Made by a program: the position numbers and the translations under genes. From positions 1 through 59,361 of the IMG/VR virus record IMGVR_UViG_3300042860_000909: a stretch of DNA of 59,361 nt. One strand, 5' to 3'. How positions within the stretch are numbered: position 1 is the first letter of the stretch; each line of letters opens with the position of its first letter. Below are positions 1 through 59,361 of this stretch, in pieces. Below the pieces are notes generated by a model, which saw nothing but the letters and a program-made list of their open reading frames with translations, was not told where the DNA came from and did no database searches. Source of the stretch: a virus.

Positions 1-167
1 TCCTGGGGTGTCTTGTCGCCCACCTGGATCACGAGCGCGGTGTTCTTGTCGCCGCCTTTGAACTCTTTTGGCGAGACCACGACCATCGAGTCCTGGGCGA
101 GCACGAAGCCGAGCATCTTGGAGATCTCGACCGGATCGCCCTTGTTCAGCAGCAGCGCAAACGAGGG
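1..167. repeat. Terminal redundancy, left copy
   Basis: Bases 1-167 match 59195-59361. There are five mismatches, at 6, 9, 32, 40 and 41; bases 42-167 (126 bases) are identical. The repeat lies inside one open reading frame that continues correctly across the join. It therefore reads as overlap of a circular or circularly permuted genome rather than as true direct terminal repeats, which would split the gene. The mismatches are frame-preserving (two silent changes plus Thr/Val and Val/Leu), more like strain variation than random error. Confidence 0.9.
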
Positions 168-3100
168 GTTCGTGTCGTCCAGATAACTGCCGACCTGCTC
201 TGCCAGGATGCCGTCGGTATTGAACTCGGCGAGCACCCGCGGCACGATTGTCCGCGCAACGCGATCGCTGATCGCAAGGCGCTGCGCAGGATCCAGCGAT
301 CGCCAGGTCTCGGTAAGGGCGGCGTTGTTCGGGTCTGGAGCGACCTCGAAAACAACGGCGCGACGCTTGGGGTCTAGTCTTTCTTGGGCGAGCTGGGTGC
401 GCTCGTATCGGTCGCGGATGAATCGTTCACGCTCCCCAGTTTGGAGCGGGCCAGATCGCCCAGCTTCTTGACCAGCGCCTTGCGATCCTTGTCCGACATC
501 TGCTGCATTCGTTTGTCGAATGCTTCTTGATCCAGATTCGGCTGCTGTGCGGAGTCGTTGTTCATCGTATCCCTCTTGCTTGAGAACCTTCTCGGTTGCG
601 CCTGCGTAGTCCTGGCTGGTCACGCTGAGCTTGACGCCCATCGCCTTGTAGAGCTCCTGCTCAGGGTACCAAATGAGTGCCTGCATGGCAGCCGGCGGGA
701 TCCGCTGGCCGTAAGCCTTCTCGACCTGAGCCACTGCCTTGCGCACGACTTCGCGCAGCAGGCGACGCTCGCCGCCGCTGGCGGGCACGTCCCTCGGCTT
801 GTCGAGCGACTGCACCATCGTGTCCGAAGCGAGTACGAGCTGCGACTTCTTGCGGGTACCAGCGTCGAATTCGGCGCGGTTGTTCTTGAAGTCTTTCTCG
901 TGGGCCTTGCCGACTTGGCGAGCGAGCTCGATCGCAGCATCCTGATCTTCTCGGGCGCGTGCCACCAGCTCTGCATCGAACTGATCGGCGTACACGCCAT
1001 CGGTGCCAATCTGATCGAGGGCGCCGCGCAGGCGCGCGAGCTGCGCCGAGAACTTCTCAGCATCGAATGCGCGCAGGCTACCGGTCAGCCGGCCGATGGT
1101 CCGCATGAACCACATGTCCATGGTGACCGGCTCGAAGTTGCCGTTCAGGTTGGAGTAGAAACCGAATCCGATCTTCGGACCGAAGACAGACGATCCGAGC
1201 ACCATCTCATCGATCAGCTCGCCGCCAGGCTCGAAGCCCGCACGGTTGAGCTCACCGATCGTGAAAGGAGTCACGAGGAACTGACGGAACAAGTCAATGC
1301 CCATCTCCTCGATGAGCGCGTTGGCCAGCTTGAAGTTGCCGACCATGACCGATGCCGAGTCGCCCTCGCCTACCTCCGGGTACTTGCCGGTCTTGCGGTA
1401 GGTGTCGTACTGACGCATCGTGAACTTGAGATTGTTCTCGACGTTCAGTCCCTGCGAGGTGATCGCCATCGCGAGGCGGAAGATCATTTGAGCGTTGCGG
1501 TCGCTCTGCAGCTCGGGGTACTTGACCGCGGCCATCGCAAGCGTGCGGGCGATCGTCTCGTCGTACCACTCGAGCGCATTGCCCGCGGAGCGGATCGCGG
1601 CCAGCGTCTCGGCTGCCATCAGCTTGGCGACGGTGTCCTGGTCCTCGGGGTTGGTGATGTCCAGCAGTCGCAGGCCAGAAGCGCGGCGACGGTCCTCGAG
1701 GAACTTGACGACCTCCGGGATGCCGCCCTTGAGCGGTGCCACGAAGGCGCGATCCTTGGGTTCGCCGGTCTGGTACTCGAGGGAGGTGGAAGCGAGCTCA
1801 GCGTCGCTGAGGCCTAGCTTCTTCTTGATCGCGGAGGCGATCTTCTTGTCGACCTTGGGCTCCTTCTCGAGCACCTCGATGACCTTGTCTGCATCATCGG
1901 AGCGGAAGGTGATGCGGTCGCCATCAACCTTGAATGGCTTGGCGACATCGCGCGCCAGGAAGCGGATGCGGTCGGCATCCTTGGTAAAGACAATGCGGTC
2001 CTTCTCGTCCTTGGTGTAATCGTACCTACCAGCACGGTTGGAGTACTGGATTACCGAGTCTCGCGACCCGCCAAGTTGACGCCCTTGCTCAGCGTTGCTT
2101 CCAGATCCCTGTTGAATTTCTCCCACTCGAGATCCGCCTTGAGCCTCTGCCCCGGCGTCGGCTTGACGACCGACTGTTGCTCGGTAGAGCTTGTCGTCGA
2201 TTTGACCTGCTTGGAGCTGTTGTTTGGTTGCATCGATAAGCCTCTCTTTCAGACCACCCATTATAACAGGCGTGATGTCATTGATGTCTTTAACTCGAAC
2301 AGCATTGCCCATGCCGCGTGAGTTGTCCACCACATGCAGTTTGAAGTTGGGGTTGTCGCCGAACTTCTCTTGTAGCTTTCGCACTACAGTGCTTGAGCCC
2401 GCATGTCCTTTAGCCAAAGCGTCGATAGGTACGGCGCGCCCGGTACGCTGAGCACGGGTAAGAACACCGTTGACTAAGGCGTCGACTGGATCACGGTACA
2501 CATAGGCGATCGCCACCTTGCGGCCGGAGTTGAGCGCGCTTTGGACATTGCGTTCGGCCTTGTCGTAGGTGGACAGCGTGCCGTCCAATACGGTGCTTGC
2601 GCGGTCCAACACTGGGGCAAGTAGCTCCTCGGCGCTTGACTTGCCGGCACCGCCACCGCCCGCCATGAAAACGACGATTTCGCCCTCACCAGGTTTAGCC
2701 ATGCGCTCTTCAAAGGTGCGCTGGATGAAATCGCTTACCGCCTCATGCACCTCAGGCGCGAGAGACCGATCAGCGCGGTACTCAGGAGACAGCTCGCGTG
2801 CGATGTCGGCATCCAGCACGCGACCGCCCTTGGCGCCTTTGAGCGCGCTGTATTCCTGCACCGCACCTTCGTAGTCGGTGTCAATACGTTCGCGCAACCT
2901 GGCCCCAATCTCGGGCTCTTGGACCCGGTTGCTGAACATGAAGTCGGATTTGTTGCCGTAGACCGGATTCTTGGCCAGGACCAATGGGCCGATCTGGATG
3001 ACTTCGTCAGCGGAGATCACAGGCTCCATGGTTGAGCGATCGTAGAAGTACGAGTGCCGCTCGGGGTCCATGCCGACCTGCACCCAGTCCTTGGACTTGA

Positions 3101-6100
3101 GCGCCTGGTCGGCCTTCATCTTGGCTTCGGCTGCGGTCGTCGGTTTCCACTTGCCCTCCATCGTTGCGATGGTGTTCTTCTCTTTGCCGGAGGCGATGCC
3201 AATGGCGCCTTTCTCGTTGATGCTGAACTGCACGTCCGTGGCAGAGGCCACGCTCTCGTAGCCGATCCGCGTGCCAGCTCCGCCGGCAACCAAGCTCTTG
3301 CGTGGTCCATGCACCGTCACAACCCATGTGCCGGTTTTGCTGTACGACGGGATGTCCAAACGCAGGCCAACAAGGTCGCCAGCCTTTAGCGTCTGGGACG
3401 GGAGGCCGTAGTAGGTGTCCTTGGTCGGGCTACCATCTTTCTCGGCATTGGTCTTTCTAAGCGCAGCAATCGCTTCTTCGGCGGTCGCCGGAGCGGGAGC
3501 TGTTTTGTAAGCCTCGACAGGCTTGTACTCGTTGACCAGGCGATCGTATTCCTGAGCGGTCATTTCGCCGGTCTTGACCTTCTCGGCTGCAGCTTGCAGC
3601 TCGGGCGTGCGCTTGATGACGTCCTTGAAGTCCATGCCGATGCGCGAACGCGATGACTCGGTGATGTCGGTCGCAACATCAGGCTTGAGGCCTTGCGCTT
3701 GCATGGCTTCGGCGTAGGCATCAGTCAGAAGACTGCGGGCACGTTCGACGTCCTTGATGTACTTGGACACGAACTCGTCGCCGTATTCCTTCTTGGCGCC
3801 GGTCACGATTTGAGTGAGCTTGTCGAGGATGACCTTGGCTACCCCGGCAAACTCCTTGTTGCCCATCTTCGTGCGCAGCTCTTCCCAGAAGTCAGCACGT
3901 TTGCTGACCGCCTGGGCCATCAGGGCTGGCGCTTCTTCCTCAAACTTGGCGTCGTCGTACCCGAACTCGGCCTGGAACTCACCCTTGTTTTCTTGGTTAA
4001 ACACCTCAAGCAATGCGGTGTTGAGCTGCTTGCGACGTTCAGCAGGCAAACTGTGCAGACCCTCGTGCATAGCAATCGACAAGGGTGCATCGTCCGCATT
4101 GGCGTCGATGAAGATGTGCTTACCGCCCAGGCGGTTGATGAATCCATTGGGCATGCCGGCTGGGTCACCTTTGACCGCACGGACGACGGTGAGCGTGTTG
4201 CCCATTAGGCGGGCAACCGTACTGGCTAGTCGCTGAGAGTCGTTGAGGTCGGCAGGAGAGACAGCTTCAACCGTTACACCGCGAAGCTTCTCAAGCTGGG
4301 TCTGGACGTTCTGAAGCGTTGTCGCGGGCGCAGGTAGTGCAAGCCTTAGTCCGGCACGTTCAGTATCAGACAGTTGGACTTGCGATCCGGCTGGCTGGGT
4401 TGTGCCAATGGTTGCGATACCGCCTTGTGCGGCACCTGCCATTTGGACTGCTTGTTGTCCTTGCGCTTCTGCTTGCTGGGCTTCAGGGGCTTGAGTGCCA
4501 AGTGCTGTCTCCTGGGTGTAGCCGGCCAATCGATACTTGCCGTTGGGCATCTGCTCAACAGACCACGACAAGTCTTTGAACATGCGCTGCCGGCTGGGTA
4601 GCGCCTGCTCCGCATCCATGCGCGTGACGTATCCGTCACCGCGTCGACCCGTCCAGATTTCGGTCGGGGTAATAGCATTGTTATCTTGTCCGATCGCGGC
4701 GTTCGTGCGGGCTAGCAGGTCCGCATCCGATGCGCGAGGGATCGGGCTCGTGCCCGTCAGATTGGCAAGTCGTTGAGGGGTTCCGCCTCGAAGAGCATCA
4801 TCTTGTTGATCGGATCCTCGAACTCCTCCGACAACTCCACCCGGCAACCCGGCGGCGAGATCAAGATCACGTCCTGCAGCATCCACGCCTCGTTGGTCGA
4901 GAGCACTCGTGCGTCCAGCGCCTCCTGCAAGTGGGGGTAGAGTTGAGCCTGGCGTGCTGACATCACTACCTCCGATGATGGCCGGCGCATCGGGCACCGG
5001 AATGACAATATCCACCAGGCCGGCGCGCTGAGTCGCTGAACCTGGCTCAGTGAAGTTGGTGAGGCGTGCTGCTTGTGCGGCCTCCTGTGCGCGGCTGGCG
5101 GCACCCAGTACGCTGAAAGGTGCGGAGGTAACGAGCGCCTGGCCCATTGCCTCGGGGACGCCCTCGGTCAGTTTGACGTTCGGGTCGACTGTCCTTGCGA
5201 TGACATTTCCACCGGCTTGTGTTCCGCCCTCCTCGAGCTGCTCGCCGATCAAGTCCTTGGCAATCAGCTTGCCGGCCCCTGCTGCGGTCAGCGCTTCCGA
5301 AGTGGCTTTTCCCAGACCTCGAGATGCGATCGCAGCCTCGGCGCCTGCAAAACCGAGCAGGCCGAGCGGCGCGGTGATAAGCGCTGCCATCCTGGCCTTG
5401 GCGGTCGAAATGTCTTTGATCGCCTGATCGGGCGCCTTGCCATCGGCAACCATGCGCTGGAAGTCGGGGTTCTTCTCCCAGACCGACAGCGGGGTTTGAT
5501 TCGGGTCAGTGAGCTTCTCGTAGACGCCGCCGGCAGCATCGCCGCCAGCCATGACCATGGAGGCGCCTACGCCGCCTGCAGTGGCCCCAGTGGCGCGTGC
5601 GCCTGCTTGTATCGCCCCGCCGCTGATCGCGTCGCTGAGGGCTACTGTGGGGCTCACACGGCTTGCTACGCCGACACCCGCGCCTCCCGCTGCGGCACCC
5701 AGACGCGATGCGCCCAAGACACCCAGGAACATGGGCACTTGCTTGGCGGCTTCGGAGATGGTGAGCGCGGGGCTCGTGACGAGCTGCACGACGGTTGCCG
5801 CGTACTTGTCGAAGAAGCCCTCTTCCTGCTGCACACGCTGGCGCAACTGGTCGCGCTGAGCCTTGAGCACGTCGCTCTCGGCAGCCTGCCATTCCTTCTG
5901 AGTCTGGCGTAGCGTCTCAGCGATGTCGCTACTCGGGGCGATGATGTTGATCGGGAGCTGAGCCAGGGAGATGGCGCCTTGCGATAGGCCCGAAAGCGTA
6001 TCGATTGCCCACTCGCCTGCGCTTCGAAACTCGTCCGCCTTCGCATCGCGGACCATGTCCTGTACGACTGGCCGATTCGTGCGCTGAATCATGTCATCCA

Positions 6101-6602
6101 GCGACGGAACCTTCTGCTCTTCCATCGACTGAGCGACCTTGGCGACGATCGGGCTCGAGGGCTTGGCCCGACCTGCGCGGACGTCGGCCGCCTGTTGTAC
6201 GGTCTGCGTACTGATCGGCCCGGCACCCAGCGAAAGGCGTTGATCAATCGATGCCTGGCGCTGCTCTGGCGTGGGCTGGTAGCCTTGCATGACACTGGGC
6301 TTAGGCGCTGGCTTGAGTGCGTCAGCGATGCGCGAAATCAACCCGCGGTTGTCTGCAGGCGGCGGCGTGCCCTGCATTGAAGTAGCCGCATCGCCGTAGT
6401 CGACCGTCGTGTTGTCGAAGGTTTGCGGGCGCTTGATCGTGGTATCAGCAAGGAACTGGCCGCGAACCAGGTCAATGTCTTCAGTCGAAACTCGAGGGGC
6501 AACAACCTCCTCGAAATATTGACGACGAGCCTCTTCCTGTTCTTCGTAGGAGAGGGCCTGGAATGCGGAACTTGCCGCTACGTCAGACCACTTCTTTGCC
6601 AT
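1..6602 (-). CDS. Giant polyvalent virion protein, N-terminal 2,200 residues (runs off window edge)
   Basis: ATG at 6602, just after the stop of the upstream gene; I read the frame open to base 1. It continues at 59194 and stops at 54001, giving about 3,931 residues. The N-terminus (1-50) resembles other phage polyvalent proteins. A Gly/Ala-rich hydrophobic stretch lies at about 280-370. A zincin motif HEGLH is at 846-850. A zeta-toxin-like P-loop kinase has Walker A GGGGAGKS at 1315-1322, followed by a YxxRDP segment. A conserved-looking helical region at about 1620-1840 has no domain I can name. Known family: polyvalent proteins are often co-injected with DNA and combine peptidase, kinase and ADP-ribosyltransferase-like domains. 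Inferred role: an ejected multifunctional protein counteracting the host. Last gene of the late operon. Confidence 0.93.
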   Translation of the reverse strand, partial: MAKKWSDVAASSAFQALSYEEQEEARRQYFEEVVAPRVSTEDIDLVRGQFLADTTIKRPQTFDNTTVDYGDAATSMQGTPPPADNRGLISRIADALKPAPKPSVMQGYQPTPEQRQASIDQRLSLGAGPISTQTVQQAADVRAGRAKPSSPIVAKVAQSMEEQKVPSLDDMIQRTNRPVVQDMVRDAKADEFRSAGEWAIDTLSGLSQGAISLAQLPINIIAPSSDIAETLRQTQKEWQAAESDVLKAQRDQLRQRVQQEEGFFDKYAATVVQLVTSPALTISEAAKQVPMFLGVLGASRLGAAAGGAGVGVASRVSPTVALSDAISGGAIQAGARATGATAGGVGASMVMAGGDAAGGVYEKLTDPNQTPLSVWEKNPDFQRMVADGKAPDQAIKDISTAKARMAALITAPLGLLGFAGAEAAIASRGLGKATSEALTAAGAGKLIAKDLIGEQLEEGGTQAGGNVIARTVDPNVKLTEGVPEAMGQALVTSAPFSVLGAASRAQEAAQAARLTNFTEPGSATQRAGLVDIVIPVPDAPAIIGGSDVSTPGSTLPPLAGGAGRTSALDQRGVDAAGRDLDLAAGLPGGVVGGVRGSDQQDDALRGGTPQRLANLTGTSPIPRASDADLLARTNAAIGQDNNAITPTEIWTGRRGDGYVTRMDAEQALPSRQRMFKDLSWSVEQMPNGKYRLAGYTQETALGTQAPEAQQAEAQGQQAVQMAGAAQGGIATIGTTQPAGSQVQLSDTERAGLRLALPAPATTLQNVQTQLEKLRGVTVEAVSPADLNDSQRLASTVARLMGNTLTVVRAVKGDPAGMPNGFINRLGGKHIFIDANADDAPLSIAMHEGLHSLPAERRKQLNTALLEVFNQENKGEFQAEFGYDDAKFEEEAPALMAQAVSKRADFWEELRTKMGNKEFAGVAKVILDKLTQIVTGAKKEYGDEFVSKYIKDVERARSLLTDAYAEAMQAQGLKPDVATDITESSRSRIGMDFKDVIKRTPELQAAAEKVKTGEMTAQEYDRLVNEYKPVEAYKTAPAPATAEEAIAALRKTNAEKDGSPTKDTYYGLPSQTLKAGDLVGLRLDIPSYSKTGTWVVTVHGPRKSLVAGGAGTRIGYESVASATDVQFSINEKGAIGIASGKEKNTIATMEGKWKPTTAAEAKMKADQALKSKDWVQVGMDPERHSYFYDRSTMEPVISADEVIQIGPLVLAKNPVYGNKSDFMFSNRVQEPEIGARLRERIDTDYEGAVQEYSALKGAKGGRVLDADIARELSPEYRADRSLAPEVHEAVSDFIQRTFEERMAKPGEGEIVVFMAGGGGAGKSSAEELLAPVLDRASTVLDGTLSTYDKAERNVQSALNSGRKVAIAYVYRDPVDALVNGVLTRAQRTGRAVPIDALAKGHAGSSTVVRKLQEKFGDNPNFKLHVVDNSRGMGNAVRVKDINDITPVIMGGLKERLIDATKQQLQAGQIDDKLYRATVGRQADAGAEAQGGSRVGEIQQGSGSNAEQGRQLGGSRDSVIQYSNRAGRYDYTKDEKDRIVFTKDADRIRFLARDVAKPFKVDGDRITFRSDDADKVIEVLEKEPKVDKKIASAIKKKLGLSDAELASTSLEYQTGEPKDRAFVAPLKGGIPEVVKFLEDRRRASGLRLLDITNPEDQDTVAKLMAAETLAAIRSAGNALEWYDETIARTLAMAAVKYPELQSDRNAQMIFRLAMAITSQGLNVENNLKFTMRQYDTYRKTGKYPEVGEGDSASVMVGNFKLANALIEEMGIDLFRQFLVTPFTIGELNRAGFEPGGELIDEMVLGSSVFGPKIGFGFYSNLNGNFEPVTMDMWFMRTIGRLTGSLRAFDAEKFSAQLARLRGALDQIGTDGVYADQFDAELVARAREDQDAAIELARQVGKAHEKDFKNNRAEFDAGTRKKSQLVLASDTMVQSLDKPRDVPASGGERRLLREVVRKAVAQVEKAYGQRIPPAAMQALIWYPEQELYKAMGVKLSVTSQDYAGATEKVLKQEGYDEQRLRTAAESGSRSIRQTNAADVGQGSQGAGQEAGRSGPLQTGERERFIRDRYERTQLAQERLDPKRRAVVFEVAPDPNNAALTETWRSLDPAQRLAISDRVARTIVPRVLAEFNTDGILAEQVGSYLDDTNPSFALLLNKGDPVEISKMLGFVLAQDSMVVVSPKEFKGGDKNTALVIQVGDKTPQ

Positions 6603-6605
6603 AAT

Positions 6606-7568
6606 TTACTTCCAAAGATTGCTGTAATTCTTGCTCGTCGTAGATGCAGAGCCAGGCGTTGCAGGGCGCGCCGCGGGGGCCGACGACGTGGCTGCTGTAG
6701 AGCGGCCAGCCTCCCAAGTTTTGCGTGCTTCAAGAAGCTCATCGAGCTCGCCTTGCAGGCGCGTCTTTTCCTCACCAAACGCCTTGCCGATCTGTGTGCG
6801 CAAGGTGCGCTCGCGGCTCGTAAAGTCAGCAGCCGTGCGATATTCCTGACCACGGACTGTTGCACCCGGACTTTCGGCTCTTGTCTTGCTCGCTTCGGCG
6901 CTAACCTCGGCTGCTCCAGCACGCTTCATGGCAGCAGCAACCATGCCAGTCTGATAATTCATTTGCGCTTCAAGACGATCGCGATCTAACTGCTCTTTGT
7001 CAGCTCGCATCTCAGCTTCGCTTGTAGCCTTGTAAGACTCTCTAGCTTCTTTGATCGCTGAGCTTGATCCGCCCAAAGCTCGAATCTGGTTAAGCACATC
7101 TTCTTTTTGTTTGCTGTATCGCTCAACGTAGCGATCAGCGCCCTCAAATGCACCGACTCTTTTTTGGTTGTATTGTCTTTCAAAGACCTCGCGAAGTTGA
7201 TCTTCTGACAAGTCCGTTGGGCCAATGTCAGCCTTAAACTTTTCAAAGCGACGCGCTTCGCCAATTGCTGGTGCTTTCTTTTCCGCCTCAGCGTAAATAT
7301 TTGCGTCTCTTAAATCCCTTGCTTCTTGCGCAGCAACTTCTAATCGCTTGGCATTTACCTGACGCTGGAAAGCGGCATCCTCTCGTCGGCCTTCAGCTTC
7401 AATCTGTCTGTCAGTCCTGCGCGCTTCGGCTTCTAGCAGCCTTTCTTCCTTTCGTTGCTCAGCCTCGAGCTGGCGCTGGTACTCGATGTCCTTCATGATG
7501 CTGCCGGCAAATGCCTGGCCAGCTCCGGCGATACCCTGCCCGATACCCGACCAAATCAATCCGCTCAT
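6606..7568 (-). CDS. Putative internal virion protein, helical, 320 aa
   Basis: Starts with a small hydrophobic, glycine-rich segment (about 1-25), then a long Glu/Arg/Ala-rich stretch predicted by composition to be coiled coil (about 28-110 and 170-290). The tail is Pro/Ala/Ser-rich. RBS GAGGAG precedes the ATG, which overlaps the stop of the upstream gene. It sits directly before the giant gene, in the slot of podovirus internal (ejection) proteins such as T7 gp14 or P22 gp7/gp20/gp16. The role is inferred from position and composition; no family signature was recognised. Confidence 0.85.
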   Translation of the reverse strand: MSGLIWSGIGQGIAGAGQAFAGSIMKDIEYQRQLEAEQRKEERLLEAEARRTDRQIEAEGRREDAAFQRQVNAKRLEVAAQEARDLRDANIYAEAEKKAPAIGEARRFEKFKADIGPTDLSEDQLREVFERQYNQKRVGAFEGADRYVERYSKQKEDVLNQIRALGGSSSAIKEARESYKATSEAEMRADKEQLDRDRLEAQMNYQTGMVAAAMKRAGAAEVSAEASKTRAESPGATVRGQEYRTAADFTSRERTLRTQIGKAFGEEKTRLQGELDELLEARKTWEAGRSTAATSSAPAARPATPGSASTTSKNYSNLWK

Positions 7569-8122
7569 GCTGCAGGCTCCTCTTCCGTATTCATCGCCAT
7601 GGCGTTGAACTCTTCAGGGTTGACCTGGTCCATCGCCTGTTGCAATTGAGTCGTGTCGACACCCTGCTCACCGAGGTAACGCAGGATCATCTGCTTGAGC
7701 GCAAGCGCGACATCGGCCGGGCGAACTTGAACGCCAGCGGCTTCGGCGATATCGGCGACTTCCTCGAGAATCTTGGTCGCAAGCAGCGCGAAGTACTCGT
7801 CGGGTACCCGGCCTTCGGTACGCTCGTCAACAATCGCAGTGATCTCGTACGCAGTATTTGCCATTGCTTCAACTGGATCCTGCGCACCGCGCAATGATTT
7901 GGCTACGTTCTTTGCAGCCTCTTTCTCGTAAAGCACATCCATCGCAAACGACAGGGCTTGGATGTAGTTAGGGTCGTCTGAGCCCTCTTCCATTTCTTCG
8001 CCAGGCATCATCTCCTGCTGCTTGGCCATGCCCTCGTCAGGCACAGGAGCTTGGCTCATGGCGTCTTCGACGTTTCTGTCTTGGGTTTGCTGACCCATTG
8101 CGTTGCTGACTAAACCGGCCAT
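7565..8122 (-). CDS. Putative internal virion protein, acidic, 185 aa
   Basis: Good RBS (AAGGGG) 6 bases before the ATG. The first 50 residues are Met/Gln/Glu-rich and probably disordered; the rest is helical and Ala/Glu-rich. The gene overlaps the next one by 4 bases. It lies inside the run of genes leading to the giant protein and is likely co-translated with them. No enzyme motif is visible; a structural or ejection role is inferred from context only. Confidence 0.82.
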   Translation of the reverse strand: MAGLVSNAMGQQTQDRNVEDAMSQAPVPDEGMAKQQEMMPGEEMEEGSDDPNYIQALSFAMDVLYEKEAAKNVAKSLRGAQDPVEAMANTAYEITAIVDERTEGRVPDEYFALLATKILEEVADIAEAAGVQVRPADVALALKQMILRYLGEQGVDTTQLQQAMDQVNPEEFNAMAMNTEEEPAA

Positions 8123-8132
8123 GATTTACCCC

Positions 8133-8819
8133 TTAACCTACGTTAGGACCCCAGAGACGGGCGCCGACGTTTGTGTTGTAGCGAGCGCGTTCGTCTGCGG
8201 CGAGCTTCTTTTGCTCCTCGTACTGCTTTTGCGCGCCATACCCTTGCATCGCCCCACCAATAAGCTGCGTGCCGCCGCTGATCAGTGCGGGTGCTGTGTA
8301 GGGACTGGACATAATCGTGCCAACTAGGCCTTTGCCGGCTGCGCCAGCAGCGCCAGCCGCCTCGGCGCCGAGAACGTTTAGACCTGTAGAGCTAGTAACC
8401 CACGGGCTTGCTGCTGCAGGGGCTGCAGTTGCCGCACCGGTGCCAGCCGCAGCCGCACCAGTTGCTGCGGATCCAAGCGCTGCGGATGCGCCTTGTGCGA
8501 CACCCCCAGAAATACCGGTGCCCAGCGCACTTGCCGCAGCGCCGAATTCACCCGCCGCAAGCGCTGATCCTGCGGTTCCAAGGCTAGACCATGCCGCCCC
8601 GACGTTGGCTGCCGCGCCCGAGAGGCCCGACAGACCTCCGGCTGCCGCTGCTCCAGACGTACCCATCGCACCCATCAGTGCTGCACCACCGAAGTAGACA
8701 AGCGCTGCACCGATCAGGATCTTTCCGAACTTGGACTTGGCGACTTTCTTAACAACGTTGCCAACACCTTTGACGACCTTGCCGATCGCCCTCGCTACGC
8801 CCTTGACAGCCTTAGCCAT
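8133..8819 (-). CDS. Putative ejected virion protein, Ala/Gly-rich and hydrophobic, 228 aa
   Basis: ATG at 8819 is chosen because GAGGTG lies just upstream and the ATG overlaps the stop of the acetyltransferase gene (ATGGCTAA). The N-terminus is a Lys/Val amphipathic helix (about 1-30), followed by a hydrophobic stretch (about 32-60) and a long Ala/Gly/Ser-rich low-complexity region with further hydrophobic segments. This looks like a membrane-active ejection protein. Function is inferred from position among internal virion genes. Confidence 0.83.
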   Translation of the reverse strand: MAKAVKGVARAIGKVVKGVGNVVKKVAKSKFGKILIGAALVYFGGAALMGAMGTSGAAAAGGLSGLSGAAANVGAAWSSLGTAGSALAAGEFGAAASALGTGISGGVAQGASAALGSAATGAAAAGTGAATAAPAAASPWVTSSTGLNVLGAEAAGAAGAAGKGLVGTIMSSPYTAPALISGGTQLIGGAMQGYGAQKQYEEQKKLAADERARYNTNVGARLWGPNVG

Positions 8820-9258
8820 GAGATGCACCTCGCACATAACTGAGGTTCAAGCTTTCGCGTGCGAAGCCAAGCCTCTTGAGAAAACGGACAAGCCTGGGAT
8901 CAGTGCCAGGCTCTAATTCGATGATGGCCAGCTTGATGCCAGACCTGCTCTTGACCCACTTCGCAAACTCGCGGAGCAGCGCAACTCCTGCACCCTTAAC
9001 CCGGCTGTAGTACAGCAAGACCGAGCACTGCAACTTCTCAAACCAAAACGACGGCTGCACGCATGCAGCGACCGCGGCGACTACCTGGCCAGCCTGCTCA
9101 GCCACCCACAAAAAGTGCGCGGGGTTGAGTAGCGTGCGAGCGGTTTCAGCCATTGCAGTGCGGTCGATCTTGACTGGCAGCGGATCGCGAGAGACGGATT
9201 CGACTGCGATGTCTACGATCGCGGGGATATCGTCAAGCTTTGCTTTACGGTATTCCAT
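8812..9258 (-). CDS. GNAT-family acetyltransferase, 148 aa
   Basis: Begins MEYRKAKLDDIPAIVDIA, the typical beta1-alpha1 start of GNAT N-acetyltransferases. An acetyl-CoA-site-like segment follows (GAGVALLREFAKW, about 90-102), then the C-terminal strand pattern (FLKRLGFARES). Length fits the family. The start overlaps the upstream stop as TAATG, so translation is probably coupled. Acetyltransferases are a recurrent guest in podovirus virion-gene runs; the substrate is unknown. Confidence 0.88.
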   Translation of the reverse strand: MEYRKAKLDDIPAIVDIAVESVSRDPLPVKIDRTAMAETARTLLNPAHFLWVAEQAGQVVAAVAACVQPSFWFEKLQCSVLLYYSRVKGAGVALLREFAKWVKSRSGIKLAIIELEPGTDPRLVRFLKRLGFARESLNLSYVRGASHG

Positions 9259-11798
9259 TACCCAGCCTGTTGAACAGCGTACGTTTGCTCAGCCTGTCCG
9301 CGCTTTGCCCAGTAGTTAGGGTCGTTGCGATCAATGCCAAACTCGTCAAGATTCTGCGGTGCGGGTTGTGGATTGTTGACTGCGTTATTGATGATCCCGC
9401 CTGCCGCTGGAGCTCCGGAGCCTGCCGGTGTCGCCGGGGTTGCTGGGGTTGCCGGGCTCCCGCCCCCACCACTTGGAGGCGCCGATCTACCAGACACCCT
9501 GTCGTAATCGGCCGCAGTGAAGTTAGTGCCTAGTGCCTGGTTCCAAAGATTAACTTTCTGTTGCGAGGTCAGATTTGGAAACTGCTCAAGGTAAGCTACG
9601 CCCTGTGCGGTGCCGAAGTCAGCATTGCTTGCGCCAGACTTGATTGCGTTGTTAAGCGCCTGAGCGTTTGCGCCTGGGCTGACGGTACCGCCGGACGCAC
9701 CAGGGGCGGCGATTGTCGGAAGCGACGTGTTGTAGAACGTCGAGCCCCACTGCATGGTGGCGTTACCCGTATCGATGACGTTCTGGATCGCCGCTTTCTT
9801 GGCGTTAGCGTCCAGGTTCGAGTCTGCTTGAATAGCGTTGATCGCGTTTAGAGTCCCCGAGGCAAGGTTGGCGGCGAATGCTTGCGAGACGTTGGCGTCA
9901 TTGATTGAATCCTGCAGCTTCACGAGCGCGGTCTGATTGTCCCGGTCAAGCTGCGATTGCACAGCCTGAAAGTCTCGATTGGCTTGGGCAAGCGTTGTTT
10001 GAGCCGTGCGGTCAAGCGCAGACTCACCACGTTGGAATTCTTGCCTTGCCGTCTCAAGTGCCTGCTGCGCCGAAATATTCTTGTCGGCGATCATGATTTG
10101 CTGGGCACGATCAAGCTCGCCTTGCGTGGCTTGGAAGTCTCGATTGGCTTGCGCTAGATCAGACTGGGCCTGGCGGTCCAATTGCCCCTGCTCTCTCTGA
10201 AACTCTTGCTGACCGGTCTGCAGCTCTCTCTGAGCTTCAATCTGACGGTTAACAATTCCGGTCTGTTGTTCGCGGTCTAGCACTGACTCGCCGCGTTGGA
10301 ATTCCTGTCTAGCCGTTTCGAGAGCCTGCTGTGCGGAAATGTTCTTGTCCGCAATCATGATCTGTTGGGCTCTGTCGAGTTCAGACTGACTGGCCTGAAA
10401 CTCTCGATTAGCCTGAGCCAGGTCAGACTGTTGAGCGCGGTCAAGTTGGCGCTGCTCGGTCTCGAACGTTCGGCTTGCGGCATTCTCGCCACGGGTAAAC
10501 TCTTGCTGCTGCGCTTGCAAAGACGTCTGTTGCGTGCGATCGAGTTCCGCTTGAGCCGACTGAAAGTTTTGCTGCGCTGTCTGCAAAGCTTGCTGAGCAG
10601 CAATCGACTTATCTGCGAGCGCAACTTGTTGAGCCCGATCAAGCTCGTTTTGCGCGGACTGGAAGGTTTGCTGAGCAGATTGGAGCGAGGCTTGTTGAGT
10701 ACGGTCAAGTACGTTTTCACCACGCTGAAATTCTTGTTGCGCTTGCTGAAGCGCTTGCTGCGCAGAGATGTTCTTATCAGCAATCATGATTTGCTGAGCA
10801 CGGTCTAGGTCATTCTGACTGGCCTGGAACGTCTGAGCCTCGCGAGCAAGCGAGATAGCCTGGGCACGGTCGAGACCGTTTTGCTCAGCCTGGAATGACT
10901 GGCGTGATATTTCAAGCGCCTTGTTTGCTTCAATGGTCTTGTCGGCCAGCATGATCTGCTGAGCACGATCCTTCTCTGCCTGTGTAGCTTGAAAGTCTTG
11001 CGCAGCGTTCTGCAGCTCAATTTGTTGTACGCGGTCAAGCTGGTTTTGCGTAGCTTGAAATGTTTGCTGGCTCTCTTGCAAAGCTTTCTGATTGGCTCGA
11101 TCAAGCGCTGACTCAGCCGAAGTAAACCGTTGTCGAGCAAGTTCAAGCGCTTGCGTCGCTTCAATTGACTTGTCGGCCAAGGCTGTCTGCTGTGCGCGAT
11201 CAAGCTGTGCCTGCGCAGCCTGAAAATCTTGCGTTGCTTTATTCTGTTCGGCCGTAAACGCCTGGCCAGATACACGCTCACCGGTTTGAAACTGACGCTG
11301 CGCCAGGTTTTCTGCGGCCGTGAACGACTGCTCCGAACGCTGCAGACCAAATTTATTGACCTCTCCAGCATTAAACTGGCCAGCGGTGTTTTGCGCGCTT
11401 TGATTAGCCAGCGTGCGGTTGCTGTAAGTCTCAGCGTCTTGCTGAGCAATCGGCGTGATGCGATCAATCATGGCAGCAACGCCGGCGCCTTGAGCCATCG
11501 AGCTATTAACCAGACCACGCTGGTTCATATTCTGCATGGCCAGCGTACGCGCGCGCTGCATGAGCGGGCTGTCCTTAGCAAGTAACGACTCAACCTGACC
11601 AGCAGCGGTCTCGGTGGGACGATCAACTTGAGTGGTTAGGGGTGTATAAGTTTGAGGTGTGGGATTGACACTCATTGAAGTCTGCGTCGGGCTTGACGCA
11701 GCACTTGCTCCGCCGATAGCACCCGCGACGAGACCCGGCTGCGTAGCTTTGGGTTGTTGCGTGTCGAACGGATTTTGTACTGCAGCAGTGGTGGCCAT
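9258..11798 (-). CDS. Hendecad-repeat rod protein, 846 aa, putative internal or ejection protein
   Basis: Residues 199-616 are an almost unbroken 11-residue repeat. The triplet (L/K)DR recurs every 22 or 33 residues (15 consecutive units, 418 residues, 38 hendecads), filled with Gln, Ala and a recurring MIADKNISAQQAL segment. This is the signature of a right-handed hendecad coiled coil, roughly 60 nm long if one continuous helix. Residues 1-130 are Thr/Pro/Gln-rich. The C-terminus is globular and ends in a Pro/Gly/Ala spacer plus a short tail. RBS GAGG. It lies between lysis genes and internal virion genes. A DNA-ejection tube or tape-measure-like role is inferred. Confidence 0.9.
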   Translation of the reverse strand: MATTAAVQNPFDTQQPKATQPGLVAGAIGGASAASSPTQTSMSVNPTPQTYTPLTTQVDRPTETAAGQVESLLAKDSPLMQRARTLAMQNMNQRGLVNSSMAQGAGVAAMIDRITPIAQQDAETYSNRTLANQSAQNTAGQFNAGEVNKFGLQRSEQSFTAAENLAQRQFQTGERVSGQAFTAEQNKATQDFQAAQAQLDRAQQTALADKSIEATQALELARQRFTSAESALDRANQKALQESQQTFQATQNQLDRVQQIELQNAAQDFQATQAEKDRAQQIMLADKTIEANKALEISRQSFQAEQNGLDRAQAISLAREAQTFQASQNDLDRAQQIMIADKNISAQQALQQAQQEFQRGENVLDRTQQASLQSAQQTFQSAQNELDRAQQVALADKSIAAQQALQTAQQNFQSAQAELDRTQQTSLQAQQQEFTRGENAASRTFETEQRQLDRAQQSDLAQANREFQASQSELDRAQQIMIADKNISAQQALETARQEFQRGESVLDREQQTGIVNRQIEAQRELQTGQQEFQREQGQLDRQAQSDLAQANRDFQATQGELDRAQQIMIADKNISAQQALETARQEFQRGESALDRTAQTTLAQANRDFQAVQSQLDRDNQTALVKLQDSINDANVSQAFAANLASGTLNAINAIQADSNLDANAKKAAIQNVIDTGNATMQWGSTFYNTSLPTIAAPGASGGTVSPGANAQALNNAIKSGASNADFGTAQGVAYLEQFPNLTSQQKVNLWNQALGTNFTAADYDRVSGRSAPPSGGGGSPATPATPATPAGSGAPAAGGIINNAVNNPQPAPQNLDEFGIDRNDPNYWAKRGQAEQTYAVQQAG

Positions 11799-11812
11799 AG
11801 CTAAGACCTCAA

Positions 11813-11838
11813 ACTAAAATGGCCCGCCAAGGCGAGCC
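11813..11838 (-). terminator. Weak hairpin before the hendecad gene
   Basis: On the minus strand, GGCTCGCC and GGCGGGCC can pair (8 bp, one G-U) around a very short loop, followed by ATTTTAG. It sits 15 bases before the start of the 846-residue gene, so it could be a weak terminator or a translational control hairpin. Confidence 0.4.
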
Positions 11839-11895
11839 AATGCTGGACGTGCGCCGGGCGCACTTGTCCGAGCAAGATTGTACCCCAGAAATTCG

Positions 11896-11905
11896 CAATG
11901 TGATA
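11896..11905 (-). promoter_or_regulatory. TATCACA-type motif after the Rz stop
   Basis: Minus strand TGACTATCACATTG: the TGA is the Rz stop. TACAAT follows 17 bases after TATCAC, so a promoter is possible. Member of the recurrent motif set described in the findings. Confidence 0.45.
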
Positions 11906-11906
11906 G

Positions 11907-12410
11907 TCATGGCGATTCAGCGTTAAATTTCGCTCTTACCTCGTTGTAGGCGTCGATGCAGGCGTTGAGCTGTCGGATGGCTTCGTCTCCTTCGGAGGCG
12001 ATGGATACAAGAGTTCCAGCAGCCTCTGCTGCAAGTTCGGCTCGCGCTTCAGGTCGATCCCCGCTGGCAGCGGCGGCACCTTGGGCTTCGGGGCTAGGAC
12101 AGGCGGAGGCGACGGGGATTGACATCCGAAGAGCGCCAGAGCGGATGTCAGCAACAATGCGGTCAGAGCGGTTTTTTGCATCACGAATTTCCTTTGCGTG
12201 CTTGGAGGCGAGGTCGTTCAATCGTTCAGAGGCCTCGGTCTCGACCTTGCGTACAGCGTCCGTAGCCTCAGCCAACTTTTTTGCAGAGAGCGCCTCCATC
12301 TCGGCAAAGCGCTTCCCCCACTTGGTGTCGGCGTCAGCTTTGCCCCACCAGTAACCAAGCCCCAGCGCAGCGATCACTGAGACCAGAAGAATTAAGATTC
12401 GCTCGGTCAT
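11907..12410 (-). CDS. Rz: Rz-like inner-membrane spanin, 167 aa
   Basis: N-terminal transmembrane helix (about residues 4-22), then a long charged coiled-coil periplasmic domain, the standard i-spanin plan. RBS GGGGAAGG. The ATG overlaps the end of the endolysin gene. A second gene (Rz1) is wholly nested in another frame, as in lambda-type spanin pairs. Together they would fuse inner and outer membranes at the last step of lysis of a Gram-negative host. Confidence 0.9.
   Translation of the reverse strand: MTERILILLVSVIAALGLGYWWGKADADTKWGKRFAEMEALSAKKLAEATDAVRKVETEASERLNDLASKHAKEIRDAKNRSDRIVADIRSGALRMSIPVASACPSPEAQGAAAASGDRPEARAELAAEAAGTLVSIASEGDEAIRQLNACIDAYNEVRAKFNAESP
11936..12181 (-). 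CDS. Rz1: Rz1-like outer-membrane lipoprotein spanin, nested in Rz
   Basis: 81 aa from the ATG at 12181; a GTG at 12184 is an alternative. A type II signal peptide ends in lipobox LFGC with the lipidated Cys at residue 20, followed by a proline-rich stretch (PSPPP, PKPKVPPLP), typical of Rz1. RBS AAAGGA. The reading frame differs from Rz and lies entirely inside it. A short secreted Pro-rich lipoprotein embedded in an Rz-like gene is diagnostic. Confidence 0.9.
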   Translation of the reverse strand: MQKTALTALLLTSALALFGCQSPSPPPVLAPKPKVPPLPAGIDLKREPNLQQRLLELLYPSPPKETKPSDSSTPASTPTTR

Positions 12411-13147
12411 ACCTTCCCCCTGTATTTCGGCATCCTCGTGTGGATGACGTCGTGGACGTGGTGCCGGTTGATGTCGCAGGCTGATCGGCCCGCGTAGAGC
12501 GGCTTAGTGGACTTCAGGCAGACTTTCTCAACGTGGTCGAACCATTGGTTCGGATCGCACCCGGTGCGCCCTGCGCAGGCTCTACGCTCGTTTAGCAGGC
12601 CGCCGAGTCCGCCGTTGTACGCAGCGTCCGCCATCTGGAGCCTGGCGCCGTCTTCGGGTACAAGCTTCTGCAGCCGGTTCCAATTCTGCCGAGTCATCAG
12701 GATGATCACTCGGATCTGCAGGTCAGGCCGCTGGTAGACCGTATCCCAGCGCAGCTCGTTGAGCCCGCGGGGGTCAACCTTGCGCATGTCGTTGAGCGCA
12801 TCGAAGCGGATCGACCCGTCAGGGTTGTACGCCCGAGTCAGTTGCCCGAGGCCCGCGCCCTCCTCTCGGCTCGTCTTCAGCCGGCTCGTCGGCGACCAGC
12901 ATCGCGAGTGCTTGAGCGAGATGCAGCTCTCGTGCTCGATGAGTGCCGGGAAGTAGTGAGGCTCGGGCATCCGCTCCCACACTTCCTTGTACTGGATCGT
13001 CACCCAGTACAGGTACTTCTCCGCATTGGGCGGAATGAACGTGCGGACATCCTGGGCGGATGCGACCTGAACGAGCGCAAGAGCGATCGCAGCGGCGAAT
13101 CGCTTCAACGTGCGACCGTGCCTGCGAAGAAGCTCAACAGAGACCAT
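12407..13147 (-). CDS. Secreted lytic transglycosylase-like endolysin, 246 aa
   Basis: A hydrophobic N-terminal segment (about 14-31) ends in VASAQ, resembling a signal peptide or signal-anchor. The catalytic-type motif IEHES has the likely catalytic Glu at 73, followed by GAGLGQL (97-103), the SLT-domain GLGQ motif. Length fits a secreted SLT-like muralytic enzyme. The start at 13147 overlaps the holin candidate by 43 bases. A TTG at 13108 overlapping the holin stop (TTGA) is an alternative that keeps the signal segment. It lies in a holin-endolysin-Rz/Rz1 cassette. Confidence 0.85.
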   Translation of the reverse strand: MVSVELLRRHGRTLKRFAAAIALALVQVASAQDVRTFIPPNAEKYLYWVTIQYKEVWERMPEPHYFPALIEHESCISLKHSRCWSPTSRLKTSREEGAGLGQLTRAYNPDGSIRFDALNDMRKVDPRGLNELRWDTVYQRPDLQIRVIILMTRQNWNRLQKLVPEDGARLQMADAAYNGGLGGLLNERRACAGRTGCDPNQWFDHVEKVCLKSTKPLYAGRSACDINRHHVHDVIHTRMPKYRGKV

Positions 13148-13449
13148 AGGATCATGGCTCGCATCAGACAGACCCCCAGGTACGCGACGCCGGCTGCGGT
13201 GTTACCCTCGAGCGCACGCGTGTAGAGCTCCTCCGACGAAGCCTTGCCAAGCATGGCCTTGCCCATCAGGTAGGCAAAACCCGTAACGACAAGCGCTTGA
13301 GCGATACCGAGCTGGAATCGGGTGATGGTGTCGGCGCCATTGCTCGGGTCAGTCGCAAGGAACCACACGAGCACGAGCACCGGGATCGCGACGAACTGCA
13401 CCCACCGAGCGTTCAGGACGTCAGCAATTGCCTTGATGACGGATTGCAT
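13105..13449 (-). CDS. Putative holin, three membrane segments, 114 aa
   Basis: ATG at 13449 follows GGAGGTGAGG; a GTG two codons upstream is an alternative. Three hydrophobic segments are visible (about 16-35, 46-68, 88-110) with short charged loops, fitting a class I-like holin. It sits directly upstream of the endolysin and downstream of another small membrane protein. Holin function is inferred from topology and position. Confidence 0.75.
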   Translation of the reverse strand: MQSVIKAIADVLNARWVQFVAIPVLVLVWFLATDPSNGADTITRFQLGIAQALVVTGFAYLMGKAMLGKASSEELYTRALEGNTAAGVAYLGVCLMRAMILWSLLSFFAGTVAR

Positions 13450-13451
13450 CC

Positions 13452-13688
13452 TCACCTCCCGTGAGCGATCGCATTAATCAGCCACTGGATGGCCGCAAAG
13501 GCCGTACCGGCTGCGCCGCCGATCATCATCAACGTTCGCCATCCGCCCTTGGCGGTGGCCAGCGTTTGATTGATGGAGTCGAGCTTCTCAAAGATTCGAG
13601 CCATGTCTTGTCGAAGGAGGTGGACCTCTTTTTCAAGAGTCTCAATCTGAGCGCTGTGTTTCCCCAGATTCCGCTGGATGTCTTCCAT
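13452..13688 (-). CDS. Small coiled-coil membrane protein, lysis cassette, 78 aa
   Basis: Residues 1-45 are an amphipathic coiled coil; residues about 50-73 form one hydrophobic membrane segment rich in Gly/Ala. The layout resembles XhlA/haemolysin-type holin accessory proteins. RBS AAAGGA. The gene ends within a few bases of the holin candidate. It could be the holin itself, an antiholin or an accessory factor. Confidence 0.75.
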   Translation of the reverse strand: MEDIQRNLGKHSAQIETLEKEVHLLRQDMARIFEKLDSINQTLATAKGGWRTLMMIGGAAGTAFAAIQWLINAIAHGR

Positions 13689-13701
13689 GGCAGTCCTTTC
13701 A

Positions 13702-14070
13702 TCACTGCAGGTTTTTCAACTTGTAAAGTGTGGACAAGTACTGCCCGACAACCTCATCGATAATGTTTTGGATCGATGTGTCCTCGCGGGGCACCGCGTT
13801 GTAGCGGTTGGCCTCAATCCATACGAGCTGCCGCTCGAGCACGACGACGATGTCGTTACCGTATTCGTTCTCGAGAAACGGGATGTCTTCAATGATCCCT
13901 TTACGACCTTGGTATGCCTCGGCGACCGAGTCCGCCAGCTCGATGATCGCGGGGTAGAACTCGCCAAGCGCCATGTGCTTAGCATAGCTACCAGGCCCGG
14001 AAACGCGCAGGTGCTCGCGATGAGCGACGTCCCTGGCTAAGAAAAGCAGTCCGATGAGCTGGCCGATCAT
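13702..14070 (-). CDS. Hypothetical helical protein, DUF5856/ferritin-like appearance, 122 aa
   Basis: All-helical, with pattern SYAKHMALGEFYPAIIELADSVAEAYQG near residues 28-55. This recalls small phage proteins of the DUF5856 type with a Dps/ferritin-like fold. RBS GGAG. A TATCACAATG motif lies just upstream, right after the stop of the preceding gene. Role unknown; the family guess is from memory of the pattern only. Confidence 0.72.
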   Translation of the reverse strand: MIGQLIGLLFLARDVAHREHLRVSGPGSYAKHMALGEFYPAIIELADSVAEAYQGRKGIIEDIPFLENEYGNDIVVVLERQLVWIEANRYNAVPREDTSIQNIIDEVVGQYLSTLYKLKNLQ

Positions 14071-14085
14071 GAGTTACTCCATTGG

Positions 14086-14095
14086 CATTGTGATA
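14086..14095 (-). promoter_or_regulatory. TATCACAATG motif upstream of 14070
   Basis: Perfect decamer on the minus strand, immediately after the TAA stop at 14097-14099 and 10 bases before the GGAG ribosome site of the next gene. Confidence 0.5.
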
Positions 14096-14096
14096 A

Positions 14097-14444
14097 TTAA
14101 GCCGGGGCTTGGGGCCATTGAACTTCCCAAGGGAATCCCGCTTGGGTGGGTACGTCACGCAGGGCTTGTCGGTATGCAGCCCATGCAGCTTGATCTACAG
14201 GTGCGTCAGCGACTTGAGTCCAATCCGATATTTTTAAGAGGTAATCTCTTGAGCCGCGAACATCCGCAGCTAAATCTTCAGCCGATACTTCTGGCTTCGT
14301 ATCAATAAAACTTCCGTCCGCATATCGCCAACCAATTTCTGCGGGACCATCACACAAAACCCAATTGTTTGGCTTGGGATCGTCCGGCTCGGCAACACAT
14401 TTGTTTACTACAACTTCATTTTCAATAACTGCATAAATTGCCAT
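14097..14444 (-). CDS. Tail-fibre assembly chaperone-like protein, 115 aa
   Basis: The C-terminal half carries RGSRDYLLKISDWTQVADAP followed by AWAAYRQALRDVPTQAGFPWEV. This is the characteristic signature of phage tail (fibre) assembly chaperone proteins, which are usually encoded next to fibre genes. It is directly downstream of the 980-residue fibre gene. RBS AAGGAG. Likely helps fold or trimerise the fibre tip. Confidence 0.85.
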   Translation of the reverse strand: MAIYAVIENEVVVNKCVAEPDDPKPNNWVLCDGPAEIGWRYADGSFIDTKPEVSAEDLAADVRGSRDYLLKISDWTQVADAPVDQAAWAAYRQALRDVPTQAGFPWEVQWPQAPA

Positions 14445-14453
14445 GACCGCTCC

Positions 14454-17396
14454 TTAATACTCAATCACGATGACACCTTGAAATCCAGCGCCACCAGTTC
14501 CAGTAGTATTGTTACTAGATGCACCACTTCCTCCGGCACCATATACATCAGCCGCTATACCGCCAAAAGTGCTACTAGAACTTGCGCCGCCTCTAGCGCC
14601 ACCGCCCCAATATGAACTACCACCCATACCCGATGGTGTCTGCTCGTACCCAGCACCTGGAGCACCACCACCGCCACTGCCGCCATTAATATTCATGTCG
14701 CCGTTAGTAGCAGTTCCCCCGACTCCCCCGCCAATACTACCCGAAGCACCGGGTGTACCACCTCCACCACCGCCCCCAGTTACAGTTGTCCCAGAGACTG
14801 TAAAAGTAGAATTACCACCAGAGGCAGCGCCAATTGCATAGCTATAACTCGACCCAGGAGTTACAGTAAAAATCTTAATTGCTGTACCCCCTGCGCCACC
14901 ACCACCCCCAGCCCTACCCAGAGAGCTGGTAGTGCCACCACCAGCACCCCCAGCACCCGTAACATAGACCTTGATTTTTGTAACCCCAGCCGGTGCAGTC
15001 CAAGAAGTTCCGCTGGTTAGAACCTGGATATTGCTGAAGCCGCCTGCTGCTGGCGTCTCCCAAGTCGGAGCAGCACCAGCGCCGGACGACGTAAGCACCT
15101 GTCCAGACGAACCGGCGTTTGAACCGCCCATCTTCATGTCGCCCCAGAATCGGTTGCTCGTGATCGAGCTGTTGCCGTGGGTGAATTCGTTGCTTACGCT
15201 GGTTGAAGAGGTTGTGGCGTTGTTGCCGATAATGATGTTGTTCGATCCGCTTACCAGGTCCCCCGTGCCAGTGGCCGCCGCCTGGTACCCGATGCCGATA
15301 TTCCCTGAGCCAGACGTAACCCCGCTCAGCGACGAATAGCCAATCGCGATGTGGTTGTTGGTAGTCTGCGCTGCGCTCAATGCACCGCGCCCAAGCGCCA
15401 CGTTGTACGAACCCGTCGTGTTAGCGGGCGCAGCATTGAAGCCAACAAAGACGTTATTGTTGCCAGTGGTGTTCGCAACGCCTGTAGACGAGCCAATTGC
15501 GACGTTAGAGTTGGCAGTATTGACCTTAAGGGCACGATATCCAATCGCTACGTTGCCTGTGTGGGTCTGTGTAGACACCAGCGCCTCAGACCCAACCGCA
15601 ACGTTCTGATTGCCGGTCGTCAGTCCTGTGCCAGCATCAAAACCTATGACAACGTTCGATGCGCCAGTGGTAAATGAATCAAGCGCATTGATGCCAATCG
15701 CCACGTTGTAGGTGCCAGTCCCTGTATTGTTCCCGGCATTGGAACCGAGAGCAGTTAGGTAAGGCGTAGCGCTTTGCGTGTAACCGCTGAGCGACGTAAT
15801 CGGAAACGTCTGACCCGCTGCAAACGTAATTGCGCCAGTCATTGTGCCGCCGGACAGAGGCAAGTAGCCGACTGCCGGAAGGTAGGCTGCTTGCCATACA
15901 GAGCCGGTATAGACCCTCATTTCGTTTGACGAGCTGTTCCAGTACAGCGCGCCTGTCAGCAACGGGTTACCGTCGTTATCAACAGTAGGGTCCGATGTTT
16001 TGCTACCCAAATAACGGTCGTCAAACGCGTCGTATGAGTTTGCTGCCGCAGTAGCGCTGTTAGCTGCTGACGTTGCACTACCCGCTGCAGTCGTCGCGCT
16101 ATTGGCTGCATTTGTTGCGCTTGTGGCCGCCGCGGAAGCGGACGCTGCCGCCGAGGCAGTGCTGCCGAACAAGGCGTCAACCTGGGCAATTGTGTATGCA
16201 TCCGATATACCGTACCCGGCCAATGTCGTCGGGTTGGTGCCAGCAGTAACGCGACCATAGAGGTCCACTGTGACTGATTTGTAAGTACCAACCGTCACGC
16301 CGCTAGCCGCAAGATCAATCTCATCAGCGCCTACGACAATGCGCGAGCTCGAAGCGGTGTTGACGTTAAGCGTATTGCCGGTCTTGGTCATCCCTGTACC
16401 GGCGGTAACTTGCCCTGCCCCGCTGAATTGGACCCAAGTTACCGAGGTCGAACCAAGCGTTCCGCCTGCGGTAACTGTGCAGACAAAACCGTTGTTGGCG
16501 TTAGCCGTGCCCTGCTCTACAAAGCAGAAGGCGTGGACCAGCTCGTCCCAAGTGTTTGCATCAGTGGAGCGGCTCCAAGAGCCTGCAGCAACTACATAGA
16601 TACCGTTCTGCGAGGCGGTCGATTGGTCTTTGACTAGCACCCTATCGCCCGCGATCACGGCGATGCCGTCGATCGTTTGCGTGCCACTCAGAGTGATATT
16701 GGCAGTGGTCGCAACTCGGCACGAAGCCTTTGCATCAAGACCCTGGGATACGGTGTCAACGTAAGCCTTATTCGCCGCCTCTGAATCGCTTGTGGGCGCT
16801 GCAAGGCCGGTAATGGTGGCCGAGGTAGCCAGGCTCATGTCCAGCGTGCCGGTAATGGTCACGTTGTTAAACGAGCTGGTGCCAGAGCTTGTGACGTTGC
16901 CGGTCAGGTTAGCAGCAAGCGTGCCGGCCACCGTAACGTCATTAAACGACGAAGAGCCGCTCGAGGCGGTGACGTTGCCAGTCAGGTTGCCAGTGAATCC
17001 TGAGCTCGCCGACACGGTCGTAAACGCACCGCTTGAAGGCGTCGTGCCACCGATCGTGGTGTTGTTAATCGTTCCACCAGCGATCGTGACCGAAGACCCA
17101 AGGTTAACCGCGCCAGAGGCTGTCAGTGTCGTGAAATTACCAGCCGCAGCGGTGGTTGCTCCAATCGGCGTGCTGTTGATGGTGGAGCCTGTAATTGCCA
17201 GTGACTGAAGTGCTGCAGAAGCGATAAGCGCAGTCCCCGCGCTGTTGATCATTGCAACCTTGTAGCCGTTCCCAGCTAGTGTTGGCAGCAGGTCGAACCC
17301 GTCTGTAATGGCTTCAAGCTCTGCTCGCATCGCGGCTGAAGAACCAGGCGAATTCGGCGTCGGGAAAGTCCCGTGATTATAAAAACTATTACTCAT
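14454..17396 (-). CDS. Large tail fibre with YadA-head-like repeats, 980 aa
   Basis: Small N-terminal domain, then Gly/Thr/Ser-rich beta-repeats. An Ala/Ser-rich coiled-coil linker lies at about 400-455, and a run of NVAIGxxA-type repeats (about 555-740) like the left-handed beta-roll heads of trimeric adhesins. The C-terminus (about 800-980) is extremely Gly-rich, a style common in receptor-binding tips. The start overlaps the upstream stop by 4 bases. A chaperone-like gene follows. Likely homotrimeric and host-recognising. Confidence 0.9.
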   Translation of the reverse strand: MSNSFYNHGTFPTPNSPGSSAAMRAELEAITDGFDLLPTLAGNGYKVAMINSAGTALIASAALQSLAITGSTINSTPIGATTAAAGNFTTLTASGAVNLGSSVTIAGGTINNTTIGGTTPSSGAFTTVSASSGFTGNLTGNVTASSGSSSFNDVTVAGTLAANLTGNVTSSGTSSFNNVTITGTLDMSLATSATITGLAAPTSDSEAANKAYVDTVSQGLDAKASCRVATTANITLSGTQTIDGIAVIAGDRVLVKDQSTASQNGIYVVAAGSWSRSTDANTWDELVHAFCFVEQGTANANNGFVCTVTAGGTLGSTSVTWVQFSGAGQVTAGTGMTKTGNTLNVNTASSSRIVVGADEIDLAASGVTVGTYKSVTVDLYGRVTAGTNPTTLAGYGISDAYTIAQVDALFGSTASAAASASAAATSATNAANSATTAAGSATSAANSATAAANSYDAFDDRYLGSKTSDPTVDNDGNPLLTGALYWNSSSNEMRVYTGSVWQAAYLPAVGYLPLSGGTMTGAITFAAGQTFPITSLSGYTQSATPYLTALGSNAGNNTGTGTYNVAIGINALDSFTTGASNVVIGFDAGTGLTTGNQNVAVGSEALVSTQTHTGNVAIGYRALKVNTANSNVAIGSSTGVANTTGNNNVFVGFNAAPANTTGSYNVALGRGALSAAQTTNNHIAIGYSSLSGVTSGSGNIGIGYQAAATGTGDLVSGSNNIIIGNNATTSSTSVSNEFTHGNSSITSNRFWGDMKMGGSNAGSSGQVLTSSGAGAAPTWETPAAGGFSNIQVLTSGTSWTAPAGVTKIKVYVTGAGGAGGGTTSSLGRAGGGGGAGGTAIKIFTVTPGSSYSYAIGAASGGNSTFTVSGTTVTGGGGGGGTPGASGSIGGGVGGTATNGDMNINGGSGGGGAPGAGYEQTPSGMGGSSYWGGGARGGASSSSTFGGIAADVYGAGGSGASSNNTTGTGGAGFQGVIVIEY

Positions 17397-19444
17397 CGCA
17401 TGCCTCGACGCATCGTGTAATGAATGATCACGGTGTTAACCGTAAACGGCTGCAGCACGTCGGACGTGCAAGAGATCCGAATAGAAATATTTTCTGCTGT
17501 ACCAGCAACCTCAACCTCGGACGGAGAAATATCTGACCCGTCCCATACAAAGTTGTCCCAGATCAAGCTATCCCAGTAAGCTGAACGAAGATCAACGTTG
17601 TAAGTTTCGTCAAACGGCTGGACGTACTCTTTGGATCGGTAGCCAAGGTCATAGCCAAATTGAATCTCAGCGTAGTAGTCGCCAGCGAGCTCGACGCTTG
17701 CCTTACGGAATCGCTTCAGTATCCGCGGCGATTTCATTGCGTCATAGACTAAGTTGAAGCTTGCCGCGATAGGATCTCCGTCAAAGCTTGTGCCTTTGTC
17801 AAGCTGGTAAACCATGCCATTGTCTGAGCCAAAGTAAGACACGGCTTCGCCAGTTGAGCTTTCACCCTCGCACGAGACAAGCGCAGGGTCAGTAAATTCG
17901 ACGGGCATTGTCCCCAAAAGCTTTCCATTTACGATCGTCATATAGATCGCTGTACCGTCGCTAAAGAAGACTCGGTATTGACCCTTATCTCGACTTAGCG
18001 AGCTCGTTGTAGCAATGTTGATTCTTGACTGCAGGTACGGACGCAGGTTCATGGTCAGCGCCGCTGGCAAGAAGTTGCCGAAGTTTAACGACGTCCCCAT
18101 ACTGATGACGCCTCGGTCATCAAGTACATAGGCCTGATCGAGGTTTTGGGCTGTATAAGGCACCGCACCGGTACCGGTATTGAATGTTGAGAGCGAGAAA
18201 TTCTCAGCACTAGATCCGTACAAAACAGAGGTGTCTCGTCTTGTGTAAACACCTAGAGCGCCGCTCGATTGATCGCCAGGAAGAGCAAGCAAATTAGAGA
18301 TCGGGGCGCTCATTGCAATCTCACCGGCACCCAGAATCGGATCCCATTGATACGGATAGCCAAGCGCTGAAAACTGAAGCGACGCTCCAAACGATAAGAA
18401 CAAGTGCTGCTTATGGACAACGACGTGCGTAGGTGTATCTACAGGCATCGTCGTTGAGATTGGTACAAAAACAGTTCCGTCAAACTCAAACGCACGATTA
18501 ATGCCGTCACATCCATACATTCGGTAATTTGAATCACCGCCGCCAAAATTGGCCACAACGGTTTCAAATCGCCCATTAGGAAGCAAAGAAATTTGAGTGG
18601 CTGCCCCGCCCGCGTGCGCGTGAGTTGTTGCGCCAATGCGAAGGTTTTCTCCAGACTGAAAAGTTCCAGTTGAGCTAGAAAGAATCAAACGGCCGGAAGC
18701 TAACGTAACGCCGCCCCAAGACCCAGCTTGCAAAACGGTTCTAGCAACTACACCAGTAGCACCGCTTGTCTGACCGGTGACTGTTTCGCCGTCAAGAATT
18801 TCATTTGTGCCGTTGGTAAAAGCCAGCTCTTTGCCAAGCGCAACCGCTGTCCAGCCAGACGTCGTCGCCTTGTACATTGCCGTCGCTGTGTTGCCGACAT
18901 TGTTGCGCCAGGCGTAAACGTCGCCCTTGTAAATTGCAACGCCGCGCACAGGTCCTGCGCCTGGAACCGTTTGAATGTCGGCTCGGTATTCATCGGCTGC
19001 TAAGTTGCGATACACCGCATCCGTGTAACCATCTGCAGAAACGCCTTGCAGCGCGGTAATGGTCGCAACCTGCACGGCAGAGATTGAAATTCCTTCTTGC
19101 TCGAGAAAGGTTCCGGTCTCTCGAGTGATGACGACGTCGCTTCCGTCTAACGCAATCACTTTGCCAGTGGCCGAAGAAGACATGCCGGTGACCGTATTGC
19201 CGACTGCGATACTGCCAGTAATGTTGCAGACAAGAATGTTGTATAGCGCTGCCGATGGGCTTGGCCTGCCATCAAATCGCTCGTAACCAGCGACTCTGGT
19301 GTAGCCGCCGTTGACATTGCACTCAAAGTTAGCGGCTAGCCTGGCAAATCCCGATGGGAGTGAAAGAGTCGGTGTAACTTGATCAAGACCGCCGCCGAGT
19401 CGAATCAGCTCGTACTGGACGCGCGGTAGTTCATTCATGTTCAC
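17393..19444 (-). CDS. Tail nozzle/stabilisation-like structural protein, 683 aa
   Basis: Beta-rich, starting with the pattern VQYELIRLGGGLDQVTPTLS followed by a CNVNGGYTRVAGYERFDG segment, as in P22 gp10-like and related tail proteins of podoviruses. It lies between an adaptor-like protein and the fibre gene, the usual place for the tail nozzle. Start taken as GTG at 19444 with GAGG 8 bases upstream; an in-frame ATG at 19438 is possible. An embedded segment (about 70-110 and 205-260) looks like a small inserted beta-domain seen in fibres. Confidence 0.85.
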   Translation of the reverse strand: MNMNELPRVQYELIRLGGGLDQVTPTLSLPSGFARLAANFECNVNGGYTRVAGYERFDGRPSPSAALYNILVCNITGSIAVGNTVTGMSSSATGKVIALDGSDVVITRETGTFLEQEGISISAVQVATITALQGVSADGYTDAVYRNLAADEYRADIQTVPGAGPVRGVAIYKGDVYAWRNNVGNTATAMYKATTSGWTAVALGKELAFTNGTNEILDGETVTGQTSGATGVVARTVLQAGSWGGVTLASGRLILSSSTGTFQSGENLRIGATTHAHAGGAATQISLLPNGRFETVVANFGGGDSNYRMYGCDGINRAFEFDGTVFVPISTTMPVDTPTHVVVHKQHLFLSFGASLQFSALGYPYQWDPILGAGEIAMSAPISNLLALPGDQSSGALGVYTRRDTSVLYGSSAENFSLSTFNTGTGAVPYTAQNLDQAYVLDDRGVISMGTSLNFGNFLPAALTMNLRPYLQSRINIATTSSLSRDKGQYRVFFSDGTAIYMTIVNGKLLGTMPVEFTDPALVSCEGESSTGEAVSYFGSDNGMVYQLDKGTSFDGDPIAASFNLVYDAMKSPRILKRFRKASVELAGDYYAEIQFGYDLGYRSKEYVQPFDETYNVDLRSAYWDSLIWDNFVWDGSDISPSEVEVAGTAENISIRISCTSDVLQPFTVNTVIIHYTMRRGMR

Positions 19445-19454
19445 CGGTACAGCC

Positions 19455-20153
19455 TCACGCCAATGGGTTGCCTAAAGTCAGCTCTTGAAGCTGCTCTGCT
19501 TCAAGCTGATTCATCAGCCTCGTGAATTCCGTGTTACCGCGCATGAGCACTTCAGGCGCAGATTCGTAAAGGCCGTAGTACTGCATCGCCTTGTAAACAA
19601 TCACGAGGTGCAGCGCATCATTCGGAATGCCTGGCTCGTCGGTGCCGTTGACAAACGGCTGCGGGTACTGCTGGTACTCGCCAGTAATCTCGTAAATGCC
19701 GTCAGGAATCTGACCTAACATGACCGCTTTGCCCTGCGGGTTCTGGGCAAACACGACGGGTCGTCCAGGCACCTGCACGTTGAATCGGTAGGTGTTTCTG
19801 AACGTGTGATAGCCCCACTCCACCAGCCACTGCATGTCGCTGACACCTAGCGACTTCTTCTGGCAGCGAAACGTATCCTTCCACCAAAACCGAAGATCGG
19901 TCAGTTGGTTACCCGTGAGCGTATTAACAGTCTGCACGGGCAAGTAGTCGCCCGTGTTGGCGACCGTGTCAAACGCGAACTGTTGGCGCATCCAGCCCCA
20001 GCCGTCGTACATGCCCTGGATGTCATTCCAAGCTGCAGCAACCCAGTTAACGAGCTTCAGGTTCATACCGGTCTGGCCGGTCACAGAAGTCGGTCCTGGG
20101 CCTGGAACGCCGCATTCAATCGACAAGCGCTGAGCGAGCTGGAGCCAATTCAT
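19455..20153 (-). CDS. Head-to-tail adaptor-like protein, 232 aa
   Basis: Begins MNWLQLAQRLSIECGVPG, with LKLVNWVAAAWNDIQGMYDGWGWMR at about residues 32-56. This pattern recurs in podovirus adaptor proteins positioned between capsid and tail-nozzle genes (P22 gp4-like position). The C-terminal half contains a conserved-looking ALHLVIVYKAMQYYGLY helix. Good size for an adaptor. The assignment rests on pattern and synteny. Confidence 0.82.
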   Translation of the reverse strand: MNWLQLAQRLSIECGVPGPGPTSVTGQTGMNLKLVNWVAAAWNDIQGMYDGWGWMRQQFAFDTVANTGDYLPVQTVNTLTGNQLTDLRFWWKDTFRCQKKSLGVSDMQWLVEWGYHTFRNTYRFNVQVPGRPVVFAQNPQGKAVMLGQIPDGIYEITGEYQQYPQPFVNGTDEPGIPNDALHLVIVYKAMQYYGLYESAPEVLMRGNTEFTRLMNQLEAEQLQELTLGNPLA

Positions 20154-20154
20154 A

Positions 20155-20646
20155 TCAGCCTGGATTCTTCAAGAGTTGACGCAACCACGGCCCGCCCTGC
20201 TTAGGATTGGGGTCGTGCATGATCTGAAACGGGTAGCTTAACGACAGGACGTTTTCTTCTTGGAAGCCCATGGAGCCGTCTTGGTTGACAATCTTTTTCT
20301 GGCGCACTCGAGACTGCTTTGCGTTGGCAATCACGGCGACGTGGTACCTGCGCAGCTTGGTCGTATCTCCGCGAATCGCAATGCGATAGTCGCCATTGAC
20401 GTTGACCTCAACAAAGGCCGGCTCGTGCTCGTTACCGGGTTCGTTAAAGAACACCTCGAGCTCATCACGCATGAACTTCTCATACTCGATATCGTCAGTA
20501 CGCAGCACCTTGTCGGTGTCAATCTCAATGCCTCCAGGCTTGGCAGCGTCAGCCGCAGGGGTGACTGCGTTGTCGATGCTTGTGTCCTCAGATGCAAGAC
20601 CGCGTTGACGTTCGTATGGGTTCACGGGTTTGTTGGGTACGGCCAT
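20155..20646 (-). CDS. Conserved-looking head protein of unknown function, 163 aa
   Basis: RBS GGAG. Charged, with a beta-rich centre (about 70-125: EPAFVEVNVNGDYRIAIRGD) and a C-terminal segment reading FQIMHDPNPKQGGPWLRQLL. It lies between a small structural protein and the adaptor. It may be a head-completion or minor structural protein; I recognise no family. Confidence 0.78.
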   Translation of the reverse strand: MAVPNKPVNPYERQRGLASEDTSIDNAVTPAADAAKPGGIEIDTDKVLRTDDIEYEKFMRDELEVFFNEPGNEHEPAFVEVNVNGDYRIAIRGDTTKLRRYHVAVIANAKQSRVRQKKIVNQDGSMGFQEENVLSLSYPFQIMHDPNPKQGGPWLRQLLKNPG

Positions 20647-20705
20647 TGTGTTGTCTCCAATGCGTTAAAGGATGGCGACCACCCGAAGGTGGCCGCCTGC
20701 TGACT

Positions 20706-21221
20706 TTAGGCAGTCAGCGGATTGGCCGGCATGTCGGCCAAGTTGTAGAACGTGTCGGTCACGCCCGAGGCCGAAAGATCGACCGATCCGGGGGTGTACG
20801 TCGTTCCTGCGGTGAGCGCAATGCGCAGGCCGCCGATCGGGCAAACGCCTGCGGGCACGTCTGGCCACTGAAGCGATACGCGGCCAGCAGCAAGCTCAGC
20901 GCTGTCAACGATCGGACCAGGCAGGATCGACACAGCACCGGAGGTATCAAGGTAGATACCGTAGATACGGGTCGAACCGTTAACGCCGCCCGTGAACGAG
21001 CCGTTCACGTTCTGCACGCCACCAGCAGCAGCCTGGTACACAGCGGGACCAGAGTAGCTGATCGCGATGTTGTCCGTGATGGCTTTGCTGTAGAAGCGTC
21101 CGTCAATGACGTAGTTGATGGCAGTAGCGATCTGGATGGTGTTGGCATTGGTGCCTTCAGCCAAACCGCCGCTGTTTAGGGCCATCGTGAGGCCCGAGGC
21201 TTGGGAGAGATTGTCAGACAT
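20706..21221 (-). CDS. Probable capsid decoration or head protein, 171 aa
   Basis: ATG at 21221 follows AAAGGA at good spacing, better than the ATG further upstream. The protein is Ser/Thr/Gly/Ala-rich with strong beta propensity and no charged clusters, like capsid decoration or small virion surface proteins. It is the first gene after the major capsid gene. Role inferred from composition and position. Confidence 0.8.
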   Translation of the reverse strand: MSDNLSQASGLTMALNSGGLAEGTNANTIQIATAINYVIDGRFYSKAITDNIAISYSGPAVYQAAAGGVQNVNGSFTGGVNGSTRIYGIYLDTSGAVSILPGPIVDSAELAAGRVSLQWPDVPAGVCPIGGLRIALTAGTTYTPGSVDLSASGVTDTFYNLADMPANPLTA

Positions 21222-21275
21222 GGTCTGTTTTCCTTTCGAATTGAGTTCAGTCAAACGGGGCCGAAGCCCCGTTTA

Positions 21276-22307
21276 TCAGAGAGCCGAGCAGGCGGACTCG
21301 ATGCGTACCATCCAGTTTTCGTTCAAGCGCACAGCGTTCTTGTAGAAGTTGGCGCCGACGTAACCGAACTGGCCCATCGGGTTAGCGTGCGTGATCTGCT
21401 TGGCGGGCAAGTAGATCGGCTCAATTGCGCCCATGCCTTTGAGAGCGACCTGGCCCCATGCCTCTTGTGCAACGACCATGGTCGGGTACACGTCAGCCGT
21501 GGTGCCGGTGGTGCCACCGTTGGACAGGAACGTGCCTGCCGTGATGGATCCGCCTGCCGAGAGGAAAGGCTTGAAGTAGGGGCTGGTGATGATGCGATAA
21601 CGCTCGATCGTGCCGATCTCACGCTCATGCACGGGCTTTTGCTGACCGTAACGAGCAACCGGCACGAAGCCAGTCAGGTTACGGAAGTCAGCTTCCATGT
21701 CCGTGTGGATGAACACGAGGTAGCCAGGCTCGATTGCGCTGGTGTTGAAGTTCACCGACGCAGCAAGCTTTTCAGTCACGAGCTGAGCGTGAGCAGACTC
21801 GAGCTGACGAGCAGCTTGACGAAGCTTGTTGAGAGTGATTGCGGTGTTCACCGAAGCACGCGCGGTGCCGTTGGCGTAAACCACATTGGTGCCACCACGA
21901 ACCACGCCGTAAGCAATGAGTTCTTCCAGGCTGGCCATGTGCTCGCCAACGAGCTTGACCATATCAGCGGGGATGTCGTCCTCGTACATGGACTCAGCCT
22001 TGCGCGAGAGCTTCATCAGCACGCCGTACTGCTGCAGGGTGACCTGCACGTCCTGGTATGTGATGGTGCGCGAACCAGGGGTCACACCTTCTTGCAACAA
22101 GTAGTTGCTAGCGGTGATGCTGGGCGCGCCGTTAGAGCCTGCGTCGATAGGAAGAGCCCGGCGGAACACAACCGTGTCGGTCTTGTTCTGAGGGACTTGC
22201 TTTTGCATACCGAAGGTAGAGAGCACTTTAATGGGCATGGCGTGCTTGAGCATTTCGCGCTCGGCCATGATGAGGTTCCGCGAAGGAACTAGGGAGTAGG
22301 TTTGCAT
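21276..22307 (-). CDS. Major capsid protein, N4-gp56 family, 343 aa
   Basis: Starts MQTYSLVPSRNLIMAEREMLKHAMP and continues with the KTDTVVFRRALPID and EGVTPGSRTITYQDVQVTLQQYGVLMKLSRKAE segments, typical of N4-gp56-type HK97-fold capsid proteins. ATG at 22307 with AAAAGG upstream. A TTG two codons earlier is in frame but less likely. It follows the scaffold gene directly, forming the icosahedral head with it. Confidence 0.94.
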   Translation of the reverse strand: MQTYSLVPSRNLIMAEREMLKHAMPIKVLSTFGMQKQVPQNKTDTVVFRRALPIDAGSNGAPSITASNYLLQEGVTPGSRTITYQDVQVTLQQYGVLMKLSRKAESMYEDDIPADMVKLVGEHMASLEELIAYGVVRGGTNVVYANGTARASVNTAITLNKLRQAARQLESAHAQLVTEKLAASVNFNTSAIEPGYLVFIHTDMEADFRNLTGFVPVARYGQQKPVHEREIGTIERYRIITSPYFKPFLSAGGSITAGTFLSNGGTTGTTADVYPTMVVAQEAWGQVALKGMGAIEPIYLPAKQITHANPMGQFGYVGANFYKNAVRLNENWMVRIESACSAL

Positions 22308-22313
22308 GATCAA

Positions 22314-23222
22314 TTACCTTTTCTGTCGATCAAGTTCATCCAAATAGCGCCAGTACTCTTCGGGCGACATTTCCTCGACGGGCTTCGTACGAGAGCTGCC
22401 ACCACCGCGCCCCGAGGGGAGTGCGGCCGCAGAGTTCAAACGCTGCGTGCGTTGGGTTGACGCTGACTTGAGAGCATCGCTATGCAGGTCCAAGAGCCTT
22501 ACTGCGTCCTGCGGGCTTTCGCTCGCCGCTAGAAGCTGCACTTCTCTTGCCTGGCGCTGTAGCCAGCCAACAAATTCAGGCGTCCGTACACGATCTTGCC
22601 AACCGGGATGCCTGACTTCGACGGCCATCTCCGATCTCAGCCGGGCGATTTCTTCTGGCGTAACACCAGGCGCTTGTTGAGCGGGTTGCTGAGACTGCTG
22701 CGCGATCTTCTGCTCCAGCATGCTCAGTCGCTCGTTCAAAGCGCTTTCCATCGCATCGGCGAACTCGGGGTAGTCCGCTTTCAATCTAGCCATGGCCTCG
22801 GGGTTCTTCTGCGCATCGCGTATTTCGCTTGCGCTTGGAGCCTCGCCGCCTTTGGCGGTTACCTGCGCTGCCACCTGTTGCTGTTGCTTCAGTTGGCTGC
22901 CAAGTCCACCGATATGGCCTTCAGCATTCCGTAGTCGTTGCGTCAGTTGACCGACCATCTCCGATTGATTTCGGAGCATCGATTCAAGTCCGGCGATCTT
23001 GTCAAGCAGTGCGTTTTCACCCTGCGGCACCTGGTCATCGCCACCCGGTCTTGCGTCGGCCGCATCAGCATTGTGATTGTCGGCGGGCGCTGGGTTAGCG
23101 GCCTCGGTCGGGTCGTCCTGCTTCTCTTGCCTCGGCGCAGGCGTGCCAGCGTCCTCAGCTTCGAGCTGATCCCAGATCTTCTGCGCTTCTTCTAACGGGT
23201 TGGTTTGTTCCTGTACGTTCAT
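22314..23222 (-). CDS. Scaffolding protein, 302 aa
   Basis: Acidic, Gln/Glu/Ala/Pro-rich, with a predicted coiled coil (about 85-120 and 150-185) and a positively charged C-terminus ending in EEYWRYLDELDRQKR. This is the usual scaffold plan, with a C-terminal capsid-binding helix. It is immediately upstream of the major capsid gene. The start overlaps the stop of the 90-residue gene by 4 bases. Confidence 0.88.
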   Translation of the reverse strand: MNVQEQTNPLEEAQKIWDQLEAEDAGTPAPRQEKQDDPTEAANPAPADNHNADAADARPGGDDQVPQGENALLDKIAGLESMLRNQSEMVGQLTQRLRNAEGHIGGLGSQLKQQQQVAAQVTAKGGEAPSASEIRDAQKNPEAMARLKADYPEFADAMESALNERLSMLEQKIAQQSQQPAQQAPGVTPEEIARLRSEMAVEVRHPGWQDRVRTPEFVGWLQRQAREVQLLAASESPQDAVRLLDLHSDALKSASTQRTQRLNSAAALPSGRGGGSSRTKPVEEMSPEEYWRYLDELDRQKR

Positions 23223-23491
23223 TCGGTTGTCGTCTCACTCAGGTCTGGCCATTGCTGGCCTTGTTCGACAGCGCCGGAGAGTTCTTCGGGGCTGACCGCG
23301 GGACTCAGGCTCGCAGGATCTGCAAGGCTGAGAATTCGTTTAAGCTCACTGATCTGACCTCTGATCAGGGCCGTCTTTTCTGGTCCAAACGACGGGGTGT
23401 CATTCAGCTCACGAAGCTCCTCAAGGCGTGCCTTGAGGGTCTGCGTCAGCCGCTTCCATGTTGGCGAGAGGAAGTCCTCGCGTCTAAGCAA
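23219..23491 (-). CDS. Small head-operon protein with TTG start, 90 aa
   Basis: Starts at TTG 23491 with GGAG 6 bases upstream. The helical first half (WKRLTQTLKARLEELRELND) is charged; the C-terminus is Pro/Ser/Glu-rich. It overlaps the scaffold start by 4 bases. It begins 11 bases after a strong terminator hairpin, so its expression probably depends on readthrough or antitermination. Function unknown; perhaps a head-assembly helper. Confidence 0.8.
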   Translation of the reverse strand: MLRREDFLSPTWKRLTQTLKARLEELRELNDTPSFGPEKTALIRGQISELKRILSLADPASLSPAVSPEELSGAVEQGQQWPDLSETTTE

Positions 23492-23501
23492 TCAACGCTC
23501 C

Positions 23502-23528
23502 AAAAAAAATGGCGCCGCAAGGGGCGCC
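23502..23528 (-). terminator. Rho-independent terminator (minus)
   Basis: On the minus strand GGCGCC, six bases, GGCGCC, then A and eight Ts. Strong hairpin plus T-run between fibre genes and the capsid operon. Confidence 0.85.
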
Positions 23529-23561
23529 GAAGGTTCCACAGGAGAAGTCGCAATGCAAATC

Positions 23562-23594
23562 AAAAAAGGCCAGCGATCTTTCGACGCACTGGCC
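23562..23594 (-). terminator. Second rho-independent terminator (minus)
   Basis: Minus strand GGCCAG, 15 bases, CTGGCC, followed by TTTTTT. Lies 34 bases before the 23502-23528 terminator, giving two terminators in tandem. Confidence 0.8.
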
Positions 23595-23611
23595 CGACCC
23601 GAAATATACAT

Positions 23612-23621
23612 CAATGTGATA
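23612..23621 (-). promoter_or_regulatory. TATCACATTG motif before the tandem terminators
   Basis: Minus strand AATATCACATTGATGTATATT. TATATT could be a -10. It sits between the stop of the 74-residue gene and the two terminators. Confidence 0.45.
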
Positions 23622-23635
23622 TTGGGCGCAAGAGG

Positions 23636-23860
23636 TTAGCGCCCCATCATGCGACCCATGTTGACAATGAAGAGCGTTGGCTTAGCAACAGCGGACGAAA
23701 AGTCGATCTCAATGTAGTAGCCATCCTCGGTTAGCAGCAGGTCGCCGTTTTCTGCAGCAAGCAAGTACTTGAGAAGGTCTGGATCCTCAAGCGCAATTTC
23801 TAAACCGTCTTCGGTAAGCAGTAGCTCGCCGAGCTCGGTGGCGAGCAGGCTAGTGGTCAT
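23636..23860 (-). CDS. Hypothetical acidic protein with internal repeat, 74 aa
   Basis: Contains two related segments, ELLLTEDGLEIALE and DLLLTEDGYYIEID, so it is a small duplicated beta-hairpin-like unit. The start overlaps the upstream stop as TAATG, suggesting coupled translation with the 106-residue gene. It lies in the fibre module. Function unknown. Confidence 0.72.
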   Translation of the reverse strand: MTTSLLATELGELLLTEDGLEIALEDPDLLKYLLAAENGDLLLTEDGYYIEIDFSSAVAKPTLFIVNMGRMMGR

Positions 23861-24180
23861 TACATGAGAGGCGAGGTTGAGAAGTTAGTGACCTGTTCGG
23901 TTGTCAGTCCAACAACCGTTTCTACCGTTAGCGATTCAACTTGCTCCGCGGTCAAATCCTGAAGCCACGCACCTTCTACCCAGCTTCTTGTATCGTGCTG
24001 CCAATTCCATTGATAGCCTGCTCTGTCTGCTGGCTTAGGGTCACGGATGATCCATTCCCAGTTTAGCCAAACAAGTTCCTTGCCTTCAGGAATCTCTGTC
24101 GGTGGTGATGGAGCCTGTTGCCAGCCCTCTGTGCCGTCTGTCTCTTGTGATGGGATAGACCCGTTTTTAGTCCAGTACAT
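23860..24180 (-). CDS. Hypothetical fibre-module protein, 106 aa
   Basis: ATG at 24180 chosen: AGGAATAG lies just upstream and the LamG fibre stops at 24189, so the longer in-frame extension would run antiparallel in frame through fibre sequence and has unlikely composition. Trp-rich middle (ELVWLNWEWIIRD, GYQWNWQ) and a C-terminus with LTAEQVESL and LTTEQV repeats. Possibly a fibre-associated or chaperone-like protein; no family recognised. Confidence 0.72.
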   Translation of the reverse strand: MYWTKNGSIPSQETDGTEGWQQAPSPPTEIPEGKELVWLNWEWIIRDPKPADRAGYQWNWQHDTRSWVEGAWLQDLTAEQVESLTVETVVGLTTEQVTNFSTSPLM

Positions 24181-24188
24181 ATCTATTC

Positions 24189-26240
24189 CTAAAGGGTCGG
24201 AAACGCTGCTGTTGGCGGTGTGAAGTTGCTGGTGTAGCGAGCGTATCCTTTGGTAATGCGTAGGTCTTGGATGTAGCCGTTGAAGTTTTTGTTGACTGTT
24301 TGAGCGCCAATATATAGACCAGGATTGGATGCTGTCGCGGATGAAGTGAATGACGACCCCTGCACCCCATTTACAAATGTCCTTACGGTACTTCCAGATC
24401 TTGTGACGGCAACGTGATACCAAGTGCTATTTGATAAAGCTGTTGTAGTGTCGGCTGTGGTTCCCTCAACCCTAGTATGAAGCACATTTGTCGTGTTTAG
24501 CCACCAAACTCCATAACCAGTAGAGCCGTTGTATGTTGCTACTAAAGACTCGTAATTCCCTGTACCACCCGCTGAAGAACCTGCTCTGTATACCCAAAAC
24601 TCAATGGTAAAGTCACCATTAAACACAAAGTCAACGCTACTTGGCGTAAACAAATAATCCCCATTCCCATCAAACGACATACTGCTGCCACCCCACTTGC
24701 TCTGTGTTGTGCTGATCTGAGCATTCCCCACCGTCTCCAGATCATTCTTAGACGTAGCGTCATAGATACCGGCGTTGGTGAAGTTGAGGAGGAGGGTGAC
24801 ATTTGTTGTCGCTGTAGGCGGTGCGGTTGGAACTGAAATACTTTCAGCCGTTCCGTTTGTATATTTCAAGCCACTAATATAACCATTCATTACATTAGCT
24901 GCACTACGGTCAGCACCCGTATAAAGCGTATCTGTTTGGTTAAAGTCTGTTGAAACAGTCGCCGTAGCAGAACTAACACCATTTATGTATAACTGGAAAC
25001 CATTGGTTGATGTATTAGTTCTTACCGCTGCAACATGCGTCCATGCAGATGCAGGTATGGTAGTTGTTGTATCAACGTTTGTCGTTCCGTGAGTAAATCT
25101 TAATATATTTGTTGAAGTTATCTGAAATACGAATCCTGTTGAAGCACCTCCTTTGGCTATAATTGAATGAGTGGCTCCGGAGGCATTTCTATAAACCCAC
25201 CCTTGAATAGTAAAAGCGTTAGTACCTAATCTTAAATTAGCATTATCCGCATTACTCAAATAATCCCCATTCCCATCAAAATACCCTGACCCACCATAAG
25301 TCGCAGCAGACCACGGTAGTAATGGGTTGAATGGGGAGAAGGCGACTACGGAGGTCGTTGACCCCTCTTGTGTGATAGCAAACGCATTGCTACTGTTGTC
25401 TATAAAGCGGTTGGACTGGCATATAAGCACAGAAACCGTACCAGAACTTACGCTTGTAGTAAGAGGTGTTGTGCTAGGCGTGAATGAGCTTGTATACAAA
25501 GCCCCATTTTTTACAAGACGGAAGTTTGACATATAGCCAATTAGATTTTCCGTGCCATTGTAATCTGCTCCTATACGTAATCCTATTGTATTATTTGTTG
25601 TTCCGTTACTAAAAGACGCCGAACCTACTGGTGTGCCATTAATAAATAAATAACATGTTCCACCAGAACGACATGCAGCAACGTGTACCCAAGAGTTAAG
25701 CGGAACAGAGCTTGTTGATATGACACTAGAACCGCCTATGTAAGAAAACTGGAGGTATCCAGTTGTTGCATTTATACGGAGTATCCATCCAGAGCTAGAT
25801 GGCGTGTCCCATCTATAATGAGCAATGTGTTGGGCGGCGGTGTAAGCAGAAATATTTACCCAAGCTTCTACTGTAAAGTTACCCTGCGTAATATCAAACG
25901 CAGAATTAATTCCTAATGCAAGCCTTCCAGACCCAGTAAAATAATTCCCCCACCCCGTCTGTGAGAACGGTGAGAACGTACCTTGTGTCGTATTGCCGTT
26001 GCGGGTGATGGTGAAGTTGTTGGTAGACGCATCTAAGAACGTGTTATTTGTAGCGCCGTTGGTTCCGTTGCCGGGAAGTAAAAGAGTTGTGTATTCAAAA
26101 TAAGGATCAGGGATCAATCCTAAAGGCCAGATGCCTTGACGCTGTGCAAGCTGCGCCTCTCTCAGAGACCATACGCCCTTAGCCGACAGCAGTGTCGGTA
26201 CGTTAGCAGGGCCAATAATTCCACCGTTACCGATAGGCAT
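24189..26240 (-). CDS. LamG/concanavalin-like fibre protein, 683 aa
   Basis: Three repeats of the LamG-like jelly-roll pattern: FTVEAWVN, FTIQGWVYR and FTIEFWVYR each begin a unit and are followed by WVHVA(A), WTHVAA or WYHVAV and by LFINGTPVG, LYINGVSS or TFVNGVQG. Units start near residues 120, 345 and 545. Such domains bind glycans and occur in phage fibres and secreted adhesins. Base composition is clearly more AT-rich than flanking genes, suggesting recent exchange. RBS GAGGAG. Confidence 0.9.
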   Translation of the reverse strand: MPIGNGGIIGPANVPTLLSAKGVWSLREAQLAQRQGIWPLGLIPDPYFEYTTLLLPGNGTNGATNNTFLDASTNNFTITRNGNTTQGTFSPFSQTGWGNYFTGSGRLALGINSAFDITQGNFTVEAWVNISAYTAAQHIAHYRWDTPSSSGWILRINATTGYLQFSYIGGSSVISTSSVPLNSWVHVAACRSGGTCYLFINGTPVGSASFSNGTTNNTIGLRIGADYNGTENLIGYMSNFRLVKNGALYTSSFTPSTTPLTTSVSSGTVSVLICQSNRFIDNSSNAFAITQEGSTTSVVAFSPFNPLLPWSAATYGGSGYFDGNGDYLSNADNANLRLGTNAFTIQGWVYRNASGATHSIIAKGGASTGFVFQITSTNILRFTHGTTNVDTTTTIPASAWTHVAAVRTNTSTNGFQLYINGVSSATATVSTDFNQTDTLYTGADRSAANVMNGYISGLKYTNGTAESISVPTAPPTATTNVTLLLNFTNAGIYDATSKNDLETVGNAQISTTQSKWGGSSMSFDGNGDYLFTPSSVDFVFNGDFTIEFWVYRAGSSAGGTGNYESLVATYNGSTGYGVWWLNTTNVLHTRVEGTTADTTTALSNSTWYHVAVTRSGSTVRTFVNGVQGSSFTSSATASNPGLYIGAQTVNKNFNGYIQDLRITKGYARYTSNFTPPTAAFPTL

Positions 26241-26605
26241 CAGGAAATCTCCTCGTAACTGACCGTAATTTCAAGGTCGCCTGAAGTAGAAGCCAAACCG
26301 CTAATTTTGTCGCCCTCCTCCAGGTAAATCGCAGAGTCTTTGCTCACAACAATAAGCGTTGCATCTGCTGGCACCGTCACTGTCTTGGCCAGGTTGTAGG
26401 TCGTTGTTGCGCTTGCGTCGTACCAGGTGACAGTCGCATCAGCGTTTGCTGTCCCGTCTACGTTAGCCACATAGACTGAATTGATCTTAAACACCTTGCC
26501 GCTTGCCGCCGAGTTGGTGACGATGTCTGCCGAGCTGGTGCCGAGCGCAGCGCCCACCGTCTTGCCGGTGATTGTTGCGACGTTGACTATGTTGGGTGCT
26601 GCCAT
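26240..26605 (-). CDS. Small beta-rich virion protein, 121 aa
   Basis: Ser/Thr/Ala/Val-rich beta protein (NIVNVATITGKTVGAALG...) ending in ITVSYEEIS. RBS AGGGG. It resembles small head- or fibre-associated proteins that follow collagen-like fibres. Its start is 9 bases after the upstream gene and its stop abuts the LamG fibre start. Role inferred: fibre base or decoration. Confidence 0.78.
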   Translation of the reverse strand: MAAPNIVNVATITGKTVGAALGTSSADIVTNSAASGKVFKINSVYVANVDGTANADATVTWYDASATTTYNLAKTVTVPADATLIVVSKDSAIYLEEGDKISGLASTSGDLEITVSYEEIS

Positions 26606-26614
26606 GATTTCCCC

Positions 26615-27424
26615 TTATCCGAATACGATTGCTGCTGCGATGGCTTTGCCCATCGTGATGCCGCCGCCACCGCCTCCGCTTGCCGTAAGCGTGCCGCTTG
26701 ATAGCGTTAAACCTGAACCGACGGTGACGTTTGCAAAACCGCCAGAGCCGTCGTTGGCCAGCAACTGAGCGTTGGTGCCTGTCGGTGCCGCTGCGTAGTC
26801 AGTGCCCGCCGCAGCCGCGCCGATGACACCGCTAGACGCCTTCAGCAAGCCTGTGGTGCTTGCCGCTTTGATGGTTTTGCCGCCAGATCCATCAAACAAA
26901 GCGATCTGGCTGTCAGTAGAGCTTGCAGGCCCATCGACATCGCCAGCGCCTGGATCGCCTTCAGGAATGGTGAAGTCCAGCACCGCAGCCGAGCTGGTGC
27001 CTGAATTGGTCACAATGACCGAGCTACCCGCTGCGCCGGTCGTTACTGTGCCGACGGCTATGGTAGCTGCCGAGCCAGCCGGTCCTGTTGCGCCTGTTGC
27101 GCCTGTAGCGCCGGTGTCGCCCTTAGATGCGAGCGTGCTGAAGTAGGTTGTATTTGTTGGGAGGTTGCCAGTACTTTGCAAAATGCAAACGTAGGCTGAA
27201 CCGCTATACGAAATAATGTCGTTGGGATAGTAGGTTGTGCCGCCTGCGTACGCTCCCTGGAACGTCAGCGTTGTATACCCCAAGCTGTTCCAGGCTGTAG
27301 AACCGTTGCCAACCTTAATTTTGTTGAGCGACGTGTCAACGCCCAGCTCGCCCGCTGCCAGCGTTGGGTTGGCTGTGGACCATTGCGCGGTTGTGCCACG
27401 CCTAAGTTGAACTTGTACGGGCAT
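26615..27424 (-). CDS. Fibre protein with collagen-like repeat, 269 aa
   Basis: The N-terminus VQLRRGTTAQWSTANPTLAAGELGVDT is the widespread phage-fibre N-terminal motif. A short collagen-like run (GDTGATGATGATGPAG, about 105-120) and Ser/Thr/Gly-rich beta sequence follow. RBS GGAGGT. The start overlaps the stop of the upstream fibre gene. Likely trimeric structural fibre segment. Confidence 0.87.
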   Translation of the reverse strand: MPVQVQLRRGTTAQWSTANPTLAAGELGVDTSLNKIKVGNGSTAWNSLGYTTLTFQGAYAGGTTYYPNDIISYSGSAYVCILQSTGNLPTNTTYFSTLASKGDTGATGATGATGPAGSAATIAVGTVTTGAAGSSVIVTNSGTSSAAVLDFTIPEGDPGAGDVDGPASSTDSQIALFDGSGGKTIKAASTTGLLKASSGVIGAAAAGTDYAAAPTGTNAQLLANDGSGGFANVTVGSGLTLSSGTLTASGGGGGGITMGKAIAAAIVFG

Positions 27425-28365
27425 TACGGTGTACCTCCATCAATCGGGTCGACAGCTAAGTAGCTACTGTCTGGCAACCCGCCATCTAAGTTTGTTCCTC
27501 CGCCCCCACCTCCACCGCCTGCCGAAGCGATCGTAATCGTGCCAGCGGTGTTAGTGATCGTGACGTTTGCGCCAGCGGTCAGCGTGGAAAGCGTGAAATT
27601 TGTGCCATTGCCGATTAGCAGTTGGCCGTTGGTTGGCGTCGAGGTAAGGCCGGTGCCGCCGTATGCAACGCCAAGACCTGAGCCCAGCACGCCAGTAACA
27701 TCCGCGGTCTGCAACGTGACCGAGCCGGTCCTGGTGTTGAAGCTTGAAACGCCCCCCGCTGAACCGTTAGCAGCGGCAGTGATACGACCTTGCGCGTCAA
27801 CGGTGATGTTCGCGTTGGTGTAGCTCCCTGCGGTCACCGCAGTATCCGCAAGGTTGATCGTTCGGTTAGTCGTCAGGTCACCGCCACCAGACAAGCCGGT
27901 GCCTGCGGAAATAGTCGTTGCTGAGGATGCCGCGTCGGTGATGCCATAGCCTGAAAGCGTCGTAGGCGTTGTGCTAACTTTGCTCCAGGCAATCGACGTA
28001 ATCCACGCTGGGTTGCTGTAGGACCCGGTGGTATAGACGCCGTTGGTGACCGTAGCGGCGTTTCCTGAGACGTTGATACCCCAAGTGCCACTTGCACCCG
28101 TACCGTCCGCCTTAGGCGCTCCTACGGTGCTGTAATCGATCGTACGGGCCGCTGATCCGTCGAAGGTCGTGCCGGATGCTGCGCCGCCCGTGTTTGCAAA
28201 CGTCACTGCGTTGGTGGTCGTACCACCGCCGCCCCCTGCTGCAGCATAGGTCTTGATCTGGGCGCCGGTTACCTTATAGGTCGTAGCGCCCTGGACGGTA
28301 ACAAAAAGGTCACCGTCCGATATCGCTGAGCCAGACGATAGCTCTGATATCTTTACTGAAGGCAT
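27424..28365 (-). CDS. Tail fibre/spike-like protein, 313 aa
   Basis: Opens SVKISELSSGSAISDGDLFVTVQG, a standard fibre N-terminus, then Gly/Thr/Ser-rich repeats containing LSGYGITDAA and DAQGRITAAANG segments typical of phage fibres. The C-terminus has a poly-Gly stretch and a short acidic tail. The LSGYGI and GRITA patterns also occur in the 980-residue fibre (AGYGISDA, GRVTAG), so the two share modules. Confidence 0.88.
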   Translation of the reverse strand: MPSVKISELSSGSAISDGDLFVTVQGATTYKVTGAQIKTYAAAGGGGGTTTNAVTFANTGGAASGTTFDGSAARTIDYSTVGAPKADGTGASGTWGINVSGNAATVTNGVYTTGSYSNPAWITSIAWSKVSTTPTTLSGYGITDAASSATTISAGTGLSGGGDLTTNRTINLADTAVTAGSYTNANITVDAQGRITAAANGSAGGVSSFNTRTGSVTLQTADVTGVLGSGLGVAYGGTGLTSTPTNGQLLIGNGTNFTLSTLTAGANVTITNTAGTITIASAGGGGGGGGTNLDGGLPDSSYLAVDPIDGGTP

Positions 28366-28367
28366 TT

Positions 28368-28907
28368 TTACTCAACCATTGCCTTAAGCGAAGCAAGCTT
28401 AGCTTCAAACTCAGCACGTTTGGCTTCTGCGACTTGCTCAAGACGAGCAAGGTTTTCAGCGCGCTGGGTAAGTTCTTCTTCCTTAGCCGAAAACGCTTTA
28501 AGCGCACGAGCGTTTTGCTCGGCGTCTGAGCGCACCTTAGCGGTCTGGTTGTCGAGCTCTTCGCGGCGCTGTGCCATCCAAGCGTCGAAGGCTTCACGCT
28601 CACGCTTGGCTGCGCGAGACACTGCCTCGGACTCTTCGACCTGGCGGCTAGCCCTAGCGGCTTGCTCACGCGTCTGCGCTTCTTGCGAAGCAAGCAATGC
28701 ACGCGCATTGTCGACTTCCTGCATAGCCTTGTCGGCTTGGGCCTTGACGACTTCAGCGGCTTGGCGCTCAGCCGCGGCAGCGTCCTGAGCTTGCTTGATC
28801 TGCTCAAGCGAAGCCTTCAGGCTTGCCGGGTCCTTGATGATCTCGAAGATCGTAAGCAGGTTAAAAGCCGCATTGACTTCAACCGCGTTGGGGGTCACGT
28901 TAATCAT
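28368..28907 (-). CDS. Coiled-coil virion-module protein, 179 aa
   Basis: A short N-terminal hydrophobic segment (about 12-25) is followed by continuous Ala/Glu/Gln/Arg-rich coiled coil from about 30 to the end. RBS GAGGAG. It lies between fibre genes and a small structural protein. It could be a fibre-connector or scaffold-like factor; I recognise no family. Confidence 0.78.
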   Translation of the reverse strand: MINVTPNAVEVNAAFNLLTIFEIIKDPASLKASLEQIKQAQDAAAAERQAAEVVKAQADKAMQEVDNARALLASQEAQTREQAARASRQVEESEAVSRAAKREREAFDAWMAQRREELDNQTAKVRSDAEQNARALKAFSAKEEELTQRAENLARLEQVAEAKRAEFEAKLASLKAMVE

Positions 28908-28918
28908 GATTCACTCCT

Positions 28919-29221
28919 CTAACTTGACGCGATGACCGCGACTTTGTGTCCGGGCACAACGCCCAAGTACTCGGTATTGCCGGCCATCATGCGCATCGAT
29001 GTCGCGCTAGCGGTCGGGTTTGAGCCAAACAAGACGCGACAATTCGCGTCGGTATGAATGCGGATGAACCGCGTAGCATCTGAAAACGCTGCAGACTGCG
29101 CAGAGGTTGCGCCAATCGACACCTGTTGATGAGCAACCCACGGCATTTGCCCAGCCATAACCTGTGCGCCAGGGCCGCTTCGCGAGAGCTCAACAAACTC
29201 GGTGATCTCAAGCGTAGCCAT
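28919..29221 (-). CDS. Small structural protein, 100 aa
   Basis: Beta-rich, with segments FIRIHTDANCRVLFGSNPTAS and MMAGNTEYLGVVPGHKVAVIAS, a pattern shared by small virion proteins located after portal genes. The start overlaps the portal stop as TAATG. Probably a head-fibre or decoration protein; function inferred. Confidence 0.78.
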   Translation of the reverse strand: MATLEITEFVELSRSGPGAQVMAGQMPWVAHQQVSIGATSAQSAAFSDATRFIRIHTDANCRVLFGSNPTASATSMRMMAGNTEYLGVVPGHKVAVIASS

Positions 29222-31419
29222 TAGATCCCTGCCCCTGTGCGTACGCGAAGCGCCGCCTCGGCGTTAAAGATCTGGCGCTCGTTGTCGATCTTGAGCGATT
29301 CAAGGCGCTCGCGTGCAGCCAGCTCCTCGCGGGTGAGCTGTGCATCCTGGTCGAGCTTGACCAGCGTCATGTCGCGATTAAGCGATGCCTCGGTCATGGC
29401 GATTTCGTACTCGGCCTGCTCGCGCTGCTTGTTGTACTCAACTTGCTGAGCCTGAAGCTGTCTAGCTTCTTTGACGTCAGCAAGCCTTGCCATGTCGACC
29501 TCGGCCTTAATTTGAGCGGCTGCAATGCGCGGATCTTCTGGTGCGCCTTGCTGGGCCTGAGCCTGCATCTCTTGCGCGACCTGGTCCTCGGGCTTGAGCA
29601 GCGACTCGGGATCGATCTTGAACGCTTTGAGAATGGCTTTGAGCTCTTCTCGCTCGCGAAGATGCGGGATATACCGCGGGTTGTTCGTGATGGCTGCAAG
29701 GTTCAGCAGTGCTTGGTTTTGGATGTCGCGCTCGACCAGTGCGGTCGATCCACGCGCGTCGATCTCAAAGTCACCCTTGATCGCAGGATCAGGGTCGTTC
29801 GCCATCTTCCAGTCGTAGTAGCGCTCGAGGTGAGGCTTGGTGATGTTGTCGTCGTAAAGCTTCACGCGCTGCCTGAGCACGCTATTGGCATTGTTATAAA
29901 GCATGACCATGCCACCGACGGTTTCGGGCGCAGAGCCCCGCTCGCCGCCCATAAGCTGCGGCATCCCGGTTTCCATGTCTGCGTACTGCATCGCGGTGTT
30001 GGCAATCGCCAGGAGCTCCTCAAGGTGCGAAGCAAACTCAAACGTGGTCATCGCTGCGCGGACGTCATCAAGGTCGTCTTTCGCAAGCCAGATCTTGTTA
30101 GGCGTGATTTCGTAGCTGCCGTTCTGGGGAATGATCATGCCCTTTTTGATCACGATCTGACCGCCCAGCGACACGCGCCCGTTATCCATAACCTGGCGCC
30201 ATGCTGAGTTCACGACCCGCTGCTGGTGCTCGAGCTCGTCGGGCAGGCCATAGCCAAAGGGTGAGTCGTCGCGCTTTCTCCAGCACCAGACGTCAACCGG
30301 CAGCTTCTTGTCCGGCACCCACGAGTCCATGGCGCCGATCACCTTGTCGTTGACAATCACGAGTACGCCGAACTCAACGTCGGTCAACGGATCGCCCGTG
30401 CGGCTGGAAAGCATTTCCATCTCTTCGGGCTCAATCTCCCCGTGGTAGGTCCACATTTCATAGGCGTCTTCGCGCACCATGTCGCGCACGATTCGGCCCT
30501 CGGCTACGCGCAGCCGCTTGGGGTCAGAGCGCAGCACCTCGCGAATGGCTTCGGCGTCATACCCCGGAAGCCCCACGAGCTGGCGCAACTGCTTGCGCGT
30601 CACCATGCGACGCACAAAAAACCCGCGGCCGGTCTGGTGGTCGTTGCCGCAAGACGGATCAAAGAACACGTCCCATGGGTCTAGGCGCTCGGAGGCCGGC
30701 ACCACTAACTCGTTGATCATCATCACCTGCGTGCCGTCTGGCTGAGGCAGCCAGACTTTGCTGCTTTGCCTGGCCGGGAATGGACCATACAGAATCATTG
30801 TGCCCAGGCGCACGCCGTCCTCGATGCCCTTGCGGCTTTCGCCGTTGAAATGGCACTCAGTCAGGCTGTCATCGATCGAGCGCTCCATGCCCTCGCACGC
30901 CTCTTTGGCGGCCTCCATGATGGCCTGCGCTTCGTCGTTTGCAGTTAGCCCTGTGGGCTCACCCGTCATTGGGTTAACCGTCGGCGTGTTGTTGCCGACC
31001 ATGGTCGCAAGCTCAGGCAACGGCGTAGGCTTCAACCCCCAGTTGCGGTCATCGACCGGGAACAAGATCTCGCACATGCGTGCGACAGCCTGGTCAACCT
31101 TCGGCCGCACGATGTTAATGACGACCCGCGAGCGATTACCGTCTTGCGCCTTGCGCGCCGGAGGTCCGTTGCGAAGCGTGTTCTCGAGCTCGTTGGGCGT
31201 GTTGATGTTGTCGCCGTAGTACAAGTCCGTGTTCTTGCGCCAGCGCTTTTCAACGTCCGTGATCGTTGCCCTAGCCTGCACCCATTTGTCGCGCATTTGC
31301 GTGAACATTGAGTACAGGCGGTCAAGCTCATCTCGCTGCATGCTTTCGAACTCGTCCTTACCAACGAAACGATCTCCGATCTGGTAAGCAACTTCTTCCG
31401 GTAGATCGTTTTGGTTCAT
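29221..31419 (-). CDS. Portal protein, 732 aa
   Basis: Large, follows TerL directly, and has the portal-type N-terminus: RDKWVQARATITDVEKRWRKNTDLYYGDN, then GNRSRVVINIVRPKVDQAVARMCEILFP. A Trp-rich core follows (WCWRKRDDSPFGYGLPDELEHQQRVVN) with a long C-terminal helical barrel-like region (about 590-715). The ring-forming dodecamer at the packaging vertex is the expected role. RBS AGGG. Confidence 0.92.
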   Translation of the reverse strand: MNQNDLPEEVAYQIGDRFVGKDEFESMQRDELDRLYSMFTQMRDKWVQARATITDVEKRWRKNTDLYYGDNINTPNELENTLRNGPPARKAQDGNRSRVVINIVRPKVDQAVARMCEILFPVDDRNWGLKPTPLPELATMVGNNTPTVNPMTGEPTGLTANDEAQAIMEAAKEACEGMERSIDDSLTECHFNGESRKGIEDGVRLGTMILYGPFPARQSSKVWLPQPDGTQVMMINELVVPASERLDPWDVFFDPSCGNDHQTGRGFFVRRMVTRKQLRQLVGLPGYDAEAIREVLRSDPKRLRVAEGRIVRDMVREDAYEMWTYHGEIEPEEMEMLSSRTGDPLTDVEFGVLVIVNDKVIGAMDSWVPDKKLPVDVWCWRKRDDSPFGYGLPDELEHQQRVVNSAWRQVMDNGRVSLGGQIVIKKGMIIPQNGSYEITPNKIWLAKDDLDDVRAAMTTFEFASHLEELLAIANTAMQYADMETGMPQLMGGERGSAPETVGGMVMLYNNANSVLRQRVKLYDDNITKPHLERYYDWKMANDPDPAIKGDFEIDARGSTALVERDIQNQALLNLAAITNNPRYIPHLREREELKAILKAFKIDPESLLKPEDQVAQEMQAQAQQGAPEDPRIAAAQIKAEVDMARLADVKEARQLQAQQVEYNKQREQAEYEIAMTEASLNRDMTLVKLDQDAQLTREELAARERLESLKIDNERQIFNAEAALRVRTGAGI

Positions 31420-31420
31420 A

Positions 31421-32941
31421 TCAATACCCTGTTACTTCGTCAAGAGCAGCCCACGCCACGTTTACAGCAGCAGGCACAACCCAATCGTCAGTCTTTCTGA
31501 CCGGATAAGCGAACGTCAGTGCGAGCGAATCAGCCCGGTCAGGCGACTTGATGCCACGCTTCTTGGCGTCATCTTTGCTCTCAATGAGCAAGGAACCGCC
31601 GCGGTAGCTGTACTGCAACGCAGTCAAGTCGGTGATCAGATCGTTGTCGTTCGGAATGGATGCGCCAGCTTTGAGCCACTCGCGCATGTCGCGCCACATG
31701 CGTGCGCGTAGGTTGTAGTTCTGTCCGTCGTCCATGCGTAAAGCAGAGTTGACGTCAACCACCATGTCGCCGAAGTCACGGCGCAGCATGTCGGCCACAC
31801 CGGCACCGATCCCGATCGTATCCACCGCAATCTGCGACACGTCGCCCAGTTGCGCGCGGATCTCGTCTTTGGCTCGGCCTGCGACGTCCACAACGTCAAG
31901 CTTGCCTGCCACGATCTGGCGCAGCACCACCCTACCCTGGCGGAAAGTAAAGACGGTCTTGTCGTTGCCGAACCTAGCCACGTCAATGCCCATGACTACG
32001 GGTCCGTTGGCAATCAGATCTGCAGGTCCCTTGCGAGATGCAGCTTGCACGATGTCGGAGCTGATGAACGCATTAGAGACCGAAGCGGTGTAGCTGCGGT
32101 CGATCTCCTGCGCGATGACGACGGGATCAAGCTTGCCCTTCTGTTCGTCGTACCAAGCTTCGTCTTTGCGAGGGTCATCTCGCCAGTCAAAGATGAATTT
32201 AGGCGTCTTGCCGTCGTGCGCCTTGCGGTAGAACGGGTTGCCCGCACCGTTTGGCGTGGAGACGTAGATCCGACAGTTGGAGGTCTGGGAGAGCGCAGCA
32301 TCTGCAGCGTCTGGGCGCTCAAGGAACGCAGCCTCATCGATGAAGTAGATTGAGGTGCGGTTACCGCGGCCGATGTTGTCGCCCGCCTCGCCGACGATAA
32401 ACGAGCCCGACTCCGGGTTCTGGATCTTCATGAAGGGGGCGTGCTTAGTCACGTCCCAGCCTTCAGGCTGGAACTCGCCAGGCAGCATGTCCACGAACTG
32501 GCGCACCTTCCAGAAAAGGCTCGCGGGGTTGCCGATCTGATCGACGTAGTCTTCCTTGCGCGACCCGAACCCCACAACCGTACCCTGCTTAAAAAGCATC
32601 ATCCACGAGGCAAAAGCCACGCACAGCCACGAGACGCCAGCATCTCGGCTCTTCTCAACCACGCCGTCTTGGCGCTGCAGCCATCGCTGAAGCAGCCAGT
32701 CGATGAATTCGCGCTGCTTGGGGAACAGTACAAACGGCACGACCGTACGCAGGCCTCGCTCGGCCAGGCGTGGATCGAACGTCATGCCCCAGTCGTTGAT
32801 GAAGTCCGCCGGGTGCCCGGCGTAGTAGTCCTGGAGCCTGGCCACAATCTCTGGCTGATCCCGCATGCGCTGCAAGCGCTCGACGCGGATCTTAAAAACC
32901 GCCTCGTAGTCGGGGTTGCGCCAGCTGAACCCTTCCATCAT
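31421..32941 (-). CDS. terL: Large terminase subunit TerL, 506 aa
   Basis: ATPase with a Walker A-like KSRDAGVSW (97-105) and Walker B SIYFIDEAAF with D202/E203, then a coupling-type STPNG motif. The nuclease domain begins VVMGIDVARFGNDKTVF with a metal-ligand Asp at about 320. It forms the packaging motor with TerS and portal. The ATG overlaps the TerS stop; AAGGGGG lies upstream. Length is usual for the family. Confidence 0.95.
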   Translation of the reverse strand: MMEGFSWRNPDYEAVFKIRVERLQRMRDQPEIVARLQDYYAGHPADFINDWGMTFDPRLAERGLRTVVPFVLFPKQREFIDWLLQRWLQRQDGVVEKSRDAGVSWLCVAFASWMMLFKQGTVVGFGSRKEDYVDQIGNPASLFWKVRQFVDMLPGEFQPEGWDVTKHAPFMKIQNPESGSFIVGEAGDNIGRGNRTSIYFIDEAAFLERPDAADAALSQTSNCRIYVSTPNGAGNPFYRKAHDGKTPKFIFDWRDDPRKDEAWYDEQKGKLDPVVIAQEIDRSYTASVSNAFISSDIVQAASRKGPADLIANGPVVMGIDVARFGNDKTVFTFRQGRVVLRQIVAGKLDVVDVAGRAKDEIRAQLGDVSQIAVDTIGIGAGVADMLRRDFGDMVVDVNSALRMDDGQNYNLRARMWRDMREWLKAGASIPNDNDLITDLTALQYSYRGGSLLIESKDDAKKRGIKSPDRADSLALTFAYPVRKTDDWVVPAAVNVAWAALDEVTGY

Positions 32942-33444
32942 TCCCCCTTGATCAGGCGCTCGTAGGCCTGCTCAGCGGTCAATGTTAGATCGGCTTTGAT
33001 CTCAAGCGCGCCACCGTCCTTGCCGGTCAGCTCAAGCTTGCTCGTATCGCCCCAGCGCCTGACGTTTAGCTTAGCCGCCATCTTCAGATTCGTGTCAATT
33101 GCGACTTTCAGGCCAGACGAATCGCCGCACTGCGCAGCCTGCCTGGCGTAGTCGATCGCTTGTTCGGCTAGGAAATCAGCGCGCATGTCCAGCGCGCTTG
33201 CGTATACCGACGCTGTTTCCTCGCTGTAGCGCAGGATGTAGTGCAGCGCATGCCCGGCGATTTTGAAAGGCAACGACTTAGCGATTGAGTCAAACGATTC
33301 GCCCTCGACGTAGCGATCAAAGATCGACTCGGATAACTCAAGCACTTGCTGGCGCAGCTTCTCGCGCGCTGCAGTCTTTACCTGGTTTGCAGGTGACAAC
33401 CTGCGCTCCGGCAATGGCTCTCGTTTGTATCCGTACTTGCTCAC
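32938..33444 (-). CDS. terS: Small terminase subunit, 168 aa
   Basis: GTG start at 33444. Helical protein with a C-terminal NLKMAAKLNVRRWGDTSKLELTGKDGG segment that is typical of phage small terminases, directly upstream of TerL with a 4-base overlap. It would recognise the packaging site. The terminal redundancy suggests circular permutation and headful packaging, consistent with a TerS/TerL pair. Confidence 0.88.
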   Translation of the reverse strand: MSKYGYKREPLPERRLSPANQVKTAAREKLRQQVLELSESIFDRYVEGESFDSIAKSLPFKIAGHALHYILRYSEETASVYASALDMRADFLAEQAIDYARQAAQCGDSSGLKVAIDTNLKMAAKLNVRRWGDTSKLELTGKDGGALEIKADLTLTAEQAYERLIKGE

Positions 33445-33502
33445 TTCTTCGCCGTCTTTGCAGAGTCACGAAAGGCTTGCGCCGTAGGGGCGCCGAACCC
33501 GT

Positions 33503-34015
33503 TCATTTGTAAGCCCCAACAGAAAGCTTCAAATTTTGATCGCCCAAAAACATAGCAACGTCAGCACAAAGCTGATAAAAATCTTCGTATGCAAAATTTG
33601 ATTTCATGCGGTTAATTGCTTGACAAACAAGAATTGTGTTGTCCGCCGTGTAGCCGATAGAGCTGTCAATTCGTTCAATTGATACGGTGTTTAACTTGTT
33701 TGAGCTTAAAGTCATTGGTCGGCCGCTGTAAGCGCAAATACCTCCTTGTTCTTTCCAAGAGTCAACAATGTCTTCAACAGTTATTGAAAACTCTTGCTGA
33801 CGTTTGGTTGCGCTTTTTCTTGCATTTTGCAAAAAAACTCGAGCTTTTCCTTCAATCGTGGAAGATTGTTTTTGACGAGACCGCTCATTGCCTTCCAAAC
33901 AACAGCTCTTACACCAACTGTGATGACCATCAGATGTCTGTCGATGTTTGAAAAACAAAGACAAAGACTTTGCTTGCTTGCATTTAAAGCATGTCTTTTC
34001 GCTTAAATTGCTCAC
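33503..34015 (-). CDS. HNH endonuclease with N-terminal zinc finger, 170 aa
   Basis: GTG start with GAGG upstream. Two Cys pairs (CFKC near residue 9, CKSC near 35) precede the HNH core ICAYSGRPMTL ... SIERIDSSIGYTADNTILVC. That is the arrangement of free-standing phage homing endonucleases. The gene is visibly AT-rich relative to both neighbours and is isolated by a terminator upstream, so it is probably a recent insertion beside terS. It could alternatively be a packaging-linked HNH nuclease. Confidence 0.88.
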   Translation of the reverse strand: MSNLSEKTCFKCKQAKSLSLFFKHRQTSDGHHSWCKSCCLEGNERSRQKQSSTIEGKARVFLQNARKSATKRQQEFSITVEDIVDSWKEQGGICAYSGRPMTLSSNKLNTVSIERIDSSIGYTADNTILVCQAINRMKSNFAYEDFYQLCADVAMFLGDQNLKLSVGAYK

Positions 34016-34097
34016 AAATCCTCACCTCATAGCCTGGACCACAGCCTCCATCGCCAACCGGGAGACGGGCGGCCAGGTCAGTTAGCCGGGTCCAAGT

Positions 34098-34125
34098 AAA
34101 AAAAAGGCCGGCTTTTGGCCGGCTA
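34098..34125 (-). terminator. Rho-independent terminator (minus)
   Basis: Minus strand GCCGGC, CAAAA, GCCGGC, C, then eight Ts. It separates the small-gene operon from the HNH/terminase genes. Confidence 0.85.
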
Positions 34126-34177
34126 ATCAGGAGTCGATGGACAATCCGCGAGGCGGAATAACCCGCGGAGATAATAG

Positions 34178-34187
34178 CATTGTGATG
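34178..34187 (-). promoter_or_regulatory. CATCACAATG motif with TATTAT
   Basis: Minus strand CATCACAATGCTATTATCT directly after the stop of the 100-residue gene and before the terminator. TATTAT could be a -10. Confidence 0.45.
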
Positions 34188-34189
34188 TC

Positions 34190-34492
34190 TCAGTCGTCAA
34201 TGGTCAGCCGAATGCGCTTCAAACCGTCTCGCGTCTCAAGTGCCAAGTGTTTGAGCGCAGCCTCAACACACATCCGGGTTGTCTCAAAACCCCACTGCTT
34301 TTTGAGGTAGATCAGCGCCATACCTGCGGGCGCTGAAAGCTTTGCATGCACGAACTGAAAGCCATTGGCAGCCCGGTAGCGACGTTGCTTTTCGACGTTG
34401 ATGCGGCGCTGTCTTTCCTTGACGTAAGCCGCAAACTCGGCCTCAGTCAGGGGGCGCCCGATTTCAGATTCCAGTCTCTGTTTCTTGGTCAT
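34190..34492 (-). CDS. Hypothetical basic protein, 100 aa
   Basis: The N-terminal half is highly basic (RLESEIGRPLTEAEFAAYVKERQRRINVEKQRRYR). The C-terminal half reads LSAPAGMALIYLKKQWGFETTRMCVEAALKHLA, a pattern compatible with a ribbon-helix-helix-like or small DNA-binding protein. It overlaps the upstream gene by 29 bases. Function unknown; DNA binding is a guess. Confidence 0.75.
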   Translation of the reverse strand: MTKKQRLESEIGRPLTEAEFAAYVKERQRRINVEKQRRYRAANGFQFVHAKLSAPAGMALIYLKKQWGFETTRMCVEAALKHLALETRDGLKRIRLTIDD

Positions 34493-35114
34493 AGGTCACC
34501 GTTGTTGTATCGCCCAGCCTCCACTTGGCGGTGTTCTCCACGCGGTACTTGGTTGTGCATACGCGGTAATCCGCCTGTCGCATGACCTTTGGGCTTAGCG
34601 ACGGGTCGATAAACGTGCATCGGTTGTTCGGCTGCAGGGCGAACTGGCCATTGTCCAGGCGTAGCACGTTGAAGCTCTTGTGTTCGTCCGGGCTCTCGGC
34701 GAAGCCGAAGTCAGGGATTCGCGGATCCGGGTTGCAGTTGTCCAGCGTGAACATGTACTCGCCGGGGTGCTGCTCACCGTCCTTACCGAAGAACTCGCAG
34801 CGCAGGCCGGCCAGCAGCGGCTTGTGGATCAGCTCGACGTGGTAGCTCATCGCATCCCAGATCTGCAGCATGTCCAAGGGCATGAGCTCGTCATCCTCGA
34901 TACTTTCGTGCCACACGAAGGCACTAATCGGCAGCTTGTCGAACAAGGCGCCGGTCTCGGGGATGTAGGTCTCAAAGCGAAACGCTTCGCCCTTAATCGA
35001 CTTCACCGAGCACCACACGCCTTCGATAAGTTCGTTGTAGCCCTGCTTGTGGTCGTAGAGAAAGGACTTGCGGATGAAGACTTTGACCGGTGGGAGTGGG
35101 CACACGAAGCTCAT
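34464..35114 (-). CDS. Hypothetical protein, 216 aa
   Basis: Mixed alpha/beta without an obvious catalytic motif. Notable segments are YNELIEGVWCSVKSIKGEAFRFETYIPETGALFDKLPISAFVW near the start and PNNRCTFIDPSLSP near 170. It resembles conserved hypothetical proteins found near phage replication genes, but I cannot name a family. The start overlaps the upstream wHTH gene by 4 bases. Confidence 0.8.
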   Translation of the reverse strand: MSFVCPLPPVKVFIRKSFLYDHKQGYNELIEGVWCSVKSIKGEAFRFETYIPETGALFDKLPISAFVWHESIEDDELMPLDMLQIWDAMSYHVELIHKPLLAGLRCEFFGKDGEQHPGEYMFTLDNCNPDPRIPDFGFAESPDEHKSFNVLRLDNGQFALQPNNRCTFIDPSLSPKVMRQADYRVCTTKYRVENTAKWRLGDTTTVTYDQETETGI

Positions 35115-35467
35115 GCTTTGACCACGCTTGCCCAGACGTCCTGGAGGGCTGCTGAATCGCTGCGCTGGCGCGCAAGCTTCGTGGAGTCTTTGGTGTGCGT
35201 GGCGCGTTCAGGGTATGCGCGCGGCATCTTGACCATTCTCACTTCGATCGGATCATCTTCGGTGCGAGGCCTGCCGTAGAAGTACTGGCTGCCCACCCTT
35301 GCGTGCGGTTCGACCAAGCCCAGCTTGATCAGCGCGCGAATGTGCTTGCTTGCTGTCGGGCGCGAGATCGCAAAGTGCTTTGCAATCTGCAGGTTGCTTT
35401 GCGGGTTCTTGAGCGACAGGATGCGGTCAAGCACCATCTTTTCCATGTGTGTTGGCTCTGTTTTCAT
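35111..35467 (-). CDS. Winged-helix DNA-binding protein, 118 aa
   Basis: ATG at 35467 follows AAAGGACGAAC. Residues 8-58 form a MarR/ArsR-like winged helix: MEKMVLDRILSLKNPQSNLQIAKHFAISRPTASKHIRALIKLGLVEPH. A basic C-terminal tail follows. It is probably a transcriptional regulator. It resembles in plan the 106-residue protein at 36796-37116. Confidence 0.85.
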   Translation of the reverse strand: MKTEPTHMEKMVLDRILSLKNPQSNLQIAKHFAISRPTASKHIRALIKLGLVEPHARVGSQYFYGRPRTEDDPIEVRMVKMPRAYPERATHTKDSTKLARQRSDSAALQDVWASVVKA

Positions 35468-35477
35468 GTTCGTCCTT

Positions 35478-35648
35478 TCAAAATGGAGCAGGCCCAACGT
35501 CTTGGGCGATCTGCTTGAGTTCTTCGCGCTTGGTTGTGCGCTTCGGCGGCTTGGCTCGATGGAGCTTGCCGTTGGCGTCGTAGTGATCCCGAAATGGCCA
35601 GTTGGGCGGCCGTCCGGTCTCAAGGATTTCTATCGGTGTCTTGCGCAT
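35478..35648 (-). CDS. Small basic hypothetical protein, 56 aa
   Basis: ATG at 35648 overlaps the upstream stop as TAATG. The product is very basic (KLHRAKPPKRTTKREELKQ) with an N-terminal RPPNWPFRDHYDANGK segment. Tight coupling with both neighbours supports a real gene. Function unknown. Confidence 0.7.
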   Translation of the reverse strand: MRKTPIEILETGRPPNWPFRDHYDANGKLHRAKPPKRTTKREELKQIAQDVGPAPF

Positions 35649-35827
35649 TACAGGCTCGATTTGTAGGGAATGGTATTGGCGCCAGCACGACTCGGGAGCT
35701 TCTCGAAGTCGCTTGATCCAGGTCTGCGCGTAATGCGCTCGGCCGTGTAAGGCTTAAGCGGGAACAGCGGAGGGATCTCCGTGATCTTCGGTGGCTTGGG
35801 GATTACAGCCGGTTTTTTGATTGCCAT
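35648..35827 (-). CDS. Small Pro-rich basic protein, 59 aa
   Basis: ATG at 35827 with GGAGACGACC upstream. The protein is Pro/Lys-rich (KKPAVIPKPPKITEIPPLFP) and probably extended. It is the first gene after a good sigma70-like promoter at 35859-35888, so it heads a transcript that continues leftward. Function unknown. Confidence 0.75.
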   Translation of the reverse strand: MAIKKPAVIPKPPKITEIPPLFPLKPYTAERITRRPGSSDFEKLPSRAGANTIPYKSSL

Positions 35828-35858
35828 GGTCGTCTCCATGCGGGTTGATGATGCGCAT

Positions 35859-35888
35859 AGTATAACCTTTGTGATAGTCAGTCGCCAA
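35859..35888 (-). promoter_or_regulatory. Sigma70-like promoter with TATCACA in the spacer
   Basis: Minus strand -35 TTGGCG (35883-35888), 18-base spacer, -10 TATACT (35859-35864). The spacer holds TATCACAAAGG, so a protein bound at the motif would block or alter RNA polymerase. Confidence 0.65.
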
Positions 35889-36231
35889 GTACTTTGTCGA
35901 CGTAGCCGGCGAGCAGGCTTGCTGCTTGTTGCACCAGCGCGTCGTGATTGTCGGTGCGGTCCAGATGCTTGCGACGCCAGTGCTGGAACTGCCAAGCCAG
36001 CGCGACGTAGAGCTCCGGGTGCGTGCGGCTTAGCCACTCGAGCCCGTCGCGGCAGGCGCGCATCTCAGCGCTCGAGTACCCGGTCACGTCTTCAGCCTCG
36101 GCCAGGTCCGGCAGCAAGCGTTTGAACATCGGACTCACGCGTGGGTGCCCGAGCGTGTTGTCCAGGTCCGACCAGTCATCGGCTGCGCACATGCGCACCA
36201 GGTCAGCGATCCAGTTGGGCTCGATTTTCAC
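35878..36231 (-). CDS. Hypothetical protein, 117 aa
   Basis: GTG at 36231 is preferred: AAGGA sits 8 bases upstream, and this start is internal to a longer frame from 36279. Helical, with IADLVRMCAADDWSDLDNTLGHPRVSPMF and a C-terminal coil. It overlaps the upstream gene by 29 bases. No family recognised. Confidence 0.72.
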   Translation of the reverse strand: MKIEPNWIADLVRMCAADDWSDLDNTLGHPRVSPMFKRLLPDLAEAEDVTGYSSAEMRACRDGLEWLSRTHPELYVALAWQFQHWRRKHLDRTDNHDALVQQAASLLAGYVDKVLGD

Positions 36232-36385
36232 TTTGGCTTTCCTTCGCACGCTTGAGGATTTCGCGCGCAAAGCGCTCAAGGAACCCGATCGTGTTCGGCA
36301 TCGACCAGTGCTCGTAGCCGTTCATCACGATATCGAATGCGCCGGCATCACGCGCGGCCTGCTTGACTTGGTCAACGTTGATCAC
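36203..36385 (-). CDS. Small hypothetical protein, 60 aa
   Basis: GTG start at 36385 after GAGGGGGG. Sequence VINVDQVKQAARDAGAFDIVMNGYEHWSMPNTIGFLERFAREILK resembles the small phage protein type that also includes the plus-strand genes around 44022 (MDRDDIIKMARKAG). Charged C-terminus. Function unknown. Confidence 0.75.
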   Translation of the reverse strand: MINVDQVKQAARDAGAFDIVMNGYEHWSMPNTIGFLERFAREILKRAKESQSENRAQLDR

Positions 36386-36551
36386 GCTTAGCCCCCCTCT
36401 GTTGTTCGATCTCGGCTGCGGTCGGTAGCGCCCACCGGCCGCACTTGCGGCACTGCCAGTTGAAGGAACCAGACTCATCGCGTTTGATTGATCCGCCGCC
36501 GTGCGTCCAGTCGCACCATAAACCGACCAATTGCTCGAGCAGCCACCTCAT
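36372..36551 (-). CDS. Small zinc-finger-like protein, 59 aa
   Basis: Contains HGGGSIKRDESG and NWQCRKCGRWA, a CxxC knuckle, with a basic tail. It is clearly paralogous to the plus-strand 59-residue gene at 44463-44642 (shared IKRDE, NWQC..CGRWA). Stop and start overlap neighbours by a few bases, as throughout this small-gene run. Function unknown. Confidence 0.8.
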   Translation of the reverse strand: MRWLLEQLVGLWCDWTHGGGSIKRDESGSFNWQCRKCGRWALPTAAEIEQQRGAKRDQR

Positions 36552-36799
36552 GCCATGTCTCCCGAGGTGAGCTTCCAGGCATCGATCGGCGGCAGCTCCG
36601 CGGCCGGTCGCTTGGGCAGCAGCAGCTCCTTGATGTGCGCCGGAACCTTGGGCAATGGCGCCCAGGCCACGGCCCAGTCTCCCCACGTTCCGATGACGCA
36701 TACGCCACCGCCATTGAGCAGCAGCATCTTGACGCCCAAGGGTGGCGTGTCTTCGTGTGGCGTGCGCCACTGCGTTTGTCCTGCCAGATAGTCCTTCAT
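36548..36799 (-). CDS. Hypothetical protein, DUF551-like appearance, 83 aa
   Basis: ATG at 36799 preceded by AAAGGAGAG at ideal spacing. Motif QTQWRTPHEDTPPLGVKMLLLNGGGVCVIGTWGDW resembles small phage proteins that begin with a W(R/I)x(P/T)xxxPP segment. Beta-rich. Function unknown. Confidence 0.75.
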   Translation of the reverse strand: MKDYLAGQTQWRTPHEDTPPLGVKMLLLNGGGVCVIGTWGDWAVAWAPLPKVPAHIKELLLPKRPAAELPPIDAWKLTSGDMA

Positions 36800-37116
36800 G
36801 CTCTCTCCTTTGCTTGGTAGTACCAGGCCCACGCGCCTCGCTTGCCGTTTGCCCACTTGAAGCGCAACTCCCTAGTGATCAGCCCGTGCGCGTCGAGGGC
36901 TTTCAGGTGCTTTCGTGCGCCCTCTGTCGTGCAGCCGAAGTGCGCAGACAGATCGCGCAGCGAGCGGGGCTCGGTTAGGTGCTCGAGGTAGACGCGCTCG
37001 GTCGGTGTCAGTGGCTTCGTCTTGCGGCGCACCTGCCTTACGATCGCCTCGATTTGGTCTAGGTGACGACCGAGGCCGACGTTGTTGGCCAGGCGCAGTA
37101 TCTCGGTGCGAGTCAT
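36796..37116 (-). CDS. Winged-helix DNA-binding protein, 106 aa
   Basis: ATG at 37116 overlaps the upstream stop. Residues about 37-85 form a winged helix: LTPTERVYLEHLTEPRSLRDLSAHFGCTTEGARKHLKALDAHGLITRE, with a Trp/Tyr C-terminal wing. Possible transcriptional regulator. Confidence 0.82.
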   Translation of the reverse strand: MTRTEILRLANNVGLGRHLDQIEAIVRQVRRKTKPLTPTERVYLEHLTEPRSLRDLSAHFGCTTEGARKHLKALDAHGLITRELRFKWANGKRGAWAWYYQAKERA

Positions 37117-37430
37117 TGCTCTGCCCCCTGCTTTACCAGGTGACGCAACTCGACGGTCCTCGCGCACGAGCGCAACGTTGATACGGTCGATCGCTTCATG
37201 AGCTCAATCGAGATCGCCACGAAGGTCTCGATCTCGGCGCGCTCTTCATCGCCCCAGCCGATCAGGTCGGCCACGCACGCCTTGAGACGTGGATCCTTGA
37301 GTTTGGCCACCGCATCGGCAACGTACTCAAGGTCCTCACGCGACAGCGCTGAACGCTGACGCAGCAGCTCGTACATCCGGCTGGCCTGGGCAGCGACAAA
37401 GTCGGCGTCAGGCTTTGCTCTGCTGGTCAT
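37113..37430 (-). CDS. Hypothetical helical protein, 105 aa
   Basis: GGAGG lies 5 bases before the ATG; the start and stop both overlap neighbours by 4 bases. Alpha-helical, charged. Segment ERAEIETFVAISIELM at about 65-80. No recognised family. Confidence 0.75.
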   Translation of the reverse strand: MTSRAKPDADFVAAQASRMYELLRQRSALSREDLEYVADAVAKLKDPRLKACVADLIGWGDEERAEIETFVAISIELMKRSTVSTLRSCARTVELRHLVKQGAEQ

Positions 37431-37585
37431 TCTGCCTCCATGTACGCTTGAACTTCCTTCAGCGTGTCGATCATTGCTCTTAGGTCATCCAGCAGCACTT
37501 TGATCTCTCGACCATGCACGATCACATAATCGTTCTGCTCACTAAGCTTTTGCAGCAGTCGATAGGTTTTCTCTTTCTCATTCAT
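37427..37585 (-). CDS. Small helical protein, 52 aa
   Basis: Starts MNEKEKTYRLLQKLSEQND. A Lys/Glu-rich amphipathic helix, then HGREIKVLLDDLRAMIDTLKE. ATGA overlaps join it to both neighbours, supporting translation. Function unknown. Confidence 0.7.
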   Translation of the reverse strand: MNEKEKTYRLLQKLSEQNDYVIVHGREIKVLLDDLRAMIDTLKEVQAYMEAE

Positions 37586-37779
37586 GCTCTCTTGTCCTTG
37601 TCCAATCCAATTTCCCTTGCCAAATCTTCCGCGCGTTCGCGCAGCTTTGCTGTCATCTCCACAAGTTCAACCGCATGCTCGTGCAATACCTCGAGCTGCA
37701 CCTTGATGCGTTCATGCGGTGGAGTTCTTTCCACCATGTCATTGACCAGCACTCGCCTGGCCATTTCAAAAAAGTTCAT
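37582..37779 (-). CDS. Small helical protein, 65 aa
   Basis: MNFFEMARRVLVNDMVERTPPHERIKVQLEVLHEHAVELVEMTAKLRERAEDLA: amphipathic helices, possibly coiled coil. Weak RBS GAGGTG. The start overlaps the RusA stop by 4 bases. Function unknown. Confidence 0.72.
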   Translation of the reverse strand: MNFFEMARRVLVNDMVERTPPHERIKVQLEVLHEHAVELVEMTAKLRERAEDLAREIGLDKDKRA

Positions 37780-38180
37780 TGCATCACCTCTACCGTCAAA
37801 TGCACCCGACCGCCAGGCGTCGGGTCAGTCCACTCAAATCGCTCGCGCCGAATGACCTTGCACGAGTCGTCCAGCCAGAAGCCTGCCAGCGTTAACGCGT
37901 CGGCCAGCTCCTTGCGCACGTTGTCGACGTCCCTCGCCCTCCGGTCCGGCGGAGACAGCAGCCAGGAAGCCTCCAGAGGCCCCAGGAGCGGCAAACAGGT
38001 CAGCCCGAGTAGGTAGACAGCATTGCGCACCTGCGAGCGGTACAGCGCCGCTTCTCGCGTCTTGTAGTGCACCCCAGACCGCGTGTGCTTAGTCGCGTGA
38101 TTTCCAGTCGGCGGCCAAGGCAGCTCTAAACCGGTTACTGATATTGATAATGCATTCTCATTAAGCTCATCCCTTTTCAT
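37776..38180 (-). CDS. rusA: RusA-like Holliday junction resolvase, 134 aa
   Basis: Segment LELPWPPTGNHATKHTRSG at residues about 14-32 and SPPDRRARDVDNVRKELADALTLAGFWLDDSCK near 80-112 match the RusA fold and its Asp cluster (DRRARDVDN, DD). ATG at 38180 has GGAAGGA 10 bases upstream; an alternative ATG at 38222 is weaker. RusA resolves recombination junctions, useful for resolving concatemers before packaging. It lies next to the origin-like region. Confidence 0.85.
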   Translation of the reverse strand: MKRDELNENALSISVTGLELPWPPTGNHATKHTRSGVHYKTREAALYRSQVRNAVYLLGLTCLPLLGPLEASWLLSPPDRRARDVDNVRKELADALTLAGFWLDDSCKVIRRERFEWTDPTPGGRVHLTVEVMQ

Positions 38181-38249
38181 CGCACTCAAATCCTTCCGCG
38201 GGCCCCCAGCCCGCTCAGTCATGTTTAAACCCCACACACCAAACTTAAC

Positions 38250-38259
38250 GCTTGTGATA
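38250..38259 (-). promoter_or_regulatory. TATCACAAGC motif upstream of rusA
   Basis: Minus strand TATCACAAGCGTTAAGTT, close to the promoter consensus TATCACAAGCGTTATACT seen elsewhere but with a weak -10. Probably an operator for the leftward small-gene operon. Confidence 0.5.
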
Positions 38260-38279
38260 CTCGAAATCTGGAAAAAAAC

Positions 38280-38504
38280 TTGTCGGCAAGCCCAAGAGTT
38301 CGTTGTCGGAAGCACTCTAAAGGTGCTTCCGACACTTCCGACACCTCCGGAATTTTGTCGGAAGCCATGTCGGAAGCAAGCAAACCCCTTGTAAGTGCTT
38401 GATTGCACTGCATATTTTGCAGTTATCCACATGTGTCGGCAAGTTGTCGGAAGCCATGTCGGCAAGTGCCAAAAATCCTTGTCGGAAGCACCTATTTGCC
38501 GACA
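38280..38504. other. Origin-like region: iteron array plus DnaA box
   Basis: At least 11 copies of TGTCGG(A/C)AG or its complement occur in 225 bases: 38280, 38303, 38325 (reverse), 38334 (reverse), 38355, 38368, 38434, 38444, 38457, 38479 and 38496 (reverse). A perfect DnaA box TTATCCACA is at 38423-38431 beside an AT-rich stretch. The array lies between the RepA-like helicase and rusA and is non-coding by composition. It matches the plan of an iteron-controlled replication origin. Confidence 0.85.
38423..38431 (+). other. DnaA box
   Basis: Exact TTATCCACA, the consensus host DnaA box, inside the iteron array. It implies use of the host initiator together with the phage RepA-like protein. 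Confidence 0.7.
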
Positions 38505-38560
38505 GGACCTATAACGATCTGACCCCCCAAACCGACCAGACAACGACCCCAAATCTTCAC

Positions 38561-38570
38561 CATTGTGATA
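38561..38570 (-). promoter_or_regulatory. TATCACAATG motif after RepA
   Basis: Perfect decamer on the minus strand between the RepA stop (38596) and the iteron array. No good -10 follows. Confidence 0.45.
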
Positions 38571-38595
38571 TTCGGCTAGGGCTCTTGAGACCATC

Positions 38596-40641
38596 TCAGG
38601 CACCCCCTTTGCGTTCGTCGTTCTGCATCAAGAGCTCGTTTCCGGTGAGACTAAAGTATGATAGAGCCTTGTCCGTGAGCTCCCAGCCGGCTGAGCGCTT
38701 ATTGCCCGAACGGGTTGCCAGGCCAGCGTCAGCGAGCTGCTTCATGATGCTTCCGACCGTGCGCTCAGACACGCCAAGATCAAGCGATAGGGCCTGTGCG
38801 CCTGGCCACTCCTTGATCATCAGCCTAGCCACGTCGATTGCTTTGACGACCACTTTGCCGTTCTTCGCGACCTCAAAATCGAGCGGATCGCCGTCGACTT
38901 CGATATAGGCGCCTGTGATTTCGACGTCCGCCTCGTCACGCACACCAAGCCCAACTTGCTTGATCTTGAACCGCTTTGCAGCCGGCATTTCAGCGTCTTT
39001 CATCTTGGTAACCTGCATTTCAATCATGCCGTGCTGACCCTTGATCCAAAACTCCTGATCCATCGCAGCCTTGAATACAGAACTACCTCGCGCTCTATCC
39101 ATCTCATGACCACTATGATGCACAATCATTGCATTGCATCCATGCGGTCGACGTATGTAAGTGTCCAAGTGCTCAATGAACTTATTCGCATCGGCTTGCT
39201 TGTTCTCATCGCCTTGACCAAAGTTTCTAGCCAACGTGTCGATGATGACTAGCACCGGGATCACGCCAGTTTCATTGATCATGCGCTCGATCTCCTCCCG
39301 CACCGCGTCGGCTGCGTAAGGATCCAGTAAGCTAATCGCCCGATCGGACTTGTAGAGCGGCGCTCCCTCGAGGCTGATGCCGGTCTTCTTCTCCCAGGCT
39401 GCAAATCGCCTGGCCAATCCGTTGTGACCTTCGCCCGCGATGTAGAACACGGCACCTTGCTTGACCTGCAGCCCGTTCCAGCCAGTGCCTGTGGCCACCG
39501 CGCAAGCGATGTCGACCACCACGAACGACTTACCCGATCCGCTGGGCCCGTAGACCATGCTGAGTGCGTCCATCTCGAGGTAATTGCGCACGAGCCAGTT
39601 GACTGACTTGAGCTCTTTCAGAAGCTTTCCCACCGGAGTAAAAAGTCGCTTCTTCTCGGGCTGGATAAGCTCGCCAGTCTCGGGGTCGATCGCCGGGATC
39701 ATCGGCGGCTCAAGCCTGAACTTCTCCTGTGCCGTTGACACGCTGCGCGGGATGTCGTCATACCTCGACTTCCAGCGATCATCGCGAGGCGCCTGCGAGG
39801 CGGTCATGAGAGCACGCAGGATGTTGACCACCGCACCGCCCTTGGTGCCCGAGGCCACAAGGCTCGCTGCCATGATGTTGAGGCTATCGTGCAGGTTCTC
39901 GCCTCTCAAAATGTTTGCGGTCAGTACCTGCAGCCGCTCGTCTTGTTCGCCCTGATGCAGGGTAACGCGCTCGTTGACCGTGAGCTTCTGGTTTCGGATC
40001 TCATCGAGGTTGATGCCAAAGGCTGCTGCAGCGTCCTCAAGCGTGTACCGGATGGTTGGGTTCCAGTACTCGACGACATGCGCAAATGGTCCTGAATCCC
40101 GCGGCTTTTGGTTCTGACCGACCGGTAGCCGGACATAACGCACCGCGTTATTACCGGACAGATCCGCCTTGATATGGCCCTTCTCAGCCATGACGGTGAC
40201 CAGGCGCGAGACGAGCTCAAGGTTTGCGCAATCAATGTCTTGTTCATTCAGCAGAATGCCGATCTGACGCTTGCCAGGGCTGGTCTGAATCCCCCAGGTG
40301 GGTGTCGCCAGCAAATCGTCTGGGTCGACGTCGTCAGCCACAAGCGCCAGCAAGCGCGAGAAGTGCGACTTGCGACGGTGCAGGCTGCCGTCCTTAGCGT
40401 AGCCGACAGCACCGACTGAGAAGTAAGTGTTCTGCCTCGCCCATCCATCGACCTCTGCAGCCATCATCGCTGCGTTGTAGGCCTTACCACCCCAGGAGGC
40501 TTCCGCTCCGTTGGGGTTGCCGATGAATGCGTTGACCCAGACAGAAGACCCCTTCGGGGCTGCGGCTAATAGGTGGTGCAGGAACTCGCTGTTGCTAACA
40601 ACTACACCATTGTGATTTTCAGAACTGTTTGTCGCCATCAT
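38596..40641 (-). CDS. RepA-like replicative helicase/primase, 681 aa
   Basis: Residues 1-300 resemble the N-terminal primase-like domain of phage Rep proteins, with an acidic VADDVDPDD at about 101-109. The RecA-like ATPase has Walker A GPSGSGKS (365-372), Walker B VLVIIDT with D468, and VHHSGH (507-512), typical of RepA-type hexameric helicases. The C-terminal winged helix (about 615-665, LSLDLGVSERTVGSIMKQL) may bind the origin. It is next to the iteron array. A coupled leader precedes the ATG. Confidence 0.9.
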   Translation of the reverse strand: MMATNSSENHNGVVVSNSEFLHHLLAAAPKGSSVWVNAFIGNPNGAEASWGGKAYNAAMMAAEVDGWARQNTYFSVGAVGYAKDGSLHRRKSHFSRLLALVADDVDPDDLLATPTWGIQTSPGKRQIGILLNEQDIDCANLELVSRLVTVMAEKGHIKADLSGNNAVRYVRLPVGQNQKPRDSGPFAHVVEYWNPTIRYTLEDAAAAFGINLDEIRNQKLTVNERVTLHQGEQDERLQVLTANILRGENLHDSLNIMAASLVASGTKGGAVVNILRALMTASQAPRDDRWKSRYDDIPRSVSTAQEKFRLEPPMIPAIDPETGELIQPEKKRLFTPVGKLLKELKSVNWLVRNYLEMDALSMVYGPSGSGKSFVVVDIACAVATGTGWNGLQVKQGAVFYIAGEGHNGLARRFAAWEKKTGISLEGAPLYKSDRAISLLDPYAADAVREEIERMINETGVIPVLVIIDTLARNFGQGDENKQADANKFIEHLDTYIRRPHGCNAMIVHHSGHEMDRARGSSVFKAAMDQEFWIKGQHGMIEMQVTKMKDAEMPAAKRFKIKQVGLGVRDEADVEITGAYIEVDGDPLDFEVAKNGKVVVKAIDVARLMIKEWPGAQALSLDLGVSERTVGSIMKQLADAGLATRSGNKRSAGWELTDKALSYFSLTGNELLMQNDERKGGA

Positions 40642-40715
40642 TCACGGCCGCCCTTCCCCATTTGAACCCATGGAGGGGCGGTTGCGGATGACTCGTCGTG
40701 ATCGGTCTTTTCCAT
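40638..40715 (-). CDS. 25-codon leader peptide upstream of RepA
   Basis: MEKTDHDESSATAPPWVQMGKGGRE with GAAGG before the ATG. Its stop overlaps the RepA start (TGATG), so RepA translation is probably coupled to it. An overlapping open frame with an ATG upstream is less convincing. Could be a control leader or a small protein. Confidence 0.5.
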   Translation of the reverse strand: MEKTDHDESSATAPPWVQMGKGGRE

Positions 40716-40824
40716 TGCGAACCTTCAATGAGAACCATGTTCAAAGGACCAGGGGCAGGCAGTGGTTCGGCTGCTCTTCGGCCCGTCGGCCTATCCCCGT
40801 CCCGTCCATCATCGTTTCTTGATC

Positions 40825-40853
40825 GTTATAACGCTTGTGATACTTAATGTAAC
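40825..40853 (-). promoter_or_regulatory. Promoter for RepA with TATCACAA in the spacer
   Basis: Minus strand -35 GTTACA (40848-40853), 17-base spacer, -10 TATAAC (40825-40830). TATCACAAGCG fills the spacer; a bound regulator would repress replication genes. Confidence 0.65.
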
Positions 40854-40890
40854 GTGCAGATAATTAGAGCGAAAGTGCTTGCCCCGGACT

Positions 40891-41091
40891 TCACAGACGT
40901 GATACCTTCCTGGGCAGTATCCCAGGGCAAGCCTTAAGTTTGCCTCGGGTAAGGTGCTCGATACGAAGCTGCTGAAGCTGCGGGATGCGACCGCGCTTCT
41001 TCCAGTTGCTGAGCGTTGGTTGCGTGACTTCGAGTGCTTCAGCGGCGGCTACCTGGGAGCCAAAATGTTCAATCACTTGTTCGTAGTTCAT
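40891..41091 (-). CDS. Cro/YdaS-like repressor, 66 aa
   Basis: MNYEQVIEHFGSQVAAAEALEVTQPTLSNWKKRGRIPQLQQLRIEHLTRGKL is a classical lambda-Cro/YdaS helix-turn-helix (recognition helix TQPTLSNWKKR). ATG at 41091; a longer frame has no better start. It is transcribed leftward from the divergent control region. It is the prime candidate for binding the TATCACA operators, which would make it autoregulatory. Confidence 0.88.
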   Translation of the reverse strand: MNYEQVIEHFGSQVAAAEALEVTQPTLSNWKKRGRIPQLQQLRIEHLTRGKLKACPGILPRKVSRL

Positions 41092-41119
41092 AGGTTTTTC
41101 ATAGTGTGAATTTCGTCGC

Positions 41120-41149
41120 AGTATAACCGATGTGAAATCGGAACAACAA
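41120..41149 (-). promoter_or_regulatory. Promoter for the Cro-like gene
   Basis: Minus strand -35 TTGTTG (41144-41149), N18, -10 TATACT (41120-41125). The spacer holds TTTCACATCGG, a diverged operator, inside the inverted repeat CCGAT-N5-ATCGG. Confidence 0.55.
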
Positions 41150-41289
41150 CAACGGGAGTCAGCCCGATCGTGGCGACTTTGTGACCTTTGATCGCTTGTC
41201 CATGACAAACCCTTTCGAGAAACTGACGATCGGGGATAGGATTCGATACCTTTTAGAGGTTCGAGAGCGCTACTGTTGCGCTACTGTTG

Positions 41290-41305
41290 CGCTACACCTG
41301 TAGCG
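41290..41305. repeat. 16-base palindrome in control region
   Basis: CGCTACA-CC-TGTAGCG, with two GCGCTACTGTT direct repeats just upstream. Looks like a binding site for a second regulator. Confidence 0.55.
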
Positions 41306-41315
41306 GATACCCCAT

Positions 41316-41344
41316 TTGCATGACTATCACAGTTGTGATACTAT
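41316..41344 (+). promoter_or_regulatory. Rightward promoter with perfect operator palindrome
   Basis: -35 TTGCAT (41316-41321), N17, -10 TACTAT (41339-41344). The spacer and -10 hold TATCACAGTTGTGATA (41325-41340), a perfect palindrome of the recurrent motif. It drives the first rightward operon. Confidence 0.7.
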
Positions 41345-41404
41345 TCGTCTGTGGTCGCTTTTGACCCGACGGCCTGGCGAACCAGGACACGACAGGAGTT
41401 CGAT

Positions 41405-41749
41405 ATGAAAGCTTCAAACAGATTTGCAAAAGGCACTGGCGCTTACAAGTGCCGCTCGTGCAATCGCATGACCCGCTCCACCGGCCGCGGCGACAACGAG
41501 AACGTCGGCATGTGCGCAGCGTGCTACGACTTGGCAGGCGAAGAGAACAGCCTCCTCGATACCGGCAGCTTCTACAGCAGCCCCGAGTCAATCCTCGACA
41601 TGATCGACTTCATCGCCAGCAAGGGCGGCGACGCATCGGCCTGGGACGATCTCAAGAGCAAAGCGCTTGAAGCCATGCCAAAGCCCGCGGACAAGAAGCC
41701 CGAGCTCATCGAGCAGTACGACCCCGTCTTCAAAATGCTCGGCCTTTGA
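41405..41749 (+). CDS. Zinc-finger-containing early protein, 114 aa
   Basis: ATG at 41405 with AGGAG upstream. Cys pairs CRSC (about 16-19) and CAAC (about 37-40) frame a treble-clef-like finger. The C-terminal half is acidic/helical. Similar small zinc proteins are common first genes of early phage operons. Likely nucleic acid binding or host-interaction protein. Confidence 0.82.
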   Translation: MKASNRFAKGTGAYKCRSCNRMTRSTGRGDNENVGMCAACYDLAGEENSLLDTGSFYSSPESILDMIDFIASKGGDASAWDDLKSKALEAMPKPADKKPELIEQYDPVFKMLGL

Positions 41750-41761
41750 TCGGAGCGCGAC

Positions 41762-42124
41762 ATGGAAGCTTCAAACAAAGTGATTCAACTGATTGCCATC
41801 AAAGGCACCCTGTACTTCCCCTACGGCGGAGACAAGCTTTTCGGCGACAGCCCCAAGTGGGATTGTCCCGACGTGCCCAGCATGCTCATCAAGGTCTACG
41901 CCGCGGGAGACTGCGACACCATCCCCTGGCCCCTGGTACCTGGCCCCTACTCCAGCACCACTGTCGAAGGCCTTGAGCAGCGCCTTGCCTGCGCTCTTTA
42001 CGACGAGCGCGAGACGAATGCCTTCTTCCCCGACGACGCCAAGATCGCCCTGCCCGACGGCACCGTCTTTGACTTTGAAGCCGTCATAGCAAACGCATCA
42101 GCCTCGCAAGGAGCTCAGGCATGA
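41762..42124 (+). CDS. Hypothetical early protein, 120 aa
   Basis: RBS CGGAG. Beta-rich N-terminus (VIQLIAIKGTLYFPYGGDKLFGDSP) and several Cys, without a clear zinc pattern. Overlaps the next gene by 4 bases. No family recognised. Confidence 0.75.
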   Translation: MEASNKVIQLIAIKGTLYFPYGGDKLFGDSPKWDCPDVPSMLIKVYAAGDCDTIPWPLVPGPYSSTTVEGLEQRLACALYDERETNAFFPDDAKIALPDGTVFDFEAVIANASASQGAQA

Positions 42125-42375
42125 AGAAACAATTCCGCCTGGCGTACAACGCTTTAAAGAAGATCGGCGTCCCTGTTTACCAGCGCGACGACATGAATGG
42201 CCGCTTCCAGATCAGCGCCGAGGACCCCGAGTCGTACAAGTGGTGCGACTACTACGCCTACACCAGGGCTTCCTGGAACTTCGGCGTCAACCCAAAGGTT
42301 GACGAGCTGCTCAAAAAGTACGGCTTGTACAGCGAGTGGATCAACCCCGGCGAGCTGGGCGTGTACCAACTTTAA
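42121..42375 (+). CDS. Hypothetical early protein, 84 aa
   Basis: Overlaps the previous gene (ATGA). Tyr/Trp/Asp-rich alpha-beta protein (LAYNALKKIGVPVYQRDDMNGRFQISAEDPESYKWCDYY). No family recognised; probably part of a host-takeover gene set. Confidence 0.75.
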   Translation: MKKQFRLAYNALKKIGVPVYQRDDMNGRFQISAEDPESYKWCDYYAYTRASWNFGVNPKVDELLKKYGLYSEWINPGELGVYQL

Positions 42376-42387
42376 TTGGAGACTGAC

Positions 42388-42573
42388 ATGAAAAAGCAAC
42401 GCCTCACCAAAGAACAACGCGCTGCGGTCGATCGCTATGAGTTTTGCCTGCGCCAGGAAGACCGCTACCTTGGCAGCGTGTTCGCCAACGCGCACGGTCA
42501 GCGACTGGTCGAAGCCAAGACTCGCGAAGCTTACGAGGCAGCCAAGCGCCTCGGCGTCAACCACCTTTGCTAG
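42388..42573 (+). CDS. Small helical protein, 61 aa
   Basis: ATG at 42388 with TTGGAG upstream. Helical, charged: KKQRLTKEQRAAVDRYEFCLRQEDRYLGSVF. Function unknown. Confidence 0.75.
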   Translation: MKKQRLTKEQRAAVDRYEFCLRQEDRYLGSVFANAHGQRLVEAKTREAYEAAKRLGVNHLC

Positions 42574-42584
42574 GAAATATAACA

Positions 42585-42794
42585 ATGCTTACGCGAGTTT
42601 TTTACGCCTTGCTGCCACTCGACTACAAACGCCCTGGCGGCGTTTGGTGGTACCGCGACCTGACTTTCCGCGAGTCGCGTGAATTCATCGACGCAATCCA
42701 AAACGTCGCCACGGCCATTCGAGTGACGCACCGATTCATCCCTCAGGACCCCGACAACATCAACCCCCCGGCGGACGCCGCCATCATCAAGTAA
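42585..42794 (+). CDS. Small hypothetical protein, 69 aa
   Basis: Start preceded by TAGGAAATATAACAATGCTTAC, almost the same ribosome-site/start sequence as TAGGAGTATCACAATGCTTAC before the gene at 47172. Beta-alpha small protein, Arg/Trp-rich. Function unknown. Confidence 0.72.
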   Translation: MLTRVFYALLPLDYKRPGGVWWYRDLTFRESREFIDAIQNVATAIRVTHRFIPQDPDNINPPADAAIIK

Positions 42795-42807
42795 ATAGGA
42801 GAACGAT

Positions 42808-43074
42808 ATGAAGTTTGAATCAAAGAACGAACCAGCAGAACGCATCAAGCAGCCAGTCTTCGTGCTGCATGGCATCGCCTATTTGCCCAGCTACGACAAA
42901 CCCCACCGCTGGATCGGCCCCGGCTCCCCGCAGACGCGCTCGACCTACACAACGCTCGAGCTCCTCGAGGCCCAGGCCGAGCTCAAGTCGCACCCTCTGT
43001 GGCCGCGGTTCTGGATTGACGAGCAGGCGATCGCAATCATCAACGGTCAGACCGTCGCCGAAGGGGTCAACTGA
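42808..43074 (+). CDS. Hypothetical early protein, 88 aa
   Basis: RBS TAGGAG. Sequence FVLHGIAYLPSYDKPHRWIGPGSPQTRSTYTTLELLEAQ, compact alpha-beta. The stop overlaps the next start (TGATG). Function unknown. Confidence 0.75.
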   Translation: MKFESKNEPAERIKQPVFVLHGIAYLPSYDKPHRWIGPGSPQTRSTYTTLELLEAQAELKSHPLWPRFWIDEQAIAIINGQTVAEGVN

Positions 43075-43334
43075 TGGCCTTCATTGTTCGCGATAACGAG
43101 ATCGTTCCAATCCCTATCCAGCCGGGTAAGCGCGTGAAGATCGGCAGCTCGTACGAGCCGCCCGCGGTCAACTACGTCGAGTATGACCAGCTATGGGTGC
43201 AGGACATCATGGCCTTCGGGAAGACGCCCTGGTCGTGGATTCGCTGGAAGGTCCCTGAGTGGATCTTCTGGTTCGTCTGCTGGTCTTCGTTTGCCTACGC
43301 GCTAGGCGTTGTAGCGAAGAGGTACTGGCAATGA
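43074..43334 (+). CDS. Small membrane protein, 86 aa
   Basis: Soluble N-terminal half, then one hydrophobic segment near residues 60-80 (WIFWFVCWSSFAYALGVV) with a basic C-tail: a single-pass membrane protein. Coupled to neighbours by overlaps. Could act at the inner membrane; function unknown. Confidence 0.75.
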   Translation: MAFIVRDNEIVPIPIQPGKRVKIGSSYEPPAVNYVEYDQLWVQDIMAFGKTPWSWIRWKVPEWIFWFVCWSSFAYALGVVAKRYWQ

Positions 43335-43627
43335 GCATCGAGGCGATGCAGAAAGCCTGCAGCGTGATGGCCAATGCGCGCGATTACATTGGCGCCAGTG
43401 AGCCGGAGCCGTGGCCCATGGAGCAGCAGTACGACGAGCTCCAGGACGCGATCAACATGCTAGCAAGGGCCATCAAAAAGGCAGAAGAGCGTGAATGGGT
43501 TGGGCTGACGGATGAGGAGATTGATGCGGCATGGCGGTCGGTTGATTACACGGTTGATTATGAGCAATTTAGGATTGATGTTGCTCGTGCAGTTGAAGCC
43601 AAGCTAAAGGAGAAGAATCATGGATGA
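43331..43627 (+). CDS. Early protein with EAKLKEKN tail, 98 aa
   Basis: ATG at 43331 overlaps the previous stop by 4 bases. The C-terminus EWVGLTDEEIDAAW ... DVARAVEAKLKEKNHG is a common phage module and is repeated in the neighbour at 43748. Probably a duplicated interaction module. Function unknown. Confidence 0.78.
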   Translation: MSIEAMQKACSVMANARDYIGASEPEPWPMEQQYDELQDAINMLARAIKKAEEREWVGLTDEEIDAAWRSVDYTVDYEQFRIDVARAVEAKLKEKNHG

Positions 43628-43751
43628 AACCGAGGGATATTACTGCGTGATATGCGGAAAGTTTATTGAAGCCGTAGACGGCGTGATTGTGCATGACGAT
43701 ATTCCGCACCCACCACTGATGGACTTTGATGAAGAGAGCAATCCACAATGA
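43620..43751 (+). CDS. Tiny CxxC protein, 43 aa
   Basis: MDETEGYYCVICGKFIEA ... VHDDIPHPP: one CxxC plus His pair, a minimal zinc site. Overlaps both neighbours (8 and 4 bases). Confidence 0.7.
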   Translation: MDETEGYYCVICGKFIEAVDGVIVHDDIPHPPLMDFDEESNPQ

Positions 43752-44029
43752 GCAAAGAAGTTATGAAGCTGGCGCTGTCCACGCTAGAAGGCTGGGCTAA
43801 TTATGACGATTGGGTATGGCCCGAGTCTGCGTTAGAACAGGCAAAGCGCAACACCATTGAGGCCATCACCGCCCTGCGCCAAGCACTGGAAACAGATAAG
43901 CAATGGGTTGGGCTGACGGAGATAGAAATTTGCGACATAGAAGCGGATGAATTGACATCAGCAAACAGTGAAACTTTTTCTTTCGCAAGGGCGATTGAGG
44001 CGAAGTTGAAGGAGAAGAACGGTGGATAG
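43748..44029 (+). CDS. Early protein with EAKLKEKN tail, 93 aa
   Basis: Paralogue of the 98-residue protein: QWVGLTEIEICDIEADE ... FSFARAIEAKLKEKNGG. Start and stop overlap neighbours. Helical N-terminus (MKLALSTLEGWANYDDWVW). Function unknown. Confidence 0.78.
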   Translation: MSKEVMKLALSTLEGWANYDDWVWPESALEQAKRNTIEAITALRQALETDKQWVGLTEIEICDIEADELTSANSETFSFARAIEAKLKEKNGG

Positions 44030-44273
44030 AGACGACATTATCAAGATGGCGCGGAAGGCGGGGATCGCAAAGTATGGCCTTGGGTGGACTTGTTGGGAAG
44101 GGCAGCTTGAACGCTTCGCCGCACTTGTTGCAGCACATGAGCGTGAGGCGTGTGCGAATTTGCTCTTGAATGTAGATCTCAGCTCAATGGATGCTGACCA
44201 TCGCTTGCAAAGCTGGACTGCGACGGTGCTGCTGAATTTTTCCGCCGCCATCAGAGCAAGGGGTGAGCAATGA
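44022..44273 (+). CDS. Early hypothetical protein, 83 aa
   Basis: Starts MDRDDIIKMARKAGIAKYGLGWTCWEGQLERFAALVAAHEREACANLL, a sequence style frequent in small phage proteins of proteobacterial phages. Overlaps neighbours. Function unknown. Confidence 0.78.
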   Translation: MDRDDIIKMARKAGIAKYGLGWTCWEGQLERFAALVAAHEREACANLLLNVDLSSMDADHRLQSWTATVLLNFSAAIRARGEQ

Positions 44274-44470
44274 CAACAAATGAGCAATTCATAACGCAAG
44301 TGGAGCTTGCTACTCGATGGAAGATCAGCGAGGCAACACTGGAACGTGACCGCTCTTTCAAAAGAGGGGTCCGATACATGAAGTTGGGTGGATTGATTCG
44401 CTATCGGTTGCAGGACGTTCTTGACTACGAAAACGCATGTACACACGAGCCGGAGGGAAAGAATGATTGA
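44270..44470 (+). CDS. AlpA/excisionase-like HTH protein, 66 aa
   Basis: ITQVELATRWKISEATLERDRSFKRGVRYMKLGGLIRYRLQDVLDYE matches the HTH_17 (MerR/Xis-like) fold. No integrase is seen, so it is more likely a regulator or architectural protein than an excisionase. Confidence 0.82.
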   Translation: MTTNEQFITQVELATRWKISEATLERDRSFKRGVRYMKLGGLIRYRLQDVLDYENACTHEPEGKND

Positions 44471-44642
44471 ATGGCTATCTACGAAGTGGTGCAGTTGGTT
44501 TCATGGTGGCCGCATTAAGCGTGATGAGCAAGGGCGCATCAATTGGCAGTGCGACAATTGTGGTCGATGGGCTGAGCCAGTCGATAAGCAAACAGAACGC
44601 TTGATAGTTGATGCAGACATCAGAGCAAGGAGTGAGCAATGA
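44463..44642 (+). CDS. Small zinc-finger-like protein, 59 aa
   Basis: MIEWLSTKWCSWFHGGRIKRDEQGRINWQCDNCGRWAEP: CxxC knuckle. Paralogue of the minus-strand gene 36372-36551. Last gene of the first rightward operon. Function unknown. Confidence 0.8.
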   Translation: MIEWLSTKWCSWFHGGRIKRDEQGRINWQCDNCGRWAEPVDKQTERLIVDADIRARSEQ

Positions 44643-44652
44643 CCGGAGCCTC

Positions 44653-45606
44653 TCAAACCGGCGCCCCTCGAAAGTACGCCGTGCCGTCGATTGTCTCGAC
44701 TAGCTCAGGCATCAAGAGTTTGCCATTGTGATACGTCAAGACAGCAAACCCGGAGCACCACGGCACCGGGTTGTCTTCAATGTAGCGAAACGCCTTGCTA
44801 TCAGGATCGGCCAGCATGCCTGTAGATACACCGTATCGACGGCCGCGGTAGTCGCCCCAAGGTTTGACTTCAAGCAAATGCGTGTGGCCGGTGATGGCGT
44901 TCAGGCCTGACTTGAGCGTGTTGTTGTAGCCGCTGTGAATCCCGGAGTGCTGCATGCGGTGCTTGATCATGGTGTTTTCGTTGACGATCAGCGACCAGCT
45001 AACAGTCCACTCAGGTATGTGATCGGCGAGCCTGGTGCCGGAAATGTCTCGGTACTCAGGCACCTGCCCTGCCAGGCGCTTGTCGAATCGAATGTCATGG
45101 TTGCCAACGGTCCGATGCAAGATCGTTCCCAGTCCTTTGCAGGCCTTGACGATTTGATCCATGTGCCATTGCACGGCCTCGAGCTCTTCCTTCAGTGTAA
45201 CCTTCGGGCTCCAGTCCTCCGGCCCGTATCGACTGATCGTGCCCCCGTCCAAGATGTCGCCGTTTGCAACGACGAGCTGCGGTTTGAGTCGCTTGATCAG
45301 CCTGAGCATTGCCTTGAACGCAGGGCTCGACTCTTGCGGCATGAAGTGGGCATCCGAGAAGACGATCACAACTCCTTCAATCTCGGCAACGCTGCGAACC
45401 CTGTCTTCCTTGTGAAGAATCGTGCGTCGCCCCAACCTCTGGTCATTGTGTGCCGGAAGCTCAATGTTTAATCGAGCCTCAATGGAATTCCGGCGATGTA
45501 AGACCGCTCGTTCGGCCATCTCAAGTTCTTTAGCAACCAACTTAGCACTGCCAAGCCTGTTCCATAAGTCAATGAAATCCTGTTCAGGAACCTTCGGCTT
45601 AGCCAT
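44653..45606 (-). CDS. Calcineurin-like metallophosphoesterase, 317 aa
   Basis: All metal motifs present: VFSDAHF (D85, H87), NGDILDGG (D117), GNHD (169-171) and GHTH (239-242). The N-terminal 50 residues look like a helical DNA- or protein-binding extension (SAKLVAKELEMAERAVLHRRN). It is the only leftward gene in this block and has its own start region at 45606, with a TATCACA copy nearby. Could be a DNA repair nuclease or phosphatase. Inserted cassette is possible. Confidence 0.88.
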   Translation of the reverse strand: MAKPKVPEQDFIDLWNRLGSAKLVAKELEMAERAVLHRRNSIEARLNIELPAHNDQRLGRRTILHKEDRVRSVAEIEGVVIVFSDAHFMPQESSPAFKAMLRLIKRLKPQLVVANGDILDGGTISRYGPEDWSPKVTLKEELEAVQWHMDQIVKACKGLGTILHRTVGNHDIRFDKRLAGQVPEYRDISGTRLADHIPEWTVSWSLIVNENTMIKHRMQHSGIHSGYNNTLKSGLNAITGHTHLLEVKPWGDYRGRRYGVSTGMLADPDSKAFRYIEDNPVPWCSGFAVLTYHNGKLLMPELVETIDGTAYFRGAPV

Positions 45607-45641
45607 CTACTGCTCCAAAATCTAAAAAGCTGTGCGGCTTA

Positions 45642-45648
45642 TATCACA
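45642..45648 (+). promoter_or_regulatory. TATCACA motif
   Basis: TATCACAAAA in the divergent gap. On the minus strand it reads TTGTGATATAAG, close to a -10 for the phosphoesterase gene. Confidence 0.4.
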
Positions 45649-45698
45649 AAAAAGCAACAAACGAAATGAAACGCATTCTCAACACGGTGGGAATGTGT

Positions 45699-45728
45699 TT
45701 GACATGCACATAACAGTTGTGATATTCT
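45699..45728 (+). promoter_or_regulatory. Strong sigma70 promoter for second rightward operon
   Basis: Consensus -35 TTGACA (45699-45704), then TATTCT (45723-45728, N18) or GATATT (45721-45726, N16). TTGTGATA overlaps the -10. The 24 bases from CATG match the 41319 promoter at 19 positions. Confidence 0.75.
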
Positions 45729-45792
45729 GCAGTTGTCGGTTGATTGATCGACACCGACCCGGCGGTTCCGGGCGCTCCCAAGAGGACACAAC

Positions 45793-45978
45793 ATGGCACT
45801 TCAGATCAAAATCAAAACCGTCTACGGCGAGGTCAAGTACTACCCCGTCAACGACGCAGCCAAGACCTTCGCCGCAATCGCCGGCACCAAGACCCTCAGC
45901 ATCGACAACCTCAAGCGCATCAAGTCGCTCGGCATCGCCATCGAGTACGTCGAGGCCCTCGCCTTCGCCCGCGTCTGA
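45793..45978 (+). CDS. Small early protein, 61 aa
   Basis: RBS AGAGG. Basic alpha-beta: LQIKIKTVYGEVKYYPVNDAAKTFAAIAGTKTLSIDNLKRIKSLGI. First gene of the second operon, under the strong promoter. Function unknown. Confidence 0.78.
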   Translation: MALQIKIKTVYGEVKYYPVNDAAKTFAAIAGTKTLSIDNLKRIKSLGIAIEYVEALAFARV

Positions 45979-45987
45979 TCAAGGAGA

Positions 45988-45997
45988 TATCACAATG
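45988..45997 (+). promoter_or_regulatory. TATCACAATG at ribosome site/start
   Basis: AAGGAGA-TATCACA-ATG: the motif fills the gap between ribosome site and start codon of the next gene. Confidence 0.6.
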
Positions 45998-46312
45998 CCT
46001 ACGTTCAACATGGCAGTTCGCGACGGCAGCATGATCGAGACCAAGTACTCGCCGATTGTCGTCATCGCCGGCACCGAAACCCACAAGCTCGCCCTGCACC
46101 AGCTTCCCTCCGGTCACTGGGTCGTCAGCGATCCCAAGTCCGGCGCCAAGATCGTCAGCGTGCATGGCCAGTACAAGGGCATCCGCACCAGCAGCCGCGG
46201 CCTGACCAAGCGCGAGCTCCGCGTCTACGCCCTCGCCTCCGTCGAGGCCCTGATCGAGCAGATCGGCAGCGACAAGTTCAACGCCGTTCTGGCCAACCCG
46301 AAACCCTTCTGA
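45995..46312 (+). CDS. Early hypothetical protein, 105 aa
   Basis: Beta-rich N-terminus (VVIAGTETHKLALHQLPSGHWVVSDPKSGAKIVSV), then basic helical C-terminus (GLTKRELRVYALASVEALIEQI). The TATCACAATG motif ends in its ATG. Function unknown. Confidence 0.78.
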   Translation: MPTFNMAVRDGSMIETKYSPIVVIAGTETHKLALHQLPSGHWVVSDPKSGAKIVSVHGQYKGIRTSSRGLTKRELRVYALASVEALIEQIGSDKFNAVLANPKPF

Positions 46313-46316
46313 GGAG

Positions 46317-46326
46317 TATCACAATG
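46317..46326 (+). promoter_or_regulatory. TATCACAATG at ribosome site/start
   Basis: GAGGAG-TATCACA-ATG, second of three such starts in this operon. Confidence 0.6.
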
Positions 46327-46635
46327 CTTGATTTAGACGACATCAACATCATCGAGGGCGCCGAGCCCGTCGAAGACGAGCTCACCTACTACCTCGCGAT
46401 CCAGCGCGCCATCAACGACGGCAGCGCCTGGAAGTTTCAGGGCAGCTACGGTCGCGCCATGATGGCCGCGATCGAGTCCGGCGCCTGCATGCTCGGACCC
46501 CGCCCCGCTCGCGATTACTGGGGCAACAAGATCCCCGCTCGCGACGAAGTCAAGGAAGGCACCAAGGGCAGCTACGAGTACGTCGCCGACCAGTACGGCG
46601 CCGACTGGGCCTTCGACATGTTCAAAGTTAACTAG
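46324..46635 (+). CDS. Early hypothetical protein, 103 aa
   Basis: Acidic; contains INIIEGAEPVEDELTYYLAIQRAINDGSAWKFQGSYGRAMMAAIESG and ends in a globular part with DYWGNKIPARDEV. No family recognised. Confidence 0.78.
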   Translation: MLDLDDINIIEGAEPVEDELTYYLAIQRAINDGSAWKFQGSYGRAMMAAIESGACMLGPRPARDYWGNKIPARDEVKEGTKGSYEYVADQYGADWAFDMFKVN

Positions 46636-46646
46636 GAGATACCGCT

Positions 46647-47078
46647 ATGTCCGCATTCATCGTTCCCGACTACCACATCAACGCCCTCGTAAGCTGGGCC
46701 GCCGAGCGCCACGGCCTCAACGCGGTCAGTTACTACTGGGGAGGACGCCGTCGCGAAGTCCGCGGCGACGAGAAGCGCATCGCCTCGGTTCTTTACGCCG
46801 AGAACGTTCGCAGCGTCAACGCCCGGTACCGCGAAGCCGACGCAGCCCACGGCTTCAAGTTCAAACGTGTGCCCAACCGACTGAACCCGATCGACGTCGT
46901 GAAGGCCTGCCACGGCTACGGCTACCAAGCTTGCGAGGCAAACGGCTGGGAGCAGTCCGAAGCCTTCGCGATCATTGCCGCCATCACGCAGTCAGCGATC
47001 CGCGCCGTGCCCGGTTACAGCGAGTCAAATGCCTGGGTTCTCAGCGATCCCAACTTCAGCCAAAAGGAAGCAGCATGA
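46647..47078 (+). CDS. Early hypothetical protein, 143 aa
   Basis: RBS TAGGAG. Starts FIVPDYHINALVSWAAERHGLN; a VVKACHGYGYQACEANGWEQSEAFAII segment is near 90-115. Fits small phage proteins of unknown role. Overlaps the next tiny gene by 4 bases. Confidence 0.78.
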   Translation: MSAFIVPDYHINALVSWAAERHGLNAVSYYWGGRRREVRGDEKRIASVLYAENVRSVNARYREADAAHGFKFKRVPNRLNPIDVVKACHGYGYQACEANGWEQSEAFAIIAAITQSAIRAVPGYSESNAWVLSDPNFSQKEAA

Positions 47079-47161
47079 ACCGCTCAAACGACATCGTTCT
47101 AATCCTTGGCGGCGGCCTGTTCGGCGCTGCATTCGCAGTCACCCTGTTCTTTTTTCTATAG
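47075..47161 (+). CDS. 28-residue membrane peptide
   Basis: MNRSNDIVLILGGGLFGAAFAVTLFFFL. AAAAGGAAG upstream and an ATGA overlap support translation. Single membrane helix. Confidence 0.55.
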   Translation: MNRSNDIVLILGGGLFGAAFAVTLFFFL

Positions 47162-47164
47162 GAG

Positions 47165-47174
47165 TATCACAATG
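47165..47174 (+). promoter_or_regulatory. TATCACAATG at ribosome site/start
   Basis: TAGGAG-TATCACA-ATGCTTAC, third such start; almost repeated at 42578-42587 as TATAACAATG. Confidence 0.6.
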
Positions 47175-47384
47175 CTTACCGCTAAAGACATCGCCCAAGC
47201 CCTCGCTGTTCTCAGTCGCACCGAGAACCTCACCATGGATCTTGCCAGGGACCCCGCCTACATCGGGAACCTGTGCGCAGAGGCGTTTATCGCCTCTTTG
47301 CCTCTCAAGCGAGCACTTGAGCAGCTACGGGTTCCGACGGTCAAACCAGAGGCCACCGTCGTACACGCTTGCATTGAAGAATAA
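47172..47384 (+). CDS. Small early protein, 70 aa
   Basis: Helical: MLTAKDIAQALAVLSRTENLTMDLARDPAYIGNLCAEAFIAS. A promoter lies at its 3' end (47369-47397) for the recombination genes. Function unknown. Confidence 0.75.
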   Translation: MLTAKDIAQALAVLSRTENLTMDLARDPAYIGNLCAEAFIASLPLKRALEQLRVPTVKPEATVVHACIEE

Positions 47385-47397
47385 CAAGCGTTATACT
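47369..47397 (+). promoter_or_regulatory. Promoter for the recombination module
   Basis: -35 TTGCAT (47369-47374), N17, -10 TATACT (47392-47397). Preceded by AATAACAAGCG, a diverged copy of the TATCACAAGCG element. Confidence 0.6.
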
Positions 47398-47443
47398 TCA
47401 ACCTGAGACGCACGTTTTTAACCACTCCGACAAGGACGCCATC

Positions 47444-47827
47444 ATGGAAAACATTTCTCTTGCCCAACTGATAGCCACCCGCATTGCAGCTAAGCGCGCC
47501 GAAGACGAAGCGATCGCCGAGCGCCGCCGCATCGACGGCGTTATCGCCGAGCTTCTGAAGGACCCCAGCAAGCCGGAGGGTTCGATCTCTCAGAAGGCAG
47601 ACGGCTACAAGGTCACCGTGACCTACAAGATCGATCGAAAGGTCGATACCGAGAAGCTCACTGCAGACTGGGCCAAGCTTCCCGCCGACGTGCAAAACAC
47701 CTTCAAGTGGTCTGCATCGCTTTCGGTCTCCGAGTTCCGCAAACTCGAAGGCAAGGCCCAGGTTTCCGCGGCTCGTTTCTTCGAGTCCAAAGAAGCTTCC
47801 CCCTCGATCAAGATCGAAGCCGTTTAA
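47444..47827 (+). CDS. Phage helical protein linked to recombination genes, 127 aa
   Basis: Segment ATRIAAKRAEDEAIAERRRIDGVIAELL, then YKVTVTYKIDRKVDTEKLTADWAKLPADVQNTFKWSASLSVSEFRKLEG, a pattern seen in small phage proteins encoded beside Sak4/DUF669 genes. Probably a recombination accessory; enzyme motifs absent. Confidence 0.8.
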   Translation: MENISLAQLIATRIAAKRAEDEAIAERRRIDGVIAELLKDPSKPEGSISQKADGYKVTVTYKIDRKVDTEKLTADWAKLPADVQNTFKWSASLSVSEFRKLEGKAQVSAARFFESKEASPSIKIEAV

Positions 47828-47833
47828 TTCGCC

Positions 47834-47852
47834 GGGCATTATCACAATGCCC
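47834..47852. repeat. Inverted repeat containing ATCAC
   Basis: GGGCATT-ATCAC-AATGCCC, a perfect 7-base inverted repeat holding the TATCACAATG motif, 30 bases before the ATPase gene. No T-run follows, so it is more likely an operator or mRNA hairpin than a terminator. Confidence 0.55.
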
Positions 47853-47881
47853 ATGTTCTGACGCCTATTGGAGACGACCAC

Positions 47882-48574
47882 ATGGCAATCAAACTCACTT
47901 CGACCAAGGACAGCGCCGCGTTAAGCGGCCTCAAGTTCCTGGTCCACGGACCGGCCGGTGCCGGCAAGACCTCGCTGTGCGCAACCACGGACGAGCCCAC
48001 GCTGATCATCAGCGCGGAGTCAGGCCTGCTCTCGCTGCGCGGCCACGACATCCCGGTCATCGAAGTCAAAGACCTCGCCTCACTTTACGAAGCTTATGAC
48101 TTCGTGGCCAACACCGAAGACGGTCAGGGCTACAAGTGGATCTGCCTTGATTCAATCAGCGAGATCGCCGAAGTCGTACTGAACCACGAGAAGAAAGTCG
48201 CCAAGGATCCGCGCCAAGCCTACGGTGCGCTCGCTGAGAAGATGACGGACTTGATCCGCGCATTCCGCGACTTGCCAGGCCGCAACGTTTACTTCTCCTG
48301 CAAGCAGGAGCGCGCCAAGGACGAGCAGACCGGCGCGATGCTGTACTACCCAGCCATGCCCGGCAACATGCTCAAGCAAGGCGTCGGGTACTTCTTTGAT
48401 TTCGTGTTTGCGCTACGCGTGGAGAAGGATGCCGACGGCAATCCCACGCGCTGGCTGCAGACGCAACGCGACTTCAACTACGAGGCCAAGGATCGCTCCG
48501 GCTGCCTCGACATGTTTGAAGCACCCGACCTAGCCGGCATCGCCTCCAAGGTCATTTCCACCACTGCCAAGTAA
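47882..48574 (+). CDS. Sak4-like RecA-fold ATPase, 230 aa
   Basis: Walker A GPAGAGKT (23-30), then IISAESGLLSLRG and Walker B WICLDSISEIAE (D90). Plan matches AAA_24/Sak4 recombination ATPases. Neighbours (DUF669, nuclease, helicase) form the usual single-strand annealing/recombination set. Likely promotes phage recombination or replication restart. Confidence 0.9.
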   Translation: MAIKLTSTKDSAALSGLKFLVHGPAGAGKTSLCATTDEPTLIISAESGLLSLRGHDIPVIEVKDLASLYEAYDFVANTEDGQGYKWICLDSISEIAEVVLNHEKKVAKDPRQAYGALAEKMTDLIRAFRDLPGRNVYFSCKQERAKDEQTGAMLYYPAMPGNMLKQGVGYFFDFVFALRVEKDADGNPTRWLQTQRDFNYEAKDRSGCLDMFEAPDLAGIASKVISTTAK

Positions 48575-48595
48575 TCCACAGAAAGGACACCCTTC

Positions 48596-49126
48596 ATGGC
48601 AATTCTGAACTTTAACGTCAACGAAGTTGAAAAGCGCGAGAACAACTACGAGCTCCTGCCCGCAGGCTGGTACACCGCGCAGGTCACTGAGTCTGAAATC
48701 GTTCCGCTCAACAGCGGCAACGGCGACGCGCTCAAGCTTACCTTTGAAGTGCTCTCCGACGGCTACCGCAATCGTAAGCTTTGGGCTCGGCTAAACATCC
48801 GCCACAACAACCCCACGGCCGAGGGCATCGCCAAGCAGCAGTTGCGTGAGCTTTGCGAGTCGATCGGTCTTGTGACGCTACCTGATTCGAACATGCTGCA
48901 CTACAAGCCAGTGCAGGTTCGCGTCAAGGTCCGCAAGGACGACACCGGTCGGTACGAGGACCAAAACGAGATCGCAGGCTACAAGCCTGTATCTCAAACT
49001 GGCCAGTTGCTACCCGCAGCACCTGCCGCCAGGCCAGCAGCACCCCCATCTGTAGCCAGCGCTGCACCCGCAGCAAACACTTCACAACCCGTAGCCCCGT
49101 GGCTGAAAGGTAAGACAGCAGCATGA
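48596..49126 (+). CDS. DUF669 protein (ssDNA-binding-like), 176 aa
   Basis: LNFNVNEVEKRENNYELLPAGWYTAQVTESEIVPLNSGNGDALKLTFEVLSDGYRNRKLWARLNI: the standard DUF669 start, with an OB-like beta pattern and a Pro/Ala-rich tail ending in a short LKGKTAA. Such proteins accompany Sak4-type ATPases and probably bind single-stranded DNA. Confidence 0.9.
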   Translation: MAILNFNVNEVEKRENNYELLPAGWYTAQVTESEIVPLNSGNGDALKLTFEVLSDGYRNRKLWARLNIRHNNPTAEGIAKQQLRELCESIGLVTLPDSNMLHYKPVQVRVKVRKDDTGRYEDQNEIAGYKPVSQTGQLLPAAPAARPAAPPSVASAAPAANTSQPVAPWLKGKTAA

Positions 49127-49356
49127 ACTTCGTCATTGAAAAGGGCATCCCAATGCCCGCACGAATTGGGAAAACCGTTTACCCGTTTGCGGACATGCAA
49201 GTAGGCGATAGCTTTTCCATCCCTGCAAGCGAGGACGCAAAGAAGCGATCCACGCAAGTTGCACGCGCTGGCTGGGCTCACGGCAAGAAAGACGGCAAGA
49301 AGTTTTCCATTCGTCAAACACCCGAAGGCGGCCTTCGTGTCTGGAGAGTTAAATGA
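49123..49356 (+). CDS. Small basic protein, DUF7303-like, 77 aa
   Basis: VIEKGIPMPARIGKTVYPFADMQVGDSFSIPASEDAKKRSTQVARAGWAHGKKDGKKFSIRQTPEGGLRVWRV, a beta-rich nucleic-acid-binding-like protein frequent in phages. ATGA overlaps on both sides. Confidence 0.82.
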   Translation: MNFVIEKGIPMPARIGKTVYPFADMQVGDSFSIPASEDAKKRSTQVARAGWAHGKKDGKKFSIRQTPEGGLRVWRVK

Positions 49357-49577
49357 GTCAACCTCAGATCTTTAACATCAAAATGATCGCGCCAGGCATC
49401 GAGCTTGTGCTCGAAGCTCTAGCCGAACTTCCCATGAAGCGATCACAGCCCCTCTACAACGAGATCGCAGGCCAGTACGCATATCAGCTCCAACAGAACC
49501 AGCAAAGCGCTCAGGCGGCCGATACGCAAGCCGTAGAGGCATCTAACGAACCAACTCCCGAGGAGTCGCAATCGTGA
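49353..49577 (+). CDS. Small hypothetical protein, 74 aa
   Basis: The first half is ordered (IAPGIELVLEALAELPMKRSQPLYNEIAGQYAYQL); the second half is Gln/Glu-rich and disordered. Overlaps neighbours by 4 bases. Function unknown. Confidence 0.75.
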   Translation: MSQPQIFNIKMIAPGIELVLEALAELPMKRSQPLYNEIAGQYAYQLQQNQQSAQAADTQAVEASNEPTPEESQS

Positions 49578-49786
49578 GCACCCGTATCTACGCAGTCAGC
49601 AATGAAAACGAGTACTACCTGGTCGAGGCCACCACCCGATCGGCAGCCGTTCGGCACGTCGCTCAGCGCCGCTATGAAGTCAACATCGCTACCGCGAAAG
49701 ACATCGTCGGCGCCATGAATGCGGGCGTCAAGGTCGAAGTTGCGGGCGATGCGCCAGACCTTGTAGAGATGGCCCAGGCAGCTTAG
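49574..49786 (+). CDS. Small hypothetical protein, GTG start, 70 aa
   Basis: Beta-alpha: RIYAVSNENEYYLVEATTRSAAVRHVAQRRYEVNIATAKDIVGAMNAGVKVE. Resembles small proteins beside recombination genes. GTG at 49574 overlaps the previous stop. Two hairpins follow. Confidence 0.75.
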   Translation: MSTRIYAVSNENEYYLVEATTRSAAVRHVAQRRYEVNIATAKDIVGAMNAGVKVEVAGDAPDLVEMAQAA

Positions 49787-49791
49787 TTCCG

Positions 49792-49833
49792 CAGGCCCGC
49801 AAGGGCCTGTATCGGTAAGGGACCACCCTTACC
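49792..49833. promoter_or_regulatory. Tandem perfect hairpins
   Basis: CAGGCCC-GCAA-GGGCCTG (49792-49809) and GGTAAGGG-ACCA-CCCTTACC (49814-49833), both perfect tetraloop hairpins, back to back in a 72-base gap before the nuclease gene. No T-run, so not a normal terminator. Confidence 0.6.
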
Positions 49834-49858
49834 CATACAACGACCGGAGCAATCCCAC

Positions 49859-50923
49859 ATGGCAGCAATCCCTCCAGGCAACCACGATACCGTTGCCCAA
49901 ATCTACCGCGCCTACGAGGCCAAAGCAGAAGATCCACGCCGCCCCCATCTTGGCGCGAGCCTGATTGGCCACCCCTGCGAGCGCTACCTCTGGCTCACGT
50001 TTCGATGGGTAGGCACAAAGACGCATAGCGGCAGGCTGTTGCGCCTGTTTGAGACCGGGCAGCTCGAGGAGCGCAGGCTTGTCGATAACCTGAAAAGCAT
50101 TGGCGTCGAGGTTCACGATACCGACGCTGGCGGCAAGCAGTGGCGCGTGTCCGCTATTGGCGGACACTTTGGCGGCAGCATGGACGGCGTCGCTAGAGGC
50201 CTGCCTGAGTCCCCAAAGACCTGGCACGTTCTCGAGTTCAAGACGCACAACGACAAGTCGTTCAAAGACCTAGTGGCTAAAGCCGTGGCCAAGGCCAAGC
50301 CACAGCACTGGGCGCAGATGCAGGTTTACATGGGCCTTGGCGAGCTCAAGCGTGCGCTCTACATGGCCGTGAACAAGAACGATGACACGGTTTACATGGA
50401 GCGCGTCGAGGCCGACAAGGAAGCATTTGAAGCGATCATGGAACGCGCCGAGCGCGTGATCCGCGCAGCAGAACCTCCCTTGCGGATCAGCAACGACCCG
50501 GCCTGGTGGCAGTGCAAGATGTGTGACTTCTACGAGCATTGCCACGGCACCGAAATACCCGCGGTCAACTGCCGCACTTGCGCGCATAGCACACCCGTCA
50601 TGGATGGCGAAGACGGCAAATGGACTTGCGAACTTTTTGGCGAAGTCGGGCTTATGGCACAGCGCGAAGCGCAGGAGTGTCCGAGCCATCGGTTTATCCC
50701 GATCATGCTTGAGCGTGTTGCTGAGCAGACGGGCTATGTCAATGGTGATGTCAAGTACACGCTGCTCGAGACGGGCGAAAAGTTCAAGAACGGCGAGGCC
50801 GCTGACGCATTCAGTAGCAAGGAGATTCGCGCGGTGAAAGACATTCGCGCACTAGGCGGATCGACCGGCCAATTCAAGGCTGCACTGGCTGCCGAAGGCA
50901 TGGCGAGCGAGGTGGTGGAGTGA
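49859..50923 (+). CDS. PD-(D/E)XK nuclease, Cas4/AddB-like with Fe-S-type Cys, 354 aa
   Basis: Catalytic pattern GSMDG (D109) followed by LEFKTH (E126, K128) and Q154. Cysteines at 40, 219, 222 and 228 have the C...CxxCx5C spacing of the Cas4/AddB 4Fe-4S cluster. A second Cys group (NCRTC, WTC, ECP) follows. A ring-processing or exonuclease role in recombination is inferred. It is translationally coupled to the helicase. Confidence 0.88.
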   Translation: MAAIPPGNHDTVAQIYRAYEAKAEDPRRPHLGASLIGHPCERYLWLTFRWVGTKTHSGRLLRLFETGQLEERRLVDNLKSIGVEVHDTDAGGKQWRVSAIGGHFGGSMDGVARGLPESPKTWHVLEFKTHNDKSFKDLVAKAVAKAKPQHWAQMQVYMGLGELKRALYMAVNKNDDTVYMERVEADKEAFEAIMERAERVIRAAEPPLRISNDPAWWQCKMCDFYEHCHGTEIPAVNCRTCAHSTPVMDGEDGKWTCELFGEVGLMAQREAQECPSHRFIPIMLERVAEQTGYVNGDVKYTLLETGEKFKNGEAADAFSSKEIRAVKDIRALGGSTGQFKAALAAEGMASEVVE

Positions 50924-52551
50924 ACCTTCGCCCCTACCAACAACGAACCCTTGACGAGCTATGGGCCTGGTTTACGAAGCATGACGGTGGCAACCCGATC
51001 GTTGAGGCATGCGTCGGTGCAGGCAAGTCACTCATGATCGCGGCGCTTGCACAGCGCGCCGATACCGAGTTCCCAGGCACCCGCATTCTCGTGCTGGTCC
51101 ATCAGAAGGAGCTGCTCGAGCAGAACGTCGACAAGCTCCTAAAGATCTGGCCACGGGCCAGCGTAGGCCTTTACAGCGCCGCTATAGGCAAGAAGGAGCT
51201 TGGCCACCAGCTTACCTACGCAACCATCGGCAGCATCTACAAGGACGCCCACAAGCTTGGCCGCATCGACATTGTGCTTGCTGACGAGTGCCACCTGATC
51301 AACCCAAAGCAGACGGGCATGTGGCGGCAGTTCATCTCGGACCTGATGCGATACAACCCGCGGACACGCGTCATCGGTTGGACGGGCACGCCCTTCCGCG
51401 GCAATGGCGTGTGGCTTACCGCCGAGAAGGATTCGCTCTTCACGCATGTCGCTACCAAGGTAACCATGCGCGAGCTTGTCGATGACGGTTTCCTGGCGCC
51501 GCTCGTGCCGGCGACAACCGCTACAAGAATCGACACATCCGAAGCTAGGATTCAGAACGGTGACTATGTGCTTGCGGACCTCGAGAGGATCGCCAATCGC
51601 AAAAGCGTCGTCACGAGCGCATGCGCAGAGATCGTCAAGCTTGCTTATGAGCGCAAGCGCTGGCTTGTCTTTGCGGTCACGATTGACCACGCCGAGTCGG
51701 TTGCTAATGAGCTTAAGCGTCTCGGGGTTGCGGTCGATGTTGTGTCCGCTGAAACGCCCAAGGCTGAGCGCGCTGCAATCATTCAGGGCTTTCGCACTGG
51801 CAAGCTGCGCTGCCTTGTCAATGTGGCGGTACTCACCACAGGCTTTGACGTGCCGGAGGTTGACTTCATCGCCCTGCTACGCGCAACCAAGAGCCCGGTG
51901 CTGTACGTTCAGATCGCTGGCCGCGGGATGCGCATTGCTGATGGGAAGACCGACTGCTTATGGGCTGACTTCACCGACACCACCATCGAGATGGGCCCGG
52001 TGGATGCAATCAAGGGGCGCATGCCCAAGCCAAAAAAGAAAAGGGAGGCACCCTTCAAGCTTTGCCCCGAGTGCGGCAGCCAGAACCCGACGGCAGCCCT
52101 GAGATGTACTGACTGCGGTGCGGAGTTCCCGCCGCCAGAGCGCGTCAATCACGACGACAAGGCGTCAGCAGCCGCGATCATGTCTTCGCAGCAGGAGGCC
52201 ATGATCGTGCGCGTACCGATCGACAACGTGACTTATCGGTCGCACGTCAAGTACGGTGAGAACGGCCGGCACAGCGTGTCGCTGCGTGTCGAGTACCACA
52301 GCGGGCTGATCATCGCTGCAACCGAATGGGTATTCCTTAGCCACGAGGGATACGCCAGGAAGAAGGCCGAGACCTGGTGGGCGATACGCTCAAAGATCAA
52401 TGCGATGCCAGCAGACGTCGCAGAAGCATTGAGCTGGCTTGAGTACGACCCAACGATCTTGCGCAGACCTGCCGAGATCCTGATCAACAAGTCAGGCAAG
52501 TTCCCGGCAATTGTTTCGTACGTTTGGGCGCAAGAGGAGGTGGCAGCTTGA
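50920..52551 (+). CDS. DEAD/DEAH-box helicase, 543 aa
   Basis: SF2 helicase: Walker A CVGAGKS (31-37), DECH (122-125), TGTPFR (155-160), and motif VI QIAGRGMRI. A C-terminal zinc ribbon reads CPECGSQNPTAALRCTDCGAEF. A Type-III/UvsW-like unwinding role is plausible; it works with the nuclease directly upstream. Confidence 0.92.
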   Translation: MNLRPYQQRTLDELWAWFTKHDGGNPIVEACVGAGKSLMIAALAQRADTEFPGTRILVLVHQKELLEQNVDKLLKIWPRASVGLYSAAIGKKELGHQLTYATIGSIYKDAHKLGRIDIVLADECHLINPKQTGMWRQFISDLMRYNPRTRVIGWTGTPFRGNGVWLTAEKDSLFTHVATKVTMRELVDDGFLAPLVPATTATRIDTSEARIQNGDYVLADLERIANRKSVVTSACAEIVKLAYERKRWLVFAVTIDHAESVANELKRLGVAVDVVSAETPKAERAAIIQGFRTGKLRCLVNVAVLTTGFDVPEVDFIALLRATKSPVLYVQIAGRGMRIADGKTDCLWADFTDTTIEMGPVDAIKGRMPKPKKKREAPFKLCPECGSQNPTAALRCTDCGAEFPPPERVNHDDKASAAAIMSSQQEAMIVRVPIDNVTYRSHVKYGENGRHSVSLRVEYHSGLIIAATEWVFLSHEGYARKKAETWWAIRSKINAMPADVAEALSWLEYDPTILRRPAEILINKSGKFPAIVSYVWAQEEVAA

Positions 52552-52751
52552 TGGGAAAGTCTGAATGGGCAAAGATGCTGGCGTACCATCGCAGCGAAAT
52601 CGGCAGGCTTGAGAGCCTCAAGCCTTCTTGTCATAGCTGTAGCCATTACGCGCTGCGAAACTCGCATTGCGCAAAGTTCAACGCGCATCCGCCTCAGGAC
52701 GTCATGGCCGAGGGTTGCGATGATTGGAATATGGATTCAATACCGTTTTAA
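52551..52751 (+). CDS. Small Cys-rich protein, 66 aa
   Basis: ATG overlaps the helicase stop (TGATG). CHSCSHYALRNSHCAKF ... GCDDW suggests a zinc site. Common in phage helicase neighbourhoods. Function unknown. Confidence 0.78.
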   Translation: MGKSEWAKMLAYHRSEIGRLESLKPSCHSCSHYALRNSHCAKFNAHPPQDVMAEGCDDWNMDSIPF

Positions 52752-52762
52752 GGAATAGATCT

Positions 52763-52972
52763 ATGGGTGCAAATGAAATACAAGTCGGTGGCAACCACTA
52801 CAAAGACAAGAGCATTCAACCGTGGGACTTTATTGCGGCTAACGACCTCGGATTCTTTGAAGGCAATATCGTGAAGTACATCACTCGCTGGCGCGACAAG
52901 GCTGGCGTAGATGACCTTCGCAAAGCAAGGCACTACCTGGACAAGCTAATCGAGCTGGAGCTTGAGAAGTGA
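52763..52972 (+). CDS. DUF3310 protein, 69 aa
   Basis: NEIQVGGNHYKDKSIQPWDFIAANDLGFFEGNIVKYITRWRDKAGVDDLRKARHYLDKLIE is the DUF3310 signature (nucleotide kinase-like annotation in many phages). RBS AAGGAATAG. Role unproven; perhaps a helper in nucleotide metabolism. Confidence 0.9.
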   Translation: MGANEIQVGGNHYKDKSIQPWDFIAANDLGFFEGNIVKYITRWRDKAGVDDLRKARHYLDKLIELELEK

Positions 52973-53046
52973 ATGCAAACTTGGTTGTATTAGTTGCAAT
53001 CGCTGCGTTGATTTACCTGCCTGCTTCATTGGAGATGGAAAAATGA
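52969..53046 (+). CDS. 25-residue membrane peptide, GTG start
   Basis: VNANLVVLVAIAALIYLPASLEMEK: one hydrophobic helix with a charged C-tail. GTG overlaps the DUF3310 stop and the stop overlaps the next ATG. Confidence 0.5.
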   Translation: MNANLVVLVAIAALIYLPASLEMEK

Positions 53047-53090
53047 AACGACTGAAAACTGACCGTTTGACGGCAAGGCGGGCCCTATGA
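53043..53090 (+). CDS. 15-residue basic peptide
   Basis: MKRLKTDRLTARRAL between two ATGA overlaps. Probably a coupling leader for the next gene or a real micro-peptide. Confidence 0.4.
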   Translation: MKRLKTDRLTARRAL

Positions 53091-53398
53091 GCAGAACCGT
53101 TTACACCGTCGCAAATGTCTTGCATTCGCTGATGATTCTCAAGGAAAAGATTCCGCCGACGCAGTGGGTCGACACCCCGCTACCCGTCATTGCTGGGCCT
53201 GGCTGGTGGCTTGAGGAGGTGCGCCAGGAGATGGGGGTCGAAGAGGGATTCGAGCCTGGCGAGATCCATGGCTGCCCGATCGTCCGCAACGACGAGCTCA
53301 AGGAGCCGTGCCTCATTGACCATGATGGGAAGGTTTACCCCATCTTCCCGCAGTGGATGCGTACTGAACCGGCAGATACCGAAGGAGGTGAAGCATGA
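53087..53398 (+). CDS. Hypothetical protein, 103 aa
   Basis: Starts YTVANVLHSLMILKEKIPPTQWVDTPLPVIAGPGWWLEEVRQEMG. Acidic, with Cys 'GCPIVRN' near 62. No family recognised. Overlaps neighbours by 4 bases. Confidence 0.75.
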   Translation: MSRTVYTVANVLHSLMILKEKIPPTQWVDTPLPVIAGPGWWLEEVRQEMGVEEGFEPGEIHGCPIVRNDELKEPCLIDHDGKVYPIFPQWMRTEPADTEGGEA

Positions 53399-53580
53399 AG
53401 GCAATCGTCACATTTGAAGATGAGGGCGACCAGGTCAAGATCTCGGTCGACTTCGGAGAACAAGGCGCGCAAGAACAAAACCCTTCGCACCAGGCCGCTG
53501 TCATGGCGATTCACCTATTCCAGCAACACGTCAAGCTTATGGGGAGCATCAACGATGGGCAACAACTTCCTCCGCACTAG
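53395..53580 (+). CDS. Small hypothetical protein, 61 aa
   Basis: MKAIVTFEDEGDQVKISVDFGEQGAQEQNPSHQAAVMAIHLFQQHVKLMGS: beta hairpin plus helix. Overlaps the MazG-like gene by 26 bases. Function unknown. Confidence 0.75.
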   Translation: MKAIVTFEDEGDQVKISVDFGEQGAQEQNPSHQAAVMAIHLFQQHVKLMGSINDGQQLPPH

Positions 53581-54004
53581 GCGCTGGCTACAGAACTGCG
53601 GCAAGGAGCCGAGCCCGGAGAATCTGTCAGTCCAGATCGGCTGCCACATCGAGGAGATGTGTGAATTCTTGCGAACGCTTGAATGCGTCGACATGCTAGC
53701 CAGCAAGGACTTGCGTAATGCCATCCACGACCTCGAGTACATCGGCTCGCTCGCCAAGTCCCGCACCAAGATGATTGTGTTCAAGGAAGGCGCCAGGGAA
53801 GCCGCATTGGACGCTCTGTGCGACGCAGACGTCACGGGTAATGGTGTGGCTTACCTGGCCGGCATGAACAAAGCCTTGGCCGATCTGATGGTTCTGAAGG
53901 CCAACGACGAAAAGCTGGTCGATGGCAAGCCAGTGATATTGCCGGGAGGCAAGATCGGCAAGCCCGAGGGCTGGAAGCCCCCGGACCTGTCGCCCTACGT
54001 CTAG
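53555..54004 (+). CDS. MazG-like pyrophosphohydrolase-like protein, 149 aa
   Basis: LSVQIGCHIEEMCEFLRTLE (EExxE-like helix) and the C-terminal NDEKLVDGKPVILPGGKIGKPEGWKPPDLSPY, a signature of phage MazG-like/phosphoribosyl-ATP pyrophosphatase-like proteins. May hydrolyse abnormal or alarmone nucleotides. Ends in the CTAG shared with the giant gene's stop. Confidence 0.85.
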   Translation: MGNNFLRTRRWLQNCGKEPSPENLSVQIGCHIEEMCEFLRTLECVDMLASKDLRNAIHDLEYIGSLAKSRTKMIVFKEGAREAALDALCDADVTGNGVAYLAGMNKALADLMVLKANDEKLVDGKPVILPGGKIGKPEGWKPPDLSPYV

Positions 54005-57000
54005 GGTTTGCGGGGTGCCTCAAGGCTCTTGAGGTATTCCCGGTTCACCTCGGTAGCCATCTTGTCGCGCTCGGTCTGGATCTGCTTGCGCTCTAGGTTC
54101 TTCTGGGCATCAGTCATCTTCTGATCTCGGATAATCTGAATCTCAGCCTTGCGCATTGTCGAGGTTGCGTTGTTGTAGGCATCAGCTAGTGAAGCCAAGC
54201 CAAGCAGTCGCTTCTCGTCGTCCGTCATCTTGGGCTCGAGTCCAACACGCGCTTGCTCTTTTACCTCATCGACAACCTTCTTGATTTCACGCACGCGCTC
54301 GCCAGCCTTGCGGATGTTCGCGCCTTCGTCCACCTCGCCATAGAACTTGTTTAGCACGGGGATCTTGGCTGCTTTGATGTCCTTGTCGTCGCCTGTCATG
54401 GCTACCATGGAAGATCCCATCTGCTCGATGAACGAACCCAGGCCGCCGGTCGTTGCACTGATCAGGGTTTGGATGGTTCCAGGCGTGACCGAGGTTTCGA
54501 CGCCTGCAATGCTTCCCGCCTTGGCCTCGTTGCCACCGCCTAGCCTGTTCAACGCGTCGGCAATTTTTGCCGGCACGGTTCCTTGCTGGCTGGTACACAT
54601 GCGCTCAGAATCTGGCCTCTTGTCAAACGGAGACTTATCGGGTGATGAGCGATCGCCAAAAGTATTGCGCTCGGACACGAGCTGGATCGGCAGGTCGGTA
54701 ATTGTTGGCATCACTGCCAACAGTACTTGCACGCCGTCGGTTGGATCAAACGATCCGCCGAACGGGTTGATCGAGCCAAACACGACCGAGGTCATGTGCA
54801 GCGCTGCCTTGGTGGGTGTCAGCCCGCGCTTGGGGTCCTGCTGGTTGCGAACCGTATCAGCAATGACATACCCCAGGTTCGGAAAGATGTTGAATCCGAA
54901 CTGAATCGGGATCGTGAAGTACCGGCCGCGCTTACCCACGCGCTGTATACCGTCGGCCAAAGGCCCACCCGGCGGCAGCATGATGACCATGTTGCGCTCT
55001 TTGACGTAGCCAGGGATCTTGTCCCAGTAGGCTTCGCCGTCGTCGTCTTCGCCCCCCGCAGAAGCCCCGTAAAAGGCCAGCATGGCGCCGATACCGGCAA
55101 CCCCTGCCATGGCTCCAGCCACAGCCGGTGAGCGCAGCACGCGCGCGAATTGGGTCGTTCCCTGGACCGCTGCGTTGTAGAAAAGGTAGAGGTTGTTGAG
55201 CGCACCGCCCCACTCGCCCTTGCGGTTGAAGTTGGTTGTGCCTTCCTTGGCAAGCTTGGCGGCTTCCACGCGGGTCTTGCCGCTTTGCTTGGCCGCAGAG
55301 TAGAGCGCAAACCGGGTTGCATTCTCGGACGCAGCGCCCAGGAACTCGAGGCTCTTAAGCGTCAGCCTAGCAAGCTTGTAGGCGCGAGCTGCTTTGATTT
55401 TCTCGATCGCATCGCGAGGTTTGACGCCTGCTGCCAGCATTTCGTTGCGCAGGTCTTTCTGAATATCCTCAAGACCGCGGATGTAGAAGCCACCCGTGAT
55501 CCCGCCAGCGTTGCGGAATTCCTGGTAGAGCGGACTGGTCTGGACGCCGAGCTCGGACTTGGAAGACTGAACGAGCGCTGCGCCGTAGGAAGCCAGGTAC
55601 CGGGCAAGACCCTTGGGGCCAAGCTCCGCAAGCGCAGCAGTCGTACCCGACCACAAGGCATCGCGTGGAATGTTGACCGCAGCGAATGCCGGGTTGTAGC
55701 GGGTGAGCATGTTGCGCATCCAGCTATTCCACCAACCAGACATTGCGACGACCGCACGCTCAAATCCGCTCGTCTCATCCTTCCATGCCTGGCGCAAGGC
55801 ACGGGCAAGATCCGGGTCAGCAAGCTTGATATAGACCTGCTCACCACCGACCTTGACGCCGATCGTGTCTTCGCCCTTTTCGATCTGCTTGGTGTACTGC
55901 ACAAGGCCAGTTGCCTTGTTAAAGGCTGGCTTGCTGCGCTCGACGTCCACGTCCCACAAGTCGGGGTCCGGGTTTGACAACACGAAGTCCAGCAGCACCT
56001 TGCCGACGTCGTTTTTCTCGACGCGCATTACCACGCGCTCGTAGTCGCGGATCACGTTCTCGATCAGATCGGACGCACGCGAGCGGCGGCCTAGTGCGCG
56101 AATCGTTTCCTTGCCGCGGATGTTGACGCCACGGCCAACGCCTGGACGCATGCGCCCTTCGTCGTCCACGTTCTCAAGGCCGCGCAGTGGGATGTAGTTC
56201 TGGTACGCGCCATCAATTGCGGTGAACTCGTCTTGCGTGATCAAGCCCTCGGCGAGCATGATCTGGCGAGTGGTCGAAGCAATCGTCATCAGGTCTCGGT
56301 GCAGTTCTTCGTACTGCTGCGCTTTGGGTCCAGACTGGACCTGCTGCAGAATTGTGTTCGCGTCACCAGTCTTCATGCCAGAACCACCGTCAGGCATGCG
56401 CTGGTTGATGCTGGCGATGTAGTCGTTACGCTCCTCGGCGTGCTTGGCGTAGGCGTAGAGCGCAAGCTCATCGAGGTCGATGTCGTAGCGCACTGCCTTG
56501 TCGATCATCGGCTGCATGACGTTGTTCTTGAAGTCGTCCATGGCAGCCTGAATCCGGCCAGGCATCAGCGTATTGGCGTCGTAAAAGTTCTGCGCCTCGC
56601 CGACGGTACCGCCCTGCTCTTTCACTGCATCGAGTACGCGCTTCATGCGAAGCGCGTCATCTTGCAGAGCGCGCCTTGTGTCGTCGGTCATCGATGGCGC
56701 CGGCAGCGTGAAGCGAGAGCCGATCACGCTCAGACGCTGGCGACGGTTGCTGAATGCGGGTGTATCTGCCAGCCCTTCAGGCGACGATTCGGCCCGGTAG
56801 TTATCGCCAATCCAGCGCATCAAGTCCATGTCGCTCTTGACCTTGCGATCAGCAATCATGGAGCGCAGTTTCGGCGCTACGGCAGGCCAGGGCGTGAAGA
56901 ACTTATTGAACGGACGACCAGCCTGTGATAACATCTGTGATGTGGATGCGCTGGATGGAGTTACCGGGACAGGCCCGGAACGTTGAGATCCAGATTCATC

Positions 57001-59361
57001 CACCACCCCAACATCCGGTCGACCTGTCAGTGCAGGCTTGGCCAGCGCCAGATCCACATAGCGAGCGGCGCCCTCGTTGATCCTCCGAAGAATCGTGTCC
57101 GCGTTGCGATCGCCTGGATCGACAATGCGGCGCTGGTATGCCGAGTTGATGTACGCGTTACTGCGCGAATTCGAATCGGCCACCGTGATCGGAACAAAGA
57201 TCGCGCCAATGTCACCCGTCATGGGTAGCACGAGCTCCTTCTCGTTGGCAGACTGCCTGCTCTGCAGAACAAGCGCCGGGCGATACAGGCCACGAACAAA
57301 CTGCTCAGGCGTAATGCTGGCGAACTCCTCGGCGTGCTTGTCGACAAACACCTTGCGGATGATGCTCGGCGCGATCTGCAGGTCCTGGGTGCTGGCGCCA
57401 AGCATGTTCATTACATGCGGAAGACGACCCAAGACGACGGGCTCGGGGTTCAAGCCGTAAGACGGATCGGCGCGTAGTCGATTGATCGCACGCGTGAGCG
57501 CCCTGGCGCCGTTGCGGATGTCCGCCTCGAGCGCGCTTTGTGGCGAGACCTTGGGCAGCCTGCGGCGCTCGCTGGCGGCGATGCTGTTTTCTTCGACAAA
57601 ACCAGCATCGCTCAACGCTTTTTGCAGAGCTTTTGCGCCAGCAATTGAACCGGAGTCGTCAAAGCTTTTGTAGCCAGTTACAGAAGACAGTGTCTCGCGG
57701 ATTGTGCCTAGCGGAACAAAGCCCAGCAATTCGGCCTCAGTGCCTTGCGGGAACGAGTACCAGTAACCGCCCCACCTAGCGACTTGCCGACCGGCAATCT
57801 GCGGCGATCCATCGACCACTGCTCGGCCGCCGCGTTGCATTCGGTACGTCCCAAAGCCGCCTTCAGGTACCCTAACCTTGTAAACAAAAACCGTGTCCGA
57901 CTTCTGCGCCTCGCTTCCAGCCGCAGAGAAAGCGTCATCAGTCATTGAAAGGTAGGTGGCCAGGCCGCGAACTGACGCGGCGTTTGTATTGTCCAACCCC
58001 GGCATACTGGCAAGTCGCACAACTGTGATCTCGTCGCCTGGCTTGGCGTCAAAGACATCCGGCTCTTCGATTGGCGCCAGAGCGGACCGATTGCTGAATG
58101 CGACTTCGAACGGGGAACTGACGTCCGCTTCCTTACCAAGCTCGCGAGCAAGCTCGTCCTTGTACATCGGTGCGGTCGATGACCAGACCGGGCTGTCTTC
58201 GAACTGGGCGTAGACCTCCGGCATCATAGCCTTGAGCATTCGCGACCATTCGGCGCCATCCATCCGGCCAGAAGGTAGCGAGCGGTTGACTGCGATCTTT
58301 TCAGCGTCGTTCAGCACACGCTCAGCAGGTGGCACGATGTCGTTCGTACGCATGCGAGTCTGGCTTCCGAGTTGCTGAACGCCGACCATGTGTTTACCCA
58401 ACAGGACTGCGACGCCTGAGGGGCCTGCGTCACGCGTCATGTAGCCATCAAACCCGGCATTCATGACCGCAAGCTCGAAGGCGTTCGCGCCGCGGTTGTT
58501 GCGCGCCAGGCGCTGGCTGTCGGCATCCATGTCGTACAGGTTCTGCAGCCTCACTCGGTGCGCGAAGCCGCCGACGCCGGCCTCTGGGTTGATGCCGGTA
58601 CCGCGATCAATGTAGAAGTAAACACGCTGCTTCAGTCGCTGGTCTGCACCTTCCAGACGAGTCATCTCGGCGCCCTTAAGGCCGGTGCCGTAGGCGGTGC
58701 TGAGTAGTGTGGTGCGGGACTGTCGGCTGTAGTGGTAGCCGACTGCAGATGCGGCGCCCTCTCGGGGCGCGCCGTACTCGGGTATTACTCCCCGAACTTC
58801 CTCTTCAGTGCTTCTTCCAACGCTTGCTGCGCTGGTTGCATCAAATCGGTTGCTGAACTCGATTCCTTCGGCTCTGAGTTCTTGCTCGAGGGCTGCGGTC
58901 GCTTCTGACCGAAGATCACGAGCCCGTTGCCGAAGTAGCGCTCTGCTTCCTCGTCCGTCATTGGTCGAACTGGCATAGTCGTACTCCTGTTTGCTTGGGA
59001 ATGCCGCGAATACTTCACGGGTCAGAACACTATAAGCTTTGTTAAGTTTTTGGTCAACAAGAATCGCAAGCTCGCTCGTCGGAACGTCCGAGAAGTTGAG
59101 CACCGTCATGCCGCCGTTCGCGTACGACTGGCCGCCGATCGGCTTCTCTCCGTTGACTTCGATCTCGCGAAGCTGGTTGTAGATCGCCTCGATCTCCTGA
59201 GGCGTCTTGTCGCCCACCTGGATCAGGAGCGCGACGTTCTTGTCGCCGCCTTTGAACTCTTTTGGCGAGACCACGACCATCGAGTCCTGGGCGAGCACGA
59301 AGCCGAGCATCTTGGAGATCTCGACCGGATCGCCCTTGTTCAGCAGCAGCGCAAACGAGGG
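54001..59361 (-). CDS. Giant polyvalent virion protein, C-terminal part (continues from base 1-6602)
   Basis: Same gene as 1-6602, residues about 2146-3931. The in-frame ATG at 59310 is internal, because coding sequence continues upstream across the join. A possible ADP-ribosyltransferase-like region begins GYHYS near residue 2353 and runs to about 2475. A long helical region follows. A segment near 3370 (NPAFAAVNIPRDALW) resembles large polyvalent-protein domain LPD38. A hydrophobic stretch lies near 3557-3585, and the C-terminal 100 residues are charged and helical. The stop TAG at 54001-54003 shares the palindrome CTAG with the stop of the convergent plus-strand gene. The kinase and peptidase motifs are in the other segment. 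Confidence 0.93.
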   Translation of the reverse strand, partial: PSFALLLNKGDPVEISKMLGFVLAQDSMVVVSPKEFKGGDKNVALLIQVGDKTPQEIEAIYNQLREIEVNGEKPIGGQSYANGGMTVLNFSDVPTSELAILVDQKLNKAYSVLTREVFAAFPSKQEYDYASSTNDGRGSRALLRQRARDLRSEATAALEQELRAEGIEFSNRFDATSAASVGRSTEEEVRGVIPEYGAPREGAASAVGYHYSRQSRTTLLSTAYGTGLKGAEMTRLEGADQRLKQRVYFYIDRGTGINPEAGVGGFAHRVRLQNLYDMDADSQRLARNNRGANAFELAVMNAGFDGYMTRDAGPSGVAVLLGKHMVGVQQLGSQTRMRTNDIVPPAERVLNDAEKIAVNRSLPSGRMDGAEWSRMLKAMMPEVYAQFEDSPVWSSTAPMYKDELARELGKEADVSSPFEVAFSNRSALAPIEEPDVFDAKPGDEITVVRLASMPGLDNTNAASVRGLATYLSMTDDAFSAAGSEAQKSDTVFVYKVRVPEGGFGTYRMQRGGRAVVDGSPQIAGRQVARWGGYWYSFPQGTEAELLGFVPLGTIRETLSSVTGYKSFDDSGSIAGAKALQKALSDAGFVEENSIAASERRRLPKVSPQSALEADIRNGARALTRAINRLRADPSYGLNPEPVVLGRLPHVMNMLGASTQDLQIAPSIIRKVFVDKHAEEFASITPEQFVRGLYRPALVLQSRQSANEKELVLPMTGDIGAIFVPITVADSNSRSNAYINSAYQRRIVDPGDRNADTILRRINEGAARYVDLALAKPALTGRPDVGVVDESGSQRSGPVPVTPSSASTSQMLSQAGRPFNKFFTPWPAVAPKLRSMIADRKVKSDMDLMRWIGDNYRAESSPEGLADTPAFSNRRQRLSVIGSRFTLPAPSMTDDTRRALQDDALRMKRVLDAVKEQGGTVGEAQNFYDANTLMPGRIQAAMDDFKNNVMQPMIDKAVRYDIDLDELALYAYAKHAEERNDYIASINQRMPDGGSGMKTGDANTILQQVQSGPKAQQYEELHRDLMTIASTTRQIMLAEGLITQDEFTAIDGAYQNYIPLRGLENVDDEGRMRPGVGRGVNIRGKETIRALGRRSRASDLIENVIRDYERVVMRVEKNDVGKVLLDFVLSNPDPDLWDVDVERSKPAFNKATGLVQYTKQIEKGEDTIGVKVGGEQVYIKLADPDLARALRQAWKDETSGFERAVVAMSGWWNSWMRNMLTRYNPAFAAVNIPRDALWSGTTAALAELGPKGLARYLASYGAALVQSSKSELGVQTSPLYQEFRNAGGITGGFYIRGLEDIQKDLRNEMLAAGVKPRDAIEKIKAARAYKLARLTLKSLEFLGAASENATRFALYSAAKQSGKTRVEAAKLAKEGTTNFNRKGEWGGALNNLYLFYNAAVQGTTQFARVLRSPAVAGAMAGVAGIGAMLAFYGASAGGEDDDGEAYWDKIPGYVKERNMVIMLPPGGPLADGIQRVGKRGRYFTIPIQFGFNIFPNLGYVIADTVRNQQDPKRGLTPTKAALHMTSVVFGSINPFGGSFDPTDGVQVLLAVMPTITDLPIQLVSERNTFGDRSSPDKSPFDKRPDSERMCTSQQGTVPAKIADALNRLGGGNEAKAGSIAGVETSVTPGTIQTLISATTGGLGSFIEQMGSSMVAMTGDDKDIKAAKIPVLNKFYGEVDEGANIRKAGERVREIKKVVDEVKEQARVGLEPKMTDDEKRLLGLASLADAYNNATSTMRKAEIQIIRDQKMTDAQKNLERKQIQTERDKMATEVNREYLKSLEAPRKP
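59195..59361. repeat. Terminal redundancy, right copy
   Basis: Second copy of bases 1-167 (see left copy). It ends exactly where the homology with the left end stops at the window edge, as expected when a circular map is written out linearly with overlap. Confidence 0.9.

What the first reader, a model, noticed from the sequence alone, without database searches (positions are those of the whole stretch)
1..6602. One ~3,931-residue polyvalent gene spans the join of the sequence ends
The minus frame from 6602 to base 1 was read triplet by triplet with no stop; the same register continues at 59194 to the stop at 54001. The product carries an HEGLH zincin site (846-850), a zeta-toxin-like P-loop kinase (Walker A 1315-1322) with YxxRDP, an ADP-ribosyltransferase-like GYHYS region (about 2353-2475) and an LPD38-like segment near 3370. 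Giant proteins of over 4,000 residues are known in Bcep22-like podoviruses. This one combines several host-attack activities in one polypeptide, probably ejected with DNA. Its kinase, if it acts like zeta toxin, would phosphorylate UDP-N-acetylglucosamine, a novel route to stop cell-wall synthesis.
Basis: partly seen in the sequence, partly recalled or inferred. Interest (0 to 1): 0.85.

Follow-up and report, generated by a model that had tools for sequence, protein, structure and literature searches.

The report
Giant phage effector protein with wall-poison kinase
An uncultivated phage, probably from fresh water, encodes one real 3,931-residue protein, probably carried in the virus particle and injected with the DNA, whose strung-together enzyme domains include a relative of a known bacterial toxin that poisons cell-wall building blocks, and whose domains are separated by a repeated four-residue motif that may be where the protein is cut into separate tools.

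Summary
The 3,931-codon frame crosses the join of the sequence ends, and an independent contig (L003) carries the whole gene in its interior (99.9% identical, no stop). The protein is a polyvalent effector protein. Its last ~900 residues (LPD38 at 3591-3815, not 3370) are homologous to the Bcep22-like phage JC1 protein gp69, which was found in purified virions by mass spectrometry. The kinase (1235-1480) is not a canonical zeta toxin. It matches, collinearly and alone among solved structures, the block-swapped gonococcal zeta-1 kinase (profile E 9e-20), with all four named catalytic or phosphate-binding residues kept. At least 207 viral contigs encode relatives, in giant proteins or as solo genes. 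The residues that recognise UDP-N-acetylmuramic acid are replaced in the phage forms, so the substrate is open. Zeta-like kinases in phage polyvalent proteins were already reported (2017). Zincin: good signature and relatives, no solved-structure match. ADP-ribosyltransferase: weakly supported. New here: the motif [FY]SxR marks domain borders in this clade, a candidate processing site. It was found after the fact, and cutting is untested.

The parts
1..6602 (-). Codons 1-2200 and part of 2201 of the giant gene (ATG at 6602)
   Evidence: Open frame; whole gene uninterrupted in independent contig L003
54001..59194 (-). Rest of codon 2201 to the stop codon of the giant gene (residues 2201-3931)
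4683..6602 (-). Residues 1-640: N-terminal region with an Ala/Gly-rich hydrophobic stretch (TM-like window at residue 407); function unknown
   Evidence: Hydropathy scan; conserved in part in L046, L047 and L060
3642..4313 (-). Residues 764-987: HExxH (zincin-like) domain; HEGLH 846-850; E889/E890 invariant
   Evidence: no PDB fold match
2967..3635 (-). Residues 990-1212: conserved domain (weak Pfam Phage_L5_gp82 / phrog_586 match), shared with more than 20 phage contigs and CRP-9 gp54
2925..2936 (-). Junction motif FSNR at 1223-1226
2163..2900 (-). Residues 1235-1480: gonococcal zeta-1-type kinase (D1266, K1321, R1383, R1389)
2034..2045 (-). Junction motif YSNR at 1520-1523
393..1835 (-). Residues 1590-2070: conserved domain of unknown function, 50-59% identical in many split-gene relatives
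58846..58857 (-). Junction motif FSNR at 2314-2317
58357..58794 (-). Residues 2335-2480: ART-like domain (H2355, Y2393/Y2395, E2441 invariant)
58087..58098 (-). Junction motif FSNR at 2567-2570
57673..58086 (-). Residues 2571-2708: cassette present here and in L062 and L088, cleanly absent from orthologue L005; function unknown
57052..57306 (-). Residues 2831-2915: MuF-C (PBECR, RNase-like) domain, below Pfam cut-off
   Evidence: E 0.033; relative L006 E 5e-5
56743..56754 (-). Junction motif FSNR at 3015-3018; in L005 a canonical ART-PolyVal cassette is inserted exactly here
54001..56712 (-). Residues 3029-3931: C-terminal module shared with JC1 gp69, Vibrio 1.205.O and Stx-podovirus giants
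54352..55026 (-). Residues 3591-3815: LPD38
   Evidence: Pfam PF18857, E 3e-18
8812..9258 (-). GNAT acetyltransferase gene of the cluster that precedes the giant gene; the same order is found in phage vB_Pun_Y3

Best explanation
The gene encodes a single 3,931-residue polyvalent protein of a podovirus-like phage. It is most likely packaged in the capsid and ejected with the DNA, with the conserved ~900-residue C-terminal module (LPD38) as its virion-associated part. It delivers a set of exchangeable effector domains: a zincin-like peptidase, a domain of the L5 gp82 type, a gonococcal zeta-1-type kinase, an ART-like domain and a MuF-C-like domain. The kinase most likely transfers ATP phosphate to a hydroxyl of a UDP-sugar (D1266 as base, K1321 P-loop, R1383/R1389 phosphate contacts), which would drain wall or LPS precursors early in infection. 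Its exact substrate probably differs from that of the gonococcal enzyme, because the UDP-MurNAc-specific contacts are replaced. The [FY]SxR motif marks domain borders and is a candidate site for the resident HExxH peptidase to free the domains. Shown by sequence: the gene, the modules, the kinase class, the catalytic residues, the motif placement. Inferred: packaging (by homology), ejection, kinase substrate, cleavage.
For: Gene intact across the join. The C-terminal module is homologous end to end with JC1 gp69 (E 1e-83; HMM 2.7e-145), and JC1 gp69 was found in CsCl-purified virions with 51 unique peptides (PMC9144972). The giant gene closes the late operon after genes that are homologous to, and in the same order as, those before the giant of phage vB_Pun_Y3. 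Kinase profile against the PDB: 6EPH/6EPG are the only close matches, E 9e-20, collinear over 31-271. D56/K115/R175/R181 correspond to D1266/K1321/R1383/R1389, present in 88-89 of 89 aligned rows. The Pfam Zeta_toxin match skips positions 44-94, as block swapping predicts. Modules are shuffled, split over two genes, deleted and inserted among relatives. FSNR is the most over-represented short pattern in the protein (p 4e-9, uncorrected). Zincin signature invariant in 9 relatives, and its fold matches other phage polyvalent proteins.
Against: No proteome exists for this phage. No giant protein with this kinase has been tested. The zincin model has no PDB match and the ART model only weak ones (MbcT E 0.07, AcrIF11 E 1.0). 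K59 becomes R and N75 becomes A/S in the phage clade, so the substrate may not be a peptidoglycan precursor. The motif is missing at some junctions of the close orthologue L005 and absent from other giants.
Confidence: 0.62

Rival explanations
1. The kinase is not a cell-wall poison. It phosphorylates another nucleotide or nucleotide sugar (as AvrRxo1 phosphorylates NAD) for phage metabolism or against a host defence.
For: UDP-MurNAc lactyl contacts K59 and N75 are replaced in essentially all phage members (R 83/84; S/A in 83/84). The phage forms separate from the toxin-antitoxin-like forms in the tree. Solo copies lie just upstream of terminase and portal genes in three phages. AvrRxo1 precedent (cited in PMC5923241).
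Against: All four named catalytic and phosphate residues are kept. The only solved close relative is the UDP-sugar kinase zeta-1.
Confidence: 0.35
2. The [FY]SxR motif is a cassette boundary left by recombination, or a neutral linker, not a protease site.
For: Ser codons at motif sites are mostly AGY (39/46), suggesting common descent. A cassette inserted in L005 begins and ends with the motif or a near form of it. Some junctions lack the motif without loss of domains.
Against: 34 different 12-mers among 46 sites, with all kinds of Arg codon. The third residue is free while F/Y, S and R are fixed, which looks like selection on protein. Fused giants with the motif carry an HExxH domain in cis, and the split pairs whose upstream gene was recovered carry one in that gene.
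Confidence: 0.45
3. The giant protein is a structural or assembly protein that stays in the virion or in the producing cell and is not ejected.
For: Only homology supports packaging (PMC9144972), and ejection itself is not shown for this family.
Against: Enzymatic domains of host-modifying types; N4 vRNAP, an unrelated giant of similar size, is ejected (PMC12633501); other LPD/ART polyvalent proteins are interpreted as injected (PMC5512222).
Confidence: 0.15
4. The reading frame across the join is an assembly artefact that fuses two genes.
For: The end repeat is imperfect (5 mismatches).
Against: L003 and L005 carry the fused gene without any join.
Confidence: 0.01

Closest known systems
Bcep22-like (Lessievirus) DarB-like giants, e.g. 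JC1 gp69
   Same: Homologous ~900-residue C-terminal module with LPD38, ending at the same C-terminus; last large gene of the virion module; gp69 found in virions
   Different: JC1 gp69 has LT, methylase, helicase and LPD3 domains; no detectable relation outside the C-terminal module; no junction motif
Gonococcal zeta-1 toxin (PDB 6EPG/6EPH/6EPI)
   Same: Block-swapped kinase order; D56, K115, R175 and R181 conserved; E 9e-20 collinear match
   Different: K59 to R and N75 to A/S in phages; carried inside phage giant proteins or as solo phage genes; no antitoxin identified here (not searched for systematically)
Polyvalent proteins of Iyer et al. 2017 (PMC5512222)
   Same: Several enzyme domains in one chain with zincin, ART, MuF-C and LPD parts; zeta-like kinases already noted there
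   Different: The zeta-1-type subclass, its phage radiation and the [FY]SxR junctions do not appear in the passages of that paper that were searched
N4 virion RNA polymerase gp50
   Same: Giant (~3,500 aa), at the end of the virion operon, HExxH domain, large helical C-terminal part, ejected
   Different: No sequence homology of the C-terminal module (profile comparison probability 0.4%); no RNA polymerase domain found here
Pseudoalteromonas phage vB_Pun_Y3 ('Poorviridae')
   Same: Portal 32% identical; homologous gene order before a 3,421-aa giant
   Different: Its giant has ddrB-ParB, LPD5, LPD1, ART and methylase domains and no detectable similarity to this one

Membership tests
Polyvalent proteins (phage type) | Several unrelated enzymatic/LPD domains in one polypeptide of a phage | tested here: met
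   LPD38 and kinase over Pfam cut-offs; zincin and ART signatures
Polyvalent proteins (phage type) | Gene lies with late virion genes | tested here: met
   end of the minus-strand operon with terminase, portal, capsid, tail and lysis genes
Polyvalent proteins (phage type) | Protein present in the virion and injected | not testable with these tools
   Only by homology to JC1 gp69 (PMC9144972)
Gonococcal zeta-1 subclass of zeta kinases | Catalytic-Asp block placed before the P-loop | tested here: met
   D1266 precedes Walker A 1315-1322, collinear with 6EPH
Gonococcal zeta-1 subclass of zeta kinases | D56, K115, R175, R181 conserved | tested here: met
Gonococcal zeta-1 subclass of zeta kinases | UDP-MurNAc contacts K59 and N75 | tested here: not met
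   R at 59, S/A at 75 in phages; K and N in plasmid and chromosomal forms. So it is filed as a sister subclass, not as a member
Gonococcal zeta-1 subclass of zeta kinases | 4'-OH phosphorylation of UDP-sugars | not testable with these tools
   Needs enzymology
Canonical zeta/PezT (UNAG-3' kinase) | Asp block after the P-loop (Pfam positions 44-94) | tested here: not met
   match covers 12-43 and 95-177 only; no canonical zeta among PDB hits
MPTase-PolyVal (zincin) | HExxH with downstream Glu | tested here: met
   H846, E847, H850, E889, E890 invariant in 9 relatives
MPTase-PolyVal (zincin) | Zincin fold | tested here: inconclusive
   AF2 pLDDT 70; no PDB match; matches phage polyvalent proteins in BFVD down to E 1.6e-16
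ADP-ribosyltransferase (ART-PolyVal like) | H-Y-E pattern | tested here: met
   H2355, Y2393/Y2395, E2441 invariant; which Tyr and Glu are catalytic is inferred
ADP-ribosyltransferase (ART-PolyVal like) | ART fold / Pfam match | tested here: inconclusive
   No Pfam hit; Foldseek rank 1 MbcT E 0.07 prob 0.91, rank 4 entry 6KYF E 1.0; that MbcT is ART-like and that 6KYF is AcrIF11 is from my own knowledge
LPD38 giants (phrog_14770/616) | Whole C-terminal module homologous | tested here: met

The most novel reading that the evidence does not exclude
The protein is a self-cutting effector polyprotein. [FY]SxR is the recognition site at which the zincin domain (in cis, or from the neighbouring gene where the protein is split) releases separate enzymes, among them a phage-specific subclass of zeta-1-type kinases with a new UDP-sugar or nucleotide specificity used as an ejected weapon.
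Probability: 0.3. Interest if true: 0.8.

Novelty: new variant of a known kind. Interest (0 to 1): 0.6.

Why it matters
Polyvalent phage proteins have been known since 2017, but how one giant chain is turned into separate effectors was left at a general suggestion of zincin processing. A recurring border motif gives an exact, testable site. The kinase links a characterised toxin mechanism (draining UDP-sugar wall precursors) to a radiation of at least 207 viral contigs. The fixed change in the substrate pocket makes it a ready case for finding a new substrate.

Tried and rejected
Assembly artefact at the join: rejected (L003). Canonical zeta/UNAG-3' kinase: rejected for membership. Homology of the C-terminal module with the N4 vRNAP C-terminal domain or with the Y3 giant: none found; the first hhalign runs failed for a formatting reason and were repeated. 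Kinase in the cultured-phage collection: one record only. The genome scan for the kinase was cut at 591 candidates and gave 3 relatives, so its abundance in bacteria is not measured. FSxR motif in F116, USP_25, Tunturi_5, DC33, Y3, N4, CRP-9 and MW202640 giants: not enriched. Zincin of the A3 type in split-gene phages: absent except L051; a different HExxH (mostly LHEFKH-like) is in their upstream gene. Profile searches of the zincin and ART regions against PDB sequences gave nothing. Misaligned rows in A2 led to its replacement by A4.

Full report
OBSERVATION. The window is an IMG/VR virus record of 59,361 bases whose ends overlap by 167 nt, identical over the last 126 nt and with five mismatches in the first 41. 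Read as a circle of 59,194 bases, the minus frame from the ATG at 6602 to the stop at 54001 encodes 3,931 residues without a stop. Two other contigs settle the join. L003 covers both window ends in its interior at 99.96-99.99% identity and carries the whole ORF (99.92% at protein level). L005 carries an 85-92% identical 3,884-residue orthologue. The two end variants differ by two conservative residues.

SETTING. The gene is the last of a late minus-strand operon with terminase (31421-32941), portal (29221-31419), major capsid protein (21276-22313), tail-fibre-like genes and lysis genes. Three genes before it (9258-11798, GNAT 8812-9258, 8133-8837) are homologous to, and in the same order as, genes just before the 3,421-aa giant of Pseudoalteromonas phage vB_Pun_Y3 (E 8e-9, 4e-11, 9e-14), although the two giants show no detectable similarity. 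JC1, a Bcep22-like phage, also has a GNAT gene and virion-associated genes before its giant gp69. A freshwater origin is a guess from the sources of relatives (Manatee Spring, Limnohabitans); the host is unknown.

C-TERMINAL MODULE. Residues 3029-3931 match giants of Vibrio, Burkholderia and Stx-type podoviruses and of an uncultured phage. LPD38 lies at 3591-3815 (E 3e-18). JC1 gp69 matches to the very last residue (27%, E 1e-83; HMM 2.7e-145). In JC1, gp69 was recovered from CsCl-purified virions with 51 unique peptides (PMC9144972). Packaging of the present protein is therefore likely but inferred.

KINASE. The single domain matches the gonococcal zeta-1 toxin in the PDB (E 2e-7). A profile of 17 phage members gives 9e-20, collinear over residues 31-271 of zeta-1, with no canonical zeta among the hits. 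In zeta-1 two sequence blocks are swapped, so that the catalytic Asp precedes the P-loop (PMC5923241). The same order holds here, and it explains why the Pfam Zeta_toxin profile matches positions 12-43 and 95-177 but not 44-94. D56, K115, R175 and R181 correspond to D1266, K1321, R1383 and R1389 and are present in 88-89 of 89 aligned rows. In contrast K59 and N75, which that paper says contact the lactyl group of UDP-MurNAc, are K and N in the five plasmid or chromosomal forms but R (83 of 84) and S/A (83 of 84) in the phage forms (the placement of position 75 rests on the sequence alignment). Phage forms in giants, solo phage forms and toxin-antitoxin-like forms separate in the tree; the last group is one clade with 98/100 support, though long branches make deep placement unsure. 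At least 207 viral contigs encode relatives. Among the 80 kept, the kinase sits in large proteins or in solo genes of about 280-430 aa. In three inspected cases the solo gene precedes terminase, portal or scaffold genes.

OTHER DOMAINS. The HExxH domain has H846, E847, H850, E889 and E890 invariant in nine relatives. The AF2 model has no PDB match, but it matches other phage polyvalent, lytic transglycosylase and PolyVal-ART proteins in BFVD (E 1.6e-16 to 8e-4). The GYHYS domain has H2355, Y2393/Y2395 and E2441 invariant; its best solved fold matches are the toxin MbcT (E 0.07, probability 0.91) and, at rank 4, entry 6KYF, an anti-CRISPR that I recall as the ADP-ribosyltransferase AcrIF11 (E 1.0). 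This is weak support for an ART. MuF-C at 2831-2915 is below cut-off, better in L006. Residues 990-1212 are shared with more than 20 contigs.

MODULARITY. Relative to L005 the window has an extra 147-residue block (2562-2708) and lacks an ART-PolyVal-like cassette (YHGT) inserted at 3018. In L046 the same domains occur in another order, and in about ten contigs they are split over two adjacent genes.

JUNCTION MOTIF. [FY]SNR occurs five times in the protein, at 1223, 1520, 2314, 2567 and 3015, each between domains. FSNR is its most over-represented short pattern (4 seen, 0.02 expected, p 4e-9 before correction for roughly a million patterns). In 31 non-redundant relatives [FY]SxR occurs 33 times against 10.0 in shuffles (maximum 20 of 200); same-composition permutations give 6-21. 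27 of 33 lie within 15 residues of a homology-block edge, against 22% of random positions (p 5e-13). Cautions: the motif was noticed first and tested after; the relatives are not independent; and a conserved motif itself helps an alignment to end there, so this p-value is too good. Giants outside this clade lack it. Nucleotide sequences at the sites vary (34 different 12-mers among 46), though Ser is mostly AGY, which hints at common descent. Fused giants with the motif carry the HExxH domain; split pairs mostly lack that family in their contigs but carry another HExxH in the upstream gene wherever enough of it was recovered. Cleavage at the motif is a hypothesis.

VERDICT. A real, intact, virion-operon polyvalent protein with a phage subclass of zeta-1-type kinases and a border motif. 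The general kind is known (PMC5512222, including zeta-like kinases fused to MuF in phages). The kinase subclass, its altered pocket and the motif are the new parts; I found no paper on them in the library searched, which lacks most subscription journals.

Noticed in passing
L005:18467-18907 (residues about 2824-2970 of its ORF): A canonical ART-PolyVal-like cassette (YHGT motif) is inserted exactly at the FSNR junction that the window has at 3015, and is itself bounded by FSNR and ASNR.
   Followed up: partly
L055, L058, L059, L061, L062, L065, L067, L068, L069, L089: The same domains are split over two adjacent large genes; the upstream gene carries an HExxH of another type (mostly LHEFKH).
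   Followed up: partly
L074:5737-6780, L117:5845-6768, L123:5893-6780: Solo zeta-1-type kinase genes lie just upstream of terminase, portal and scaffold genes; whether a small antitoxin gene accompanies them was not tested.
   Followed up: partly
L038:1148-11413 (phage vB_Pun_Y3 ORF30): Published as corresponding to N4 virion RNA polymerase by PSI-BLAST (PMC11654794); Pfam finds ddrB-ParB, ART-PolyVal, LPD5, LPD1 and methylase parts and no RNA polymerase domain, so that label looks doubtful.
   Followed up: partly
window 1-167 and 59195-59361: The end repeat is 126 nt exact preceded by 41 nt with five mismatches, as strain variants in a metagenome assembly would give.
   Followed up: yes
window 24189-26240: A 683-aa tail/baseplate-like gene lies in a stretch of clearly lower G+C (0.45 against about 0.57), perhaps recently acquired.
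   Followed up: no
window 34464-35114: A 216-aa protein matches phrog_3704, labelled ferredoxin (E 3e-85).
   Followed up: no
window 49859-50923: Cas4-domain exonuclease family (phrog_1990, E 3e-109) next to Sak4-like and SSB genes: a recombination module.
   Followed up: no
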